Positions 1 through 64,000 of a DNA stretch of 64,000 nucleotides are shown piece after piece. Where the stretch lies: positions 1 to 64,000 of the forward strand of contig CACXUA010000007.1 in the NCBI GenBank assembly GCA_902770725.1, in the 5' to 3' direction. Within the stretch, counting starts at the first letter, position 1; each line of letters opens with the position of its first letter. This DNA is from an uncultured Bacteroidales bacterium (lineage in GTDB: Bacteria > Bacteroidota > Bacteroidia > Bacteroidales > Bacteroidaceae). Position numbers and translations under genes: made by a program. The notes below the pieces were generated by a model. It searched no databases. It saw nothing but the letters and a program-made list of their open reading frames with translations, and was not told the origin of the DNA.

Positions 1-2076
1 GTTGATGCCGTAGCTGCTGCCGTTGAGCGTGCCGCGCACGCTCCATCCGTAAGGCTTGTAGGTCTTCTTTTCTATGCCACCATGATTGACCTGAGTGGCG
101 GATACAAGTTCGAAGTCAGGATTGACAAGCAGGGAGTCCGTCAGAGTCTTCTCTTGTTTGCGAAGAGCATCGGGGAAAACGGTGACGCGAAGCTTTGCTG
201 CGCCATAGGGAACGAGGTCGATGTTCTTTGGTATGCCGGAGAATACGATATATTCAGAAGCCGGCAGTACGGGATTGTAGCGGTTGCTCTCCACAGACCA
301 TGTGATGGGGCGGACGGGCAGGCTGACTGAAAGCGGTGTGCCGTCGAGGTCGAAGGGATAAGCATTCTGGAGCTTCTCCTGATTGACGTTGAGGGTGAGT
401 GTCTCGGCATCGGTGTTGAGGGCATAGTTGAATGAGCCGTTTGGCTTCATGCTCCAGCATTTAAAGCCGTCGCCAGGCACCTTGCCGTTCATGTTGCTAT
501 AGGTGTTCGTATCTTCGGTAACAGTTGTAGGAACAGGATATGCCATGAGCAGGGGCCCGCACTCCACATACTTTCCTTGTCTATCGGCAGCCTCTACGAC
601 GGTTGGGGTCAAGGTGAAGAAGAGCGTCACAACGTCGCCATCCTTCCAGTCACGTTCCAAAGTCGCGAACGTCCCAGTCCTGAATCCTCCATCGACAGGG
701 CTTCCATTTATTTTGACCTCATATTGCTTGCACCATCCAGGTATGCGGAAGACGAAGGGGAAGTGCGTCTGTTCCGGCAGGGAAAAGCGGAAGGTGATGT
801 CGCTGCTGAAGGGGTAATACGTCTCTTCTGCGATGTGACATTGAGTCTCGCCTACCTTGAAGTCTATTTCGCTGGGGGCGTACATTGCTGCGACGATGGC
901 TTCGTTCTGGCCTCGCATCCAGAGACGTGAGGCGAAGTTGGGCATCATGCGATGCATGTTACCGGCACAGCACTCGGTCTCATGGGTGGGTCGGTAGGCC
1001 ATCCATGTCGAGCCACGCTTGAACTTGTTGTTGTCGGAGTTGCCTGTGCAGATGACTTGGTTGACGGACGAGAAGTACTGCACAGCATCGAAGTTCGAGG
1101 TGACGGCACCTGGTGCGGCGTTGAAGATGGCGCGCTCTATGCGGTCAGCCCATTCTGCCTGGCCTGTTGCGGCGAGGAAATAGCCGAGCGACCAGGTGTA
1201 GTCGGTGATGTCGCACGTCTCGTGAGCCACATCGATGTCTCGTCCCTGCACATATTCAGCACTGGTGGGCACACCATCGGGCAGAAGATGGTCGCGTTCG
1301 AGCTTCCTTTCCGCATTCATTGCGATGTCGAGATACTCTTGCTTGCCCGTGTAAGCGTAGAGCAGTAGGGGAATCTTGAGCATCTCGCAATAGGTGACGC
1401 CATGCAGGTGGATGAACTCATCGCTGCCAGCATCGGTCTTGTCGAACTCGAAGCCACCTGTGTTGTAGGCCGTCTCGGCTTTAGTAAGGAAGCTTCTCGT
1501 GCCGCTTATGCCGTAGTACCAGAGCAAGCCTTCGAGGTTGAGGATGTGGCGTCGACCTTTCACGAGGTCGTCGTTCGACATCGAGCTGTAATTCCTTCGC
1601 AGTGCCGCCTTGAGTGTTGCTGGCGTGTTGTGCACGTCGGCATAGGCTTTCATGGCTCTCCAGAAGACTGCTTGTGGCCAGAGACTGCTGATGACGGAGG
1701 AGCCCAGCCTGCCGTTGGATTGTGGATGCGCGAGTGTGTATTTGATGCCTGCCTCGCCTTTCGTGATGAGTTCCTCGTCGTCGAGCAGGTAGCCCAGTCG
1801 CAGCAAGCCGTCGGTATAGTAGGCAGTCTGCTCGTATCGCCACCAGTCCTGTCCGTAGTCGCCATTGCGAGGTATCTCGCCAGCCCAGAGGCAAGTGTTG
1901 TAGGGATAGGAGAGGGCTTCAGGATGTCCTGTCAGTCCTGTCTTCTGACGCTCGAGGAACTCCAGGAGCCAACCCTTCGGTGTGATGTCTGCAATGAGTC
2001 CTTCCTGAAAAACAAACTCAGCTCGGGTAGCAAGGCTAAGTGCCAGCGCTGCTAGCAAAAGGTAGCATCTCTTCAT
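1..2076 (-). CDS. GH127 beta-L-arabinofuranosidase-like protein (3' end outside window)
   Basis: The reading frame stays open from an ATG at 2076 to the left edge, giving 692 residues without the C-terminus. Residues 1-19 form a signal peptide (MKRCYLLLAALALSLATRA), so the enzyme is exported. It matches glycoside hydrolase family 127 (formerly DUF1680): the HETC motif (E286, C288) and the ECCAGN motif (E368, C369, C370) correspond to the Glu and three Cys that bind zinc and provide the cysteine nucleophile in the family. These enzymes release beta-L-arabinofuranose from plant glycans. The residues after about 430 form the beta-sandwich part. It is last in a minus-strand gene series but has its own promoter at 2102-2133. 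Family assignment is firm; the exact substrate is inference. Confidence 0.9.
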   Translation of the reverse strand, partial: MKRCYLLLAALALSLATRAEFVFQEGLIADITPKGWLLEFLERQKTGLTGHPEALSYPYNTCLWAGEIPRNGDYGQDWWRYEQTAYYTDGLLRLGYLLDDEELITKGEAGIKYTLAHPQSNGRLGSSVISSLWPQAVFWRAMKAYADVHNTPATLKAALRRNYSSMSNDDLVKGRRHILNLEGLLWYYGISGTRSFLTKAETAYNTGGFEFDKTDAGSDEFIHLHGVTYCEMLKIPLLLYAYTGKQEYLDIAMNAERKLERDHLLPDGVPTSAEYVQGRDIDVAHETCDITDYTWSLGYFLAATGQAEWADRIERAIFNAAPGAVTSNFDAVQYFSSVNQVICTGNSDNNKFKRGSTWMAYRPTHETECCAGNMHRMMPNFASRLWMRGQNEAIVAAMYAPSEIDFKVGETQCHIAEETYYPFSSDITFRFSLPEQTHFPFVFRIPGWCKQYEVKINGSPVDGGFRTGTFATLERDWKDGDVVTLFFTLTPTVVEAADRQGKYVECGPLLMAYPVPTTVTEDTNTYSNMNGKVPGDGFKCWSMKPNGSFNYALNTDAETLTLNVNQEKLQNAYPFDLDGTPLSVSLPVRPITWSVESNRYNPVLPASEYIVFSGIPKNIDLVPYGAAKLRVTVFPDALRKQEKTLTDSLLVNPDFELVSATQVNHGGIEKKTYKPYGWSVRGTLNGSSYGIN

Positions 2077-2101
2077 ATATAATAATGTATGGTTTCGACT
2101 G

Positions 2102-2133
2102 CAAAGATACGAAGAAGCGCAGACAAAAGCAAA
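2102..2133 (-). promoter_or_regulatory. Bacteroidales-type promoter for the GH127 gene
   Basis: Reading the minus strand, TTTG (2130-2133) is followed after 20 bp by TATCTTTG (2102-2109), which fits the TTG-N19/20-TAnnTTTG consensus of Bacteroidetes sigma-70 promoters. The start codon lies 26 bp downstream. The short leader contains the 15-mer ATACATTATTATATA, also found at 16715-16731 and, inverted, at 54813-54827. Confidence 0.7.
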
Positions 2134-2317
2134 AAAAGTGTGTGTCAGCTTGACGCAAAAGGAGAAAAAGTGTAATAATGTGGCAGAATTCACATGTAGT
2201 CGCACACAAATTATAAGGACAAGATTGTCTTTGCAAGACGCGAATGCCGCTTTGTAGGCTTCTCTGTCCGCCCAGTTCGGAAGCAATAATCCCAGTCCTT
2301 TTTATGTTAACGGAATT

Positions 2318-2423
2318 GGAGGACTGCAGTCCTCCGAAAATTTCCCAATAGGAGGACTCGAGTCCCACCACGGTGGGACTCGAGTTTTTCTGTGGTGGGA
2401 CGAGCGTCCTCCCACGGTGGGAC
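2318..2423. repeat. 22-bp palindrome-centred array A (5 units)
   Basis: Five units in a 22-bp register have centres at 2326-27 (GC), 2348-49 (AT), 2370-71 (AC), 2392-93 (GT) and 2414-15 (AC). The first is a perfect palindrome (GGAGGACT-GC-AGTCCTCC). The third is the core of a 13-bp-arm hairpin (2357-2384) followed by five T. Arms are drawn from GGAGGACT, GTCCCACC and their complements. The array starts just past the stop of the DUF6078 gene and ends about 240 bp before the GH127 ATG. Confidence 0.85.
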
Positions 2424-2427
2424 TGGC

Positions 2428-2862
2428 TTAGTCGCAGTAGTTGATTTGTTCTTCGTAACGGTCGAAGGGCAAATCCTCTGTGACACCAGCCTTGCGCAAG
2501 GCAGCCAAGATAATCTCTTGCTCCTTGGGTGAGAGGGATAGCGTGCCGTTTCGACGCTCATAATAGGCATTCCGGCCGAACTTCCCAATCAGGGCTCTCA
2601 TGAAGGTCTGGTACTGACCTGGGAACATCTTCCTCTGGAAACCCGTGAATCCATAAGCGTACCTGACGGGTTCGCTGGTGCGATAGAACTTGCATTTGGC
2701 TGTTTTCGTGCACTTCTTTGGGCTGATGAGTTGCAGGTAGGTCTCGCTCTCCTGAAGCTCAGCAAAAGCCAGTTGGTGCAGACAACTTGCTGCCATCGGG
2801 CAGTCCTCGTGCATGCAGACGGCAAAGTCCGCAGGCAGAGTGGTATAGTTTTTCCTTGCCAT
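2428..2862 (-). CDS. DUF6078 family protein
   Basis: A 144-residue cytosolic protein starting MARKNYTTLPADF, without signal peptide. It carries four cysteines in its N-terminal half (CMHEDC..., C around MAASC, then CTKTAKC), spaced like a metal- or cluster-binding site. The C-terminal part (SLSPKEQEIILAALRKAGV) looks like a small helical domain. The pattern fits DUF6078, a family I know only from Bacteroidales and whose function is unknown. The longer in-frame extension upstream is GH20 coding sequence read in another frame, so the ATG at 2862, 47 bp after the GH20 stop, was chosen. Array A begins right behind its stop codon. Confidence 0.7.
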   Translation of the reverse strand: MARKNYTTLPADFAVCMHEDCPMAASCLHQLAFAELQESETYLQLISPKKCTKTAKCKFYRTSEPVRYAYGFTGFQRKMFPGQYQTFMRALIGKFGRNAYYERRNGTLSLSPKEQEIILAALRKAGVTEDLPFDRYEEQINYCD

Positions 2863-3173
2863 ATTTGTATTGTATTTGTGGTTATCAACGGTTACGCTGC
2901 TGCCTTTCTCTATCTCCAGGCGCTGAAGTTTGTTATCTTGCTGCGGAAGTCGCCTGTCTCCTGCAGGGGGAAGACGAGGGTGCGCATGATCTTGTAGGTG
3001 CTCTTCTTGTTGTCGGTACTGGAAGAGATAGCCATCGCGACTGAAGCCAAGCATGCCCTTGATGGGGTCGGAGAGGTAGAACGTGCTTCGCTCGCTCGTG
3101 CAGAGCACAGTTCCGGGCTTCTCATCAGCCCATTCGATGGTGAACTCGACGGTGTAGGGATAGCCAATCTGGT

Positions 3174-3208
3174 GAATATTGAATATTGAATATTGAGGAT
3201 TGAAGATT
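3174..3208. repeat. Tandem heptamers inside the GH20 gene
   Basis: Five tandem 7-bp copies of GAATATT/GARGATT are read in frame as part of QIFNPQYSIFNIHQ. They interrupt an otherwise typical GH20 C-terminal region, which suggests that the repeat entered coding DNA. Confidence 0.75.
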
Positions 3209-4446
3209 TGTGTCTTTGGCTTCAAGTCGATATGGCTCACCATGCTCTTGCGGCCTATCTCGTCTGCGAGAGGTCCATCGCTGAGCATGCTGGCAAAGCT
3301 TGTCCATTCGGCATAGGCTGCATCTGTGGTGTCGCGAAGGGCGTGCCAGCACTTCTCGCTGACGACCTGCATGGCAGGCAGGATGCGATCGTGGCAGTCA
3401 CCAACGGAGATGCCGTTCTTGATGAAGTCGTTCCACAGCGCAAACATGCCGCCGTCGATGAGCGGGTCTTGATGGTCGAAGCGCTTGTTGCGAATGAGTG
3501 GATGCGGCAGGCACGATGTAGATGAAGGCATCGGGGATGGAAATCATGTGGAAGCCCTGCTTGTGCATCTCCGTAGGATCAGCATAACCATTGTACCAAA
3601 GGCTCATCAGCACACCGTCGGAAGGCACGGGTGTCACACCTTTTGCATGGGTCAGGCTTCCCCAGAAGACAGGTTGCTTGCCGTATTTCTTGACCTCGTC
3701 ACAGAGGTGCACAATGAGTTCACGGAAGCGCTCGCAGATGGCAGAGTCCTTGTTGCTGTACTCGTCCGTTCCGATATGGAAGCGGGGGCAGCAGAAGACA
3801 GGGTCGGGACCACCGAGGTACTCGGCATAGAGGCTGTCGAGGAAAGGAATGAGTTCAGGGTTCTCGAGGTCGAGGTGAGCATCGTCGTACTTCTTGGCTG
3901 CCAGCGAAGGACGGAAGTGCGTGAAGGCAAGGCTGTGGGCAGGCACGTCGAACTCAGGGATAATCTCCACACCCATCTTCTCGGCATAGCGGATGAGGTC
4001 GCGCATCTCCTGCTTCGAGTAGCTGCCGTCGATGGCGGTAAGGCCGGGGAAGAAGTCGCTCTCCATGCGGAAGGCAGCGTAGGTGTCGTCCCAACTGCTC
4101 TCAAATTGGTCAAAGAATCCATTGTCGTTGAGGTGCAGCTGGAGCGTGTTCATCTTGTAGTACGACATCACATTCACGAGCGAATAGAGGTAGCTCAACG
4201 GATAGAACTTGCGTCCCGCGTCAATCATGAATCCGCGAATGGCGTAGTCGGGCTTGTCGGTGATGGTGAGGCAAGGAAGCGTTCCCTTTGTAATCACGCC
4301 AGCATTGTTCTTCGCGAAGTGCGTGTCCTTCATCTGGAGCAACGTCTGCGCTCCCCACAAAGCTCCTTTAGGCGTGGAGGCTTGGACGGTGATGCCCTTC
4401 GGACTGATAGTCAAACGATAGCCTTCGTTGCCAAGAGACCCCCCGA

Positions 4447-4460
4447 CCCCCTTTAGGGGG
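4447..4460. repeat. CCCCCTTTAGGGGG palindromic element inside the GH20 gene
   Basis: A near-perfect palindrome with flanking G/C runs (4435-4496) is translated on the minus strand as KKLPLKGVGGSL. Similar elements occur at 13461-13530, 20955-20988 and 47305-47337. Confidence 0.7.
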
Positions 4461-4764
4461 AGCTTCTTGGCTTCCTTTTGGGGGAGAAGGGAGAGGAAGA
4501 TGGAAGAGCTTGTGCCTTTCTTTTGCAGAGAGGCTGGAGCATTCCATGCTTTCCCCAAATACTCTGCCACAAATTGCAGCGAGGCATCGTTGTAGGTGAC
4601 ATTCGTGATGCTCGACACCTCGATGGTGCCCTCTGTTTGTTTCACCTCCTGAGCAGTCGGAATGCAAAGAGGTTGCGCTACTGCTTGTCCAATACCAAGG
4701 AAGAAGAGCAGCGAGAAGAGTTTAGTTTTGATGTTCATCGTTGTTAGGTTTTAGGGTTTATAAT

Positions 4765-7665
4765 TTATAGTTTCTTTCCACAGATTTGCCCGAGTTTGCA
4801 GTACTCGCAGACCTTAGTGTCTGTAGTACAAGTAAAGGGCTTGTCGGGGTTGAAGATGTCGGCAAGTATCTCTTGCAGACCTGCCTTAAAGGCTTCGGCA
4901 TGTTTGGCTCCAAAGTCATCAACCACAACTCCATCTATCTTGAGCGAGGGGGCGTAATCTGGTTTTGTAGCCTTAATAGGGAAGAAGAGGACGGGTTGGA
5001 TGGGCAAAGAGGATTCCTTTCTCTCCATCTCGGCCAAAGCATAGAGGAAGGTCTGCAGATAGTATCTTTCGTGTTTTGCTGTCAGCCCCACCACATTCTC
5101 CATCTTCACCTTCTCGGGTTCGTGGGTACCGGTCTTGTAATCAACAACACGAAGCCTGCCGTCCATCTCGTCAATGCGGTCAATGCGGCCACCGACCTTA
5201 ACTAAGATTGAAGATTGAAGATTGAAGATTGAAGAACGTTCTTCCTCTGCACCAATGATGCGGAAGGGCGTGTGCCGCACATCATAGTTTATGAGTTCCT
5301 GAAGATAGCGCAACAAGACATCGTGAGCGATGAGGGTGGTGCCCTTGTATTCATTGACCATTAACCATTGACCATTGACCATTGCTTTCTGGAAACGTTC
5401 CCGAATGACGGGCAAGCGGTCGAAATCTTCTGTTGGATGGAACCAAGAGACATCGAAGCTGACGTCGAGCATTGTTTCGAGTACCTTAGGCGCCTGAAGC
5501 ATGTCGGCAGTAATGGTGTCTGTGCCAAAACGTTGTTGCAGCCACTCGTAGAAGAACTCCGCAGTGTCGTGGAAGATGTTGCCGATGATGTCGGCCGAGA
5601 TGCCTTCCTCGGGGTCATCCTCTCGACGGATACGCAAGACATTGTTCAGGTAGAACTGCATCGGGCATTCCATGTAAGTGTTGATGGCAGAGGGACTGAG
5701 GGTGATGTGCTCGCCATCGGGCAGACTCTGTTCGTAGCGATGCCTGAGGTGTTGCATTACTTCGGATGTCTTCTCGACCACAATGGGCTGTGCCACCTTT
5801 GGCTTAGGCTCGCTTCTCAGCCAACGCGTCTTGATGGGAATGTTGGTCTCGGCAAGCATTTGTCTTAAGAAGCGCGACATCTCGTGCTGCACACCTTCGT
5901 TCGTACTCTCATTATAGACGCAGGTCAAGTGCTTGCAACGCTGGACAAGGCGGTAGAAGTAGTAGGCATAGACGGCAATGCGATGCTTTTGAGTCGTCAT
6001 GCCGAAAGCTTCGCGAAGAGTCTCTGGAATGAACGAGTTGGCATAAGCGCTTCGTGGCAGATTGCCTTCCTCAACAGAAAGCAGGAGGAGGTGCTCGAAG
6101 TCCAAGCAACGTGTCTCGAGCATTCCCATCATCTGCATTCCTCTGTCGGGCTCGCTATGGAAAGGAATCTTTGTGCTCGACATCATTTGTCGCAGCAAAC
6201 GTCGGAAAGTTCCTGGCAAGATGACGAGAGGATTATCTTTCTCTTGTATTAAGTCGCGAAGCAAGCATAGCGTCTTGTCAATGCGGAAGATGGTCTCGCT
6301 ATAGAGTTGCTCGAAGAGGTTGGGCTCTTCTATCATAGCATAATGACGGGCAATCTGTCGGACAAGCGTAAGAAGCCATTCGAGCAGTTCTTCGGTATTG
6401 CTGCCATGATAGACCAGACAATCTTCTTCGTTAAGTAGTTCGAAGAGAGGCTGCCTTCTCAGCGTCTGCACAAAAGGATAGCGGAAGCGTTTGCGGTTGG
6501 TATCATAGCCATCAATCTGCAACTTCAGCAAAGCCATGATGATGCCATAGACGGGTGTGTCGGCAATAGGGAAGCCCATCGTAACGTTCACCTCGTTTGC
6601 CGATTCGGGAATGGCATGAAGGACGGGCTGCATCAAAGCTTCGTTGCAAAGAACGACGGAAAGTGAAGAGTTAAGAGTTAAGAGTGAAGAGTTAAGAGTG
6701 GAGAGAGGATTCTTTGTTTTTAATTCTTCATTTATATAAGTATTGACATATCTTGCTGCGGCATTATCTGTAGAGCAGGCAATGAAGGTAACATCCTTCA
6801 GGTGGCTGAAGTTGTCGAACTCCTCGATATCGCTGATGGCGTTGGGGAAGTTGCGAAGGTTCTGCTTCATGAAGTAGCCTGCCTCGAAGTCTTTCTTCGG
6901 ATCGCAATAATAGATGTCGTAGTCCCAATAGAAACGAGCCTTGCCTTCTCGTTGGATGAGGCTCATCATGGCCTGTTCCACGTTGTTCAGGACATTGAAG
7001 CCAGCAAAGACGATGGCTCGCTTGCCCTCCAAGAGCTTCTGAACCATGCTATCGTCAGTCTGCATTTGTTCGATGACATGACGATAGAGTGCTCCTTCCC
7101 AAAGTTTGCCTTCGGAGAGAAGCCTCTCGTGCAAAAGTGTGTAAATCTCGAACATGTGTTCCCATGTTTTCAGGAACTTCTCTTGTAGTTTAGTGCTACT
7201 AGTCAAGGAGAAATGACCAAAGAAGCGTTTCAGCGTTTCTCGTTGATTGTCGTCGAGATAGTCGAGGTTCTTGAGACGCTCTTGGTCGGCGATGTTGGTG
7301 AAGATGGCTTGGGCGTTGGCAAGATGCTTGTCGATGTCGTCGAAATCTGCCATCAGCACTTCGCCCCAACTCCAGAACTCGTCGATGGTTTCGGTATAAT
7401 CAGCCCCAAGCACTTCCTGCATCACGCCATAAAGTTGGCAGATACATTCGAGCTGGTCTGCAATTTGAATGGAGGTGAGGCTTTGGAAGAGGTCGCCCAT
7501 CATGCAATAGCGGGGAGCCCAAACTGGTTTGTCGCTCAAAAGGGCAAACTCACGACTGAGGAACATACCAGCACGTTTGCCAGGGAAGACGACTGTCACA
7601 TCACGCATATCGTTCGAGAAATGCGCAAGCATATCGGCAGCGATTATATTGAGAAAACTCTTCAT
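4765..7665 (-). CDS. addB: AddB-like PD-(D/E)XK nuclease / inactive helicase subunit
   Basis: A 966-residue partner of the AddA-like protein encoded just upstream (20 bp gap). The N-terminal two thirds resemble the helicase-like part of AddB/RexB (FPGKRAGMFLSREFALL). The C-terminal third is a PD-(D/E)XK nuclease: LSPSAINTYMECPMQFYL, then GGRIDRID and VVDYKTGTH. The terminal cysteines (TC...VCEYCKLGQIC) with the earlier MEC Cys fit the 4Fe-4S clasp of AddB. The complex resects double-strand breaks for RecA loading. Three stretches of tandem heptamers (5205-5232, 5353-5380, 6660-6701) are read in frame as SSIFNLQSSI, MVNGQWLMVN and LNSSLLTLNSSLS, presumably in surface loops. The family is certain; the gene symbol follows the Firmicutes name. 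Confidence 0.88.
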   Translation of the reverse strand: MKSFLNIIAADMLAHFSNDMRDVTVVFPGKRAGMFLSREFALLSDKPVWAPRYCMMGDLFQSLTSIQIADQLECICQLYGVMQEVLGADYTETIDEFWSWGEVLMADFDDIDKHLANAQAIFTNIADQERLKNLDYLDDNQRETLKRFFGHFSLTSSTKLQEKFLKTWEHMFEIYTLLHERLLSEGKLWEGALYRHVIEQMQTDDSMVQKLLEGKRAIVFAGFNVLNNVEQAMMSLIQREGKARFYWDYDIYYCDPKKDFEAGYFMKQNLRNFPNAISDIEEFDNFSHLKDVTFIACSTDNAAARYVNTYINEELKTKNPLSTLNSSLLTLNSSLSVVLCNEALMQPVLHAIPESANEVNVTMGFPIADTPVYGIIMALLKLQIDGYDTNRKRFRYPFVQTLRRQPLFELLNEEDCLVYHGSNTEELLEWLLTLVRQIARHYAMIEEPNLFEQLYSETIFRIDKTLCLLRDLIQEKDNPLVILPGTFRRLLRQMMSSTKIPFHSEPDRGMQMMGMLETRCLDFEHLLLLSVEEGNLPRSAYANSFIPETLREAFGMTTQKHRIAVYAYYFYRLVQRCKHLTCVYNESTNEGVQHEMSRFLRQMLAETNIPIKTRWLRSEPKPKVAQPIVVEKTSEVMQHLRHRYEQSLPDGEHITLSPSAINTYMECPMQFYLNNVLRIRREDDPEEGISADIIGNIFHDTAEFFYEWLQQRFGTDTITADMLQAPKVLETMLDVSFDVSWFHPTEDFDRLPVIRERFQKAMVNGQWLMVNEYKGTTLIAHDVLLRYLQELINYDVRHTPFRIIGAEEERSSIFNLQSSILVKVGGRIDRIDEMDGRLRVVDYKTGTHEPEKVKMENVVGLTAKHERYYLQTFLYALAEMERKESSLPIQPVLFFPIKATKPDYAPSLKIDGVVVDDFGAKHAEAFKAGLQEILADIFNPDKPFTCTTDTKVCEYCKLGQICGKKL
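5205..5232. repeat. Tandem heptamer AGATTGA x4 within addB
   Basis: Four perfect copies of AGATTGA, translated on the minus strand as SSIFNLQSSI. The same word family recurs intergenically at 19304-19338. Confidence 0.85.
5353..5380. repeat. Tandem heptamer ATTGACC x4 within addB
   Basis: Four copies (one variant ATTAACC), translated as MVNGQWLMVN. A related array (GGTCAAT x4) lies in frame at 25517-25544 in the giant macroglobulin gene. Confidence 0.85.
6660..6701. repeat. Tandem heptamer AGAGTTA-type x6 within addB
   Basis: Six 7-bp copies (AGAGTTA, AGAGTGA, AGAGTGG and similar), read in frame as LSTLNSSLLTLNSSLS between helicase-like segments. Confidence 0.85.
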
Positions 7666-7670
7666 TCTTA

Positions 7671-7698
7671 ACTATGAACTATGGACTATGAACTATGA
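7671..7698. repeat. Tandem heptamer ACTATGA x4 spanning the addA stop
   Basis: Four copies lie between addA and addB. The addA stop codon and its last residues (VHSS-stop) are made of repeat sequence, so the repeat has replaced or extended the original 3' end. Confidence 0.85.
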
Positions 7699-10600
7699 AC
7701 TTGTACCGCTCTTTTCCTCATGACATACCAGATGTAGCCTTGCACGTTATGCTTCGGATACATTTGCTTCATGAGGTTCATGTATTCTTTTACCTGGTCG
7801 TAATAGAGGTGGTTGGGATGTCCGAACTTATAATCGATGACGGTAATGTTGCTGTCCTTCATCACGACTCTGTCAGGACGAAGCACTTGAGGCAGCCCCT
7901 TTTTCTTGTCAATGCTTGCAATGGCACATTCATTATAGATGATGTTATCCGGTTTGAACCATGATGCGATGAGAGGATTGCTGAAGCCTTCCTTGATGCT
8001 CTCGACGATGACATCCCAGTCCTTGTCTTCACCAACGATGCCTTCTTGACGAGCTTGCATGAGCATTTCGTCGAATTGGCCAACATCATTGATGCGGCTT
8101 AGCACTTCGTGCATACGTTTGCCAACCTCTCGCCCAGAAAGCTTGATGTCTGTTGTCTCTTGTCCATCCTCGTCGGCCTGTTCTTTGAGATAATCTTGAG
8201 CCAGATTACTCTGCTGGAAGTAGAGCGCAGGATTTCTTGTCACGACCTTCACGTCGATGGCATCTTTCTCTTGATGTTCGAGGCGCAGTCGATTCAGGTT
8301 CTTCTTGTCCTCATGCTTGACTTCTGTAAGAGGAGAGCCTGTCTCGTAATAGAAGACCTCTTCGCTCGTGTCATTCTCGTCATTGCTAAGTGTCGAGTAG
8401 ATGAGTTCGCCAGCGGTATTTGCTTTCGTCTTGCCCCAAACATATAGATTGGCGATGGCGCGTGTGAAAGCAACATAAAGCGTGTTGAGTGCATCGACGC
8501 GTCGTTCCAGGTGTTCCTCTTCATAATCGGGAGCAAAGACAGATGTCCTGACAGCTTTTGATTGGATGGAAATGGGCAAGGCACCAAGTTCATTGAAAGG
8601 AGTCTCGTTTGTCGAGCACCAAAGCACGTCGCCCTGTCTGTCCCTTTCGATGTCCCAATGACTGAAAGGCAACATGACGGTGTGGAACGCCAACCCTTTC
8701 GACTTATGGATGGTGATGATGCGAACGCCATTCCCTGTCGAACCGGTCACGGAACATTTGCTGAGCTTCTCGTCCCAAGCCGTGAGGAAGGTCTGAATGT
8801 CGGGAGCAGCAGCACTGCGAAGGTGGTTCTGCAGCTCGTCGAAGAAGGTCAGCGCATAGACATCTTCGTTCTCTATATTGCCAAGCGAGAAGATGCGCCA
8901 CAGCCTTTCTGTAAGCAGATAGAGTGGTAATTGCAACAAGTCGTCTTTGCCTTCTGTGAATTCCTTTGGCAAGACGTCATCGACCTCTTTCCTGGCAACA
9001 TCTTGGATGGTCGTCTCTTCCTTTCCGAGCACATCTCGAAGATAATGGAGCATCAGGTATTTCTCGGAAATCTTGTCTGTGTGTTGCTTGTCGATAAGCA
9101 ATCTCAGGGCTGCCACAATCATTTGAACGCAGGTTGAGGCTTCGAGCAGAAATGCTTCGTCGCTGACAAGATTGATGTTGGGAGCATAGAGGCTGAATCC
9201 GTCGATGAGTTGCCGAGCCATTAGGTTCGTTCGGACCAGAATGGCAATCTGGCCGAGGTCGAGACCGCCTTCCTGCAACCTTCGAATCTGCTCTGCCATA
9301 TCCACGACGGTATCTTGGATGTAATCGTCTGTCTCTTTATAGAGCTTCACCCTTACAAATCCTTTACCGTCTTTCTTTTTTGGCTTTTGCTCAACATCCG
9401 AATAGATGCTTTTCAGCTTGATGGGGGCATCGGGCTTTATATCGTCGAGCTTTTGAGCGGCGATGGGGAAGAAGGCATTGTTGAAATCGACAATGACTTG
9501 ATGGCTTCGGTGATTGATGTCGAGTGGCTTGGGTTTGATATTGAAGCGTCTGAGTTCGGGCTCGCTCTCTATGCCGTAGAGAATCTTCCAATCTCCGTTT
9601 CGCCAACGATAGATGCTTTGCTTGATGTCGCCAACCAACAAACCTTTCCCGCCTGAAGCGAGTTTCTCGAAGAGCAGTTTCTTGAAGTTCTCCCATTGCA
9701 TCAGACTGGTGTCCTGAAACTCGTCAATCATCACATTATTGATGAATGTACCAATCTTCTCGAAAATGAATGGCGCATCGCTTCCCTCAATCATTTTGCT
9801 GAGAAGGGCTGGGGTAGAGCTGAGCGTGAAACGACCTGCATCGCCTTCAATTTCGCGAGCTCGCTGGTCAATGTATTCCAAGAGCCGAAGCGGTCCAAGA
9901 TGCCGCAACGCCAAAGTTGCGGAGAGGTATTCTTTGCGGCGTTCCTCATAGAGGCTGACGAACTCAGCAAGACGAGCCTGCAAGTCGAAAGCGTTTGGAC
10001 CTTGAACCTTGAACCTTGAATTCAAGACAGACTTCCCCGGTCCTTCGCTTTCCATTTCACGAGCCTTCAAGAGGAACGAATAGAGGTTCTTTCCGTAACT
10101 GATTTGGCTGTAGTCGCTAATCTGGCTCATCACCTCGTCCACAGCTTCTTCCACCTCTTTCTTGGCACGATTCCTGATGGCCATCATCTTGTTCTTGAAG
10201 TTCTTGATGACCTCGGCATCGCTGATGCGCTTCAGTTCAGCCTCGCTTCTGCGCTGATAGTCCTCTTTGAAGATATTGGTGGCAAAGTCCTTGAGTGGCC
10301 CTGCAATGTCCCATTTGTCGCCGCTGTCCAATTGTTCGCGGATGTAGCCCAGCACCCAATCCTTCACATCATGCCTGCTATCCATCGTGTCGATGAGGCT
10401 GTCCACAGCACTCTCAATGATTTCGTCATGCGAAAGTTCCACTTGCAGGTTAGCAGCCAAGCCCAACTCGCGAGCCATGTTGCGGAGGATGCTCTGGAAG
10501 AACGAATCGATGGTCTCGACGCGGAAATGCGAGTAGTCACGCAGAATGGCAGTCAAGGCTTCTCCGGCTTGCATGCTGACTTGTTCTTTTGTAATGGGAG

Positions 10601-10859
10601 TACCCATCTCGTCGAAGCGTTCCATGATAGCGTCGAGATAGGGCTTAGCATCCTCCAGCCCCATCTTCAGCCCATAGAGAGTTTCCAGAATGCGGCTCTT
10701 CATCTCGGCCGTCGCTTTGTTCGTGAAGGTAACGGCCAGCGTTTGCTCGAACCCTTTTCCTGCATCCGGTTGCAGGAGTTCCATAATGTATTCCACGGCC
10801 AGAGCAAATGTCTTGCCTGAACCTGCTGAAGCCTTGTATATTCTGAGAAGTTGTTTCAT
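7686..10859 (-). CDS. addA: AddA-like UvrD/Rep-family helicase-nuclease
   Basis: A 1057-residue SF1 helicase with Walker A ASAGSGKT (residues 10-17), motif Ia [12 protein letters not shown], motif [11 protein letters not shown], motif [17 protein letters not shown], motif [12 protein letters not shown] and motif VI YVAFTRA. A C-terminal PD-(D/E)XK domain (RPDRVV... [11 protein letters not shown]) supplies the second nuclease. With the AddB-like protein it would form the double-strand-break resection complex that replaces RecBCD in this phylum. It is first in the operon, reading from a promoter at 10888-10895 that faces away from panB. Its 3' end is formed by a heptamer repeat, and three more heptamers at 9999-10019 encode NSRFKVQG in frame. 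Confidence 0.92.
9999..10019. repeat. Tandem heptamer ACCTTGA x3 within addA
   Basis: Three perfect copies, read on the minus strand as RFKVQG. The KVQG/FKVQ peptide is typical for this kind of insertion. Confidence 0.75.
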
Positions 10860-10887
10860 GAAACGCTGTTTTTCGCTCTTTCGTATG

Positions 10888-10916
10888 CAAAGATACTAAA
10901 AAAAGTTGTACCTTTG
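10888..10916. promoter_or_regulatory. Back-to-back divergent promoters of addA and panB
   Basis: A minus-strand TATCTTTG (10888-10895) drives addA, and a plus-strand TACCTTTG (10909-10916) drives panB. The -7 boxes are only 13 bp apart, so the -33 region of each promoter must overlap the other's -7 region. The two operons may therefore compete for polymerase. Confidence 0.65.
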
Positions 10917-10949
10917 CAGCGCTTTACGCAGAAATGCGTCAAAAAACAG

Positions 10950-10984
10950 AACTCTAAACACGAAACACTAAACTTTAAACTAAT
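10950..10984. repeat. Tandem heptamers in the panB leader
   Basis: Five 7-bp units (AACTCTA, AACACGA, AACACTA, AACTTTA, AACTAAT) end one base before the panB ATG. The same final unit AACTAAT precedes the ATG at 30735. Confidence 0.8.
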
Positions 10985-10985
10985 A

Positions 10986-11804
10986 ATGGGTGGTTATTTA
11001 GTAAGCGATACACGAAAGGTGACGACTCACCGTCTCATTGAAATGAAGGAGCAGGGACAGCAGATTGCCATGCTCACATCCTACGACTATACGATGGCTC
11101 AGATTGTGGACCAGGCTGGCATCGACATCATCTTGGTTGGCGACAGTGCCAGCAATGTGATGGCGGGCAACATGACGACTTTGCCCATTACGCTCGACCA
11201 GATGATCTACCATGCTCGTAGCGTGGTTCGTGGTGTGAAGCGTGCTCTCGTTGTTTGCGACATGCCTTTCGGAACCTATCAGGTCAATGCGACTGAAGGT
11301 GTGAAGAATGCGATTCGCATCATGCAAGAGAGCGGTTGCGATGCTCTCAAACTCGAAGGTGGCGTCGAGATTCAGGACACCATTCGTGCCATCTTGGATG
11401 CCGGCATTCCCGTAATGGGACATCTGGGCTTGACACCTCAAAGCATCAACAAGTTCGGCACTTATGCCGTTCGTGCTAAAGAGGAGGCAGAGGCTGAGAA
11501 GTTGCTTAGCGATGCTAAGTTGCTAAGCGATTTGGGTTGCTTTGCCATTGTTTTGGAGAAGATTCCAGCAGCCTTGACAAAGAAGGTTTGCGAGATGGTG
11601 AATGTGCCCATTATTGGCATTGGTGCAGGTCAGGCTGATGGTCAGGTTCTGGTTGTTCACGATATGCTGGGCATGAACAAAGGTTTCTCGCCCAAGTTCC
11701 TCCGCCGCTATGCCGACCTTTCCGAAGTCATTACTGATGCTGTGGGTCAGTACATTACCGACGTCAAGAACAAGAACTTCCCGAATGAAAACGAGTCGTA
11801 TTAA
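10986..11804 (+). CDS. panB: 3-methyl-2-oxobutanoate hydroxymethyltransferase
   Basis: At 272 residues this is the normal PanB length. It catalyses transfer of a hydroxymethyl group from methylenetetrahydrofolate to 2-oxoisovalerate, the first pantothenate step. Visible signatures are [11 protein letters not shown], the Mg-binding [19 protein letters not shown], the KLEGG loop, [10 protein letters not shown] and the IGIGAG segment. The start at 10986 was chosen because upstream in-frame codons lie across the promoter TACCTTTG. A short internal duplication is visible ([10 protein letters not shown], 11501-11530). The next gene starts 20 bp before the stop, so the two are probably co-translated. 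Confidence 0.96.
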
Positions 11805-13698
11805 GGCGCTTCTCGTCTTCCTGCTCTTTTGCTCCGTTTGTCATGCCTACGAGTTCATTTATGGTGATGACACGCGAACTGGTACGCTCTTTGCGAAAGA
11901 CCCGATTGTGGTCTTTCATGGCGGCCGTTATCTGATGTATTACAGCATCCCGCCTCACAATAGTCGTGACTGGGAAGGCTGGAATATCGGCATTGCCGAG
12001 AGCGAGGACTTGAAGAATTGGCAAAGGATTGGCGAGATTACACCTCAGGCCGACTATGAGGCAAAGGGACTTTGTGCGCCTGGAGCTTTGGTGAGGAACG
12101 ACACCATCCACCTCTTCTATCAGACTTATGGCGGAGGTCGGACCGATGCCATTTGTCATGCTTGGAGTACCGATGGTTTGACCTTTGTTCGAGATACTAC
12201 CAATCCCATTTTCCGACCGACTGGTTCTTGGAATTGTGGCCGGGCCATCGATGCGGAGGTCGTGGCTTACAAGGGCAAGTACTTCCTCTATTTTGCCACT
12301 CGTGACCCTCAGTTCGAACGTCAATTGCTTGGTGTTGCAACGGCTCCGATTGGAACTGATTTCCGTCGCTCCGACTGGACTTTGGCGCTCGATGCTCCCG
12401 TACTTGAGCCCCGACTTGATTGGGAAGGAAAGTGTTGCGAGGGAGCGACAGTCATCGAGTACAAGAAGAAGCTCTACATGTTCTATGCTGCCGACTACAA
12501 CAACTGTCCGCAACAGATTGGCTTGGCTGTCAGCAAGGACGGCATCCACTTCGAGCGTTGTTCCGACCAGCCTTTCCTCCGCAATGGCTTGCCCGGAGAT
12601 TGGAACGAAAGCGAGAGCGGCCATCCTTGTGTCTACAGGGACAGACAAGGCCAGACGCACCTCTTCTATCAGGGGAACAACAGTCACGGCCGCCATTGGC
12701 TCCTGACAAGTGTGCCCTTGAAGTGGTCGAAGAAAGGACCTCAAGTCGTCTATCCCAAGATGCCGGACAAAATTCTCAATCCCGTTATCGATGCCGATGC
12801 TCCAGACCCGTCTGTCATTCGCGTTGGCAAGACCTATTATGCTGCAGCCACTTCTGGCAATAGACGGCAAGCCTATCAGCGCTACCGTTCGAAGGACTTG
12901 CGGACTTGGGAGCCGATGGGTTTCATCTTCGATGAGTGGCCCGAATGGACTTGTGGCAGTTTCTGGGCTCCTGAACTCTTCGAACTCAATGGTAAGATTA
13001 TGTGCTACTATACGGCTCGGCAAAAGAGCGACAGCACCAGTTGTGTCGGAGTGGCTATGGCTGACGGACCGGAAGGTAAGTTCAAGGACTACGGACCTTT
13101 GGTGAAGACGACCAACGAAGCCATCGATGCCTTTGTTTTCCGTGATGGAACTCAGCTCTATATCACTTGGAAGGCTTATGGCCTCGATCCCAGCCATCGC
13201 CCTATAGAACTGCTTTGCCAACGGCTTTCGGATGATGGTCTGCATTTGCAGGGCGAGCCATTCATGCTGCTTCGAGATGATGAGCGACAAGGCATGGAAG
13301 GGCAGTGTGTCTTCCGTCAAGGTGACTGGTGGTACATCCTTTACAGTATTCGCAATTGTTGTTCGCCAAACAGCGATTATGCCGTCAGTGTGGCTCGTAG
13401 CCATTCCATTCAAGGACCGTGGGAAAGGTACGAGAATAATCCTATCCTTGAAGGACAATCCCTCTCTAGCTCCCCCTTAAAAGGGGAGAAAAAGAAAGCC
13501 TCCACTCGGGGAGGTTTGGAGGGGGTCGGGCCTGTCATGCAGAGCTGTGGTCACGGCACGATGGTCAGGACACCAAACGGAGAGATGTACTACCTCTGTC
13601 ATGCTTACTATGTAGGCCGCTATAAAGAAGGTCGCAAAGCCGTTCTCTTCCGCCTCGAAATAGGTGAAGACGGATGGGTGCGGGCAGTTGAAGAGTAA
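11785..13698 (+). CDS. Secreted tandem beta-propeller GH43-like glycosidase
   Basis: A 637-residue exported protein (signal peptide [21 protein letters not shown]). Residues ~25-335 form one five-bladed propeller with [16 protein letters not shown] and glycosidase-like blades. Residues ~340-637 form a second with the GH43 hallmarks [17 protein letters not shown] (catalytic base), [15 protein letters not shown] (pKa modulator) and [17 protein letters not shown] (acid). GH43 enzymes act on arabinose- or xylose-containing glycans; the actual substrate cannot be read from sequence. An in-frame palindromic repeat ([20 protein letters not shown]) sits between GH43 blades near residue 570. ATG 11785 overlaps panB by 20 bp and starts exactly at the signal peptide. 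Confidence 0.8.
13461..13530. repeat. Palindromic SPLKGE-type element in frame in the GH43 gene
   Basis: CTCCCCCTTAAAAGGGGAG is followed by a second inverted pair (CCTCCACTCGGGGAGG) and GGAGGGGGTCGGGCC. It translates as a low-complexity insert of about 23 residues that GH43 blades normally lack. It keeps the frame open. Confidence 0.8.
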
Positions 13699-13727
13699 AT
13701 AGAACAGAATAATTAATACATAAAACA

Positions 13728-14234
13728 ATGAAAAAACTGAATTTATTTGCATTATTAGCTATTGCCGTTATTATGCTGACAGGATGCAGAAAGGAGTACT
13801 ACACGTTAGAGACAGTGGAGCCTATTGCACAGGTTTTCTCCTGCGAATATACCGTCAAGCCCTCCGACTGGAAATACTTCGAAGGTAGCAATGAACCTGG
13901 CTCCGAGAACTATTTCTATGCCGAGTTTGAAAATCCCGACATTACTGCCGATGTCCTTATCAATGGTACCGTAACCGCCGATATCTATTGGCTCTACGAC
14001 GAACAGAATAACTTCGGCTCATGGCGTCCTTTGCCATACGTATACCCCATGGAGGTCTGCATTAATTACAACGACGGTACGACCAATACCATTATTGTGG
14101 CAGAGAACATCCGTATGGAGTGGGTTAAAGGCATGGTGACTTTTGTCATTCAGGATCTTGATGGCTATGCTCCGGAAGACATAACCAACTCCCTCACCAT
14201 CCGTGTTACCGTCATAAAGAACCTCCGCAAGTAA
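13728..14234 (+). CDS. Small lipoprotein of unknown function
   Basis: A 168-residue protein with a lipoprotein signal (MKKLNLFALLAIAVIMLTGC, lipobox LTGC), so it should be anchored in the outer or inner membrane. The mature part is rich in Tyr, Asp and Asn and looks all-beta. I do not recognise a family. It follows the GH43 gene by 29 bp and is closed by a strong terminator hairpin, which makes it the last gene of the panB unit. Confidence 0.8.
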   Translation: MKKLNLFALLAIAVIMLTGCRKEYYTLETVEPIAQVFSCEYTVKPSDWKYFEGSNEPGSENYFYAEFENPDITADVLINGTVTADIYWLYDEQNNFGSWRPLPYVYPMEVCINYNDGTTNTIIVAENIRMEWVKGMVTFVIQDLDGYAPEDITNSLTIRVTVIKNLRK

Positions 14235-14253
14235 CCCCGTTTGCCTATAATAG

Positions 14254-14297
14254 TCATCCCCGCCGTGGAACTTCACGGCGGGGATGATTTCATTTTT
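14254..14297 (+). terminator. Rho-independent terminator of the panB unit
   Basis: A perfect 14-bp stem (14254-14267 with 14274-14287), a 6-nt loop, and a T-rich tail TTTCATTTTT. Confidence 0.9.
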
Positions 14298-14337
14298 ACC
14301 AGAGCTTAAACTTTAAACTGTCTTTAAACTCTACACT

Positions 14338-15658
14338 CTACACGATTCCTTGTGCCATCATAGCCTTTGCCACCTTCATGAAGCCAGCCACGTTGGCGCC
14401 CTTCACATAGTTGACATAGCCGTCGGCTTGTGTGCCGTACTTCACGCAGTTCTCGTGGATGTTCTCCATGATCCAGAGCAGCTTGGCATCCACCTCTTCG
14501 GCGCTCCAGCTCAGACGCTCGCTGTTCTGCGACATCTCGAGACCTGATACGCTCACACCACCTGCAGTAAAGAATCTTAGCTTCCTGGAAGACCTTGATG
14601 GCACCTGGAGTGCTGGGCATGTTGGCACCTTCGGCAACGGCAATCACGCCATTGGCAACCAGAGCCTTTGCCTGCTCCTCGTTCAGCTCGTTCTGTGTGG
14701 CGCAAGGCAGAGCGATGTCGGCCTTCTCGAACCAAGGCTTTGCACCGTCGCCAACATATTTTGCAGTGGGATACTTATCGACATATTCCTTGATGCGGCC
14801 ACGATAAACCTGCTTCAGCTCCATGATGTAGTCCAGCTTAGCGCGGTCGATGCCGTCTGGATCGTAGATGTAACCGTCGGAGTCACTCATCGTCATCACC
14901 TTACCACCCAGCTGCAGCACCTTCTCGGCAGCATACTGAGCTACGTTGCCGGCACCGGAGATGAGCACCTTCTTGCCCTCGATGGTGTCGCCCTTCGTCT
15001 TCAGCATGGCACGGAGGAAATATACTGTGCCGTAGCCAGTTGCTTCAGGACGAATCAGAGAGCCGCCGAACTCCAAGCCCTTGCCAGTCAGCACACCGCT
15101 GTACTCGCGCGTCAGCTTCTTGTACATGCCGAACATATAGCCTACCTCGCGACCGCCAACGCCGATGTCACCGGCTGGAACGTCCGTGTCAGGACCGATG
15201 TGGCGCGTCAGCTCCAGCATGAAGGCCTGGCAGAAACGCATCACCTCGGCATTGCTCTTACCGCGAGGGCTGAAGTCAGAGCCGCCCTTGCCACCACCCA
15301 TAGGCAGAGTGGTCAGCGAGTTCTTGAAGGTCTGCTCGAAAGCGAGGAACTTCAGGATGCCCAGGTTCACGCTCGAGTGGAAACGGATGCCGCCCTTGTA
15401 GGGGCCTATAGCGTTGTTGTGCTGGATGCGATAACCCATGTTGGTCTGAATCTGACCCTTGTCGTCCATCCAAGTCACACGGAACTGATATACACGATCG
15501 GGAATGCAAAGGCGTTCGATGAGGTTCACCTTCTCAAACTCGGGGTGCTTGTTGTACTCTTCTTCGATAGTGCCCAGCACCTCTTCTACTGCCTGATGAT
15601 ACTCAGGTTCATTGGGGAAGCGTCTTTTCAGATCTTCCAAGACTTTCTTTGCGTCCAT
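14338..15658 (-). pseudogene. gdhA: Glutamate dehydrogenase, frameshifted by a short internal deletion
   Basis: It starts MDAKKVLEDLKRRFPNEPEYHQ at 15658 and shows the NADP-type hexameric GDH signatures LPMGGGKGGSDFSPRGKS and GAGNVAQYAAEKVLQLG. The frame breaks near 14566: ...AKILYC is followed in another frame by AGGVSVSGLEMSQNSERLSW... to VAKAMMAQGIV and the stop at 14338. Compared with known GDHs (ILFAPGKAANAGGV), the residues equivalent to PGKAxN are absent, so about 20 nt are missing. Everything else is conserved, which argues for a recent loss or an assembly error. The enzyme makes glutamate from 2-oxoglutarate and ammonium, the main ammonium entry route in this group. The stop codon lies in a heptamer-like repeat (CTCTACA). 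Confidence 0.88.
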
Positions 15659-15687
15659 AGAGTTTTGTTTAAGTGGGAGTTAAAATG

Positions 15688-15874
15688 GGAGTAAATTCGC
15701 TTTGCTCATAGGAGTAAACTTGCTTCGCTTCGTGGGAGTAAACTCGCTCCGCTTCGTGGACAATAGCTTTTCTCGCAGCCAAATGTAATGTCCAGCACAT
15801 AGTGCTTTACTTCCAGCCAGCTTGCTGGCTTTACTTCTTGGATGCTCTAGCACCAAGGCGCGATTGTAGTCGCG
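15688..15874 (-). promoter_or_regulatory. Long structured gdhA leader with 23-24 nt repeats and hairpins
   Basis: Between the promoter and the gdhA ATG lie about 290 nt. They hold three tandem copies (23, 24 and 24 nt, starting GGAGTAAA on the plus strand; 15688-15758) and three hairpins: AGCACATAGTGCT (15794-15806), AGCCAGC-TT-GCTGGCT (15815-15830 as one palindrome) and CGCGA-TTGTAG-TCGCG (15859-15874). The repeat period differs from the 22-bp arrays. Such a leader could act as an attenuator. I see no known riboswitch consensus. Confidence 0.5.
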
Positions 15875-15947
15875 GAACCTACTTTTACTTCCTTTTTACT
15901 TCCGATTAATATAATGTAAAATTAAATGTTTTTTCGTTATCCGGGTG

Positions 15948-15978
15948 CAAAGTTACACCAAAATGTCGAATTTCGCAA
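15948..15978 (-). promoter_or_regulatory. gdhA promoter
   Basis: The minus strand reads TTG (15976-15978), 20 bp, then TAACTTTG (15948-15955). Confidence 0.6.
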
Positions 15979-16021
15979 CTTTTTGAAAGAAAAAGTTTGA
16001 AAAAAGTCGCTTTTTGTCAAA

Positions 16022-16708
16022 TTATCCTGCATAACACAGCGGGAAGATGCATAATTCTGCATTTTTGTCGGCTTTTTGCAGGGCGAGGGCACAGTTTGCC
16101 AGCGTGGAGCCTGTCGTCATCACATCGTCCACCAGCACCAGCCGTTTCCCCTGCCATTCTGGGGGGATAGCAGCCTCGTAGATGCCCTCAGCGTTCCTGA
16201 TGCGGGCAGCACCTCTCAGCTGCGACTGCGGCTTGCGGTACTTCGTCCGCCTCAGCAGGTCCACCACGGGCAGTCCCGTCACCTCTGCCATGCCCTGTGC
16301 CAGCCGCTCTGCCTGGTTGTAGCCGCGTCTGAGGTGTCGCCACCAATGCAGTGGCACGGGCACCAGTCCGTCCACGCCCTCCCAGAAGCCCTGCCGCTCA
16401 GCCTCCGTCGCAGCCCACCTGCCCAGCTTCACAGCCAGGTCACTCTTGCCGTGGAACTTGAACGCAATGACCAGATTGTGGTAGGGCGACTCGTGGTTGT
16501 AACGCAGCAGCGTCGTGGCACGCCTGATGTCAGCCCTGTCCCAGATGGAGCGCAGCATCGCATTGTCGCCGAAGTCCAGCACATAATGTCGTGGCAGCTG
16601 AATCGCGCAGAAAGCGCACATCACATCCTCGCCCCCCATCAGCAGCCTACCGCACACCGGACAGAGCCTCGGCAGTAACAGTTCCCTCAAGTCTCTAATC
16701 AGACTCAT
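16022..16708 (-). CDS. comF: ComF family phosphoribosyltransferase-like protein
   Basis: A 228-residue protein, the usual ComF/GntX length. Its N-terminal zinc finger is CPVC (16-19) with CAFC (31-34), followed by the conserved ALLRYNHES...FKFHGK region, PVPLHWWRHLRRGYNQAE, and the PRPP-binding loop LVLVDDVMTTGST (about 192-204). ComF proteins support DNA uptake and transformation-linked recombination in competent bacteria; in Bacteroidetes their role is not settled. It has its own promoter (TACCTTTG at 16737-16744, minus) and a leader holding the TATATAATAATGTAT 15-mer. No downstream partner is obvious. Confidence 0.9.
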   Translation of the reverse strand: MSLIRDLRELLLPRLCPVCGRLLMGGEDVMCAFCAIQLPRHYVLDFGDNAMLRSIWDRADIRRATTLLRYNHESPYHNLVIAFKFHGKSDLAVKLGRWAATEAERQGFWEGVDGLVPVPLHWWRHLRRGYNQAERLAQGMAEVTGLPVVDLLRRTKYRKPQSQLRGAARIRNAEGIYEAAIPPEWQGKRLVLVDDVMTTGSTLANCALALQKADKNAELCIFPLCYAG

Positions 16709-16736
16709 CGCGCATAATATATAATAATGTATAAGG

Positions 16737-16744
16737 CAAAGGTA
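16737..16744 (-). promoter_or_regulatory. comF promoter -7 box
   Basis: TACCTTTG on the minus strand, 28 bp before the comF ATG. The 15-mer ATACATTATTATATA follows in the leader. Confidence 0.55.
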
Positions 16745-16791
16745 CGAAAAAGAAAAGAATTTGTGTCGAAATGGGATGTTGAGGTTGTAGA

Positions 16792-17256
16792 TTACTTCTT
16801 AAAGTAGATATTGCTTGTTATAAGACCATCTGAGTATGGGTCTTTTACGAGCATAGTCCAGACAATGTTCCTATCCTTGGGGTAGTACTTTGCTCCTATC
16901 TTTTCGCCATTTTGTGCTACCAAAATCAGGTCGTTTCCATCGATGGAATATACACAACTCTCTTCTGCTCCCCAATACATTGTATGGCCGTCTTCGCTCT
17001 CTTGCCAACTCCTGACAACTGCTGTCTTGTTTGATGAGAATGTGACTTCCATATAAAAGCCAGCATATTCTCCGTTTTGAGTGACATCAACAACCACTTT
17101 GTTGCCGTAAGTGTTTGTGACTTGGGCTTTATAGGAGTACCACTTTCCTACGATTACACTTTCAAGCGGTTCATCTTCGTCATCGTCACCACAAGAAAAT
17201 AACATAGGCAGAGCCATTACGAGCATGAGCATGCTCAAGAATTTAATTAATTTCAT
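16792..17256 (-). CDS. Lipocalin-like putative lipoprotein
   Basis: A 154-residue protein with a lipoprotein signal (MKLIKFLSMLMLVMALPMLFSC) followed by an acidic linker (GDDDEDEP), typical of surface-exposed Bacteroidetes lipoproteins. The mature domain begins VIVGKWYSY and has alternating beta strands ending IVWTMLVKDPY, which resembles lipocalin-like domains of this phylum (inference). The start at 17256 is the signal-peptide Met; an upstream in-frame Met lies beyond the promoter. It is transcribed alone. Confidence 0.75.
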   Translation of the reverse strand: MKLIKFLSMLMLVMALPMLFSCGDDDEDEPLESVIVGKWYSYKAQVTNTYGNKVVVDVTQNGEYAGFYMEVTFSSNKTAVVRSWQESEDGHTMYWGAEESCVYSIDGNDLILVAQNGEKIGAKYYPKDRNIVWTMLVKDPYSDGLITSNIYFKK

Positions 17257-17292
17257 GTCTATACTGTTTTTTATTCTTATTGTTTGACCTTG

Positions 17293-17322
17293 CAAAGTTA
17301 CAAAGAAGCAAGAGAAATACAA
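17293..17322 (-). promoter_or_regulatory. Promoter of the lipoprotein gene
   Basis: The minus strand reads TTG (17320-17322), 19 bp, then TAACTTTG (17293-17300), 37 bp before the ATG. Confidence 0.6.
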
Positions 17323-17400
17323 AGAAAATTCGGCAGAAAACGACTATTCTTATCTACAACAGCTTTGGAAAAGTCATAAAACTTGATTGGCATCGAGCTT

Positions 17401-17703
17401 AAGCTTCTCAGAGAAGTCAGCCAACTTCAGCAGAGAAGTCAGTCAACTTCTTTTGTGGCGTGCTAAAACTCTACAGGAGGACTTGGGAAAATCCACAGCA
17501 GGATTTGATGAAATCCACAGCGGGATTTGGGGAAATCCACGTGAGGATTTTACAACATCGACGCGTCGAGTGAAAAAAAGGACGCGTCCCATTGGCGATA
17601 GGGACGTGTCGCGTTGGCAATAGGGACGTGTCCCTCTTGGGGGAAGGACGTGTCGTGTTGATATAGCTGACTTTTGCGGGTGTGCTGAACCTCAGCGGAG
17701 CAG
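17401..17703. repeat. 22-bp palindrome-centred array B (14 units)
   Basis: This is the longest array. It lies between divergent promoters. Units keep a 22-bp step with a single 21-bp step near 17575. The arms change gradually along it: AACTTCAG/GAGAAGTC units, then three AAATCCAC...GGATTT units (centres AG, AG, GT), a perfect TCGAC-GC-GTCGA palindrome (17558-17569), GGAC-GC-GTCC, and three units centred on GGAC-GT-GTC. Neighbouring units resemble each other more than distant ones. No ORF of note crosses it. Confidence 0.9.
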
Positions 17704-17774
17704 TTCTTTTTGTAAACTACGGGCAAAAAAGTTAAATAAATCCTAATTCGCCGGTAATAATTGGGATTTGTGGG

Positions 17775-17804
17775 TTGGGGATTGAAATTTATTTTGTATT
17801 TTTG
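17775..17804 (+). promoter_or_regulatory. pepD promoter
   Basis: TTG (17775-17777), 19 bp, TATTTTTG (17797-17804), 47 bp before the ATG. Confidence 0.6.
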
Positions 17805-17851
17805 CTTTGCAATTGCGCGAAAACAATACTAATAATAAATCTATAAAGACT

Positions 17852-19303
17852 ATGGCAACAATTATCAAGGACCTTGATCCGCAAATCATTTGGAAGAACT
17901 TTTATCTCTTGACTCAGGTGCCTCGCCCAAGCGGTCACTTGGCACGGGTGCAGCAGTTCCTGCTCGACTGGGCAAAGGAACATGGCATCGAAGCCTTCAA
18001 GGACGGGGCTGAGAACATCGTGATGCGTAAGCCTGCCACTCCTGGTCGCGAGAATGCTAAGACGGCTGTGCTGCAGGCTCACATGGATATGGTGCCGCAG
18101 AAGGTGGACGAGAGTAACCATAACTTCGAGACTGACCCCATTGAGACCTACATCGACGGCGACTGGGTGAAGGCGAAGGGTACGACGCTGGGTAGCGACG
18201 ACGGCATTGGCGTGGCAGCCATCATGGCCGTCATGGAGAGCAACGACATCAAGCACGGTCCGCTGGAAGCCCTCATCACGGCTGACGAGGAGACCTGTAT
18301 GTATGGCGTGAACCACCTCGCTGCTGATACGCTGAAGGGCGACATCCTCCTGAACATCGACAACGAGACGATGGGCGAGTTCGTGATAGGCTCGGCTGGT
18401 GGTGTGAACATCAACGCTACGATGCAGTACAAAGAGGTGGAGCTGGAGGAAGGCGACATTGCTGTGAAGGTGTCGCTGAAGGGCTTGCGTGGCGGTCATA
18501 GCGGCTTGGAGATTAACGAAGGCCGTGGCAATGCCAACAAGCTGATGGCTCGCTTTGTGCGTCAGGCCATTGCCGACGATGAGGCACGTCTCTGCTCCTG
18601 GCAGGGTGGCAATATGCGCAATGCCATTCCCAGAACGGCAAACGTCGTGATGACCGTTCCACTGGAGAACTACGACGACTTCTGCGAACTGGCTCAGTAT
18701 TGTCAGGACGTCTTCAACGACGAGTTCCGTGGTGTGGAAGAAGGCATCACGCTGACCGTAGAGTCTGCCGCTATGCCAGCAGGTCGTGTTCCGGAAGAGA
18801 TACAGGACAACCTGGTCGATGCCATCATGGCTTGTCACGATGGCGTGCTGAGGAACATCCCCAGCATCCCGTCCGTAGTGGAGACCAGCTCGAACCTGGG
18901 CATCGTGACCATCGGTAATGGCGAGGCCAGCATCCTGATCCTGGCTCGCTCGAGCAACGAGACGATGATGGAGTACATCCAAGAGATGCAGGAGAGCTGC
19001 TTCTCGATGGCTGGCATGAAGATAGAGTACGGTGGTCATTATGGTGCTTGGCAGCCCAACTTCGACAGCCCCATCGTGGCCAAGATGGTGGAGGTGTATC
19101 GCAACGTCTTGGGCGAGGAAGCGAAGGTGGAGGTGTGTCATGCCGGACTGGAATGCAGCATCATTGGCGGCGTCTATCCCAACATGGACCTCGTCAGCTT
19201 CGGTCCTACACTCCGCAGCCCACATACTCCAGACGAGCGCTGCAACATCCCAAGCGTGGCGAAGTTCTGGACGTTCCTCAGAGCATTGCTGGAAGAGATA
19301 TAA
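17852..19303 (+). CDS. pepD: Aminoacyl-histidine dipeptidase (M20 family)
   Basis: A 483-residue enzyme, very close to the family length. It hydrolyses Xaa-His dipeptides such as carnosine and other dipeptides in the cytosol, using two metal ions. Metal-site motifs are seen in order: LQAHMDMVPQK (His, Asp), GSDDGIG (bridging Asp), ADEETCMYG (catalytic Glu pair), NIDNE (Asp) and the terminal SPHTPDER (His). No signal peptide. The ATG at 17852 was taken because the upstream in-frame codons lie close to the promoter and do not resemble the family. The stop is followed directly by ATTGAAG heptamers. Confidence 0.95.
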   Translation: MATIIKDLDPQIIWKNFYLLTQVPRPSGHLARVQQFLLDWAKEHGIEAFKDGAENIVMRKPATPGRENAKTAVLQAHMDMVPQKVDESNHNFETDPIETYIDGDWVKAKGTTLGSDDGIGVAAIMAVMESNDIKHGPLEALITADEETCMYGVNHLAADTLKGDILLNIDNETMGEFVIGSAGGVNINATMQYKEVELEEGDIAVKVSLKGLRGGHSGLEINEGRGNANKLMARFVRQAIADDEARLCSWQGGNMRNAIPRTANVVMTVPLENYDDFCELAQYCQDVFNDEFRGVEEGITLTVESAAMPAGRVPEEIQDNLVDAIMACHDGVLRNIPSIPSVVETSSNLGIVTIGNGEASILILARSSNETMMEYIQEMQESCFSMAGMKIEYGGHYGAWQPNFDSPIVAKMVEVYRNVLGEEAKVEVCHAGLECSIIGGVYPNMDLVSFGPTLRSPHTPDERCNIPSVAKFWTFLRALLEEI

Positions 19304-19338
19304 ATTGAAAATTGAAGATTGAAGATTGAAGATTGAAA
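19304..19338. repeat. Tandem heptamer ATTGAAG/ATTGAAA x5
   Basis: Five 7-bp copies begin at the base after the pepD stop codon. Three copies of the 9-mer TAATTCGTG follow at 19368-19394. Together they fill most of the 116-bp spacer before the next gene. Confidence 0.9.
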
Positions 19339-19419
19339 ATTTATAGTCGAGGGTCAAGAGTGAAGAATAATTCGTGTAATTCGTGTAATTCGTGGTTGAA
19401 TAATTCAAAGTTCGGTTCG

Positions 19420-22400
19420 ATGAAGAATTTGCTTGTACTGCTTGTCGTTTTGTGCGGCTGGGTTGGGGCTTTTGCCAAGAAGGCTGAGCCGGTGGTGGTG
19501 GCGTATGTGACGTCGTGGACGAGGGTGATGCCTGATCCGACGGTCATGACGCACATCAACTATGCGTTCGGACATGTCAATGAGCAGTTCAATGGTGTCC
19601 GCATCGATAACGAACAACGGCTTCGCGACATAGTCAGTCTGAAACGGAAGCAGCCCAAGTTGCGCGTCATGCTCAGCATTGGAGGCTGGGGCAGTGGTCG
19701 CTTCAGCGAGATGGCAGGGAGCGAAACGAATCGCAAAGCCTTCGCCAAAGATTGTCGCAGAGTCTGCAATGAGCTGGGGCTGGATGGCATCGACATCGAC
19801 TGGGAATATCCCACACAGAACAGTGCCGGCATCAGCGCTTCGCCAAACGACACGGAGAACTTCACCCTGTTGATGCGCGACCTCAGAGAGGCTCTGGGCA
19901 AGAAGCTCTGGCTCACTCTGGCCAGCGTGGGCAGCGCACAGTTCATCGACTTCAAGAGCTGCATCCAGTATATGGACTTCGTAAACGTCATGGCCTACGA
20001 CATGGGCAATGCACCCAAGCACCACTCGGCGCTCTACCGCTCGAAAATCGTCGGCTGGCTCTGTGCGTCGGATGCTGTGGAGGCCCATCGCAAGGCTGGT
20101 GTGCCCGACGAGAAGATTGTGCTGGGTATGCCTTTCTACGGTAGAGGCAAGAGCGGCGTGTATATGAAGTATCGCGACCGTGACAAGCACACTGAGACAG
20201 AGGTGTGGAGCAACACATCGAAGGCATCGTTCCTCGTTGATGAGGACGGCGAGTTGGCCATCGGCTTTGAGAGTCCGAGGTCGATAGCCATGAAGTGTGC
20301 CTACATCAAGGAGCAAGGCTTGCGAGGTGCGATGTATTGGGAATATGCCGACGACAACGAGCAGGGTGACCTGCAAAGGGCCGTTTGGCAAGGCGTCTTG
20401 CAAAGTGACAAGCAGCGCAGCAAGGCCAGTCAGAGAGCGGCACAGAGGTTGGCTTCCGTCCTGAAAGAGAATCAAAAGCGCGAAGACATCACACCCGATA
20501 GTTTCTTCCACGATTGGCGAGCACTCAAGGCAGAGATGCTGAGCGAGAAAGATGCGACGGCTCAGGCTATTTATCGTGCTGCAATGGCACATCTCCTCAT
20601 CGGAAATGCTTGGCGTTCGCAGAGCTTTGACAGCAAGACGAAGAGCCATCCCGACAGTATTCAGGAGTGGACGCACGAAGAATATCGTCGTCATTCAGCC
20701 CAGCTCTACAGTCAGGCTCTTCAGGATGTAGAGGCGCTCCATGCCGTCAAACTGCCCGACACAAAGCCTTTGACAGAGCAAGGCAAGGACGATGGCGTGT
20801 TCGGAAACGATGTGCTCCACCTCGTTTGGCAGACTTGTGTGAGCGACTTGACCGAACAGGAAAGGCGAAACCAGCGTGTGCCACGTTATGAGGATGTCAT
20901 CAATGTCTATCGCAGGCATGGACTGAGAGAGGCGACTTTGATGCTCAGGCTGGAGACCCTCTCTAACTCTCCCTTAAAGGGAGAGGATGAGGCAGCTTTG
21001 TTGAGGCTTCGCGACGAATATGCCGACTTGGATGCTTGTACTGAGGTCTATATGTTGCTGGCTGACTTGCCCGACAAATCGAATCAGGAGAAGGAAGACC
21101 TCTTGAATGCAGCGTTGAAGCGCTATCCCAGAAGTAGGCAAGCCAATGAGTTGCGGAACAGAATCGCTGAGTTGCGGCATCCCAGCTTCTCAGCCAAGTT
21201 CCGCCAAATGTATTATCCCGACAAGAACTACGACATCCCCCTCCAAATCAAGAATATGCAGTCGGGAAGCCTCTCCGTTTATCGTTTGCCAAAAGGTTTT
21301 GAGTTCAGCGATGAGGAAAAGGACGGCACGAAGGCTGAGCAAGTGAAACGTGCTGGCACTCTCGTCGAGACCCTGACCATTCCAATGCAAGGCGTGGAAG
21401 CCCTCGAAACAAAGAACGACACCTTGAAGTGGCACTCTCCTGGTTTCGGATGCTATGCCTTCATTCTGGATGGCACGACTCAGGAGAAGTTGGACAGGCA
21501 TGAACCACAAGTTTACCAGTTCGATGTGTCGGCTCTCACATTCATGTCCGTTGCTTTGCCCGACAATAAAGAGCGAGTGATGGTGACGGACGCTATGACG
21601 GGCGAACCGCAGCAAAGCGTCAAAGTCAGGTTCTATCGGAGAGAGAGGCAAGAATACACTTTGCTCGAAGAGACGTTGACCGACGAGCGTGGCATTGCCG
21701 AGATTGCTTGCGATGGCAAGCGGAACTATATCTATGTGGAGCTCTCGAAAGGTGAGGACAACGCTTTCGATAAGGAAAGTCTGGGCTGGTATTATATGCG
21801 GGACAACGACGACAAACTTGCCCACCATCTCAGTATCTATACCGACCGCAGCATTTATCGTCCAGGACAAACGGTCTATGTTGGCGGCATTGCTTATACC
21901 CAGAGTCACGACCAAGCACCAAAGGCAGAGGCTGGGGCAGAGTTTGCTCTCACACTCATTGATGCCAATGGTCAGGAAGTCATGAACCACACCGTAAAGA
22001 CCGACGAGTTCGGCACTTTGCAGGACAGCTTGCAGTTGCCCAAGACAGGTTTGCCAGGGCATTACAGCCTTCGTGTTGGCCAGAACTGGCACAGCTTCCG
22101 CGTCGAAGAGTATCGCAGACCAACCTTCGAAGTCAAGATGGACGAGGCTCCAGCCATCACGCTTCCAGTTGATAGCATCACCTTGACTGGCAAGGCTTTG
22201 ACATATAGTCAGTGGCCCGTTGCAAATGCTCGAGTTACGGGCTCTTATCAATGGCAGCAAAGTTGGTGGTGGAAGCGCATCAGTCCAAGCGAACAGCACA
22301 ACATCGATACGCTCTATACGGATGAAGAAGGCAAGTTCAGCGTTCGTATTCCAGTCTCGAAAGAGCTCACAAACGAAGACTTACGATGGGGCAGGGTGCT

Positions 22401-25400
22401 TCAGCTCTCGGTTGATGTGCTCAGCATGGAAGGCGAGACACAGCAGGGCAGCATTCGTGTTCCGCTTTGCAGCACGCCACTCAGGATGCAGGGAAATGTT
22501 CCAGAGCAGCAGAACCGCGAGTCACTCAAGCCGTGGCGCTTTGACCTCTATTCGAGCAACGACAAAACGGTTGAGGGCGATGTGCTTTGTATGCTCACTC
22601 AAGATGGCAAGGAAGTGAAGAACTTCTTCATTCCAGCAAACCGCGACACCATCCCCGAAGTGCTTCGAAGCCTTCCATCCGGTCATTACGAACTCAAGGC
22701 AAAAGCCGAAGTGAAGGGCGATACGGCATCTTATAAGGCAAGCTTCACCATCTTCTCCATCACCGATAAGCGTCTCATCGGCAAGCACGACCTTTGGCTT
22801 TACACGCCAAGCAATGTGATGTCGGCAGAGAAGCCAGCACGTTTCCAAGTCGGAACAACACTACCCAATGCTTGGATCTATTGCATCTTGACGGGTGAGA
22901 ACGGCATAGTTCGCGACACAATTCTCCATCTTTCCGATGAGGCAACGATGTTCGAAGTACCTTACGAAGAGCGATTCCGCCATCATCTTTCAGTCTCGTT
23001 GATGCTCATGAACGAAGGCGAGATGCGTCAAGAAACAATTGATTTCAGATTGGAACAGCCCGATACGAAGCTCACAATGCGTTGGGACACTTTCCGAGAC
23101 CAGTTGCAACCCGGTCAGAAAGAGCGTTGGAAACTGACTTTGACGCAACCTGATGGTAAGCCGGCTTCGGCAAATGTCATGGTTGGCATGTACGATGCTT
23201 CGCTCGATGCACTGTATCCTTACAATATGTATTTGGGCATTTATCGTGGCTGCAATCGTAGCGCGACACTTTATCCGAATTGCTTCGACAGGTTCACAAG
23301 GACACGCACGGCTTGGTTGGATATGCCTTTGCAGTACTTGTCAGCCGAAGGTTATGACTTTGCAAGGTGGAACGAGGAGTTCTTCCAGGGTATGAGAATG
23401 ACGAGAGGCGGCAAGACTATGCGTTTGCGTGGTGTGGGAGCAAACAGGTTGGAGGAGAGAGTCTTCGACATGGTGGAATCTCCGAGAATGGCTAAGGCGA
23501 CCAATCTTGCCTTCCAATCTGTTGATGCGGAAGAGAGTGCTGTGGGATTGAATATGGCAGCAAAGGAATTTACGGGCGAGGTGATGGCTGAAGAGGCTAA
23601 GGAGGCTGTGATTGAGGGCGATGCTTATGTGCGTTCCAATCTGTCCGAACTTGCCTTCTTCTATCCGCAATTAAGGACAGACAGTAAGGGTCAGACCTCG
23701 ATTGAGTTTACCCTTCCAGAAGGTCTTACTTCGTGGCATTTGCATGGTTTGGCTCATACAAAGGACATGATGACTGCAGAATGGCAAGAGACTGTTGTGG
23801 CGAAGAAGGAACTGATGGCAGAGTTGACGTTGCCAAGATTCTTGCGTAATGGTGATGAAGCCACGTTGACTGCAAGCATTCGAAATGCCTCGGAGAAGCA
23901 TCAGAAAGGCGAGGCCATCCTCGATGTCTATTGTGCTGAGGACAATTGGGGCGTCAAGCGAATGAAGGTGAAGTTCGACCTCGAACCAGGCAAAGAGGCA
24001 GTCTATCATATGCCACTCAAAGCAACCCTCGACCATCCTGTCCTCGCTGTTCAATGGATTGCGAAAGGCAAGGGCAGCAGCGATGGCGAAGTGCGTTACT
24101 TGCCAGTCCTCTCCGATATGCAGAACGTGACAGAGACGCGAACTTATCTGCTTCGAGGTGATACGACGATGACACTCAACCTCGATGGTCTCTTTGCAAA
24201 TGGTAATCCGAAAGCAAGGAACAAGACCTTGACCGTTGAGCATGTTGCAGAACCTATTTACCTTGCTTTGCAGGCTCTGCCATCGTTGACGGCTCCAGTT
24301 CACAACGATGTTCTCTCGGTTGCTACGGCTTATTATGGTGGTAGCGTAGCCTATCATATCGCTCATAAGTACCCGAATGTTCGCAAAGCAATCGATACTT
24401 GGGCAAAGGACGAGAGGTCATTGGCTTTGGAGAGTCCGCTCGTCAAGAACCAGCAACTGGCTGACATCCTCCTCAACGAGACGCCTTGGATGCTCGAAGC
24501 ACAGCAACAAAAGGCAAGTCGGCAACGTTTGGCTTCGCTCTTCGCTGAGATGGATCAGGAACAACGCAGGATGACAATGCTTTCAGCCCTTTCTGCAAGA
24601 CAAAGTCAAGACGGCTCTTTCGGTTGGTTCCCTGGTATGAGTGGTAGCGTTTGGATGACTTCGCAGGTCGCTTCGCTGCTGGTAAGGCTTGGAGCCATCA
24701 AGGGTGAATGGTCGATTCCAGAAGGTCAAATCCTCGACAAAGCGATGTCTTACCTCGAAAAAGATATGCATAAAGAGGTGGAAGCGTTGCGCAAAGAGAA
24801 GAATCCGACCTTGTCCCTCTCCGAACTTCGTTACCTATATATATATATAATGTATAGGAACAAACTGAACGACGATGCCCAATATCTCCTTTCTCTCTTG
24901 AAGAAGCAGGCCGAAGACCTCGACAGAGAACCTCGAGCCCTTGCTGCAATCGTGCTGAAGAGAGCAGGAGAGGAGAAGAAGGCACAGGCTTTGATGCCTC
25001 GCATCCACAAGTTGCTTCGTCATTCAGACGGAATGTATCTGGCTTATCCAGGAGGTAGCTTTACCAGTATTGACCGCAAAGTTCAGACTCATGTCAACTT
25101 GATGGAGGCCGTTCAGACTGTCGAACCGAAAGAGACGGATTTGCTCGCCAAGATGGCAGAATGGCTTATCCAGCAGAAACGAACGCAGGAATGGGAGCAG
25201 CCAATACAATCGGCTGATGCGATTTATGCGTTGATGCAGACCCCTCTCCATAGTGAAGGCGGAGCTTTTAGCGGTCAAGTCTCTTACAATAACCAAGTGA
25301 AAAAGCTCGAACCGCCCAAGCCTTTCACAGGTTATGTTCGCGAACGCATTGAATCCATCTCGAAGCCAAAGGAACTTCACATCGAGCAAAAGGCTGAAGG

Positions 25401-25872
25401 GACAGGCCTCGCTTGGGGTGCAGTCTTTGCTCAATACCAGCTTCCTGCTACAGAAGTGGAGCATCATCGCGAAGGTATGACCATTCGCAGAGAAATATCT
25501 ATAGAGAATAGGAATGGGTCAATGGTCAATGGTCAATGGTCAATGGGCGACCGCATCCACGTCCGTTACACGATTACTGCAGATAAAGATTACGAATATG
25601 TTTGTTTGAGGGCTCCTCGTCCTGCAGCAACAGAGCCAGCTCAGCAACTTTCGGGCTATCATTGGCAAAGCGGTTTGGGCTATTATCAAGCGATGCACGA
25701 TGCCAGCACGGAGTACTTCATGGACAGACTGCCAAGAGGAACCTATGTTATCGAAGAGGATTGGATTGTGAGTCGAGACGGCAACTTCCTCTTGCCTCCA
25801 GCCCGTCTGACTTGCCTTTATGCACCTGAATTCCAGTCGAATACTGCTGGCGAGAAGTTCAAGGTTAAGTGA
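19420..25872 (+). CDS. Giant GH18 / alpha-2-macroglobulin fusion protein
   Basis: A 2150-residue exported protein (signal peptide MKNLLVLLVVLCGWVGAFA; ATG 19420). Residues ~22-350 form a GH18 chitinase/endoglycosidase barrel: LSIGGWGSG, the catalytic DGIDIDWEYP (Glu129), VNVMAYDM and MYWEYADD. From about residue 370 on it is a bacterial alpha-2-macroglobulin family protein: helical N-terminal part, macroglobulin domains (TDRSIYRPGQTVYVGG), a LPEGLTSWHLHGLAHT segment and the thioester-domain-like alpha/alpha part. I see no CxEQ thioester motif, so covalent protease trapping is unlikely. Such proteins are thought to guard the envelope. Fusion to GH18 is unusual and could reflect loss of an intergenic segment. 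In-frame repeats lie at 20955-20988 and 25517-25544. Confidence 0.85.
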   Translation: MKNLLVLLVVLCGWVGAFAKKAEPVVVAYVTSWTRVMPDPTVMTHINYAFGHVNEQFNGVRIDNEQRLRDIVSLKRKQPKLRVMLSIGGWGSGRFSEMAGSETNRKAFAKDCRRVCNELGLDGIDIDWEYPTQNSAGISASPNDTENFTLLMRDLREALGKKLWLTLASVGSAQFIDFKSCIQYMDFVNVMAYDMGNAPKHHSALYRSKIVGWLCASDAVEAHRKAGVPDEKIVLGMPFYGRGKSGVYMKYRDRDKHTETEVWSNTSKASFLVDEDGELAIGFESPRSIAMKCAYIKEQGLRGAMYWEYADDNEQGDLQRAVWQGVLQSDKQRSKASQRAAQRLASVLKENQKREDITPDSFFHDWRALKAEMLSEKDATAQAIYRAAMAHLLIGNAWRSQSFDSKTKSHPDSIQEWTHEEYRRHSAQLYSQALQDVEALHAVKLPDTKPLTEQGKDDGVFGNDVLHLVWQTCVSDLTEQERRNQRVPRYEDVINVYRRHGLREATLMLRLETLSNSPLKGEDEAALLRLRDEYADLDACTEVYMLLADLPDKSNQEKEDLLNAALKRYPRSRQANELRNRIAELRHPSFSAKFRQMYYPDKNYDIPLQIKNMQSGSLSVYRLPKGFEFSDEEKDGTKAEQVKRAGTLVETLTIPMQGVEALETKNDTLKWHSPGFGCYAFILDGTTQEKLDRHEPQVYQFDVSALTFMSVALPDNKERVMVTDAMTGEPQQSVKVRFYRRERQEYTLLEETLTDERGIAEIACDGKRNYIYVELSKGEDNAFDKESLGWYYMRDNDDKLAHHLSIYTDRSIYRPGQTVYVGGIAYTQSHDQAPKAEAGAEFALTLIDANGQEVMNHTVKTDEFGTLQDSLQLPKTGLPGHYSLRVGQNWHSFRVEEYRRPTFEVKMDEAPAITLPVDSITLTGKALTYSQWPVANARVTGSYQWQQSWWWKRISPSEQHNIDTLYTDEEGKFSVRIPVSKELTNEDLRWGRVLQLSVDVLSMEGETQQGSIRVPLCSTPLRMQGNVPEQQNRESLKPWRFDLYSSNDKTVEGDVLCMLTQDGKEVKNFFIPANRDTIPEVLRSLPSGHYELKAKAEVKGDTASYKASFTIFSITDKRLIGKHDLWLYTPSNVMSAEKPARFQVGTTLPNAWIYCILTGENGIVRDTILHLSDEATMFEVPYEERFRHHLSVSLMLMNEGEMRQETIDFRLEQPDTKLTMRWDTFRDQLQPGQKERWKLTLTQPDGKPASANVMVGMYDASLDALYPYNMYLGIYRGCNRSATLYPNCFDRFTRTRTAWLDMPLQYLSAEGYDFARWNEEFFQGMRMTRGGKTMRLRGVGANRLEERVFDMVESPRMAKATNLAFQSVDAEESAVGLNMAAKEFTGEVMAEEAKEAVIEGDAYVRSNLSELAFFYPQLRTDSKGQTSIEFTLPEGLTSWHLHGLAHTKDMMTAEWQETVVAKKELMAELTLPRFLRNGDEATLTASIRNASEKHQKGEAILDVYCAEDNWGVKRMKVKFDLEPGKEAVYHMPLKATLDHPVLAVQWIAKGKGSSDGEVRYLPVLSDMQNVTETRTYLLRGDTTMTLNLDGLFANGNPKARNKTLTVEHVAEPIYLALQALPSLTAPVHNDVLSVATAYYGGSVAYHIAHKYPNVRKAIDTWAKDERSLALESPLVKNQQLADILLNETPWMLEAQQQKASRQRLASLFAEMDQEQRRMTMLSALSARQSQDGSFGWFPGMSGSVWMTSQVASLLVRLGAIKGEWSIPEGQILDKAMSYLEKDMHKEVEALRKEKNPTLSLSELRYLYIYIMYRNKLNDDAQYLLSLLKKQAEDLDREPRALAAIVLKRAGEEKKAQALMPRIHKLLRHSDGMYLAYPGGSFTSIDRKVQTHVNLMEAVQTVEPKETDLLAKMAEWLIQQKRTQEWEQPIQSADAIYALMQTPLHSEGGAFSGQVSYNNQVKKLEPPKPFTGYVRERIESISKPKELHIEQKAEGTGLAWGAVFAQYQLPATEVEHHREGMTIRREISIENRNGSMVNGQWSMGDRIHVRYTITADKDYEYVCLRAPRPAATEPAQQLSGYHWQSGLGYYQAMHDASTEYFMDRLPRGTYVIEEDWIVSRDGNFLLPPARLTCLYAPEFQSNTAGEKFKVK
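20955..20988. repeat. In-frame SPLKGE palindromic element
   Basis: CTCTCCCTTAAAGGGAGAG within the macroglobulin gene, translated TLSNSPLKGEDE. It belongs to the same element class as 4447-4460, 13461-13530 and 47305-47337. Confidence 0.8.
25517..25544. repeat. Tandem heptamer GGTCAAT x4, in frame
   Basis: Four perfect copies, translated GSMVNGQWSMG, near the C-terminus of the macroglobulin fusion. Confidence 0.85.
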
Positions 25873-25879
25873 CTCTGAA

Positions 25880-26007
25880 AACACGGCGTGCCGCGTTCTC
25901 AAACATGGTGTGCCGAGTTCTCAAAGATGGCGTGCCAAGTTCTCAAAGATGGCGTGCCATCTTTGTCAACTTAACACGTTAAGTTTTGCAACTTCACTAG
26001 CGTAGTT
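25880..26007. repeat. 22-bp palindrome-centred array C (6 units)
   Basis: It begins seven bases after a stop codon. Units: AACACGGC-GT-GCCGCGTT, AACATGGT-GT-GCCGAGTT, AAGATGGC-GT-GCCAAGTT, AAGATGGC-GT-GCCATCTT (perfect), AACTTAAC-AC-GTTAAGTT (perfect) and AACTTCAC-TA-GCGTAGTT. Linkers are CTCA, CTCA, CTCA, TGTC and TTGC. Left arms start with AA and right arms end with TT. A T-run follows the last unit. Confidence 0.92.
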
Positions 26008-26020
26008 TTTTGAGGATTGC

Positions 26021-26051
26021 TTGCAAGTTACAAAAAATAGTATTATCTTTG
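26021..26051 (+). promoter_or_regulatory. Promoter of the SGNH multidomain gene
   Basis: TTG (26021-26023), 20 bp, TATCTTTG (26044-26051), 36 bp before the ATG and right behind array C. Confidence 0.7.
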
Positions 26052-26087
26052 CAGCGATTATTAACAGGATACAATCTTTTCAAACCA

Positions 26088-29000
26088 ATGAAAACGAATC
26101 ACACATTGTTGGTACTCGCTTTGTTTGCAAGCATGCTGAGTGCTAAGGCACAGACCATCGAACGTACCTTCTACATCGACTACGGACAGAACAACGTGTC
26201 GGGTCAGGGCTTTAAGACTGTCGGAGCCGACAAGAACGGACATTATTGGAACAATATCTTCGGCAAGGGAACGGGTGCTCCAGACAAAGCCTATCCCCAG
26301 ACCATCAGTCTCGTTACCTCCAGCAATACGACGACGGATTGCAAGTTGCAGCTCTCGTCGCGTTTCTCGACGAATGGCTATACCAATGGCGGCTTGCAGA
26401 ATCCATCGGCTTCGCTGCTTGGTGACCTCGCCATCGAGAGTGCAACGCAAGACTATATCTTCCTGGAAGGCGGTCAGGACTATGGCGTGATTCATTTCAA
26501 GGGACTCGACCTCAGCAAGGGCTACCGCTTCTATATGTTCGGCTCTCGTACTGCAACAGAAACCAGAGCAGCCTATTTCGACTTGACTGGCGAGAACTGT
26601 TGGCGAGAAGAAATGGCGATGTCTGGCACAGGAATAGGCAATGGAGGCTACAACGGCAACAATAACAATGTCCTGACCTCAGACATCATCTTCCCAGACA
26701 AGAACGGCAACATCGACCTCACCATCATTAAGCGTAGCTCAGGCATCATGGTCTATCTCAATTGCATGAAGATAGAGGAGGTGTCTGGCGTGGAGCGCCC
26801 CAATCAGGAACTCACCTTGACGCAGAAGATGTACTTCGATTTCGGCGAGACCAACAACAATACTCGCGGACATCAAACCAGCGGAGCAGATGCTAACGGC
26901 AATCGTTGGAACAATATCACATCAGGTTCTTCTACCACCAATGCTATCAATGCAAACAAAATCGTCAGCATCAGGAACAGTGAAAACACTGCTACTGGGG
27001 CAAGATTCTATGTTGTGGAGAAGACCTACACCAATGGTGTCGATGCTGGAGGCAATAATAATCCTACTGCAGACGACCTTGGAGACCTCGCCATAAAGAC
27101 CGCTACCGAGGACTATGTCTTTACGGATAATGGCGAAGTCCGTTCCTTCAAGATTGCGAAGCTTAATGTCAACCACTGTTATCGCTTCTTCATTTATGGT
27201 TCGAGAAACCATACCGACAATCGTGCAACACTATACAACATCAAGGGTCAGCATACTTGGACCGGCGGACAAACAACTTCTGGCTCCGACATAGGAGGCG
27301 AAGGTTATCACGGCAACCTGAGTAACATCCTCCAGAGCGACTACATCTATCCGGACAAGGATGGCAACATCGTCATCACTTACCAGCGTGTCTTTGGTAT
27401 GGCACACATCAATGCGATGCGGATAGAAGAGTACGAGGGCGGAACTCGCCCAGAAGAACCGCTCGTATTCAGTGGCCTCTCTCTTAGCGGAAATGCGGAA
27501 GATGTGACCTTCAAGAAGCTTGAAGATAATGTTTATGAGGCTTATGCCCGTCTCAATGCTGGCACTTTCAACTTGATTGGCACAGTGGATGGCGAACCGA
27601 TTACGCTTTCCAACAATGGCAACGGCACTTTCAGTGTTGAAGGCAGCACGCCATTCTCAGTCGCTCAAAACTGTGTGGCTCGTATCACAGTCAATACTGC
27701 CGGTAACACTTACAGTGTTCTTCCTGTCACGATGAACATTCGTGGCAATATGGGAGCAGGCAGTCCCGTCATTCCCTACAAGGGTGATGGCGTCTTCGAG
27801 GGAGAGGTTACACTTCAGGAAACAGCCTCTCAGCAATGGGTTGACAAGACAATGTACTTCGCCCTCAACAATGACGATGCCTATGCCATCAAGCGTTTGC
27901 AAGGAGCAGCCACACGATATGTGCTCGGAGAAGCAGAGAAGGGACAAAGTGTGGAGAACATCTATCAGAACTCTGGCACTTATACCATTACCGTCGATAT
28001 GAAGAACATGGTGTACGACATCAGTGCTCCAATCGACGAACACCGCATCTCTGTCTTCGGCTCATCAGTGGCTAATGGTCAGGGCGCTACAGATTGGAAG
28101 GGCTATCGCTACCTTTATGGTCAGCAACTCATCGCTCGCCATAATGAAGGCAGGAGTGCGAACCCCTTCTATACCACTAATGTCTCTATCGGAGGCAACA
28201 CAACAACTAACCTCCTGAACCGCTATGACGACCTTATTCGCGACTTTGGCCGTTACGTCATCTTTGGTCTTTCGCTTGGTAACGAAGGCATTCATGGTGC
28301 AAGCAACCAGCAGGCCGTCTTCAATCAATGGCGCGACAATATGCTTTCATTAATAAGAAAGGTACGCGCAGACGGGAAGATTCCGATGGTGATGAACAAC
28401 TATACTCGCAGCGACTACAACGACGATGACTACTATTACGTGAAGCAGCTCAACTTGCTCATCCACGAGTGGGATGTTCCTTCGACCAATGTGCTGGGCT
28501 CTATCGACAAGGGCAACGGACAATGGGCAGACGGTTATGTTGCCGATACCTATCATCAGAATACGGCTGGTCACGCTGAGTTCATGTATGCGATGGTGCC
28601 TTCCCTTTACGATGCTCTCAAGGCAGGCAAACCACAACCTGTGCGTAATCGTGCGAAGAGCATGACTATCGAAGCTGGTAACGAGATATACTTCGAACCT
28701 GAAGAAACAGTTCATCCCTTCACCATCACAGTTCGACTTAAAGGAACAGAGGGACAGGTTGTCTGCCTTACTCAGGCTTCTGGCACAGAGCAAGCTGTCG
28801 TTCGTGTAAATGAAGATGGAACCGTTACCTATACTTCGCCAACAGGTTCGACAATCACTTCTACCACGAAGATCAATGATAGCAATTGGCATCACGTCAC
28901 CCTGACGAGTTATTATGCGCAGCGTCGCACACTTCTCTATGTTGACAAGACAAAGGCTGGCGAGATAGGGGAGCGTCTGGCAAAGATAGAGGCCGTCAGC

Positions 29001-29855
29001 CTTGGCGACGAGAACAATAATCGTGAGGTTAGCGAGTTGTTCTTCTGGCGTTCAGGCATGACACCAGAGGAAGTGACAGCCGTTTGCAATGGCAAGATGC
29101 TGAAGTCCAGCCTTGAGGTATATGTACCGCTTGGAGGCATAGCAGACTTGGATAACCTTGCTCAAAGCACAAACCAGGTCTTCTATGGACCGAAAAAGGC
29201 TAAGGAATATGAGCGGGCTGCAGTAGATGTCTTCTTTATGCCGGATGATGGCTCTGCAGGCTTTAATTCAGGCGAGAACTACGACAAACTCGTTGACGGT
29301 AATACTGGGACAAAGTGGTGTCTCAATGGTGGCGAAGGTAATCCTGTGTATGCCATCTTCCACGCCTCACATCCCATCTATGTGACGGGTTACAAGATTA
29401 CGACGGCGAATGACAACTCCCAGTACACAGGCCGCAATCCTAAGTCATGGACGTTCTATGGTTCTACTTCCGACAGCAATCCTGGTGTGAACGATGCCTC
29501 TTGGGAGGTAATCGCTTCCGTTACCAACGACACAAAGCTTCAGGATGTGAACTTCACAACTTATACCTATACGCTTCCGTCTGAGACAACGAAGGCTTAT
29601 CAGAGCTTCAAGTGGGAGGTGACGGCACGCAAGGGCGGTGGCAACAATGTAATACAGGTCTCCGAGTTCCGTCCTACATATAGCGATGCTGTGGTAGGCG
29701 TCCCTCGTCCTGATAGTGATTGGACTGGCATCAACAACCTTAATGTCTTCAATGGCGTTAATGATACCATCTATAATCTTTCAGGTCAGCGTTTGGCAAA
29801 AATGCAAAGAGGCATAAACATCAGTCAGGGAAAGAAGATCTTAAATGGTAAATGA
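26088..29855 (+). CDS. Secreted multidomain SGNH-hydrolase protein with carbohydrate-binding-type modules
   Basis: A 1255-residue exported protein (signal MKTNHTLLVLALFASMLSAKA). Two homologous ~210-residue modules come first (RTFYIDYGQNN...NIFGKGTG and KMYFDFGETNNN...NITSGSS, each with GDLAI and YRFFMYGSR-like strands). A beta linker region precedes an SGNH/GDSL-type esterase: VFGSSVANGQG (block I Ser), IGGNTTT (block II), LSLGNEG (block III) and DTYHQNTAGH (block V Asp-His). A laminin-G-like sandwich and an F5/8-type discoidin domain (FNSGENYDKLVDGNTGTKW) follow. The tail IYNLSGQRLAKMQRGINI resembles the C-terminal tail common in Prevotella secreted proteins. Probably a glycan deacetylase or esterase. 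Its last 11 bp overlap the next gene. Confidence 0.85.
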   Translation: MKTNHTLLVLALFASMLSAKAQTIERTFYIDYGQNNVSGQGFKTVGADKNGHYWNNIFGKGTGAPDKAYPQTISLVTSSNTTTDCKLQLSSRFSTNGYTNGGLQNPSASLLGDLAIESATQDYIFLEGGQDYGVIHFKGLDLSKGYRFYMFGSRTATETRAAYFDLTGENCWREEMAMSGTGIGNGGYNGNNNNVLTSDIIFPDKNGNIDLTIIKRSSGIMVYLNCMKIEEVSGVERPNQELTLTQKMYFDFGETNNNTRGHQTSGADANGNRWNNITSGSSTTNAINANKIVSIRNSENTATGARFYVVEKTYTNGVDAGGNNNPTADDLGDLAIKTATEDYVFTDNGEVRSFKIAKLNVNHCYRFFIYGSRNHTDNRATLYNIKGQHTWTGGQTTSGSDIGGEGYHGNLSNILQSDYIYPDKDGNIVITYQRVFGMAHINAMRIEEYEGGTRPEEPLVFSGLSLSGNAEDVTFKKLEDNVYEAYARLNAGTFNLIGTVDGEPITLSNNGNGTFSVEGSTPFSVAQNCVARITVNTAGNTYSVLPVTMNIRGNMGAGSPVIPYKGDGVFEGEVTLQETASQQWVDKTMYFALNNDDAYAIKRLQGAATRYVLGEAEKGQSVENIYQNSGTYTITVDMKNMVYDISAPIDEHRISVFGSSVANGQGATDWKGYRYLYGQQLIARHNEGRSANPFYTTNVSIGGNTTTNLLNRYDDLIRDFGRYVIFGLSLGNEGIHGASNQQAVFNQWRDNMLSLIRKVRADGKIPMVMNNYTRSDYNDDDYYYVKQLNLLIHEWDVPSTNVLGSIDKGNGQWADGYVADTYHQNTAGHAEFMYAMVPSLYDALKAGKPQPVRNRAKSMTIEAGNEIYFEPEETVHPFTITVRLKGTEGQVVCLTQASGTEQAVVRVNEDGTVTYTSPTGSTITSTTKINDSNWHHVTLTSYYAQRRTLLYVDKTKAGEIGERLAKIEAVSLGDENNNREVSELFFWRSGMTPEEVTAVCNGKMLKSSLEVYVPLGGIADLDNLAQSTNQVFYGPKKAKEYERAAVDVFFMPDDGSAGFNSGENYDKLVDGNTGTKWCLNGGEGNPVYAIFHASHPIYVTGYKITTANDNSQYTGRNPKSWTFYGSTSDSNPGVNDASWEVIASVTNDTKLQDVNFTTYTYTLPSETTKAYQSFKWEVTARKGGGNNVIQVSEFRPTYSDAVVGVPRPDSDWTGINNLNVFNGVNDTIYNLSGQRLAKMQRGINISQGKKILNGK

Positions 29856-30696
29856 GAAATGGTTCACTGTGGCTGGCGAGCCAGCAGTGGTGACAGCGGC
29901 ACGCAAGAAGATCCTCGGCGAGTTCGAGGACCTCGAGTTTTATCCTGAAGGTCATCGTTATGTTTTGCACGACAAGACGCTGCCTTCTGTGTCGAATGTT
30001 ACCCATTGTTTCATCCGTGAGCCTTTCAATGAGCAGTTGCAGGCAAGGCGTTATGCCGAGAAGCGTGGCCAGACTGCTGAGTATTGGATACAGCAATGGC
30101 GGCAGAACTCTTTCCGAGCCACAACCCTTGGCACTAAGACGCATGCTTATGGAGAGAGCCTTGGCTATCTCAGAGCAGGAATGCCAGAACGAATCTGCCC
30201 TTCCATGCAGAGGCAATACATGCCTCAGTACGGCTTCCTTGCTCCTATTCATCCAAAGGAAGAGGCTGTGCTCAAGTTCATGAACGAGATGCCGAACAGT
30301 ATGCATCTTGTCCTTAATGAGGCACAAGTGTATAGTGGCAAGAATCCTTCCAAGGAGCGAAACCTCAAGCAGCAGCTTGCTGGCACCTTCGATATGCTTT
30401 ATTACAACGACGGAAGCGACGGCCAGCCAGCAGGCTTCATGGTGCTCGACTATAAGACCAACGCCAATCTTGCCAACGAATACAATCGCCGCTTTGGTCG
30501 AGTGCTCAGTTCTCCCTTTGCAGATATGACAGAGGAAGACCTCTCGCTCTACACCATACAGCTCAGCCTCTATGCTCTCATGCTCGAAGACATTGGCATA
30601 CCCATCATCTCTCGCCGCATCATCTGGCTTAAAGACGGAGAGTATGAAGCCATTCCTGTCCCCGATGTCTCCGAGAAACTAAGGCAGATCCTATGA
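29845..30696 (+). CDS. PD-(D/E)XK nuclease superfamily protein
   Basis: A 283-residue cytosolic protein. The C-terminal half shows the nuclease core QQLAGTFDMLYY (Asp), GFMVLDYKTNAN (Asp-x-Lys) and TIQLSLYALMLED (QxxxY helix), as in Cas4/RecB-like nucleases. The N-terminal part (YPEGHRYVLHDKTLPSVSNVTHCF) is typical for a Bacteroidales family of uncharacterised nucleases. No helicase is attached. ATG 29845 overlaps the upstream gene by 11 bp in another frame, which suggests coupling although the two functions are not related. Its biological target is unknown. Confidence 0.8.
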   Translation: MVNEKWFTVAGEPAVVTAARKKILGEFEDLEFYPEGHRYVLHDKTLPSVSNVTHCFIREPFNEQLQARRYAEKRGQTAEYWIQQWRQNSFRATTLGTKTHAYGESLGYLRAGMPERICPSMQRQYMPQYGFLAPIHPKEEAVLKFMNEMPNSMHLVLNEAQVYSGKNPSKERNLKQQLAGTFDMLYYNDGSDGQPAGFMVLDYKTNANLANEYNRRFGRVLSSPFADMTEEDLSLYTIQLSLYALMLEDIGIPIISRRIIWLKDGEYEAIPVPDVSEKLRQIL

Positions 30697-30697
30697 T

Positions 30698-30732
30698 AAC
30701 TCTCAACTCTCAACTCTTAACTCTTAACTAAT
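30698..30732. repeat. Tandem heptamers before the J-domain gene
   Basis: AACTCTC x2, AACTCTT x2, AACTAAT. It starts at the upstream stop and ends two bases before the ATG. Confidence 0.9.
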
Positions 30733-30734
30733 AA

Positions 30735-31148
30735 ATGTCTTGCCTGCTTAACTTTCGACTCATCTTTGCCCTTATAGGTTGGCGAATGGGAGGAGGTCGT
30801 GGACTCATCCTCGGCTTCCTGCTGGGCTGGCTGCTCGATTCTATGTATCGGCGCCCCACCATTCACTTTACCTACCAGAAAGGCACGGACGACTTCTCTG
30901 GCTACCAGAAAGAGGAGCACGAGTGGCAGCCATATGTCGATGTAACTTTGCAGGAAGCCTATCGGACCCTTGGCATACGCGAGACTGCCACAGACGACGA
31001 GGTGCGGCAAGCCTATCGTGAGTTGGCTCTTCGCTATCATCCTGATCGGGTCGAGGCACAAGGCGAAGCAGCCAAAGAAGAAGCTGAAAAGAAGTTTCGC
31101 GAAGTGACGGAGGCACGCGACATCATCTTTCGCGCACGAGGCATATAA
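30735..31148 (+). CDS. Membrane-anchored J-domain protein
   Basis: A 137-residue protein with a short cytosolic start, a glycine-rich membrane segment (residues ~9-35, GGGRGLILGFLLGWLLD) and a C-terminal J domain containing AYRTLGI, the LALRYHPDR helix-loop with the HPD motif, and EKKFREVTEARDII. The topology resembles DjlA-type co-chaperones that recruit DnaK to the inner membrane. No TerB domain is present. It is spaced 38 bp from the nuclease gene, all of it heptamer repeat. Confidence 0.88.
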   Translation: MSCLLNFRLIFALIGWRMGGGRGLILGFLLGWLLDSMYRRPTIHFTYQKGTDDFSGYQKEEHEWQPYVDVTLQEAYRTLGIRETATDDEVRQAYRELALRYHPDRVEAQGEAAKEEAEKKFREVTEARDIIFRARGI

Positions 31149-31269
31149 TTTTAATAAGGTATAAGCACAAGAAAACATAAAAAACAGACAAAACGAGGCA
31201 TTTTTAAGGTTTTTCTTCATTTAAGGCCAACTTTTTTTGAGAAAAGATGAAAAAAAAAGTAAAAAAGTT

Positions 31270-31299
31270 TTGGTGGTTATGAAAAAAGCACTAAATTTG
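31270..31299 (+). promoter_or_regulatory. Promoter of the dockerin-type gene
   Basis: TTG (31270-31272), 19 bp, TAAATTTG (31292-31299). The leader is A-rich. Confidence 0.65.
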
Positions 31300-31345
31300 C
31301 AGCAGAAAACTATAAAAACAACATTAATAACAAAATCTAAGTTTT

Positions 31346-32029
31346 ATGAAAAAGAGAATTTTACTTTCTTTGGTGTCATTCTTTGTTATGACAGCCATGT
31401 GGGCAACTATTGCCGAGAAGTATCAGATGTATGTAACAGCTGATGCTAATGGTAAGGTTGGTGAAACAGCAACTCTCACTTTGAACATGAAGAACCAGAA
31501 CTTCCCCGCTATGTGGAAGTGTATAGTTGCTCTTCCTGAGGGCGTTACTTATGTAGACGGTACTATCGCTGCTGCAGGTGCTCGCTATCCCGAAGGCTCT
31601 AACCCAGAATTTTCTGCTACTGTTAATTCAGATGGTACTATTACTTTCCAAGGCTGGACTTCTACAGGTGTAGCTATGACAAACACTGATGGTGTTGTCG
31701 CTACTTTCGATGTAGCTGTTGCAGGTGATGTAACTCCTGGTGATTATGAAGTTGTCGTTAACAGCTCTCTGCTTACTGAAGTTGGCGGTACAACTCACCA
31801 GTGGACTACTCCCAATCCTTTCACTTGGACTATCGAAGAAGGCACAACTCCTGGCCTTCGTGGTGACGTGAATCTTGATGGTTCAGTTGATATCGCTGAC
31901 GTAGTAGAAGTTCTTGCTTTGATGGCTGCTGATACAGATCCTGTTGGAAGCCCTGGTGATGTAAATGCCGACGGCGTTATTGATATTGCTGACGTAGTAG
32001 AAGTTTTGTCTATTATGGCTGCTCAATAA
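31346..32029 (+). CDS. Small secreted cohesin-like protein with C-terminal dockerin-type repeats
   Basis: A 227-residue exported protein (signal MKKRILLSLVSFFVMTAMWA). Residues ~25-165 form a beta domain with the look of a cohesin/CBM-like fold (GKVGETATLTLNMKNQ, VATFDVAVAGDVTPGDYEV). The end holds two calcium-binding F-hand repeats (GDVNLDGSVDIADVVEVL, GDVNADGVIDIADVVEVL) as in type I dockerins. A protein with both module types could self-associate or bind the neighbour (inference). It lacks catalytic motifs. Codon use is more T/A-rich than in neighbouring genes, as in highly expressed or transferred genes. Confidence 0.82.
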   Translation: MKKRILLSLVSFFVMTAMWATIAEKYQMYVTADANGKVGETATLTLNMKNQNFPAMWKCIVALPEGVTYVDGTIAAAGARYPEGSNPEFSATVNSDGTITFQGWTSTGVAMTNTDGVVATFDVAVAGDVTPGDYEVVVNSSLLTEVGGTTHQWTTPNPFTWTIEEGTTPGLRGDVNLDGSVDIADVVEVLALMAADTDPVGSPGDVNADGVIDIADVVEVLSIMAAQ

Positions 32030-32079
32030 TAATCCTTTTACTAATATTAAGTATAACCAATTAATAAATTCAAATCACA

Positions 32080-32769
32080 ATGAAAAAGTTTTACATGACA
32101 ATGGTTGCTCTGCTGTGCGGTGTTGCAGCAATGGCACAAGATGGTGATGGCCTGTATGTTAACGACATTAAGGTGGACAAGGGCGCAACTAGCGTAACTA
32201 TTCCTGTTTGCTTGAAGAACAGCATTTATGTAAGTTCAATCTCCTTCCGTATTGATCTTCCCGAAGGTGTTACTATTAAAGTAAGCAAGGGTAAGTTGCA
32301 GAATTATACGCTCAATTCTGATCGTGCTGATGGATATTCTGTTGAATATCAGAAGGTGAATGGTTTAAATGGAGGACAGATTGCTGTATTTAGCACATAT
32401 CCTTTCGATTTAAATGATGGTCCAATTATTAATATTGATGCAGCTATCTCAGAGGAAGTGGCCGCTGTAGATGGAACCTATCCAGTTGCTTTGACAGCTA
32501 TTGGTTATGCAGCACCAAAAGTTCCTGCTGATGAGGTAGGAGACTTCGACGGTATCGAAGAATATAATGATGGCCGTTCCTATGTTGTAAGTGGCGAGAT
32601 GACCAAAACGGAAACATCTTTCACTCTGACTATTGGTGATGGTACTGGCATCAACAGCATCAATGCTGAGGACAGCAAGGCTCCCGTTTACAACGTAGCT
32701 GGCCAGCGCGTAAGCAAGGCTCAGAAGGGCGTTTACATCCAGAACGGTAAGAAGGTTGCTGTTAAGTAA
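32080..32769 (+). CDS. Small secreted cohesin-like protein with Prevotella-type C-terminal tail
   Basis: A 229-residue exported protein (signal MKKFYMTMVALLCGVAAMA). The mature part (LYVNDIKVDKGATSVTIPVCLKN..., SSISFRIDLPEGVTI) has the strand pattern of cohesin-like domains. It ends with VYNVAGQRVSKAQKGVYIQNGKK, the tail seen in many Prevotella secreted proteins, also at 29855. It lies 50 bp behind the dockerin-type gene and shares its promoter; a terminator follows. The two are a plausible extracellular pair. Confidence 0.78.
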   Translation: MKKFYMTMVALLCGVAAMAQDGDGLYVNDIKVDKGATSVTIPVCLKNSIYVSSISFRIDLPEGVTIKVSKGKLQNYTLNSDRADGYSVEYQKVNGLNGGQIAVFSTYPFDLNDGPIINIDAAISEEVAAVDGTYPVALTAIGYAAPKVPADEVGDFDGIEEYNDGRSYVVSGEMTKTETSFTLTIGDGTGINSINAEDSKAPVYNVAGQRVSKAQKGVYIQNGKKVAVK

Positions 32770-32793
32770 TCATTCTCTCAGCCTAAATACTTA

Positions 32794-32821
32794 AGTCTCC
32801 GATTCGTCGGAGACTTTTTTT
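32794..32821 (+). terminator. Rho-independent terminator
   Basis: AGTCTCCGA-TTCG-TCGGAGACT stem-loop followed by T7. Confidence 0.95.
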
Positions 32822-32842
32822 ATCCATACAATTTAATATAAA

Positions 32843-32926
32843 AAGATGGCACGCCAAGTTCTTCAACTTAACGTGCCATCTTTGCGAACTTAACGTGCCA
32901 TCTTTGCCAACATGGCACGCCGAGTT
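32843..32926. repeat. 22-bp palindrome-centred array D (4 units)
   Basis: Units: AAGATGGC-AC-GCCAAGTT, AACTTAAC-GT-GCCATCTT twice, AACATGGC-AC-GCCGAGTT, with linkers CTTC, TGCG and TGCC and a closing T-run. The arms are the same words as in array C but combined differently. It lies between two converging genes, just after a terminator. Confidence 0.92.
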
Positions 32927-32987
32927 TTTTGGGGGTCTATACCTCTTTGCTCAAGGTATTAGTATTCTTTGTTCGAAGGGTCTGCCT

Positions 32988-33896
32988 TTATGCTTCTTCC
33001 CACTGCTTGCGGAGCAGCTCAACTGCTGCAGGCTGGACTGTCTTCGGGTCGCCTTCGCAGCCGCATTCGAAGCTGACGAAACCTTGATAGCCAAGTTCCT
33101 TGAGGGCACGGAAACCATCGCGATAGTTGTCCTTCTCGCCGTCCTCGCCTGGCGTCTTGCGCCGTCCGCGGCTGGCAATGTGTACGTGCTGCAAGTATTC
33201 CGTGCCTGCAGCCATGAAGGCAGCATAGTCGGAGGTCTCTTCCTGCATGTGCCAGAAGTCGCCCATGCACTTCACGCCCTTGCTGTCGGCATCGCGAGCA
33301 ATGGCAGCTGCATCGGCAACGAGTCGCATGTAGAAGCACTCGCCACGGTTCAGGGGCTCAAGGATGACGGTCGTTCCGCATTGAACTGCGAACTCACCCA
33401 ATTCGTGAAGCTGCTCGCAAAGGTAGTTGCGGGTGTCCATGGTGTGGGGACGACAAGGCTGCTGACCGTTGAAGGCAGGTACCATGATGACGCCGCAAGA
33501 GTTAATCTTGCCTGCAGCCTCGATGATTTCGCGCATCGTGCGGTCGAACTCGTCCTTCTGTCCATCCTCTGCAAGAATGAATCCGTCGAAGCCGGCACAG
33601 ATGGCAGCCATGCGCACGTTACGTCCCTTGAGGGCATTGTTTATCTCGTCCACACGACCGGCCAAGCCGCGTCCGCCCACCTCGAAGCCTGTTACGCCCA
33701 GACTCTCGCAGTAGTCTAGCTTCTCCTGAAGTGTGTCGCCCAGAGCGATGCCTTCCTGAAAGCAGAGGTTGAGGGGTGTGTTTGCACCTTTCTTCTCGTC
33801 CTTCTTAGGGGCACAAGAAGCCAGCATCGTGCTGGGGGCCAGCGCAGCCGCAGCTGCACCGGCCATAGAGCTTATAAGGAAATTACGTCGTTGCAT
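32988..33896 (-). CDS. Tat-exported sugar phosphate isomerase/epimerase-type TIM barrel protein
   Basis: A 302-residue protein starting MQRRNFLISSMAGAAAAA with a lipobox-like ASC (a twin-arginine-like signal), then an AP-endonuclease-2/hydroxypyruvate-isomerase fold: LDYCESLGVTGFEVGG, TTVILEPLNRGE (metal Glu), VKCMGDFWHMQEE, YLQHVHIAS and GFVSFECG. Such exported isomerases accompany exported oxidoreductases in Bacteroidetes and are believed to handle sugar derivatives in the periplasm. It is the last gene of the minus-strand operon, 56 bp behind the Gfo/Idh/MocA gene. Confidence 0.85.
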   Translation of the reverse strand: MQRRNFLISSMAGAAAAALAPSTMLASCAPKKDEKKGANTPLNLCFQEGIALGDTLQEKLDYCESLGVTGFEVGGRGLAGRVDEINNALKGRNVRMAAICAGFDGFILAEDGQKDEFDRTMREIIEAAGKINSCGVIMVPAFNGQQPCRPHTMDTRNYLCEQLHELGEFAVQCGTTVILEPLNRGECFYMRLVADAAAIARDADSKGVKCMGDFWHMQEETSDYAAFMAAGTEYLQHVHIASRGRRKTPGEDGEKDNYRDGFRALKELGYQGFVSFECGCEGDPKTVQPAAVELLRKQWEEA

Positions 33897-33952
33897 TATT
33901 TTAGTGGTTAGAGGTTAGAGGATAGTATGGGAAGATGAGACCTCTGAGTTCT

Positions 33953-35296
33953 TTAGTTCCCAGGCACTGGCACAGTCATCGATGCCAGATCGAGGGGGCC
34001 AAGCTCAAGTTTCTCGGGCAGGAAGTCCTGCGGCGACTGTGTCATCTCGTCCCATGTGACGGTCTGACCTGTGTAGGCAGCTTCGCGACCCATGATGCCT
34101 GCCATGCAAGAGATGGCGTTGTCTGTTGCCTCCTCGTGGGCTGTGCCCTTGCGGATGTGGTTCACCCAATCCACATGCTCCAGTGTGTAGGGGTCGAACT
34201 GCTGGAACTCCTTGCGGACAGCTTCCTCGTCGAACTTCCAGATGACGTTGCCATCGAGGTCCTTTATCTCGTTTGTCTCGCTGTCCCAGCTGCCCTTTGT
34301 GCCCTGGATGAACTCACTCACCTTGCTGCTGCAACCGTCAATCTGGCGGCACATCGAGTGCATGTGGATGCCGTTCTCCATCGTGAAGTCGGTGCTAAAG
34401 AAGTCATACTGGTCGCCCGTTACGCGGCGCTGGCGTGAGCCGAATGCTGTTGCGCAGACGGGCTTCAAGCCGCTCATCCAGAGGAAGACGTCGATGTTGT
34501 GGACGTGCTGCTCGATGATGTGGTCGCCCGAGAGCCACTTCCAGTTCACCCAGTCGCGGATGTTCCATTCCATGTCTGTCCAGCCGGCCTCGCGCTGACG
34601 ATACCACAGCATGCCCTGGTTCCAGTAAACATTGCCGCCGGTAATCTCACCGATGAGTCCTGCCTGTATCTGCTTGTTGGCCTCCACGTAGCGACGCTCG
34701 TGGTGACGCTGCGTGCCGACTACGACGCTCAAGCCCTTTGCCTGAGCCTGCTTGGCAGTTGCCATAACGGAACGATAGCCTTTGGCATCAACGCAGATGG
34801 GCTTCTCGAGGAAAGAGTGCACGCCCTTCTCTGTGGCGTACTTGAACATCTCGGGGCGGAAGACGGGAGGCGTGGTGAGGATAACCATATCGACACCAGC
34901 GTCGATGACCTGCTTGTAGGCATCAAATCCGATGAAGCAGTTCTCCTGAGGAACCTCCTGCCCACGCTCGTTGATGAGACGGTTGCGAACGTCGTTCAAG
35001 CGGTCTTCGAAGACATCGCCCAAAGCCACGACCTTGATGTTGTCGGCAGCGTCAAGCAGGTTGATGATGGCACCGCTTCCGCGACCGCCACAACCGATGA
35101 GGCCAACCTTCAGCTCCGGTCCGTCGATGGCCTTATCGGGGAGTTCGGGTACATAGTATTCGCCTTCCTTCTTGAGGGGCGTAAGTTTCTCTTTGCCAGA
35201 GCAACTGGCAAGGATTGCGGGAGCAGCCACAGCAGCGGCTCCAACAGCAGCAGCGCCAGTCAGAAAGCGGCGTCTGCTCATTCCTTCTTCTTTCAT
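33953..35296 (-). CDS. Tat-exported Gfo/Idh/MocA family oxidoreductase
   Basis: A 447-residue protein with a twin-arginine signal (MSRRRFLTGAAAVGAAAVAAPAILASC; either Met1 or Met6 could start). The Rossmann motif LKVGLIGCGGRGSGAI is followed by the family Lys in LEKPICVDAKGY and the C-terminal substrate domain (GGNVYWNQGMLWY, HNIDVFLWMSG). This branch of the family includes exported enzymes that process glycosides or inositol-type sugars with tightly bound NAD(P). The downstream isomerase is the likely pathway partner. Confidence 0.9.
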   Translation of the reverse strand: MKEEGMSRRRFLTGAAAVGAAAVAAPAILASCSGKEKLTPLKKEGEYYVPELPDKAIDGPELKVGLIGCGGRGSGAIINLLDAADNIKVVALGDVFEDRLNDVRNRLINERGQEVPQENCFIGFDAYKQVIDAGVDMVILTTPPVFRPEMFKYATEKGVHSFLEKPICVDAKGYRSVMATAKQAQAKGLSVVVGTQRHHERRYVEANKQIQAGLIGEITGGNVYWNQGMLWYRQREAGWTDMEWNIRDWVNWKWLSGDHIIEQHVHNIDVFLWMSGLKPVCATAFGSRQRRVTGDQYDFFSTDFTMENGIHMHSMCRQIDGCSSKVSEFIQGTKGSWDSETNEIKDLDGNVIWKFDEEAVRKEFQQFDPYTLEHVDWVNHIRKGTAHEEATDNAISCMAGIMGREAAYTGQTVTWDEMTQSPQDFLPEKLELGPLDLASMTVPVPGN

Positions 35297-35336
35297 ATCT
35301 TTATGGGTTTTATGGGGTTAATAAGTTTAATAGGCT

Positions 35337-36851
35337 TTATGGGTTAATTGTTGCATCGCAGACGACACGGAAGCCGATGCCCTTCATGTCGCTGAGCCAC
35401 CAGATGCTCTTCGGGTTCTGCGGGTCTGTCTTGAGCCAAGCCTCGTAGTCGCTATGGCGTCGGGCAGCGCAACGCAACTCGCTGGCATCGTCGTGATAAC
35501 AGCCGCCGCGCACCACATAGTCCGTGCCCGTGGCAGGTCCCTTCGGGTCGATGGTGTTCGCGCCAGCCTTCTCGTAGGCATCCTCGGCATACCAGTCCTG
35601 ACAATACTCCATCACGTTGCCCAGCATGTTGCGCAGTCCGAATGGATTGGCAGCCACACGCGAAGGTTCCTGCGTGCGGTTCTTGCTGTTGAGGGCGTAT
35701 ATGGCGTAGCGATTGATGGTCGTCGTGTCGGTGCCGAAGATGCTGTTCCAAAGGCCTTCGCTCGAGTAGGAAGAGGGTTTGCCTTCGAAGAAGTAGGGTG
35801 TGTCCGTGCCGCCACGAGCTGCGTACTCCCATTCGGCTTCCGTCGGCAAACGATAGTGCCGGCCCGTCTTCAGGCTGAGCCATTGGCAGAAAGTCTCAGC
35901 TGCGTAGTGCGTCATCGTGATGGCCGGACGGTTTCCCATGCCCCAGCCCTGGTCGGGCATGCCGAATGGTGGGGTAGGGCCGGACACCGCGTCCACATCA
36001 GGACGGCTGTTGTTGGCATAGATGACCTCAGGCTTCGTGCGGCCCTCTGACATCGTCTCGACGTAGAATGCCCAGTATTGATTCCACGTCACCTCGACCT
36101 CAGCCATAAAGAACGGCGAGACAGTGACCTCGTGGGCTGGGTATTCATCGGGACGGCTGAACTTGTCGCCCTTCTTGCTGCCCATCGTGAACTTGCCGCC
36201 TGGCACAGCAATCATGTTGATGGAGGCGCGAGTGCCAGGAATCGTCTCCGTGAAGTTCGAGAAACTCGTAACAGAGGCCGGCTCCGTATAGACCGGTCCA
36301 GTCGTGTCGATGGGCGCCGTCGTCATCTTCTCGTGCTTGTAGCCCGCGATGAAGTGTCCGGCATCGAGATGGCACGAGACACATTGCAAGCCCAGCTTCT
36401 CCTCGTTCTCTTCGTAATAGAGATGTGCAGCGACGCCATCGTCGGTGATGCCTTCCGGGAAGAGATTGGCGTGGCATTTCTTGCAGGAACTGTTGAAGAC
36501 GATGCTGGGCGCATATTCCTCGGTCCGCTTCGACTCGAAGTCGAAGTCCTCCTTGTCGTGGGTGAGGTACATCCAAATGTCGTGCAGGCCAATCTTGACC
36601 TTTGCCCAGTAGTAATGGGGCGTGCCAGCTGGTGGTAGGTGGCATGCAGCACAGTCCGTCTGCACACCGCTCTGGTTCATGAAGTGCTTGCTTTGCTTCC
36701 AACTTGTCTCAGCCTCGGGATGCACATGACAAGCCCCGCACGACTCGTTCGTCGAGGTGACATTGCTCGTATAGAGTGCAGCCAGCACGAGCACGATGCC
36801 GAACAGAGCGCCGCCCAGAGCAGTGAGGAAGTATTTCTTGCGAGTCGTCAT
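35337..36851 (-). CDS. Tetraheme NapC/NirT-type cytochrome fused to an FGE/SUMF1-like domain
   Basis: A 504-residue inner-membrane-anchored protein. One N-terminal membrane helix (residues 8-28) is followed by four CxxCH heme sites (38-42, 67-71, 123-127, 157-161), as in quinol-oxidising NapC/NrfH cytochromes. Residues ~205-504 form a formylglycine-generating-enzyme-like/SUMF1 domain (MIAVPGGKFTMGS, EVEVTWNQYWAFY, RLPTEAEWEYAARGG, NVMEYCQDWY, VVRGGCYHDD, GIGFRVV). The domains may couple quinol electrons to a periplasmic reaction on the substrate of the neighbouring oxidoreductases (inference). The two cysteines needed by true FGE are not both evident, so sulfatase activation is doubtful. ATG 36851 overlaps the upstream stop. 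Confidence 0.88.
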   Translation of the reverse strand: MTTRKKYFLTALGGALFGIVLVLAALYTSNVTSTNESCGACHVHPEAETSWKQSKHFMNQSGVQTDCAACHLPPAGTPHYYWAKVKIGLHDIWMYLTHDKEDFDFESKRTEEYAPSIVFNSSCKKCHANLFPEGITDDGVAAHLYYEENEEKLGLQCVSCHLDAGHFIAGYKHEKMTTAPIDTTGPVYTEPASVTSFSNFTETIPGTRASINMIAVPGGKFTMGSKKGDKFSRPDEYPAHEVTVSPFFMAEVEVTWNQYWAFYVETMSEGRTKPEVIYANNSRPDVDAVSGPTPPFGMPDQGWGMGNRPAITMTHYAAETFCQWLSLKTGRHYRLPTEAEWEYAARGGTDTPYFFEGKPSSYSSEGLWNSIFGTDTTTINRYAIYALNSKNRTQEPSRVAANPFGLRNMLGNVMEYCQDWYAEDAYEKAGANTIDPKGPATGTDYVVRGGCYHDDASELRCAARRHSDYEAWLKTDPQNPKSIWWLSDMKGIGFRVVCDATINP

Positions 36852-37261
36852 TTCTGAATCTCCATTTTGAACTCAGAAGGAATCTTCACCAACTTCTTTC
36901 CCTGAGCACGCTTCACAGCATTATAGCCCAGGAACTTCAACTGATAGGTGCTGTCGGAGTCTTGAGTCAGCGTCAGCTTCTGGTCTTCGCTGCCCAGTTC
37001 GTTGGCAATGGTGATGGCGGCATGCTTGTCATCCTTGATGTCGAAGCCCACCACATACCATACGCCATAGATGTTGCCGTCCATGTATCCGTTCATCGGC
37101 CCGAAACTTTCAAAGCCAGGCACCTCGATGCTTTCCTCGTAGAGGTCGAGCCTGAGGTTAATCTTCTCTTCGGGGCTTGTCAGCTGGAGTTTCCATGGCT
37201 GCTGCGCGAGGCAGGCAACGGCGACAATAAACATCAGAGCGAGTGTAGCTATTTTCTTCAT
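36848..37261 (-). CDS. Small secreted protein of unknown function
   Basis: A 137-residue exported protein (signal MKKIATLALMFIVAVACLA). The mature part PWKLQLTSPEEKINLRLDLYEESIEVPGFESFGPMNGYM appears to be an all-beta domain. I do not recognise it. It is first in the operon 37261-32988, and its stop overlaps the start of the cytochrome gene (ATGA), so it is probably functionally linked to it. Its leader carries 22-bp array E. Confidence 0.78.
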   Translation of the reverse strand: MKKIATLALMFIVAVACLAQQPWKLQLTSPEEKINLRLDLYEESIEVPGFESFGPMNGYMDGNIYGVWYVVGFDIKDDKHAAITIANELGSEDQKLTLTQDSDSTYQLKFLGYNAVKRAQGKKLVKIPSEFKMEIQK

Positions 37262-37273
37262 TCGGTGTCCATT

Positions 37274-37379
37274 TATCCCCTATAGGGGAGTCTTCATTCC
37301 TCTATAGGGCGTTGCTCATTCCCCTATAGGGCGTTAGTCATTCCCCTATAGGGGAGTTCGCATTCCCCTATAAAGGAGT
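37274..37379. repeat. 22-bp palindrome-centred array E (5 units) in an operon leader
   Basis: Units have centres (AT) at 37282-83, 37304-05, 37326-27, 37348-49 and 37370-71. Most arms read ATTCCCCT...AGGGG or AGGGCGTT, giving CCCCTATAGGGG palindromes. With the minus promoter at 37392-37399 the array is in the 5' untranslated RNA, ending 12 bp before the ATG at 37261. Confidence 0.92.
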
Positions 37380-37391
37380 TGTAAACTCCTA

Positions 37392-37399
37392 CAAAGATA
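37392..37399 (-). promoter_or_regulatory. Promoter -7 box of the 37261-32988 operon
   Basis: TATCTTTG on the minus strand, upstream of array E. Confidence 0.6.
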
Positions 37400-37485
37400 G
37401 CAAAAAAAGTGTTATGTTGTAACGCAAACCCTATACATTTATATATAAAAAGCAGAAAAGGTTTCTTTTTTAACATAAATTGTTG

Positions 37486-37493
37486 TACCTTTG
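37486..37493 (+). promoter_or_regulatory. Promoter -7 box of the glycogen operon
   Basis: TACCTTTG, 29 bp before the glycogen synthase ATG. Confidence 0.6.
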
Positions 37494-37522
37494 CGCGCGA
37501 AATTAGGAAACGAAGGTTGTTA

Positions 37523-39184
37523 ATGAGAGAAAAACGATTGGTACCAGACTTTATTTTCGAGAGTAGCTGGGAGGTTTGTAACAAGATGGGTGGCATCTAT
37601 ACGGTGCTCTCGACGCGTGCCAAGACTCTTCAAGAACAGTATCACGACAATCTCCTCTTCATCGGTCCAGACCTCTGGCAGGAGAAGAAAAATCCCCTCT
37701 TCCTGGAGGATGCGACGATGTGGCAACCTTGGGTGAAGATGGCTGCGGAAAGCGGTCTTCACGTCCGTACAGGTCGTTGGAACATCCCAGGCAAACCATG
37801 TGTCGTCCTTGTTGACTTTCAGCCCTACTTCGAGTTGAAGAATGACATCTACGGCTCAGTCTGGAACGACTTTGGCGTGGACAGCCTTCATGCTTACGGC
37901 GACTACGACGAAGCAAACATGTTCAGCATAGCCGCAGCTCTTGTGGTGGAAAGCTTTTTCCACTATTATCTCGGTGCCAAGAAGCAGGTTGTCTATCAGG
38001 CTCACGAGTGGATGACTTGTCTCGGAGCACTCTACATCAAAAAGCATGTGCCAGAGATTGCCACCATCTTCACTACTCACGCCACAAGCATCGGCCGTAG
38101 CATCGCAGGCAACAACAAGCCGCTCTATGACTACCTTTGGGCTTACAACGGCACGCAAATGGCAGGCGAGCTCAACATGGAAGCTAAGCACAGCATAGAA
38201 CGCCAGACAGCCCATAATGTCGATTGCTTTACGACCGTCAGCGATGTCACAGGTCGCGAGTGTGCAGAACTGCTCGACAAGCAGCCCGACGTCATCCTGC
38301 CGAACGGTTTCGAAGCAGACTTCGTGCCGACAGGAGCAGCCTTTACCAAGCGTCGCAAAGAGGCAAGAGCCAAGATTCTGCAGGTGGCAAATGCCCTGAC
38401 AGGCACCGAGTTTACCGACGACACGCTCATCGTCGCCACAAGCGGCCGCTATGAGTACCGCAACAAAGGCATCGACGTCTTCCTCGAGGCAGCCTACCGC
38501 AGCCTCTACGACAGCGACCTGCAGCGACCCGTCCTGATGCTCATACAGGTTCCGGCTTGGGTGGAAAGTCCACGCACCGACCTGCAAGAGCGCCTCAAGC
38601 TGGGCTGGACGTACACCGAACCGTTGCCCGATCCCGTCATCACACATAACCTGCATGAGGCTTGGAACGATCCAGTGCTCAATTTCCTGCGCTCCCACGG
38701 CATGAAGAACGATATACATAGCCGTGTGAAGGTCATCTTCGTGCCCTGTTATCTCGACGGAAGCGACGGCATCTTCCAAATGCCTTACTACGACCTCCTC
38801 ATCGGCGACGACCTCGCAGCCTATCCCTCTTATTATGAACCCTGGGGCTATACACCGCTCGAGGCAGTGGCTTTCCATGTTCCCTGCATCACAACCTCCC
38901 TCAGCGGCTTTGGTGTTTGGGCCAGCACAAGTGTCGGACACGACAGCAAGCTGGAGGACGGCGTGGAAGTTATCGCTCGAAACGACTATAACTTCCAGGA
39001 AGTGGCAGAAAAGGTCAGCGCCACCATTGCCCGCTATTCCGCTTTGGACAAGAAAACCATCGACAAAGTGCGTCAAAGTGCAGCCAAGCTCGCCGAGAAA
39101 GCCCTTTGGAAGAACTTTATCACATACTACTACGACGCCTACGACTTCGCTCTGCGAAAGGCAAAAGAAAGAACAATCAAATAA
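37523..39184 (+). CDS. GT3-type glycogen synthase
   Basis: A 553-residue enzyme of the eukaryote-like GT3 family rather than bacterial GlgA (GT5). The N-terminal [24 protein letters not shown] loop that binds the sugar nucleotide, [23 protein letters not shown], and the C-terminal [13 protein letters not shown] with the conserved Glu are visible. It adds alpha-1,4-glucose units to glycogen, probably from UDP-glucose as in other GT3 enzymes. ATG 37523 places the conserved start eight codons in. It is followed after 14 bp by the phosphorylase gene, so synthesis and breakdown are co-transcribed. Confidence 0.93.
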
Positions 39185-39198
39185 CCTATATAAAGAAT

Positions 39199-41763
39199 AT
39201 GAAGATTAAAGCAAGTAATGCAAATCAGCCCAGCTGGAAGCCAATCATCGTTAAAGGCAGTGTTCCAGCCGAACTCAGTAAGCTCGAAGAACTCGCTCAC
39301 AACATGTGGTGGGTATGGAACTACGAGGCTCGTGACCTGTTCCGTGACCTCGATCCAGAACTCTACAGCGCCGTGAAGCACAATCCCGTAGCACTTCTGG
39401 AGCGCCTGAGTTTTAGCCGTAAAGAAGAGATTGTAAAGGATAAGAAACTGATGAAGCGCATTAATGATGTTTATGCGCTGTTCCGTAAGTATATGGATGT
39501 AGAGCCAGACCACAAGCGTCCGTCTGTAGCATACTTCTGCATGGAGTATGGCATCCACTCCGCCCTGAAGATTTACAGTGGTGGTCTGGGCATGTTGGCT
39601 GGCGACTACGTGAAGGAGGCTTCCGACTCCAACGTCGATATGTGCGCTGTCGGCTTCCTCTATCGTTATGGATACTTCACACAGAGCCTCGCAATGGATG
39701 GGCAGCAGATTGCCAACTACGAGGCGCAGAACTTCGGCTCACTGCCCATCGAACAGCAGATGAACGAAGATGGCACGCCAATGGTTGTTGACGTTCCTTA
39801 TATGAACTATCACGTGCACGCCTATGTTTGGCGCGTCAATGTGGGTCGCGTGAAACTCTATCTGCTCGATACCGACAACGAGATGAACTCCGAGTTCGAC
39901 AAGCCCATCACTCATGCCCTCTATGGCGGCGACTGGGAGAATCGTCTGAAGCAGGAGATTCTGCTCGGCATCGGCGGTATGCTGCTGCTCAAGAAGCTTG
40001 GCATCAAGAAGGACGTCTATCATTGCAACGAGGGCCATGCCGCACTTTGCAACCTGCAGCGTCTGTGCGACTACATCCACGAAGGTCTCACCTTCAACCA
40101 AGCACTCGAAATCGTACGTGCATCGTCTCTCTATACCGTACATACCCCTGTGCCAGCCGGCCACGACTACTTCACCGAAGACCTCTTTGGCAAGTACATG
40201 AGCGGCTATCCCCAGATGCTTGGCATCAGCTGGGATGAGTTCATCGGCATGGGTCGCACCAATCCCGACGACCATAGCGAGAAGTTCTGCATGAGCACCT
40301 TCGCTTGCAACACTTGTCAGGAAGTCAACGGCGTAAGCTGGTTGCATGGCGAGGTCAGCAAGAAGATGTTCAACAATATCTGGAACGGCTATTATCCCGA
40401 GGAGAGCCACGTCGGCTATGTCACCAATGGTGTTCACTTCCCAACGTGGTGTGCAACGGAGTGGCGACAGGTTTATGCCAAGTACTTCGATGCAAAGCAT
40501 CTTAGCGATCAGTCAAACGAAGAGATTTGGCACGGCATCTACAACTGCCCGGACGAGGAGATTTGGGAAACCCGTCAGGCTCTCAAGAAGAAACTCTTCA
40601 AGTATGTCGCTGAGCAGTATAAGGAGACCTGGTTGAAGAATCAAGGCGACCCGCAGCGCGTGGTTAAGCTTATTGAAAGCTTCAATCCCAATGCTCTGGT
40701 CATTGGTTTCTGCCGTCGCTTTGCCACATACAAGCGTGCTCACCTGCTCTTCACCGACCTGGAGCGCCTCAGCAAGATTGTGAACAATCCCGAACGCCCT
40801 GTCATCTTCCTGTTTGCCGGCAAGGCTCACCCCGCCGATGGAGCAGGCCAGGGTCTCATCAAGAAGATATACGAGATTAGTCAGCGTCCTGAGTTCCAGG
40901 CAAAGATTATCTTTGTGGAAGACTATGACTTCCTGCTGGCTCGTCGTCTCGTCAGCGGTGTGGACATCTGGATGAACACACCAACCCGTCCGATGGAGGC
41001 AAGTGGCACATCTGGCGAGAAGGCCGAGATGAATGGTGTTGTCAACCTCAGCGTGAAAGACGGCTGGTGGCTTGAGGGTTATCGCGAGGGTGCAGGATGG
41101 GCTCTTACCGAGCAGCGCACCTATCAGAACCAGGAGTATCAGGACCGTCTTGATGCAGCAACCATCTACTCGCTTTTGGAGAACGAGATTCTTCCCTTAT
41201 ATTATAATAAGGATAAGAAGGGTATCTCTGCTGGCTGGATTAAGGTCATCAAGAACTCCATCGCACAGATTGCTCCGCATTACACCATGAAGCGTCAGCT
41301 CGACGATTACTACGAGAGGTTCTACAACAAACTCAGCGAACGTTCAAAGCAGTTGCAGGCGAACAGCTATCAGCTTGCCAAGGAGATTGCTCTCTGGAAG
41401 GAAGCTGTTGCTGAGCGTTGGGATGCAGTTAATGTAGTAAGCATCAATAGAAGCGACGATATTAATAGCGGTAACATCGAGGCTGGCACGAAGTACAATA
41501 TCGAGGTTGTGGTCGATGAAGCCGGCTTGGACAATGCAATTGGTGTAGAGCTCGTGACACTCGTTACCGATAAGGACGGCGAGGATCATGTCTATCAGGT
41601 TACGCCCTTTGAACTTAAGGGACGCGACGGCAACAAATACACCTTTGTATGTTCACACACGATAGACAATGCAGGCAGCTTCAAGGTATGCTATCGCTTG
41701 TATCCTAAGAATGAGAAACTACCTCATCGTCAGGACTTCTGCTACGTGAAGTGGTTCGCATAA
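39199..41763 (+). CDS. glgP: Alpha-glucan phosphorylase (GT35)
   Basis: An 854-residue protein of the bacterial alpha-glucan phosphorylase group (TIGR02094-like). It shows [52 protein letters not shown] and the pyridoxal-phosphate region [25 protein letters not shown], although the PLP lysine context differs from glycogen phosphorylase of animals. The last ~100 residues form an extra beta domain ([16 protein letters not shown]...). It releases glucose-1-phosphate from glycogen or maltodextrin. Its stop overlaps the GTG of the MATE gene. Confidence 0.94.
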
Positions 41764-43067
41764 AGACATCACATTATAAAGACCTCTTGCGCATCGGCGT
41801 GCCAATCATGATGGGCCAAATGAGCTTCATCGTGATGGGGCTCGCCGATACGCTTATGGTAGGCCATTATGGCACGAACGAACTGGCTGCAGCTGGCTTC
41901 GTGAATAACATCGTTGCCCTGCTCATTGTGGGTGGTATGGGCTTCTCCTACGGCTTGACGCCTGTTGTGGGCGCTTTGCTGGGAGAGGGTAGGGAGCATG
42001 ACATTGCCGGCAAACTTCGGAACGGACTCTTTGCTTGCTCTGGTATTGGCCTGCTGATGACTTTGCTTGCAGGACTGCTCCTCCTTGTACTTCCTTGGTT
42101 TGGGTTGCCACAAGAACTTCTGCCCCTGATTCGTCCCTATCTGTTCTTGTTGCTGCTAAGCTTGCTACCCATGATGGCCTTCAATGCCTACAAGCAGTTC
42201 AGCGACGGCATACAGGACACATCGATGCCGATGTGGATAATGCTCATCGCCAACATCCTCAATATCTTCGGCAACTGGCTGCTTATCTTCGGCCATTGGG
42301 GATTGCCTGAGATGGGATTGCTGGGAGCTGGACTTGCCACCTTGCTGAGCCGACTCTTGCAGTTGGTGCTGATGGCAGGTGTGTTCCATCTTACGAAGCA
42401 TTACAGGTTTTATCGTGATGACTTCCACAAGACAAGGATTACGAAAGCAGACCAACGGGAACTGCATCGCATGGGATGGCCAGTCGCGTTGCAGTTGGGT
42501 ATGGAAACTGCTTCGTTCAGCTTCAGTGCCATATATGTGGGGTGGCTTGGAGCAACGGCTTTGGCGGCACATCAGATTATGATAACCATCAGCCAACTCT
42601 TCTTCATGCTCTATTATGGGCTGTCGGCTGCAGTGGCTGTTCAGGTGAGCTATTACAGAGGTTCGGGCGAGGTGGAGCAAACAAGGAAAGTTGCGGCGGC
42701 GGGTCTGCATTTGTGCTGGTTCATTGCCCTCCTCGAAGGTCTCCCGCTATTCCTGTTGCGTGATAAGGTCGGTTTGCTCTTCACGGGCAATGCCGAAGTT
42801 GTCTGCCTCGTGGCAATGGTGACTATACCTTTCCTCCTCTTCCAGATTGGCGACGCTTTGCAATGCACCTATGCCAATTCCCTTCGGGGAATGGCTCGCG
42901 TGAAGCCAATGATATGGATAGCCTTCGTCGCATATATCGTCATCTCGTTGCCACTTGGCTATATCTTCGGCTTCATTTGTGGCTGGGGACTTGTTGGCGT
43001 GTGGATGGCATTTCCCTTCGGCCTAACCAGCGCAGGATTGCTGTATTATAAAGAATTCAGAAGATGA
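41751..43067 (+). CDS. MATE family efflux transporter
   Basis: A 438-codon integral membrane protein with about 12 hydrophobic segments in two homologous halves. It opens [41 protein letters not shown], typical for NorM-like MATE exporters that expel cationic drugs in exchange for Na+ or H+. The start is a GTG (41751) overlapping the glgP stop by 13 bp; no ATG is available near the conserved N-terminus. Its end overlaps trmO by ATGA. The operon link to glycogen genes looks coincidental. Confidence 0.92.
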
Positions 43068-43756
43068 GTGAATTGAAGCCCATAGCACATATTGAGACGG
43101 ATTTCCCTACAAAGTTCGGCGTGCCTCGCCAGAGCGGATTGGTGGCGGGACTGAAAGGCAGGATTGTCTTCGAGCCTGAGTATCGCGACCCTGAGGCCTT
43201 GCGAGGGCTGGACGGCTTCAGCCATATCTGGTTACTTTGGGACTTCAGCGAGGCGCGACGGGAGGGCATGAAGTGGCGACCTACAGTGCGTCCCCCTCGT
43301 CTTGGCGGCAACAAGCGAGTAGGGGTCTTTGCTACTAGAAGCCCTTATCGCCCTAATAACATCGGGCTCTCTTCCGTTCGTATTCTCAGCATTAACCTGC
43401 ACACCCCCGACGGACCTGTGATAGAGGTTGAAGGCGCCGACCTGATGAGCGGCACCCCCATATTCGACATCAAGCCCTATCTCGCCTTTACCGATAGTCA
43501 TCCCGATGCTACAGGGGGCTTTACGGAAGAGACTTTCAATTCGAATCCTTCCTTGGAATCGATATCCTTTACATTTAATTCGATACTTACGAAGACTTTC
43601 GACCCAGAGCATCTTAAAACGCTGAAAGAGATACTTCTTTCCGACCCGCGACCTCATTATCATGATGACCCCAATCGCGTCTATGCCCTTGAGTTTGCAG
43701 GCAAAGAGGTCAAATTCTGTATCAGACCTAATCAAATTGAGGCTTGGATAGAATAA
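43064..43756 (+). CDS. trmO: tRNA (N6-threonylcarbamoyladenosine37-N6)-methyltransferase
   Basis: A 230-residue TsaA/TrmO family protein with IAHIETDFPTKFGVPRQSG at the start, LDGFSHIWLLW, GVFATRSPYRPNNIGLSSVRI and DIKPYL, then the C-terminal domain DPRPHYHDDPNRVYAL. It uses S-adenosylmethionine to methylate t6A37 in tRNA-Thr. The length is normal. It overlaps the MATE gene by four bases. No strong terminator follows; a weak GCCTTTAAGGGC palindrome and then array F lie downstream. Confidence 0.93.
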   Translation: MSELKPIAHIETDFPTKFGVPRQSGLVAGLKGRIVFEPEYRDPEALRGLDGFSHIWLLWDFSEARREGMKWRPTVRPPRLGGNKRVGVFATRSPYRPNNIGLSSVRILSINLHTPDGPVIEVEGADLMSGTPIFDIKPYLAFTDSHPDATGGFTEETFNSNPSLESISFTFNSILTKTFDPEHLKTLKEILLSDPRPHYHDDPNRVYALEFAGKEVKFCIRPNQIEAWIE

Positions 43757-43823
43757 TAACAACTTGCCTGAATTGTAGGAACGCCTTTAAGGGCGAAAAT
43801 TGAACTGGCATGGAGTGTGGGAA

Positions 43824-43929
43824 AACGTTGCACGTGATGTCTTCAAACTATCCACGTGAAGTTCCTCAACTATCCACGTGAAGTTTTCAAATTATCCACG
43901 TGAAGTTTTCAAACTATCCACGTGACGTT
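43824..43929. repeat. 22-bp palindrome-centred array F (5 units)
   Basis: Centres are all AC (43832-33, 43854-55, 43876-77, 43898-99, 43920-21). Arms are AACTATCC and GTGAAGTT, making CCACGTG cores; linkers are TTCA, CCTC, TTCA and TTCA. It is very homogeneous, so recently amplified or homogenised. The rest of the spacer to 44163 shows no ORF of note, only the promoter at 44091. Confidence 0.93.
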
Positions 43930-44090
43930 TTGTGTCACCCTTTGGAGCCCTTGGACTCGTTGCGTGGAATGCATGGCCGCATCGGCTTTGGAGACCGATC
44001 CAATGGGCAATCTCACTGCCTCTTCTGCCTTGTATGGGGTGGTAGCGCACTAATTTGTCCGAATTATTTTGCCATTTGCTTTCTTCTTCG

Positions 44091-44098
44091 TAACTTTG
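44091..44098 (+). promoter_or_regulatory. Promoter -7 box of the DUF3667 gene
   Basis: TAACTTTG, 65 bp before the ATG. Confidence 0.6.
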
Positions 44099-44163
44099 CG
44101 CTCCGAAAAGACCACGTACGACGAACAGGCAGATGCTTCTGCCCCCATCGTAAGGTAAACAAT

Positions 44164-45000
44164 ATGGAAAAATCTAAAACGAAACAGGCGAATCATTGTC
44201 TTAATTGCGGCCACACGTTCAAGGGAAATTTTTGCCCGAACTGCGGCCAGAAGGCCGAGACCAAGCGTTTGCGGCTGAGCGAGATGCTGATAAATATGAT
44301 AGGCCCCTTCGTTGGGGGCGACAACAGGTTCATGCGCTCTTGTCGCGACCTGATTATCCGTCCCGGATACATGACACGCGACTATGTGCTGGGCAAGCGC
44401 ATCAGATACTACCACCCCTTGCAGTTGTTCGTCTATCTCCTCACGACCTATGCTGTCTTCTCGTTCCTCTTGGGCATCAATTCTTCCATCTTCGACGAGG
44501 TAGCCTTCCAGGATATTGACCCCGACAAATTGGACCTAGAGTACGCTTCCATTGAGTACATCATCAAGATCATGGGCAAGATATCTTCCAACAAGCTCTA
44601 CGGCACTGTGGCGGCTGCGCTCTTTGCCGTGCCGAGTTTCCGATTGGTCTTCAAGAGGTACAAGATAGAGCGTCCCGACGGGCAGCGGCTTTCCCTGAAC
44701 GATACTGAGCAGTTCTACGCCCAAATCTACAACTCGTGCATCTCCCTGTTGTACTCTACGCTGCTGCTCCCATTTTGCCTCATAGATGGATTTGATAATG
44801 TGCTGAGCTGGTTCTTCAAGATTGTCACCACAATCTATGTCGTTGTCCTCTACAAGCAACTTACGGGGATAAGTTGGTGGAAGAGCTGCCTGTTGTGCCT
44901 CCTCGGATTCACGTTAGCCTGCTTATACTTCATGATTGTCATTATAATCATTATAATCATTTGTTTGGCCGCAGGCATGATAGACAAGATAAGCGGGTAG
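44164..45000 (+). CDS. DUF3667 membrane protein with N-terminal zinc ribbon
   Basis: A 278-residue protein. An N-terminal zinc ribbon (CLNCGHTFKGNFCPNCG, residues 10-26) precedes the DUF3667 core (FMRSCRDLIIRPGYMTRDYVLGKRIRYYHPLQLFVYLLTTYAVFSFL) and several membrane helices, the last a run of seven Ile (IVIIIIIII). The family is widespread in Bacteroidetes and functionally unknown. The start at 44164 follows the promoter and directly opens the zinc ribbon. It converges with glnN across a shared hairpin. Confidence 0.85.
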   Translation: MEKSKTKQANHCLNCGHTFKGNFCPNCGQKAETKRLRLSEMLINMIGPFVGGDNRFMRSCRDLIIRPGYMTRDYVLGKRIRYYHPLQLFVYLLTTYAVFSFLLGINSSIFDEVAFQDIDPDKLDLEYASIEYIIKIMGKISSNKLYGTVAAALFAVPSFRLVFKRYKIERPDGQRLSLNDTEQFYAQIYNSCISLLYSTLLLPFCLIDGFDNVLSWFFKIVTTIYVVVLYKQLTGISWWKSCLLCLLGFTLACLYFMIVIIIIIIICLAAGMIDKISG

Positions 45001-45006
45001 AGCCCT

Positions 45007-45056
45007 CAAAAAAAGACAACAGACCTCTTGACCGCAAGAAAGATCTGTTGTCCTTA
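45007..45056. terminator. Bidirectional terminator between DUF3667 and glnN
   Basis: GACAACAGA...TCTGTTGTC inverted repeat flanked by A7 on the left; a second TTGTCTTTTT follows at 45061. It can serve both converging genes. Confidence 0.8.
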
Positions 45057-45069
45057 GTCCGTTGTCTTT

Positions 45070-47262
45070 TTAATGTATGAACAGCATCTCGCGATACTTT
45101 GGCAAGGGCCAAAGTTCGTCGTCGACGATGAGTTCCAGATGGTCAACGTGGTAGCGAATCTCCTCGATGAGGGGCGCTACTGTATCGTGGTAGGCAATAG
45201 CGCGCTCGCGGCCGTCTTTAATGCGATTGGCTACGCGGCGTGCTTCGATGAGGCGCTCCACGTTCTCGATGATGAACGCATTGTGCTCGCCCATTTGCTT
45301 GATGAGGCTCAGGTTTGTGCTATTCAAGGGATCGGCAACCTCGGCGGGGAATATTTGCTTCATGCGGTGCACGTTGTCGATGAGCTGCGTCTGGTAGCGC
45401 GTGGCGACGGGTATGATGTGGTTCATACAGATGTCGCCGAAGATGCGTGCCTCAATCTGAACTTTCTTGATATAAGTGTCGAGTTTGATTTCGTTGCGTG
45501 CCTCCAGCTCTGCCTTGCTCAGAACGTTCATTCCCTCGAACATCTCGATGGTCTCGGGCTTGAGGTATTGGTCGAGGATGATGGGAGCGCTGGTCTCGAC
45601 GTCGAGCCCTCTGCGCGCTGCTTCCTGCTTCCAAGCCTCGCTGTAGCCGTTGCCGTCGAAGCGGATGGGCTTGCAGGTCTTGATGTCCTCGCGAACGATG
45701 CGAAGGATGGCTTTCATGGGCTCCAGACCTTCGCTGATAAGGGCATCGACACGCGTCTTGAAGTTCGTCAAAGCCTCGGCCATTGCTGTGTTCAGCACTA
45801 TCATCGATGCGGCACAGTTCTGCTGACTGCCCACGGCACGGAACTCGAACCTGTTGCCCGTAAAGGCGAAAGGCGAGGTGCGGTTGCGGTCGGTGTTGTC
45901 CTGCGTCAATTCGGGTATCTGCGGTATGTCGAGGCTGAGCGTCTGCTTTCCGGAAAGGCTGATTAACTCGTCGTCAGTACTTGTCTCTAAGTGTTCGAGC
46001 AGATCGCTGATTTCCTTTCCCAAGAAGCTCGACACGATGGCTGGTGGTGCCTCGGCTGCTCCAAGACGATGCACATTGGTAGCACTGATGATAGAGGCCT
46101 TCAGTAGGCCATTGTGGCGATAGACTGCCATCAGCGATTCGACGATGAATGTAACGAAGCGCAGGTTGTCGAGGGGCGTCTTGCCTGGGCCATGAAGCAG
46201 GATGCCGGTGTCGGTGGAGAGGCTCCAGTTGTTGTGCTTGCCGCTGCCGTTGATGCCTGCGAAGGGTTTCTCGTGCAGGAGACAGCGGAAGCCATGCTTG
46301 CGAGCCACTTTCTTCATCAGGCTCATGATGAGCATGTTGTGGTCCACGGCGAGGTTCGTCTCCTCGAAGATGGGAGCCAGCTCGAACTGGTTGGGCGCTA
46401 CCTCGTTGTGGCGTGTCTTGCAGGGGATGCCGAGTTCCAGAGACTTTATCTCGAGGTCCTTCATGAAGGCGGCAACACGCATCGGTATGGAGCCGAAGTA
46501 GTGGTCGTCCATCTGCTGGTTCTTCGCGCTGTCGTGGCCAAGCAGGGTTCGGCCGGTCATCATCAGGTCGGGACGGGCTGCATAGAGTCCCTCATCAACG
46601 AGGAAGTATTCCTGTTCCCAGCCAAGGTTGCTGACGACCTTCTTGACGTCGGGATAGAAGTAGCGGGCAACAGCTGTTGCTGCTTTATCAACGGCCTTGA
46701 GCGACTTCTTGAGCGGTGCCTTGTAGTCGAGTGCCTCGCCTGTATAGGAGATGAAGATGGTGGGAATCATCAGGGTGTCGCCAAACACGAAGACGGGGCT
46801 TGTGGGGTCCCAGGCACTATAGCCTCGGGCCTCAAAGGTCGAGCGAATGCCACCGCTTGGGAACGAACTGGCATCGGGCTCTTGCTGAACGAGCTGCTTG
46901 CCCGTGAACTCCTCTATCATGCCGCCTTTGCCGTCGTGCTCCACAAAGCCGTCGTGCTTCTCGGCAGTGCCTTCGGTCAGAGGTTGAAACCAATGCGTGC
47001 AATGCGTTGCGCCAAGTTCCATCGCCCACTTCTTCATGCCAGCAGCCACAGCATCGGCTGTCGCCATGTCGAGCGTGGCATCGCCTTCGATGACGTCGCA
47101 CATCTTCTTATAGATATCGGCTGGCAGATACTGTTGCATCTTCTGCCGGTTGAATACGTATTTGGCAAAGAACTCGCTTGGACGCTCCTTGCGGTTGGGT
47201 ACTTCGACGGGCCTTTTCTTGAATGCCTCGCCTACAATCTGAAACCTAAGAGTACTGGACAT
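45070..47262 (-). CDS. glnN: Type III glutamine synthetase
   Basis: A 730-residue enzyme, the normal GSIII length and much larger than GlnA type I. It carries the GSIII-specific FEARGYSAWDPTSP, WEQEYFLVDEGLY (metal-binding Glu), CKTRHNEVAPNQFELAPIFEE, the ATP-binding KPFAGINGSGKHNNWSL and the C-terminal helical extension. It condenses glutamate and ammonium to glutamine with ATP and is the main ammonium assimilator in Bacteroidales, together with the GDH encoded at 14338-15658. The leader contains near-heptameric TTTACGA repeats. Confidence 0.97.
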   Translation of the reverse strand: MSSTLRFQIVGEAFKKRPVEVPNRKERPSEFFAKYVFNRQKMQQYLPADIYKKMCDVIEGDATLDMATADAVAAGMKKWAMELGATHCTHWFQPLTEGTAEKHDGFVEHDGKGGMIEEFTGKQLVQQEPDASSFPSGGIRSTFEARGYSAWDPTSPVFVFGDTLMIPTIFISYTGEALDYKAPLKKSLKAVDKAATAVARYFYPDVKKVVSNLGWEQEYFLVDEGLYAARPDLMMTGRTLLGHDSAKNQQMDDHYFGSIPMRVAAFMKDLEIKSLELGIPCKTRHNEVAPNQFELAPIFEETNLAVDHNMLIMSLMKKVARKHGFRCLLHEKPFAGINGSGKHNNWSLSTDTGILLHGPGKTPLDNLRFVTFIVESLMAVYRHNGLLKASIISATNVHRLGAAEAPPAIVSSFLGKEISDLLEHLETSTDDELISLSGKQTLSLDIPQIPELTQDNTDRNRTSPFAFTGNRFEFRAVGSQQNCAASMIVLNTAMAEALTNFKTRVDALISEGLEPMKAILRIVREDIKTCKPIRFDGNGYSEAWKQEAARRGLDVETSAPIILDQYLKPETIEMFEGMNVLSKAELEARNEIKLDTYIKKVQIEARIFGDICMNHIIPVATRYQTQLIDNVHRMKQIFPAEVADPLNSTNLSLIKQMGEHNAFIIENVERLIEARRVANRIKDGRERAIAYHDTVAPLIEEIRYHVDHLELIVDDELWPLPKYREMLFIH

Positions 47263-47304
47263 CTTTTATATTTACGATTTGACGATTTACGATTTTAGGA
47301 TTTA

Positions 47305-47337
47305 TTCTCCCTAAAGGGGGTTAGGGGGTCTCTGTGA
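47305..47337. repeat. CCCTAAAGGGGG element supplying the aguB stop codon
   Basis: The minus strand reads GAGACCCCCTAACCCCC. The TAA stop of aguB is inside the element, and its last residues TETP are encoded by it. Confidence 0.75.
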
Positions 47338-48202
47338 AGCGACAGGAGAGGTCGTCGAAAGCATCGATGCGACGGTCACGCAGGAAGGGCCACCATTGTC
47401 GGACGGTTTCTGTGCGCTGCAGGTCAACATCTACGACGACGGCTTCTTGCTTGGTGTCGCTTGCCTGATAGAGTAGTTCGCCCTGCTGGCCTGCCACGAA
47501 ACTGCTTCCCCAAAACTGGATGCCACCAGTCGCGCCGCTTGGGTCTGGCTCAAAGCCGACGCGATTGACTGCCACGACAGGGATGCCGTTGGCAATGGCG
47601 TGGCTGCGTTGAATGGTCATCCAAGCATCGCGCTGACGTTGCTGCTCCTCCTTGGTGTTGGTACTCTCGAAGCCAATGGCAGTAGGGAAGATGAGGAGGT
47701 CTGCTCCCTGCAGGGCCATGAGGCGTGCTCCCTCGGGATACCATTGGTCCCAGCACACTTGTACGCCAAGCTTTCCTATGCTTGTCTCGATGGGGTGGAA
47801 GCCAATGTCGCCAGGCGTGAAATAGAATTTCTCGTAATAGGCAGGGTCGTCGGGAATGTGCATCTTGCGATATCTGCCTGCGATGCTGCCATCGATATCG
47901 AAGACGACTGCCGTGTTGTGATAGAGACCTGGGGCACGACGTTCGAAGAGGCTCGTGACGAGGACGACGTGGTTCTCTCTGGCTTTCTTCGAATAGAACT
48001 CGGTTGCATCGCCTGGAATGGATTGGGCGTAGCGGAAGTTCATTACATCTTCCGTCTGGCAGAAGTAAGGGCTGTCGTGCAGTTCTTGAAGAACGACGAG
48101 CTCTGCACCTTTCTTGGCTAGCTTGCTGATGCTCAGCGCAATCTTCTTGCGATTCTCTGCAACACTTTCTGTGCAGCTTTGTTGTATGATACCTATCTTC
48201 AT
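47321..48202 (-). CDS. aguB: N-carbamoylputrescine amidase
   Basis: A 293-residue nitrilase-superfamily enzyme. The catalytic triad is Glu in VVLQELHDSPYF, Lys in YRKMHIPDDP and Cys in LGVQVCWDQWYPEGARLMAL, all typical for AguB. It converts N-carbamoylputrescine to putrescine, CO2 and ammonia, the last step of the agmatine route. The ATG at 48202 overlaps the aguA stop (TATGA). The last codons come from a palindromic repeat element, so the C-terminus may be a few residues different from relatives. Confidence 0.96.
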   Translation of the reverse strand: MKIGIIQQSCTESVAENRKKIALSISKLAKKGAELVVLQELHDSPYFCQTEDVMNFRYAQSIPGDATEFYSKKARENHVVLVTSLFERRAPGLYHNTAVVFDIDGSIAGRYRKMHIPDDPAYYEKFYFTPGDIGFHPIETSIGKLGVQVCWDQWYPEGARLMALQGADLLIFPTAIGFESTNTKEEQQRQRDAWMTIQRSHAIANGIPVVAVNRVGFEPDPSGATGGIQFWGSSFVAGQQGELLYQASDTKQEAVVVDVDLQRTETVRQWWPFLRDRRIDAFDDLSCRFTETP

Positions 48203-49239
48203 AATGCTTCTCTTGGAAATTGCATGGTGCAGCAATGCAGGCTTCCATGCTGAATGATGAGTGTTTGGCAGTCAATGCCGATGATGTCGTGATGAGGGAA
48301 TGCTTCCTGAAGCCGTTCCTTTGCCTTGAGGTCGGTCGATGCGTCGCCATAGGTGGGCATCAGGACGGCGCCGTTCGTGATGAGGAAGTTGGCGTAAGTG
48401 GCAGGCAGACGATTACCATCTTCATCGTAAACGGCCTTTGCCATGGGCAATGGGATGAGACGATAGGGCTTGCCTTCCATTGTCCGGAACTCCTTGAGTT
48501 GTGCTTCCATCTTTGATAGTTCAGCATAATGCTCGTCTTCCTTGTCGAGGCATTGCACGTAGGCGATCGTGTCGTCGGGACAGAAGCGTGCCAGCGTGTC
48601 GATATGGCTGTCTGTGTCGTCGCCGGCGAGGTAGCCGTAGTCGAGCCACAGGATGCGTTCCGCATGAAGTGCTTCGAGCAGTCGAGCCTCAATCTGTTCC
48701 TTTGTGAGCGGCTGGTTGCGATGTGGCGCAAGCAGGCATTTGCTTGTAGTCAAGATGGTCCCTTTGCCGTCGCTCTCGATGCTTCCTCCCTCGAGGACGA
48801 AATCGAGGTGGCATTCATATGTCCCTTTCAGAATGTTCTGCTCTGCCATTCTTCGGCAAATCTCGTTATCGAGTTCGGCGGGGAACTTCTCGCCCCAGCC
48901 GTTGAACTTAAAGTCGAGCAGATGGGGGCCGTCATTGGCAAGCAATGTGATGAAGCCATGGTCGCGAGCCCAAGTGTCGTTGGTTGGCGCTTTGCAGAAG
49001 GAGATGCGGGTAAGTTCCCTTGTAGTCAAGGCTTCTTCGAGCAATTGGCGAACATGGGCAGGCTCAGGTGTTACTATAATAATATGTACGCGCGTAGAGA
49101 GAGCCTTCGCCATATCAATATAGCAGCGGTTCACGGCCTCCAGAATGGGATGCCAATCAGTACCGGCATGCGGCCATGTGAGCTGCACGGCACCTTGTTC
49201 GTGCCATTCGGCTGGCAAGTATGATTTACTGCTTGGCAT
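48199..49239 (-). CDS. aguA: Agmatine deiminase
   Basis: A 346-residue guanidino-group-modifying enzyme (PAD family): EWHEQGAVQLTWPH near the start, NDTWARDHGFIT, LEGGSIESDGKGTILTT, DDTDSHIDTLARF (catalytic His/Asp) and the terminal GSLHCCTMQ with the nucleophilic Cys. It hydrolyses agmatine to N-carbamoylputrescine, feeding AguB. ATG 49239 was chosen over the upstream ATG at 49266, which overlaps the -7 box TAACTTTG (49264-49271). Confidence 0.96.
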   Translation of the reverse strand: MPSSKSYLPAEWHEQGAVQLTWPHAGTDWHPILEAVNRCYIDMAKALSTRVHIIIVTPEPAHVRQLLEEALTTRELTRISFCKAPTNDTWARDHGFITLLANDGPHLLDFKFNGWGEKFPAELDNEICRRMAEQNILKGTYECHLDFVLEGGSIESDGKGTILTTSKCLLAPHRNQPLTKEQIEARLLEALHAERILWLDYGYLAGDDTDSHIDTLARFCPDDTIAYVQCLDKEDEHYAELSKMEAQLKEFRTMEGKPYRLIPLPMAKAVYDEDGNRLPATYANFLITNGAVLMPTYGDASTDLKAKERLQEAFPHHDIIGIDCQTLIIQHGSLHCCTMQFPREAL

Positions 49240-49263
49240 AGGAGGATGTATAATATGGGTGTG

Positions 49264-49332
49264 CAAAGTTACGAATAAATTAAGAATTAATGCAAAGAAA
49301 TTTGGTTTTTATCTTGGAAAGCCGTACCTTTG
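49264..49332. promoter_or_regulatory. Divergent promoters for aguA and nif3
   Basis: The minus-strand TAACTTTG (49264-49271) serves aguAB. On the plus strand, TTG (49302-49304), 20 bp, TACCTTTG (49325-49332) serves nif3. Confidence 0.65.
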
Positions 49333-49376
49333 CAGCGCAATTGTATGTAATTGCACACTAAAAACATACTGTTCGT

Positions 49377-50110
49377 ATGAGCGTAAGAGTTCAAGACGTT
49401 ATCGACGCCCTTGAAGATTTCGCGCCTCTGCCCTTGCAGGAAAGCTACGATAATGCTGGCTTGCAGGTTGGATTGACAGAAGCGGAAGTGTCAGGGGCTT
49501 TATTGTGCCTGGACGTCACGGAGGAGGTGATTCGAGAGGCGATGGAGTTGGGATGCAATATGATTGTGTCGCACCATCCGCTCATCTTCCATGGCCTGAA
49601 GCACCTGACGGATGCGGATGTGGTGCAGCGTTGCGTGCGTATGGCCGTGCAGAACGACATTGCCATCTATTCGGCTCATACCAATCTGGATGCTGCTGTG
49701 GATGGCGTCAACTACATGATGGCCGAGCGACTCGGGCTGGTGGATGTGGTGCTGCTGCAGCCTAGACAGGTGGCTGTCGGCATCGGCCAGAGTGCCCATA
49801 CGGTGCAGGCTGGCTCGGGCGTGATAGGTTATCTGCCCGAAGGGGAAGACTCGTTGGCTTTCCTGCAAAGGGTGAAGCAGGCTTTCGGCGTGGAATGCCT
49901 GATGCACAACGAGTTGTTGGCTCGTCCCATAGAGAGCGTCGCCATTTGTGGCGGGGCAGGGGATTTCCTCTTGGATGAGGCTGTGAGAGCTGGTACTATC
50001 AGAGCGAGCAATACACGATGGATATATTCAATTCAATTATAGGCGAGAAGTGTCCAAGGCTGCCGCTCTTCAAGACGACAGTCTGCACCAATCCCATCAA
50101 GTATCTATAG
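49377..50110 (+). pseudogene. NIF3/DUF34 family protein, interrupted by internal deletion
   Basis: It starts MSVRVQDVIDALEDFAPLPLQESYDNAGLQVG with the metal ligands IVSHHPLIF and YSAHTNLDAA. It remains typical to CGGAGDFLLDEAVRAG near 49990; the expected segment with TGE...H...GH is then missing. Homology resumes in another frame (YQSEQYTMDIFNSIIGEK...TNPIKYL) to a stop at 50108-50110. Read straight through, the ORF ends falsely at 50042 after IRASNTRWIY. Roughly 30 codons seem lost. The family forms dinuclear-metal hexamers of disputed function. It stands before the zinc-ribbon protein, its usual neighbour in Bacteroidetes. Confidence 0.85.
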
Positions 50111-50159
50111 GCCTCAAATAAAATAGTAAACCGTAAATCATTAAATAGTAAATAACATT

Positions 50160-50987
50160 ATGGCAAGAGAAAAAGCTAAGAAAGATCCCGCTGACTACAG
50201 CGTTGAGGAGAAGCTGAAGAACCTTTATGCTCTTCAGAGCATGCTTTCAGAGATTGACAGCATCAAGACACTGCGCGGCGAGCTGCCCCTCGAGGTTCAG
50301 GACCTGGAGGACGAAATCGAGGGTATGACGACTCGCATCGAGAAAATCAACAACGACATAGCTGAGCTGAAGAAGGAAATCAGCGAGCGCAACGGTAAGA
50401 TTACCGAGAACAAGGCAAACATCGAGCGTTACAACACGCAGATGGACAGCGTCCGCAACAATCGTGAGTACGACAGCCTGACGAAGCAAGTGGAGTATGC
50501 CGAACTCGACAACCAGTTGCACGAGAAGAAGATACGCGAGGCTAAGGAACTTGTGGAGGCAAAGACAGCCGAGATGACGCGTTGCAACCTCGACGTGAAC
50601 GACCGCCGAGTGCTCCTCGAAACGAAGAAAGAGGAACTGGAGGAGATCGTAAGTGAGACTAAGGCTGAGGAAGAGAAGCTCCGCGAAAGGGCTAAGAACC
50701 TGGAACTCACCATCGAGCCGCGTCTCCTGAATGCTTTCAAGCGCATCCGCCGCAATAGTCGCAACGGCTTGGGCATCGTCTCTGTTCAGCGCGACGCTTG
50801 CTGCGGTTGCTTCAACAAGATACCACCACAGCGCCAGCTCGACATCCGTAGCCGCAAGAAGATTATCGTTTGCGAGTATTGTGGCCGCATCATGATTGAC
50901 CGCGAACTGGCCGGACTGCCCTCAGAAGCTCAGGAAGGAGCAAAGAAGGGTACTCGTAAGCGTGCTTCGAAGAAGAAGGAAGAATAA
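50160..50987 (+). CDS. Coiled-coil zinc ribbon protein (C4-type, CT398-like)
   Basis: A 275-residue protein. A long charged coiled coil (residues ~15-180) precedes a C4 zinc ribbon (CCGCFNKIPPQ...IVCEYCGRI, about 218-245) and a Lys-rich tail (KKGTRKRASKKKEE). The architecture matches the zf-RING_7/CT398 group encoded next to nif3 in many bacteria, suspected to bind RNA or to act in outer-envelope/flagellar traffic in Chlamydia. Its function here is unknown. Array G starts within 25 bp of its stop. Confidence 0.88.
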   Translation: MAREKAKKDPADYSVEEKLKNLYALQSMLSEIDSIKTLRGELPLEVQDLEDEIEGMTTRIEKINNDIAELKKEISERNGKITENKANIERYNTQMDSVRNNREYDSLTKQVEYAELDNQLHEKKIREAKELVEAKTAEMTRCNLDVNDRRVLLETKKEELEEIVSETKAEEEKLRERAKNLELTIEPRLLNAFKRIRRNSRNGLGIVSVQRDACCGCFNKIPPQRQLDIRSRKKIIVCEYCGRIMIDRELAGLPSEAQEGAKKGTRKRASKKKEE

Positions 50988-51009
50988 GCCTTTCAGTTTC
51001 TGTAAACAA

Positions 51010-51137
51010 ACAAGGGCGTGCCATCATTATTATGACGGCACGCCTTTCTTTTAAACGCGGCGTGCCGAGTTGCCCGATTCGGCGTGCCGAGTTCACAAAC
51101 GTGGCACGCCATGTTTGCCAATTCGGCGTGCCGCGTT
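51010..51137. repeat. 22-bp palindrome-centred array G (6 units), terminator-like at its start
   Basis: Units: ACAAGGGC-GT-GCCATCAT, ATGACGGC-AC-GCCTTTCT, AACGCGGC-GT-GCCGAGTT, GATTCGGC-GT-GCCGAGTT, AACGTGGC-AC-GCCATGTT, AATTCGGC-GT-GCCGCGTT. Every step is 22 bp. The right half of unit 1 and left half of unit 2 pair as part of a GGCGTGCC...GGCACGCC hairpin followed by TTTCTTTT, which resembles a terminator for the zinc-ribbon gene. The array sits between converging genes. Confidence 0.92.
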
Positions 51138-51156
51138 TGTAAACCTTCTGTGTCTC

Positions 51157-51615
51157 CTATTCTTCTTTGATGTTGTTGTATGTTGGAATATTCTCGACAA
51201 ACTGGTAGGTGCCGCTCTCGTAGTCTATCTGGCAGCAGTAATGTTGCAGCCCGTTGCTCACAATGAGCCACTTCACTCGAAGCCGGATATTGTATCGGCT
51301 TATCTGCTCGAAGACCTGCTGAGTGATGTCGATATTGGGCGCCTTGTACTCGATAATCATCAGTGGCTCAGCCTGTTTGCCATAGACAACCGAGTCGCAA
51401 CGCTTCTTCGTGCCGTTCAGGGTGATGGACACCTCGTTGCCAATGCACTCTGCAGGATAGCCTTTCTGACTAATCAGGAAGTGGACGAACTGCTGCCGAA
51501 CCCATTCCTCGGGCGTCAGAGCCACATATTTCCGCCTCAAAACGTCAAAAACATGAGGTTTCCCGGCCTTTGTCGTGACCTTAAGCTCAGTTTTCGGAAG
51601 GTTAAGTACCTGCAT
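51157..51615 (-). CDS. HsdR N-terminal-domain protein (orphan nuclease domain)
   Basis: A 152-residue protein equal to the type I restriction HsdR N-terminal PD-(D/E)XK domain (HSDR_N_2): RRKYVALTPEEWVRQQFVHFL, CDSVVYGKQAEPLMIIEYKAP with the catalytic Asp and Glu-x-Lys, then QQVFEQISRYN. No helicase, HsdM or HsdS is nearby, so this is the stand-alone form common in Bacteroidetes, not a restriction system remnant with certainty. It is divergent from the AMP nucleosidase gene. Confidence 0.85.
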   Translation of the reverse strand: MQVLNLPKTELKVTTKAGKPHVFDVLRRKYVALTPEEWVRQQFVHFLISQKGYPAECIGNEVSITLNGTKKRCDSVVYGKQAEPLMIIEYKAPNIDITQQVFEQISRYNIRLRVKWLIVSNGLQHYCCQIDYESGTYQFVENIPTYNNIKEE

Positions 51616-51629
51616 ATCGATTTTTTTCG

Positions 51630-51648
51630 TAACTTTGCTGCAAAATTA
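51630..51648. promoter_or_regulatory. Overlapping face-to-face -7 boxes
   Basis: The plus-strand TAACTTTG (51630-51637) serves the AMP nucleosidase gene. The minus-strand TAATTTTG (51641-51648) serves the HsdR_N gene. If both are used, the two transcripts overlap by about ten bases. Confidence 0.5.
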
Positions 51649-51656
51649 CATAAAAG

Positions 51657-52433
51657 ATGAAGACAAAGCAAGAAATCGTAGAGAATTGGTTGCCAAGATA
51701 CACGCAAATGCCACTCGAGAGCTTCGGAACATACATTCTGCTCACGAACTTCAACAACTATGTGGACATCTTCTGCGACAACTTCGGCATAGAAAAACCC
51801 GCCTACACCTCGAACATGCGATGTGCAACGGCTGACGGCATCACCATCATCAACTTCGGTATGGGTAGCCCGAACGCTGCCATCATCATGGACTTGCTGA
51901 GCGCCATCAAGCCGAAAGCCTGCCTGTTCCTGGGCAAATGCGGCGGCATCTCATCGAAGACACAACGCGGCGACCTCGTCCTGCCCATTGCAGGCATCCG
52001 AGGAGAGGGTACCAGCAACGACTACTTCCCGCCCGAAGTGCCTGCTCTCCCCGCTTTTATGTTGCAACGTGCGGTCAGCTCAACAATCCGAGACCTTGGC
52101 TTCGATTACTGGACCGGCACAGTCTATACGACCAACCGACGCGTCTGGGAGCACGACGACAAGTTCAAGGAGTATCTCCGCACAACAAGGGCAATGGCTG
52201 TCGATATGGAGACGGCAACGCTTTTCACTTGTGGCTTCGCCAATCACATCCCGACTGGAGCACTCCTTCTGGTCAGCGATAACCCCATGACACCTGAGGG
52301 CGTGAAGACGAGCGAAAGCGACCGTCAGGTAACGGCAGGTTATGTGGTCGATCATGTAAACATAGGCATTCAGGCACTCGAAATGATCAAACAGGACAAG
52401 AAGACTGTCAAGCACCTGAAGTTCGACTACTAA
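51657..52433 (+). CDS. amn: AMP nucleosidase (short form)
   Basis: A 258-residue nucleoside phosphorylase-fold enzyme that cleaves AMP to adenine and ribose-5-phosphate. GMGSPNAAIIMDLLSAIKPKACLFLGKCGG, the YWTGTVYTTNRRVWEHDD segment and AVDMETATLF (ribose-binding Met-Glu) are visible. It lacks the N-terminal regulatory domain of the E. coli enzyme, as usual in Bacteroidetes. The gap to holA is two bases. Confidence 0.92.
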   Translation: MKTKQEIVENWLPRYTQMPLESFGTYILLTNFNNYVDIFCDNFGIEKPAYTSNMRCATADGITIINFGMGSPNAAIIMDLLSAIKPKACLFLGKCGGISSKTQRGDLVLPIAGIRGEGTSNDYFPPEVPALPAFMLQRAVSSTIRDLGFDYWTGTVYTTNRRVWEHDDKFKEYLRTTRAMAVDMETATLFTCGFANHIPTGALLLVSDNPMTPEGVKTSESDRQVTAGYVVDHVNIGIQALEMIKQDKKTVKHLKFDY

Positions 52434-52435
52434 AT

Positions 52436-53452
52436 ATGGCAGCGAAGGGCATTACATACGACGATATCCTGCGCGACCTTAAGGCGCAGAAAGTGGCTCC
52501 CGTCTATTATCTGATGGGCGAGGAGGACTATTATATCGATAAGCTGAGCGATGCCATCGTGGATGCCGTGCTGACGGAGGACGAGAAGGATTTCAACCTC
52601 GACATCGTCTATGGCGCAGAAGTCGATATAGACAAGGTGATTGAACTGGCTCATGCCTATCCCATGATGGCCGAAAAGCGTGTCGTCCTCGTGCGAGAAG
52701 CGCAAGCAATGCGCTCCATCGATGGCCTCGAGGCATATCTCGAGCACCTCACTCCCACGACGGTTCTCGTCTTTTGCCACAAACACGGCAAACTCGACGC
52801 ACGAAAGGCAGCTGCCAAAGCTATTCAGCAAGTGGGCGTCGTCTTCGAGAGCAAACGTCTTTTCGACAACCAGCTCGCACCCTTCATCTCGCAATATCTT
52901 CATAAACATAATGTCGATATCGAGCCCCAAGCCGTTCAGATGCTTGCGGGGCACGTAGGCTCTGACCTGAGCCGACTCACCACGGAAATGGACAAACTGC
53001 TCCTCGCTCTGAATGGAAATAGGGTAGTGGGGGCCTCGCTCGTCGAGGAACTGACTGGCATGAGCAAGGACTTTAATGACTTCGAACTGCAGTCCGCCCT
53101 CGCGCAACGTAACATCTTCCGTGCAAACCAAATCGTAAAATACTATCAAGGCAACCCTCGCAGTTTCTTCATCACCAGAACCCTTACCAATTTATTTACA
53201 TTTTTTTCTGACGTTATGCTGGCATATTATGCTCCAGACAAAAGTGATGCCGGTATAGCTGCCTGGTTAGGGAAGACAGAATGGAAGGTCAGAATGGACA
53301 TCGGGCCAGCCCGAAGAAGCTACTCCGGCGTGAAGGTAATGCAAATTTTGGGCGAAATTCGCAAAACTGACGCCAAAAGTAAGGGGGTAGGGGGCGTAAG
53401 AACACCCCAAGAAGAGCTTCTTCAGGACCTAATCTTCTTTATTTTACATTAA
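52436..53452 (+). CDS. holA: DNA polymerase III delta subunit
   Basis: A 338-residue clamp-loader delta subunit. The N-terminal VAPVYYLMGEEDYYIDKLSDAI, VVLVREAQAM and VFCHKHGKLDARKA mark the degenerate ATPase domain; LAGHVGSDLSRLTTEMDKLLLAL is domain II. It opens the beta clamp during loading. It is co-transcribed with amn. The C-terminus contains a KSKGVGGVRTPQ stretch that reads like a partial repeat insertion (AAGGGGGTAGGGGGCG). Confidence 0.93.
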   Translation: MAAKGITYDDILRDLKAQKVAPVYYLMGEEDYYIDKLSDAIVDAVLTEDEKDFNLDIVYGAEVDIDKVIELAHAYPMMAEKRVVLVREAQAMRSIDGLEAYLEHLTPTTVLVFCHKHGKLDARKAAAKAIQQVGVVFESKRLFDNQLAPFISQYLHKHNVDIEPQAVQMLAGHVGSDLSRLTTEMDKLLLALNGNRVVGASLVEELTGMSKDFNDFELQSALAQRNIFRANQIVKYYQGNPRSFFITRTLTNLFTFFSDVMLAYYAPDKSDAGIAAWLGKTEWKVRMDIGPARRSYSGVKVMQILGEIRKTDAKSKGVGGVRTPQEELLQDLIFFILH

Positions 53453-54213
53453 TTTTCACCAAAACTGTCTTGACTCGCGAAGCCAGTTTTCTGCCCTTAT
53501 CCCCTGAAATAAAACATCTTAGATAGGATTCTACCCTTCTGAGAATCGCACGAAAATCCTCAACCTTTCCCTCGGTCCGAAAGAACGCGAAAAACGTCGA
53601 TTTTTGCGATTTAGGCTGTTTTTCCGCGTTTTTAGCCTGTTTGGATTTAGAAACATAAACAGGTGCATTTCCATACAAAACCAAACAAAACGACCAATTC
53701 AATTTACAAAACTCCCTAATGCCATATTCATCTGTTTTGTTTCCAAAACTGCAATATCAAAACCAAAACACAGGTCGCTGCATATTTCTGTGAAATCTTA
53801 TGCACAACAAATTGGCATTCTTATTGCATTGAAAACCAGTAAATAATGCAATTTGGCTAAAATTAAATGGAGATATAATTGCACAAAACAGGGAGAAAAT
53901 GCCACTTTGACCCTGAAGATGCCTAGAAACGTGTGCTTAATGCGTGCATTACGTCATAAAACCCAGAATGATACGCAATTTTGCAAAACAAACTTACTTT
54001 AAGCTGATTTTGTGGCAGATAGAGGGTTTTGTACAAGAAGAGTCATTCTTTTCTGCAAGTCAATTTTGTTTTGTAGATGCAGTTTTGTGAATTGTGAAAC
54101 TAAATGAATTTTTAAATTTTCAAAGTAAAAGTTTTGCAGATTAAACTTTATTTTGTACCTTTGCACAGGTTTAGAAATGCAAACAGGCACGTAAAACGAT
54201 ACACTTATATATT
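53453..54213. other. AT-rich gene-free spacer
   Basis: About 760 bp without a credible gene; the short ORFs have no family features. The DNA is rich in AAAAC/GTTTTG words and contains an AGGCT...AGCCT inverted pair around 53612-53640. The only clear signal is the promoter at its right end (TTG 54134-54136, TACCTTTG 54156-54163). It may be the remains of decayed accessory genes. Confidence 0.5.
54134..54163 (+). promoter_or_regulatory. Promoter of the XRE regulator gene
   Basis: TTG (54134-54136), 19 bp, TACCTTTG (54156-54163), 50 bp before the ATG. Confidence 0.7.
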
Positions 54214-54669
54214 ATGAAGGACAGGATTAGTGCTCTCATGAAACACATGGGAATGTCGCAAAAAGATTTTGCTAACGAGATATGTATTTCGCCAGGAACT
54301 CTTTCGAGTATTTTTAGTGGCAGGAACAAACCGACCCTTAACACCCTTAATAACATTCACGAACGTTTTCCTGAAGTTAATATGGATTGGCTGATGAACG
54401 GAAAGGGCGAGATGTTTGGTTCTACAGCTCCTGTTTCTCCGCAATTCGAATCGAATAATGATGGCTCACAGATTGCGCCATCTTCTGGTTCTGGATTGCC
54501 TATTCAACCTGGGTTCATGGATCATCTTGCAACCTCTCAGCAGATGCCCCCTCAAACTTCCAATTTGACGTTAGAAGGAAAAATATTTGACAAACCTTCT
54601 CGTAAAATAGCAGAAATAAGAGTCTTTTATGACGACGGAACATACGAGATATTCTCTCCTAAACAATGA
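54214..54669 (+). CDS. XRE-family DNA-binding regulator
   Basis: A 151-residue protein. Residues 1-65 form a Cro/CI-type helix-turn-helix (MKDRISALMKHMGMSQKDFANEICISPGTLSSIFSGRNKPTLNTL) with the typical NMDWLMNGKGEMF end. A Pro/Ser/Gln-rich linker follows and a short C-terminal strand motif IAEIRVFYDDGTYEIF. Such single-gene regulators are common in Bacteroidales, and their targets are unknown. The upstream AT-rich spacer could hold its own operator. A strong terminator follows. Confidence 0.85.
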   Translation: MKDRISALMKHMGMSQKDFANEICISPGTLSSIFSGRNKPTLNTLNNIHERFPEVNMDWLMNGKGEMFGSTAPVSPQFESNNDGSQIAPSSGSGLPIQPGFMDHLATSQQMPPQTSNLTLEGKIFDKPSRKIAEIRVFYDDGTYEIFSPKQ

Positions 54670-54676
54670 AAAATGT

Positions 54677-54708
54677 CGGAACATAGTTTTATGTTCCGAT
54701 TTTTTTTA
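54677..54708 (+). terminator. Rho-independent terminator of the XRE gene
   Basis: CGGAACATA-GTTT-TATGTTCCG stem-loop followed by a run of T. Confidence 0.95.
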
Positions 54709-54772
54709 GCCATAACTTTGTCGCATAACTGTTACGCTTAGGCATAATACGATACATTTTTGCTTGTTTTGT

Positions 54773-54803
54773 TTGTTTATCTCTTGCTATTGTCGTAACT
54801 TTG
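54773..54803 (+). promoter_or_regulatory. pyrK promoter
   Basis: TTG (54773-54775), 20 bp, TAACTTTG (54796-54803). The TATATAATAATGTAT 15-mer lies between it and the start. Confidence 0.7.
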
Positions 54804-54822
54804 CACCGCGTTATATATAATA

Positions 54823-55602
54823 ATGTATATGAGGAAGTACGTTTTGGACCTTCGAGTTACCTCTGCTGAGCAGCTGAGTGAACGATATCTCCTGCTTTCG
54901 GCGACCAATCCGGCAGGTCCTCTTCCGGAAATGAGTCCTGGACAGTTTGCCCAGCTCCGTATTGACGACAGCAAGGAGACGTTCCTGCGCCGTCCAATTA
55001 GCTTGCATCATGTTGATTATGAGCATAATGAGGTCAGTTTCTTGATACAAAAAGCTGGAAAGGGAACTGCGTCGCTTTGGCTGAAACAGCCAGGTTCGAC
55101 GTTGAACGTCATTTTGCCTCTTGGCAAAGGCTTCACGATGCCCACATCGACGGAACAGAAGTTCTTGCTCGTTGGAGGCGGTGTTGGCGTTGCTCCCCTC
55201 CTGTTCATGGGAGAAGCGATGCTGCGGATGGGCGTTCGACCCACGTTCCTGCTTGGTGCTCGCAGTAAGTCTGACCTGCTATTGCTCGACAAGTACCGTG
55301 CTTTGGGGACTGTTTATGTGACCACGGAAGACGGTTCGGAAGGCGAAAAAGGCTTCGTTACGCAGCACACTGTTTTGCGGCGAGAAAAGTTCGATAACAT
55401 TGCTGTGTGCGGCCCTAAGCCAATGATGTTGGCAATGGCTTCCTATGCAAAACATGCAGGAATCTTGTGTGAGGTGAGTCTCGAAAACGTGATGGCTTGC
55501 GGCTTGGGCGCTTGCCTTTGCTGCGTCGAAAACACGAAAGACGGAAATGTATGTGTCTGCAAGGAAGGACCTGTGTTCGATGTTGAGAAACTGAATTGGT
55601 GA
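54823..55602 (+). CDS. pyrK: Dihydroorotate dehydrogenase electron transfer subunit
   Basis: A 259-residue iron-sulfur flavoprotein. The FAD domain contains FLRRPISLH, the NAD domain VGGGVGVAPLLFMG, and the C-terminus the 2Fe-2S ligands MACGLGACLCC...CVCKEGP. It passes electrons from class 1B PyrD to NAD. ATG 54823 and ATG 54829 are both possible; the second gives MRKYVLDL, and the repeat element encodes the first two codons of the longer form. pyrD follows after array H. Confidence 0.95.
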   Translation: MYMRKYVLDLRVTSAEQLSERYLLLSATNPAGPLPEMSPGQFAQLRIDDSKETFLRRPISLHHVDYEHNEVSFLIQKAGKGTASLWLKQPGSTLNVILPLGKGFTMPTSTEQKFLLVGGGVGVAPLLFMGEAMLRMGVRPTFLLGARSKSDLLLLDKYRALGTVYVTTEDGSEGEKGFVTQHTVLRREKFDNIAVCGPKPMMLAMASYAKHAGILCEVSLENVMACGLGACLCCVENTKDGNVCVCKEGPVFDVEKLNW

Positions 55603-55611
55603 AGTCTCAAA

Positions 55612-55717
55612 ACGTGGCGTAGTTAAATTGCAAAGTTAACGTGTTAAGTTGGCAAAGTTAACGTGTTAAAATGATAAAGTTTACGTGTTAAGTTTGGCAA
55701 CGACACTAGGGTGGTTG
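55612..55717. repeat. 22-bp palindrome-centred array H (5 units) between pyrK and pyrD
   Basis: Units: AACGTGGC-GT-AGTTAAAT, AAGTTAAC-GT-GTTAAGTT, AAGTTAAC-GT-GTTAAAAT, AAGTTTAC-GT-GTTAAGTT, AACGACAC-TA-GGGTGGTT. Linkers: TGCA, GGCA, GATA, TGGC. The last unit recalls the final AACTTCAC-TA-GCGTAGTT of array C. It lies inside what should be one pyr operon. Confidence 0.92.
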
Positions 55718-55745
55718 ACAAAGATACTGTAAAGGAAAGACAAAG

Positions 55746-56654
55746 ATGGCAGATATGCGAGTGAAAATAGCAGGCTTGGAGCTGACGAATCCGGTGCTTA
55801 CGGCGAGCGGAACTTTTGGCTATGGCATAGAGTATCAAGACTTTATCGACCTGAGTCAGCTGGGAGGTGTCATCGTCAAGGGCACTACCCTCGAGCCTCG
55901 AGAAGGCAATCCTTATCCCAGAATGGCCGAGACGGCACAAGGAATGCTGAATTGTGTTGGCCTTCAGAATAAGGGAGTGGATTATTTCTGCCAGCATATC
56001 TACCCTCAGATAAAGGACATCAAGACCAACATGATTGTGAATGTGTCTGGTAACAGTCCTGAGGATTATGCCGAATGTGCTGCCCGTATCAATGAACTCG
56101 ATTGCATTCCAGCAATAGAGCTTAACATCTCCTGCCCGAACGTCAAACATGGCGGAATGGCTTTCGGCACAACGACCGAAGAAGCGTCGAGTGTCGTAAA
56201 GGCTGTTAGGGAGGCCTACAAGAAGACGCTCATCGTGAAGCTCTCGCCAAATGTTACAAGCATTACGGACATTGCTCTTGCCGTACAAGATGCTGGAGCT
56301 GATGCAGTTAGCCTCATAAACACTTTGATGGGAATGGCCATCGACATAGAAAAGCGTAAACGCATCTTGAGTATCGGAACGGGAGGGTTAAGTGGCCCAT
56401 GCATCAAGCCAGTTGCTTTGCGAATGGTTTACCAGGTGGCTCATGCGGTTCAAGTGCCTGTTATCGGTCTTGGAGGCATTAGCTGTGCGAAGGATGCAAT
56501 AGAGTTCCTGTTGGCGGGGGCTTCTGCGATAGAGATTGGAACAGCCAATTTCCTTGATCCGACCATTAGTGTCAAGGTTGCTCAGGGCATTGACGAGTAC
56601 CTTGAGAAACATGGTTTCAAGAGCGTTAAAGAGATAATTGGAATCTGCGAATAA
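55746..56654 (+). CDS. pyrD: Dihydroorotate dehydrogenase, class 1B catalytic subunit
   Basis: A 302-residue FMN TIM barrel oxidising dihydroorotate to orotate. [20 protein letters not shown], the catalytic loop [13 protein letters not shown] (Cys, marking class 1), [28 protein letters not shown] and [27 protein letters not shown] are present. The NAD-linked 1B type needs PyrK, encoded 143 bp upstream. trmD follows after 12 bp. Confidence 0.97.
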
Positions 56655-56666
56655 GTGACGTAAGTT

Positions 56667-57383
56667 ATGCGAATAGACATCATAACCGTATTACCCGAAC
56701 TGATAGAGGGCTTCATGCAGGAGTCTATTGTCGGAAGGGCACAAAGGAAGGGTTTGGTGGAAATACATATCCACAATCTGCGCGACTATACATTGGACAA
56801 ATGGAGGCGCGTGGACGACTATCCTTTTGGCGGTTTCGCCGGTATGGTGATGCAATGCGAACCTATTGACCGATGCATCTCAGCCTTAACGGCCGAGCGT
56901 CATTACGACCAGATTATCTTCACGACCCCAGATGGGGAGCAGTTCGACCAACCGATGGCCAATAGTCTTTCGCTTTGCGAGAACATTATCATCCTTTGCG
57001 GACACTATAAAGGCATCGATTATCGCATTCGCGAACACCTTATAACTAAGGAGGTTAGCATTGGCGATTATGTCTTGACGGGAGGAGAACTTGCGGCAGC
57101 TGTAATGGCGGATGCAATCGTTCGCATCCTTCCAGGAGCAATTGGCGACGAACAAAGCGCTCTTTCCGATTCGTTCCAGGACAATCTCTTGGCGGCTCCG
57201 GTATATACAAGACCGGCTGAATACAAGGGTTGGAAGGTGCCCGAGGTCTTGCTTTCGGGTAACGAGCGCTTGATAAAGGAGTGGGAATTGCAGCAAAGCA
57301 TCGAGCGGACACAAAGGCTTCGACCCGATTTGCTCAAGGGCGAGACCATTCCAAACATGAAGAAGAAAGGAAAAAACAAATAA
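56667..57383 (+). CDS. trmD: tRNA (guanine37-N1)-methyltransferase
   Basis: A 238-residue SPOUT methyltransferase making m1G37, which prevents frameshifts. [30 protein letters not shown], the knot [14 protein letters not shown] and [32 protein letters not shown] are characteristic. The length is normal. It continues the pyrK-pyrD strand; a zeta-toxin-like gene begins 7 bp later. Confidence 0.97.
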
Positions 57384-57390
57384 GAGAGAT

Positions 57391-57999
57391 ATGGAAAAGA
57401 AGAAAATGAACCTTTACATCATAGCCGGTTGCAATGGCGCGGGCAAGACAACAGCCTCGTTCACGGTATTGCCGGAGATGTTGGGTTGCCGCGAATTCGT
57501 CAATGCCGACGAGATAGCAGCAGGTCTTTCGCCCTTCAATCCCGAAGGTGTGGCCATTCAAGCTGGCCGACTCATGATAGACCGCATCATCTATCTCCTG
57601 AAAGAAGGCGAGACCTTTGCCTTCGAGACGACTTTGGCGACGCGGTCGTACGTGAAGCTCATCAAGCAAGCACAGAAGCGTGGCTACTTTGTGACGCTGC
57701 TTTTCTTCCTGTTGAGCACGCCCGAACAGGCCATTGCCCGAGTGGCAAAACGCGTTGCGATGGGCGGTCACAACATACCTACCGACGTTATTTTGCGTCG
57801 TTACGAAGCGGGTTTGGCAAACCTGTTCCAGCTCTACATGCCGGTTGTGGACAGCTGGTCGCTCTATGATAATAGCGACTGCCCTGCTGTTCATCTTGCA
57901 TCCGGGCTGGGTGGAGACAAGGTAATGGTATATGAAGAAGAGGCTTTTGCTAAGCTTCAGGAACAATACGGCAAGCCGGAGGAGGGCGAGAAGGCATGA
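57391..57999 (+). CDS. Zeta-toxin-like P-loop kinase
   Basis: A 202-residue protein: Walker A AGCNGAGKTT (residues 12-21), EFVNADEIAAGLSPF and FAFETTLATRSYVKLI, the pattern of zeta toxins, which phosphorylate UDP-N-acetylglucosamine and block peptidoglycan synthesis. LRRYEAGLANLF with the RRY motif also fits the group. Its stop overlaps the start of a 69-codon gene (ATGA). A classical epsilon antitoxin is not recognisable, and many chromosomal members may have other kinase roles. Confidence 0.82.
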   Translation: MEKKKMNLYIIAGCNGAGKTTASFTVLPEMLGCREFVNADEIAAGLSPFNPEGVAIQAGRLMIDRIIYLLKEGETFAFETTLATRSYVKLIKQAQKRGYFVTLLFFLLSTPEQAIARVAKRVAMGGHNIPTDVILRRYEAGLANLFQLYMPVVDSWSLYDNSDCPAVHLASGLGGDKVMVYEEEAFAKLQEQYGKPEEGEKA

Positions 58000-58205
58000 A
58001 AGAGAAAGAGATACTCGAGATGCAACGCCTCATAGACGAGGGCGTTCGTCGTGCTCAGATCCGCCTTTTGCAACGAGCACATGCTGCGAACCAGAGCCTT
58101 GTGGTGTGCCGAAACGGTAAGATTCTTGAAATGGTTCCCGAGGTGGAACAAGCTTTCCAAGATAGTAATACGGGAGACCCTCTGGCACGTCGCAAGCAAA
58201 GATAA
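57996..58205 (+). CDS. Small protein coupled to the zeta-toxin-like kinase
   Basis: A 69-residue charged protein (MKEKEILEMQRLIDEGVRRAQIRLLQRAHAANQ...) with a predicted N-terminal helix and a KILEMVPEVE segment. ATGA overlap with the kinase gene implies translational coupling, and the length would suit an antitoxin or adaptor. I do not recognise the family; the toxin-partner role is inferred only from position. A GC-rich hairpin (58219-58242) follows. Confidence 0.65.
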   Translation: MKEKEILEMQRLIDEGVRRAQIRLLQRAHAANQSLVVCRNGKILEMVPEVEQAFQDSNTGDPLARRKQR

Positions 58206-58218
58206 GTCTTCATGCAGA

Positions 58219-58242
58219 GCCCCTGCCTTCCCTAGGCGGGGC
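58219..58242. other. GC-rich hairpin after the kinase pair
   Basis: GCCCC-T-GCCT-TCCCT-AGGC-GGGGC. No T-run follows, so it is more likely an RNA 3' stabiliser or pause site than a classical terminator. Confidence 0.55.
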
Positions 58243-58253
58243 GCATTTGAAGT

Positions 58254-58790
58254 ATGAACAGGAATATAGGAATCTTTTGTGCGTCGTCGAACAGGATGGA
58301 ACCGGTGTTCTACGACGAGGCAAAACGCCTTGGCGAGTGGATTGGACGCCAGGGAAGGACGCTTGTTTATGGCGGGGCGAACTGCGGATTGATGGAGACT
58401 TTAGCCCGTTCGGTGCATGAAACTGGTGGTCGGGTGCTTAGAGTCGTTCCGCAGATTCTGGTCGATAACAATCGGGTGAGCAGTTTCATCGATGAAATTG
58501 TCTTGACGCCCGACCTGAACGAGCGCAAACAGGGCATTATCGACCGCTCGGATATCATCATTGCGATGCCCGGAAGTGTGGGAACCCTCGACGAAGTCTT
58601 TACCGTTCTGGCAGCCAATACGATAGGGATACATGGCAAACGTGTGCTCTTTTGGAACATCGAGGGTTTTTGGGACGAACTGTTCCAGATGTTCCATGCC
58701 TTGGAGCGGCGGAATGTTGTGAACAAGCCATTGAGCGATTATGTGCTTGTGGCTGATACGTTCGACGAGGTGATTCGTCAGATTGAATAG
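58254..58790 (+). CDS. LOG family protein (cytokinin-riboside-monophosphate phosphoribohydrolase type)
   Basis: A 178-residue Rossmann-like protein with FCASSN, LVYGGANCGLMETLA and the signature MPGSVGTLDEVF. The usual PGGxGTxxE is changed by a Gly-to-Ser exchange at its third position, while the catalytic Glu remains. Relatives cleave nucleoside 5'-monophosphates. The role in this bacterium is unknown. It converges with an outer-membrane protein gene only 10 bp away. Confidence 0.88.
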   Translation: MNRNIGIFCASSNRMEPVFYDEAKRLGEWIGRQGRTLVYGGANCGLMETLARSVHETGGRVLRVVPQILVDNNRVSSFIDEIVLTPDLNERKQGIIDRSDIIIAMPGSVGTLDEVFTVLAANTIGIHGKRVLFWNIEGFWDELFQMFHALERRNVVNKPLSDYVLVADTFDEVIRQIE

Positions 58791-58800
58791 TGTAGGAGTC

Positions 58801-59451
58801 TTAGAAACAAACGCCAAAGTGTACGCCACTTTCACGTACGCCAGGGTATTTGCTTGAGTCGCGGAAGTCCCTTGAATAGCTGATTCCGAGGAAGTAGCGG
58901 TTCAGGTGGAAACGCAATCCTGCTTGCCAGGCTACTTGGAAGTGGTGCCAGTCGCTTGCTCCGCCAATGAGGTTTGTGCTTTCAGCTCCGGAATGTTCTC
59001 GAGCCATTGCGATAGCTCGCAGAGCGACGCCGGCAAAAGGTGCGATGGCAAAGTCTTTCTTATCCCAGGGATACCATTTGTAGGTTACGTTTACGGGGAT
59101 TCGGAAGGTCAGGACGCGTCCGTTCATCGTGCTTGTTTCCCACGAGAATTTCATGTTTGCGCCCACTTCCACGAAGTAGGGCATATCCTCCACGACTTCG
59201 ATGAAGCGGCTATAGCCAATTGCTAACTCGTTGAATTTCACGCGCTCCACGTCTTCGCCCACGTGATATCTCGAGGGCGAGTACTGCAGATAGAAAGCGT
59301 TTTTGTATTCCTTGTGTTGTGGTTTTGGAGCGACCTCTTCGTCGTCGAGTGTCCATTCTTCCACTTCGTAGGTATCATCAAACTGGGCTTGGGCGTTCAG
59401 TCCGAAGCACAGCACGGCAAACAGAGCCATTTTAATTCGGGTGGTAAACAT
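58801..59451 (-). CDS. Outer-membrane beta-barrel protein
   Basis: A 216-residue exported protein (signal MFTTRIKMALFAVLCFGLNAQA). An acidic stretch (DDTYEVEEWTLDDEEV) precedes alternating amphipathic strands (AFYLQYSPSRYHV, FNELAIGYSRFI, FVEVGANMKF) and a terminal aromatic residue (VHFGVCF), all typical of small barrels of the OmpX/PorT-like kind. Its function is unknown. Confidence 0.82.
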   Translation of the reverse strand: MFTTRIKMALFAVLCFGLNAQAQFDDTYEVEEWTLDDEEVAPKPQHKEYKNAFYLQYSPSRYHVGEDVERVKFNELAIGYSRFIEVVEDMPYFVEVGANMKFSWETSTMNGRVLTFRIPVNVTYKWYPWDKKDFAIAPFAGVALRAIAMAREHSGAESTNLIGGASDWHHFQVAWQAGLRFHLNRYFLGISYSRDFRDSSKYPGVRESGVHFGVCF

Positions 59452-59488
59452 GGCTTCTTCTATTTAAAGTGAAAAAGGGTAGAGGTGC

Positions 59489-59653
59489 CTACGAGCGTTT
59501 TGTCAGCACGATGTGGGTCACGATACCGATAATGATGATGAGCAGTGCTCCGATATTGTAGAAGTTATAGTCCACTAAATCAGCGAAATAGCTAATGATG
59601 AGCAGCAATGCGCCCAGCACAATCAGGATGATACCCAAGTTCTGTTTCTTCAT
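59489..59653 (-). CDS. Small two-helix membrane protein
   Basis: A 54-residue protein: KKQNLGIILIVLGALLLIISYF, a short DLVDYN loop and IGALLIIIIGIVTHIVL. It is a typical Bacteroidetes small inner-membrane hairpin protein of unknown role. It has its own promoter (TATCTTTG 59686-59693, minus) 32 bp upstream. Confidence 0.8.
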   Translation of the reverse strand: MKKQNLGIILIVLGALLLIISYFADLVDYNFYNIGALLIIIIGIVTHIVLTKRS

Positions 59654-59685
59654 AATATGTGAGTTTTATGTGTTCTTTTGCACTG

Positions 59686-59693
59686 CAAAGATA
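59686..59693 (-). promoter_or_regulatory. Promoter -7 box of the small membrane protein
   Basis: TATCTTTG on the minus strand, 32 bp before the ATG. Confidence 0.6.
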
Positions 59694-59764
59694 AGAAATA
59701 TAATTAAAAGTTAGTGCAGAAGCGGAAAGAATTTTCTTTTATCAAGCGATTTTCACCTCTTATC

Positions 59765-60184
59765 TCAGAACTGCCACCACTTCTTTTTTAGTTTCGGATG
59801 TGCTTCTTCCTGGCGTTCGGCCATGATTTGTTCCCACGACTTTTTTTCTGTAATCATCCGGTAGATGGTTCCCCAGTCGGGCAGTCCGCCGACGTTTCGG
59901 TCGTCTATCCACACATCCGCTTTCAGTTTGCGGCTGAAGGTCCGGTTCTTGCCTTCCACCTCTTCGGGGAAGTCTTTGTTCACGGCATAGAACTCCACGC
60001 CTCTTTGCCGGCACCACTCCACGGCGTCGTCCAGGAGTTGTCCCTCGCGCACGCTCCAGAGAATCAGTTTGTGGCGCTGTTCGATGAGCATCCTAAGGGT
60101 TTGTGTGGCGAAGGGCAATTCCTTGCCGATTTCCGGGTAACGGTGTTCCACGATGGTACCGTCGAAGTCAACTGCAATTGTCAT
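59765..60184 (-). CDS. HAD-superfamily small hydrolase
   Basis: A 139-residue protein of the BT0820-like HAD group: nucleophile motif MTIAVDFDGTIVEHRYP, LILWSVREGQ (motif II), a Lys in FSRKLKADVWIDDRNVGG (motifs III/IV with Asp-Asp). It is a phosphatase or 5'-nucleotidase-like fold without a cap domain; the substrate is unknown. A promoter TATCTTTG lies at 60206-60213 on the minus strand. Confidence 0.88.
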   Translation of the reverse strand: MTIAVDFDGTIVEHRYPEIGKELPFATQTLRMLIEQRHKLILWSVREGQLLDDAVEWCRQRGVEFYAVNKDFPEEVEGKNRTFSRKLKADVWIDDRNVGGLPDWGTIYRMITEKKSWEQIMAERQEEAHPKLKKKWWQF

Positions 60185-60205
60185 AGCTTTTCACGTAATT
60201 TTTTG

Positions 60206-60213
60206 CAAAGATA
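60206..60213 (-). promoter_or_regulatory. Promoter -7 box of the HAD gene
   Basis: TATCTTTG on the minus strand, 21 bp before the ATG. Confidence 0.6.
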
Positions 60214-60309
60214 CAACATTAAAATGAAAAATGAAAAGTTAAAAATGAAAAATGATAGGAAATGTGAAAAAACTCCCGTACTCTAATCGCTAATCTCTAA
60301 TCTTTTTCT

Positions 60310-60435
60310 TACCTTTGCACAAGAAATAACCTTAACGATAACAGTTAACGATGACGATGACAGTTAACGATGACGATAACAGTTAACGCTAACCTCTAAC
60401 CTCTCACCTCTAACCTCTCACCTCTAACCGCTAAC
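60310..60435 (+). promoter_or_regulatory. Promoter and repeat-rich leader of the polysaccharide export gene
   Basis: TACCTTTG (60310-60317) is followed by a 136-nt leader composed of GATGAC/GATAAC/AGTTAAC repeats and six heptamers CTCTAAC/CTCTCAC (60394-60435). Slippage in this leader could change expression of the export protein. Confidence 0.6.
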
Positions 60436-60453
60436 CATTTAACTCCCAATATA

Positions 60454-61257
60454 ATGAAGAAATCATCCTTTTTGCTTGCCCTCATGGCTGTGCTCATGAT
60501 GTCGAGCTGTGTGTCAACAAAGAAGATTGTTTATTTCCAAGACCCCGAACAGGTGTTCGATCAGGGCAATCAGATCATCCAGCAGTACGAGATGCGACTC
60601 AAACCTGCCGACCAGGTGCTCGTCAAGGTCACCTGCTCCGAACCTGAACTTCTGGAAATTTTTGCGAAGGACGTCACAATGGGTTCCTCCGGCTCCAACA
60701 CCTCCAATATCGGTAGCGGCGGACTCTCCAACGCCTATGGCTTTACCGTCAGCAACGACGGCAAAATCACCCTTCCCGCCGTCGGAGTCGTCGAAGTGTC
60801 GGGCCTCACAACCGATCAGGCCGCACGTCGCATCGAGGAGCGCATCGTTGCTGCCAACCTCATCAAAGACCCCGAGGTGACCGTTCGCCTGCTCAACGCA
60901 CGCGTGGCAGTGCTCGGAGCCGTCAAGAGCCCACAGGTCGTAAGCCTTACCAGCGAGCGCAACACCATCCTCGACGTCCTTTCACAATGTGGCGACATCG
61001 CCGACACCGGACTGCGACAGAAACTCACGCTCTATCGCGAGGAGAACGGCCAGCGCAAGAAGTACCCCATCGACCTCACCAAGGCCGACGTCTTCAACAA
61101 CCCCGCCTACTACGTACAGCAGAACGACCTCATCTACGTCGAGCCCAACAAGAGCCAGACCGTCAAGAGCAGTGCCTTCTACACCTTCCTCGGAGCCGGA
61201 GCCAGCATTGTTGGCGTCATAGCATCCGTCGTGGCACTCGTCTTTGCCGTCAAGTAA
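60454..61257 (+). CDS. Polysaccharide export outer-membrane lipoprotein (Wza/BexD family)
   Basis: A 267-residue lipoprotein (signal MKKSSFLLALMAVLMMSSC). KIVYFQDPE, RLKPADQVLVKVTCSEPELLEIF (poly-export domain), a Gly/Ser loop, ITLPAVGVVEVSGLTTDQAARRIEERI and an SLBB-like domain (NARVAVLGAVKSPQVV...LDVLSQCGDI) follow. A C-terminal hydrophobic helix (GASIVGVIASVVALVFAV) could cross the outer membrane as in Wza. It exports capsule or exopolysaccharide. No Wzc-type kinase gene follows in the window, which is unusual. Confidence 0.93.
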   Translation: MKKSSFLLALMAVLMMSSCVSTKKIVYFQDPEQVFDQGNQIIQQYEMRLKPADQVLVKVTCSEPELLEIFAKDVTMGSSGSNTSNIGSGGLSNAYGFTVSNDGKITLPAVGVVEVSGLTTDQAARRIEERIVAANLIKDPEVTVRLLNARVAVLGAVKSPQVVSLTSERNTILDVLSQCGDIADTGLRQKLTLYREENGQRKKYPIDLTKADVFNNPAYYVQQNDLIYVEPNKSQTVKSSAFYTFLGAGASIVGVIASVVALVFAVK

Positions 61258-61259
61258 AG

Positions 61260-61820
61260 CTAGATCTCGATGGAGCCCCATTCCGCCGGGGCAACACTCG
61301 ATATATCGAAACCATCCATCCAAAGGCCTGTGGAAACCCTCCGCAGGCCTTTCGTGTATAGGTAGGTCGAGGGCACACCCTCTATCAGCAGACACTTGCG
61401 GAAATGCCCCGCGTTCTGGGGCAACGAGAAGCTCGCCTTTAGCTTGGCTGTATGAAGCTCCACCGGAATGCAGCGCGCAATGTCCGAGCAGAGCGAGTCC
61501 GACGAGAGCAGCACATTGCTCGTGTTGTCCGTCTCTGCCGTGAAGACGGCATGGCTCATCGAGCGAGGCGCAGAGCCCACCACGTAGCCCACCACCCATA
61601 CCGGCTCGTCGGTAGGGAACTCCATAGCACAAAAATCCGTGATTGTATAGGGACACACCCTCGTCCCTTCGCCAGTGCCCGCCAGGCGTACAGCCCGCAG
61701 CGCATCGCCAGCCGCATCCGCATCGCTGGGCACCACCGTCAGGTCAGCCTTCTGACAACAAGCCAGCAGCGGCAGCCAGAGCCAGCCCAGCAGCCAGCTA
61801 TTCCTCCTCGGTGAAAGCAT
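61260..61820 (-). CDS. DUF6359-like lipoprotein
   Basis: A 186-residue protein with a lipoprotein signal (MLSPRRNSWLLGWLWLPLLACC). The core ACPYTITDF-like start, VWVVGYVVGSAP, NVLLSSD, CIPVELH and GKCLLIEG-type strands fit DUF6359, an OB-like beta domain frequent in Bacteroidales surface proteins. The start at 61820 is the signal Met and lies inside the preceding small ORF. It converges with the export gene, two bases apart. Confidence 0.75.
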   Translation of the reverse strand: MLSPRRNSWLLGWLWLPLLACCQKADLTVVPSDADAAGDALRAVRLAGTGEGTRVCPYTITDFCAMEFPTDEPVWVVGYVVGSAPRSMSHAVFTAETDNTSNVLLSSDSLCSDIARCIPVELHTAKLKASFSLPQNAGHFRKCLLIEGVPSTYLYTKGLRRVSTGLWMDGFDISSVAPAEWGSIEI

Positions 61821-61944
61821 CCAGCACCTTCTTGCAGACCTTAGGCAGATTGTACTTGTAGTAGATCGTATCGCCCCACAGCACCAAGTAAACCAGCGCC
61901 ACAAAGATGCCCCAGCCCAGCAGAATAATCAAAGCTAAACTCAT
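61798..61944 (-). CDS. Small membrane protein overlapping the DUF6359 gene
   Basis: A 48-residue ORF: one membrane helix (SLALIILLGWGIFVALVYLVLWG) and a charged tail (KYNLPKVCKKVLDAFTEEE). It overlaps the next gene by 23 bp in another frame and follows a promoter TAATTTTG (61976-61983, minus). Position and composition support a real coupled gene, but I do not know the family. Confidence 0.65.
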   Translation of the reverse strand: MSLALIILLGWGIFVALVYLVLWGDTIYYKYNLPKVCKKVLDAFTEEE

Positions 61945-61975
61945 GCCTATTGAATAAATGTAGTATTAACTACCG

Positions 61976-62025
61976 CAAAATTACAACAAATAAATTGAAT
62001 AATGAAGAAATAATCAGTAAATTTG
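61976..62025. promoter_or_regulatory. Divergent promoters
   Basis: The minus-strand TAATTTTG (61976-61983) serves the small membrane protein/DUF6359 pair. The plus-strand TAAATTTG (62018-62025) serves the fimbrial lipoprotein gene. Confidence 0.55.
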
Positions 62026-62053
62026 CAGCAGAAATCAAAAAAAATGTTGCGAT

Positions 62054-62995
62054 ATGTCTTTTCAGAAGAATGTCAAGAACCTATTCTTGTTCCTTACCCC
62101 TTGTCTGATGTCTCTCTTGATGTCTTGTCAATCCAGTCCTGATGATACGATAGCTCCGGAGGGACAAAGCACCGTTACTTTCTCTGTCAGCAACTACAGG
62201 CAGGTCAGTTTCGACGATATCTCATCATCCGCTGCGACAAGGGCTGAAACAATAAGCATGACGCTTGCCAATCTCTCTCTTACGGTCTTCGATGCAGATA
62301 CAAAAGAGATTGTTTTTCCCACTGTCCTGCACAAGAGTGATGACTATATGGATAAACCACTGGAGTTCTCACAGTTTTCTGTCAGTTTGCCTTATGGCCG
62401 ATACCGCATTCTGGTGCTTGGTTACAACGGAAAGAAGGCTTGCAACATAGCATCCCTTAATCATATTTCTTGGGCAGACGATTATGTGCCTAATACGTTT
62501 CTTTACCAAGAAGAGTTCACTCTAAGCGAGGGTTCAAACCTCAACAAGGAGATTACGCTTAAGCATGTTGTGGCTGCTTTTCGTGTAACAGCTGAAGATG
62601 CCATCCCTGCCGAGCTGAAGGCAATGCGTTTCACCAGTTCTGTTGGTGGCACAGTGCTAGATGCTATGACTGGTTTTGCGAAACAAAGCACAGGTCGGAC
62701 TTCGGAGATAAGCGTGCCTAATAGTTATGTCGGCACGGAAGGCTTAGACTTCACTGTCTATCTTTTCCTTCCTTCGGAGCAGACTAATGGCAGCTACACC
62801 GTTCAGGCTCTTGGGCAGGGCAATGCAGTGCTTTACGAGAAGCGCTTTAATGACGTTCCTCTCCGCATCAATTATCTGACGACTTGGCAGGGCAGGGTCT
62901 TCGAAAAGAGTGACGACGATGTGCCCAGCGTGCAGCCAGGCTTCAATGTCAAGTGGGATATGGATTGGGCTGACACAATTCTTCTGACTCCCTAA
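62054..62995 (+). CDS. FimB/Mfa2-like fimbrial lipoprotein
   Basis: A 313-residue lipoprotein (lipobox LMSC near residue 25). TMTLANLSLTVFDADTKEI and LPYGRYRILVLGYNGKKAC are strands typical of the FimB/Mfa2 fimbrillin anchor family; KHVVAAFRVTAEDAIP and the terminal FNVKWDMDW fit the second domain. Such proteins anchor or start type V fimbriae, which are polymerised by Rgp-like processing. No stalk or other fimbrial gene is adjacent in the window. Confidence 0.8.
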   Translation: MSFQKNVKNLFLFLTPCLMSLLMSCQSSPDDTIAPEGQSTVTFSVSNYRQVSFDDISSSAATRAETISMTLANLSLTVFDADTKEIVFPTVLHKSDDYMDKPLEFSQFSVSLPYGRYRILVLGYNGKKACNIASLNHISWADDYVPNTFLYQEEFTLSEGSNLNKEITLKHVVAAFRVTAEDAIPAELKAMRFTSSVGGTVLDAMTGFAKQSTGRTSEISVPNSYVGTEGLDFTVYLFLPSEQTNGSYTVQALGQGNAVLYEKRFNDVPLRINYLTTWQGRVFEKSDDDVPSVQPGFNVKWDMDWADTILLTP

Positions 62996-63098
62996 GCGCC
63001 ATTATACTTAGATGCCATTTTGATAAATTGTCAGTGTTTTGTGCTGAAGTCTGTCAAGATGTCAATTATTGCACACTCCTAAAAACGTCGAAAAAGGG

Positions 63099-63226
63099 GC
63101 TTTGGCGTGGCTTTTTTCCTGATGCGGCGTGAGGCCTTTACAAAATCGACACGTCGATTTCATAAAATCATCACGTCGATTTTGTAAAACCCTCGTGTCA
63201 ACTTTGCCTTTTTGATGTGGAAAAAA
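63099..63226. repeat. 22-bp palindrome-centred array I (about 6 units)
   Basis: Centres at 63107-08 (GT), 63129-30 (GT), 63151-52 (AC), 63173-74 (AC), 63195-96 (GT) and 63217-18 (GT). The third is perfect (AAATCGAC-AC-GTCGATTT); the fourth is AAATCATC-AC-GTCGATTT; the outer ones have diverged. The rest of the 510-bp spacer (62996-63508) between converging genes shows no gene or clear terminator. Confidence 0.85.
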
Positions 63227-63508
63227 GTGTGCAAAAACGGCTTAAAAGTGCCTGTTTTGCAATGCAGACTTTGCAATTTACTGCTTTTGTATGAATAGCT
63301 AAAAGTGCTGAATGAAAAGTTATCACCTGTGAATCAAGTTGTTGCAAAATTCCATTCGATTTAAGCCCTTATTTTTGCTCGGGGGTAGAAAAGTACCACC
63401 GAGACAAAAATAAGCGATTCTGGAGAGTTTTGGAAAATAGGGTGTGTAAGCGAAAAGGCCGTTTTCGTTTACATTTTGTCAAATTTTATTTCTATCAGTT
63501 TTTGCGAA

Positions 63509-64000
63509 TCAGAGTTTCAGTCTGCAGTCGATTCCAATTTGCAGCGGTGTGCCCTGCTGGGAGAAGACTTGGCCGCGGGTCACGAAGCTGAAAGCGTCGT
63601 AGCGGGTCTTGGTCAGGTTGTTGCCCCAGAGAGACAGCTCGAGGTTGTCGTGGCGTACGGTAAGCCGTGCGTCGAGCAAGCCGTAGAAGGGCTGCGAGAC
63701 GTCGTTCTCGCGTGTCCAGTAGATGCGTCCCATGCCTTTGTAGCCGGTATAGATGCTGACGTGCTGGAACCAGCCTCGTGTGTGCCAGCCGTGGAGTATG
63801 CCTACGGAAGCGGTGTGGCGTGGTGCAAAGGGCACGAAACAGCCGGTGTGGCGGAGCTTGGCGTGGGTATAGCCGTAGGAGGCGTTGACAGACAGGTTGT
63901 CGGTCAGGGCAGCCAGGAACGCAGCCTCCATGCCAACGCTACGGCTCCGGTCGGCATTGATGGTGACGCGTCCCATTCCGCTCTCTGCCATCTGGCTGAT
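63509..64000 (-). CDS. TonB-dependent receptor, C-terminal part (5' end outside window)
   Basis: The visible 163 residues are outer-membrane barrel strands: SVGMEAAFLAALTDNLSVNASYGYTHAKL, APRHTASVGILHGW, ARLTVRHDNLELSLWGNNLTKTRYDAFSF and the terminal QIGIDCRLKL. NLTKTRYDAF is the conserved penultimate-strand motif of TonB-dependent receptors (NLFNxxY-like). The ligand cannot be inferred from this fragment. The frame runs open through the right edge. Confidence 0.9.
   Translation of the reverse strand: MSQMAESGMGRVTINADRSRSVGMEAAFLAALTDNLSVNASYGYTHAKLRHTGCFVPFAPRHTASVGILHGWHTRGWFQHVSIYTGYKGMGRIYWTRENDVSQPFYGLLDARLTVRHDNLELSLWGNNLTKTRYDAFSFVTRGQVFSQQGTPLQIGIDCRLKL

Follow-up and report, generated by a model that had tools for sequence, protein, structure and literature searches.

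Intergenic arrays with a 22-bp step and species-specific words in an uncultured Bacteroidales bacterium and its relatives

The gaps between genes of an uncultured Bacteroidales bacterium, and of its relatives, hold arrays of short units that follow one another at a step of 22 bp. Observed features comprise the step itself, symmetry in most arrays, a position outside genes, words specific to each species, rewriting of words in place and, against the nearest species, a slower change than in other intergenic DNA. We tentatively read these arrays as intergenic platforms, mostly of 4-6 units of 22 bp, likely bound by a symmetric, putative DNA-binding protein, in which the step and mostly the dyad symmetry are kept and the words are rewritten by species.

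A preliminary description of the window, the whole stretch of 64,000 nucleotides analyzed here, had assigned about 56 units of a 22-bp array type to nine spacers. Arrays were confirmed in all nine (Table 1), and 55 whole units were counted on the 22-bp grid of that description. When lags 8-60 were scanned for regions of 40-base windows with at least 70% self-identity, lag 22 gave 7 regions and lag 44 gave 7, their union being all nine spacers, and every other lag gave 0-3. In 447 kb of the same genome there were 60 regions at lag 22, 45 at lag 44, 8 at lag 14 and at most 3 at each of the remaining lags from 10 to 60; this set comprised the window and 20 further stretches, 18 of which, but not the window itself, were chosen around known arrays. 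Five Markov-shuffled sets of 447 kb yielded no region at lags 21, 22, 23 and 44. The identity threshold for a region varied between scans (0.60 to 0.72), and counts are comparable only inside one scan. The single 21-bp step reported in the longest array proved real: units downstream of it lie one base earlier, with 6, 5, 7 and 4 paired positions in the shifted register versus 3, 2, 3 and 2. The array between pyrK and pyrD had been placed one base off, at 55612, where 2, 0, 2, 2 and 3 of 8 positions pair; its best register begins at the position given in Table 1.

Table 1. Positions of 22-bp arrays and of tandem 7-bp repeats in the window
Feature	Positions	Strand	Description
22-bp array	2318..2423	.	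5 units, GTCCCACCACGGTGGGAC type
22-bp array	17401..17703	.	the longest; on the grid of the preliminary description, 13 whole units; at least 3 types of word; a single 21-bp step near 17572
22-bp array	25880..26007	.	6 units, mostly main family; begins 7 bases past a stop codon (gene end at 25872); orthologous array in L036
22-bp array	32843..32926	.	4 units, first two oppositely oriented
22-bp array	37274..37379	.	5 units, TCCCCTATAGGGGA type, between divergent genes
22-bp array	43824..43929	.	5 units, AACTATCCACGTGAAGTT type
22-bp array	51010..51137	.	6 units, main family
22-bp array	55611..55716	.	5 units, between pyrK (54823-55602) and pyrD (55746-56654)
22-bp array	63099..63226	.	6 units, AAATCGACACGTCGATTT type, between convergent genes
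Tandem 7-bp repeats	5204-5235, 5352-5384, 6658-6705, 7670-7701, 9995-10020, 25517-25546, 60389-60436		

The tandem 7-bp repeats form a second repeat class in the window, with different words at different places and several tracts inside long open frames; they are candidate phase-variation tracts. Positions 19333-25872 are a single open frame of 2179 aa with a glycosyl hydrolase 18 domain and bacterial alpha-2-macroglobulin domains.

We examined the unit grammar in 977 units from 196 arrays, drawn from the own genome and from the loci of a contig scan of relatives, arrays with fewer than 3 units or with weak frame scores being left out. Columns A1, A2, C3, C8, G11, G16, T17 and T18 were each 73-93% one base. 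The main word family has the fixed frame AAC-N4-C(GT/AC)G-N4-GTT, in which only N4 varies, and a linker that is weakly KGCM; the N4 words (TTAA, ATGG, TTCA, GACA and others) form a loose vocabulary and are combined into hybrid units. The grammar proposed earlier, an 18-nt word plus a 4-nt linker, fits this dominant family, but for the centre, described as mostly AC, GT, AT or GC, 757 of the 977 units have GT (within CGTG) or AC (within CACG). The sequence had likewise been called free; words do vary, but the arms of the main family are not free, N4 alone being variable within the frame. The idea of a universal C-R-Y-G centre was abandoned once the other word families had been inspected. Consecutive main-family units no more than 120 bp apart gave 301 distances (66 in the own genome and 235 in other species, the latter checked for duplicates, with none found), and every one was a multiple of 22; these include all 19 cases in which the two units agree at 2 or fewer of the 8 core positions.

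An exact two-unit pattern of the main family matched 47 times in the own genome. Among 139 genomes of the genus it was present in 23, with no match in a backwards control; of the 61 genomes in the family sample the own one alone had it, and of 16 genomes of other families none did. In a contig collection the main-family pattern was found in at least 113 stretches; the 80 matches listed all came from Bacteroidales, Bacteroidaceae, Prevotellaceae or Prevotella records, and the hosts named in their titles were ruminants (yak, roe deer, water buffalo, goat, sheep, reindeer). Viral contigs held no stretch with this pattern, and a phage element was rejected on that ground.

Symmetry was tested in arrays of at least 66 bp against controls with permuted columns. 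Even-centred dyads scored 5.29 of 8 in 58 arrays of the own genome and 5.48 of 8 in 12 arrays of the genus, odd-centred dyads about 4.05 and the controls 3.90-3.98. The dyad reached p<=0.05 in 39 of the 58 and in 8 of the 12 arrays; the other 19 arrays of the own genome were not significantly symmetric, and a word family of genome G163, CTTTGACACCGACATG, does not look symmetric. Covariation tests that set the register by symmetry were left out, being biased by the choice of register. Within the main family, core complementarity (of 4) was 1.96 within a unit, 1.95 across the linker and 1.93 with the next unit, and left arms of neighbours were more alike (2.72) than left and right arms (1.96). 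Left and right cores matched at 2.04 within arrays versus 1.68 between arrays (0/500), and shuffling the right arms within arrays lowered the core match from 1.958 to 1.823 (0/1000 over all species; in the own-genome subset the drop was not significant, 282/1000). The left/right core agreement is local and not tied to one unit.

The number of units per array peaked at four. Among the 196 arrays, 73 had 4 units, 43 five, 35 six and 21 three, so that 151 fell between 4 and 6. Intergenic cluster spans of the main family, at the loosest threshold, numbered 23 with one unit, 5 with two, 8 with three, 23 with four, 7 with five, 4 with six and 2 with seven. Those 23 single units compare with 20 in a Markov control, and the 10 and 8 single units at two stricter thresholds with 1 and 0. 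A weaker array neighbour accompanied 16 of the 23 at the loosest threshold and all at the stricter ones, leaving 7, 0 and 0 truly alone. In G208, 7 of 11 arrays had exactly 4 units by script; by eye 2 more had 4 and one had 4-5, and one array had been missed by the script. Arrays of G162 and G163 were often longer than 4 units.

The same step recurred with other words in relatives. Lag-22 regions were present in 8 of 20 same-genus genomes, sampled at up to 20 kb each, and their words were others, for example AAGACGCGCGTCTT in G001 or AACTCCCCTAGGCGAGTT in G002. Over 434 kb of the genus, lag 22 ranked first with 18 regions, followed by lag 21 with 12; lags 14 and 21 were raised too in the genus. 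In longer samples, lag 22 was the commonest lag in each of G122 (13 regions), G126 (10, with lag 14 near at 8), G012 (11), G052 (7) and G016 (4). Other genera of the family (400 kb, 13 genomes) gave 10 lag-22 regions in 6 genomes, the next, unrelated lags giving 3, and other families of the order (535 kb, 16 genomes) gave 2. The preliminary description had staked its claim on an excess of 22-bp periodicity in relatives, and an excess of this periodicity was found in the genus and the family. Its further statement, that geometry is kept and sequence changes, was borne out between loci and far more between species.

Four word families besides the main one were confined to their own species in the genomes searched. 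In G208, TTTTCATGAAAA occurred at 81 places with at most 3 mismatches, and a related pattern was found in none of 7 other genomes, two of them sisters of G208. By hand count, GTYCCANGCNNTGGRAC lay at 12 loci in G162, YGACCTAGGTCG at 12 loci in G159 and CTTTGACACCGACATG at 21 loci in G163, each with no match in two sisters of the genome concerned. Different words also stood in one register within single arrays, as in L169, L180, L183 and the array at 17401 of the window. Two large gene gaps in L182 (12569-14415 and 15775-17037) were full of several 22-bp families, with an interspersed word near AGTTCGCACC among them.

The junction between pyrK and pyrD offered a view of how arrays change at one place. 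An array was present there in 16 of the best 30 of 128 matching genomes; 5 of these shared words (G000, the own genome, with G114, G005, G082 and G053) and 11 had other words (G080, G116, G086, G068, G008, G134, G020, G059, G146, G024 and G012). The other 14 of the best 30 loci had no array, and their junction was short or overlapping. Sorted by flank identity, an array was present in 14 of 14 sites at 86% or above, 8 of 9 at 80-86%, 9 of 19 at 74-80% and none of 6 below, where 31 of the 48 comparisons are the pyrK-pyrD junction, one (in the highest class) is the window itself and two rows at 74-80% are the same DNA. This count covers sites with both flanks aligned; outside it, L143 has no array after the ortholog of the left-hand gene of the 51010 site, at 86-89% identity over its one aligned flank.

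Inner units were rewritten in place, with the step and the edges unchanged, and conservation of one word is excluded by this rewriting. In a pair of orthologous arrays, L172 (8501-8599) and L078, words on both arms had changed together and the linker GCAATTGC was unchanged. Against G005, the nearest species, change per site was 0.057 in arrays, 0.086 in other intergenic DNA (2143 sites) and 0.130 at third codon positions (9057 sites), the slower array change resting on 36 changes in 632 sites within blastn-alignable regions. The only two gaps in arrays measured 22 bases each, and the 10 gaps in other intergenic DNA measured 1-4 bases. In more distant pairs, where the alignment of rewritten words is unsure, arrays changed more than other aligned intergenic DNA, at 0.154 versus 0.116 (85-92% identity) and 0.319 versus 0.204 (72-84%), and 1 of 6 and 0 of 8 array gaps, respectively, were of 22 bases. 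This faster change and these non-22 gaps count against simple conservation.

None of 57 arrays of the own genome lay in coding sequence. Over all loci, 234 arrays, counted without weak-frame units and duplicate arrays, divided into 118 in co-directional gaps, 50 in convergent and 44 in divergent gaps, 7 in called coding sequence and 15 not placed; genes were called by a custom hexamer script, not a standard caller, and the script missed a DUF6078 gene at 2431-3531 supported by Pfam. Gaps of 60-120 bp held arrays in 2 of 45 co-directional, 0 of 8 convergent and 0 of 6 divergent cases; at 120-250 bp the counts were 14 of 35, 5 of 10 and 0 of 13, and above 250 bp they were 14 of 33, 5 of 8 and 11 of 21. 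Co-directional arrays started within 25 bases of the upstream stop codon in 67 of 118 cases and ended within 25 bases of the next start in 12 of 118. We read this hugging of the stop codon, with the promoter side left free, as promoter avoidance plus compaction, and a promoter function was rejected on placement. On the chromosome, at least 36 TTTTCATGAAAA loci of replicon C1 of G208, counted by hand among the matches listed, crowded near coordinate 0 (Rayleigh p about 1e-5). The 12 loci of G162 had their mean near dnaA (p 0.07), the 12 of G159 clustered far from dnaA (p 0.02) and the 21 of G163 showed no clustering (p 0.35). Clustering near the replication origin was thus rejected as a general rule, since G159 clusters elsewhere and G163 not at all.

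How could a step outlive its words? In the platform reading, copies of a symmetric protein would line up next to each other on a single face of the helix, each unit serving as one binding site. Neighbouring proteins would touch, because 22 bp brings a site back to nearly the same face of B-DNA, and about four touching copies may be needed. Words could drift because spacing would matter more than any single word, and copying between units might then spread a new word. Such platforms would have a structural role (nucleoid or insulation) and not a transcriptional one, because convergent, divergent and co-directional gaps all hold arrays. The scarcity of lone units, the unrelated words in a common register and the whole-unit gaps between near species would fit proteins that touch. 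A symmetric protein reading two helical turns had been suggested earlier and still seems to us the best reading. The co-occurring partner that was to be looked for did not emerge among the HU-HIG proteins, which all 61 genomes in the family sample have and which give no lead, or among Y1 transposases (1 of 12 genomes). That not every family is symmetric counts against a platform, and one sequence-specific protein is hard to reconcile with the presence of several word families in a genome.

Nearly as likely is a non-functional satellite held by copying alone, spread and homogenized by slippage and gene conversion, its palindromes perfected by template switching and its 22 bp kept by descent and because odd-length units pair badly. 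Such a satellite would explain homogenization, gain and loss: inner units are homogenized and edge units diverged, left arms of neighbours resemble each other more than left and right arms do, word families are bound to species and sit at many loci, arrays come and go as flank identity falls (the array-less L143 site included), and array gaps in distant pairs are mostly not of 22 bases. It accounts less well for a period common to word families that are unrelated in sequence and come from several genera, for unrelated words sharing one register, for unit numbers that peak at 4 with no falling curve, and for arrays that change more slowly than other intergenic DNA against the nearest species.

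Selection on base pairing, in RNA hairpins at transcript 3' ends or in DNA cruciforms whose arms need complementarity only, is improbable by our estimate. RNA folding was better than in shuffles in 8 of 9 array pieces (z -2.2 to -8.5), an excess that any symmetric tandem repeat would be expected to give. The start of co-directional arrays just past stop codons, the joint change of both arms in L078 and L172, the better match of left and right cores within arrays and its fall after the right-arm shuffle also point toward pairing. Yet the sense strand had no G-T excess (188 G-T versus 277 A-C; 78 versus 99 in a smaller set), the centre stood on it in both orientations (209 CGTG, 172 CACG), 44 of 212 placed arrays lay between divergent genes, and the fixed frame of the main family would be superfluous for pairing alone. 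The T content past the last unit was weak, at 0.67, 0.55, then 0.21, 0.30 and 0.21 in 33 co-directional arrays, and an intrinsic terminator was rejected, although a few arrays, such as those at 25880 and 32843, do end in T-runs. The units had been pictured as small hairpins; with no G-T excess, and with core complementarity no higher inside a unit than across the linker or with the next unit, that picture was not supported. RNA pairing is disfavoured because of the missing G-T excess, the mixed orientation and the divergent sites, and with conservation of one word excluded as well, spacing remains. Least probable of all, and in our judgement very unlikely, are ordinary operators of several unrelated regulators that stand in tandem by chance: a genome does carry several word families, and dyad 18-mers resemble operators, but arrays follow stop codons, lie between convergent genes and inside the pyrK-pyrD pair, avoid short divergent gaps and keep one step common to different word families.

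A bolder extension of the platform reading, which we hold to be rather unlikely, is a chromatin-like code written into the gene gaps of the whole family (probably Prevotellaceae): spacing and symmetry would be inherited, and sequence would not. A conserved or fast-evolving protein would hold a two-turn lattice, and each species would rewrite the words, as in centromeric satellites. Repeat families are defined by sequence, and these arrays are defined by their beat. Should a protein lattice underlie the beat, chromosomes in a large group of animal-associated bacteria would have a layer of organization that does not depend on sequence; otherwise the arrays would be a satellite whose ruler is unexplained. 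The pyrK-pyrD junction in 30 species is a natural experiment in this respect, with arrays present, absent and rewritten at one place.

The earlier statement that no element of this kind had been described agrees with our comparison: no named family was matched. Rfam 15 gave no match in the window above the gathering score, and 22-bp arrays were not described in the open-access literature, including passages of PMC5771137, PMC4596501 and PMC8040213. According to PMC4596501, BrickBuilt of Porphyromonas gingivalis has a 23-nt unit with one consensus, carried in a MITE with terminal repeats like those of the IS5 family. It is alike in being tandemly repeated, with a unit of similar length, in an organism that is related, whereas the arrays here have 22 bp, many words and a range of several genera. 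The 301 of 301 neighbour distances that are multiples of 22 do not fit a 23-nt unit. Array flanks inspected by eye had no obvious common end such as the terminal inverted repeats of BrickBuilt. A CRISPR array was rejected as well, since the units abut with 4-nt linkers and without long unique spacers.

REP/BIME elements, which go with RAYT (Y1) transposases, are short intergenic palindromes in many copies, with one conserved palindrome consensus and a GTAG-type foot. The arrays share the short intergenic palindromes in many copies, but differ in having several abutting units, a fixed 22-bp step and species-bound words. A Y1 transposase (PF01797) was found in 1 of 12 genomes searched, G122 only (E 7.8e-5), and none was found in the own genome, which is 80.6% complete. 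With this transposase missing in 11 of the 12, words that vary within and between genomes and no fixed linker, REP/BIME with RAYT was rejected. Plasmid iterons, for example those of R6K, are 22-bp direct repeats two helical turns apart that bind one protein each. The arrays resemble them as direct repeats at that distance; iterons, however, lie at one origin with one word, and the arrays are spread over dozens of chromosomal gaps and use many words. In eukaryotic satellite DNA the unit length is kept, the sequence is replaced between species and arrays are homogenized within. All three traits recur here, but the arrays are bacterial, short (about four to six units) and dispersed over compact intergenic gaps.
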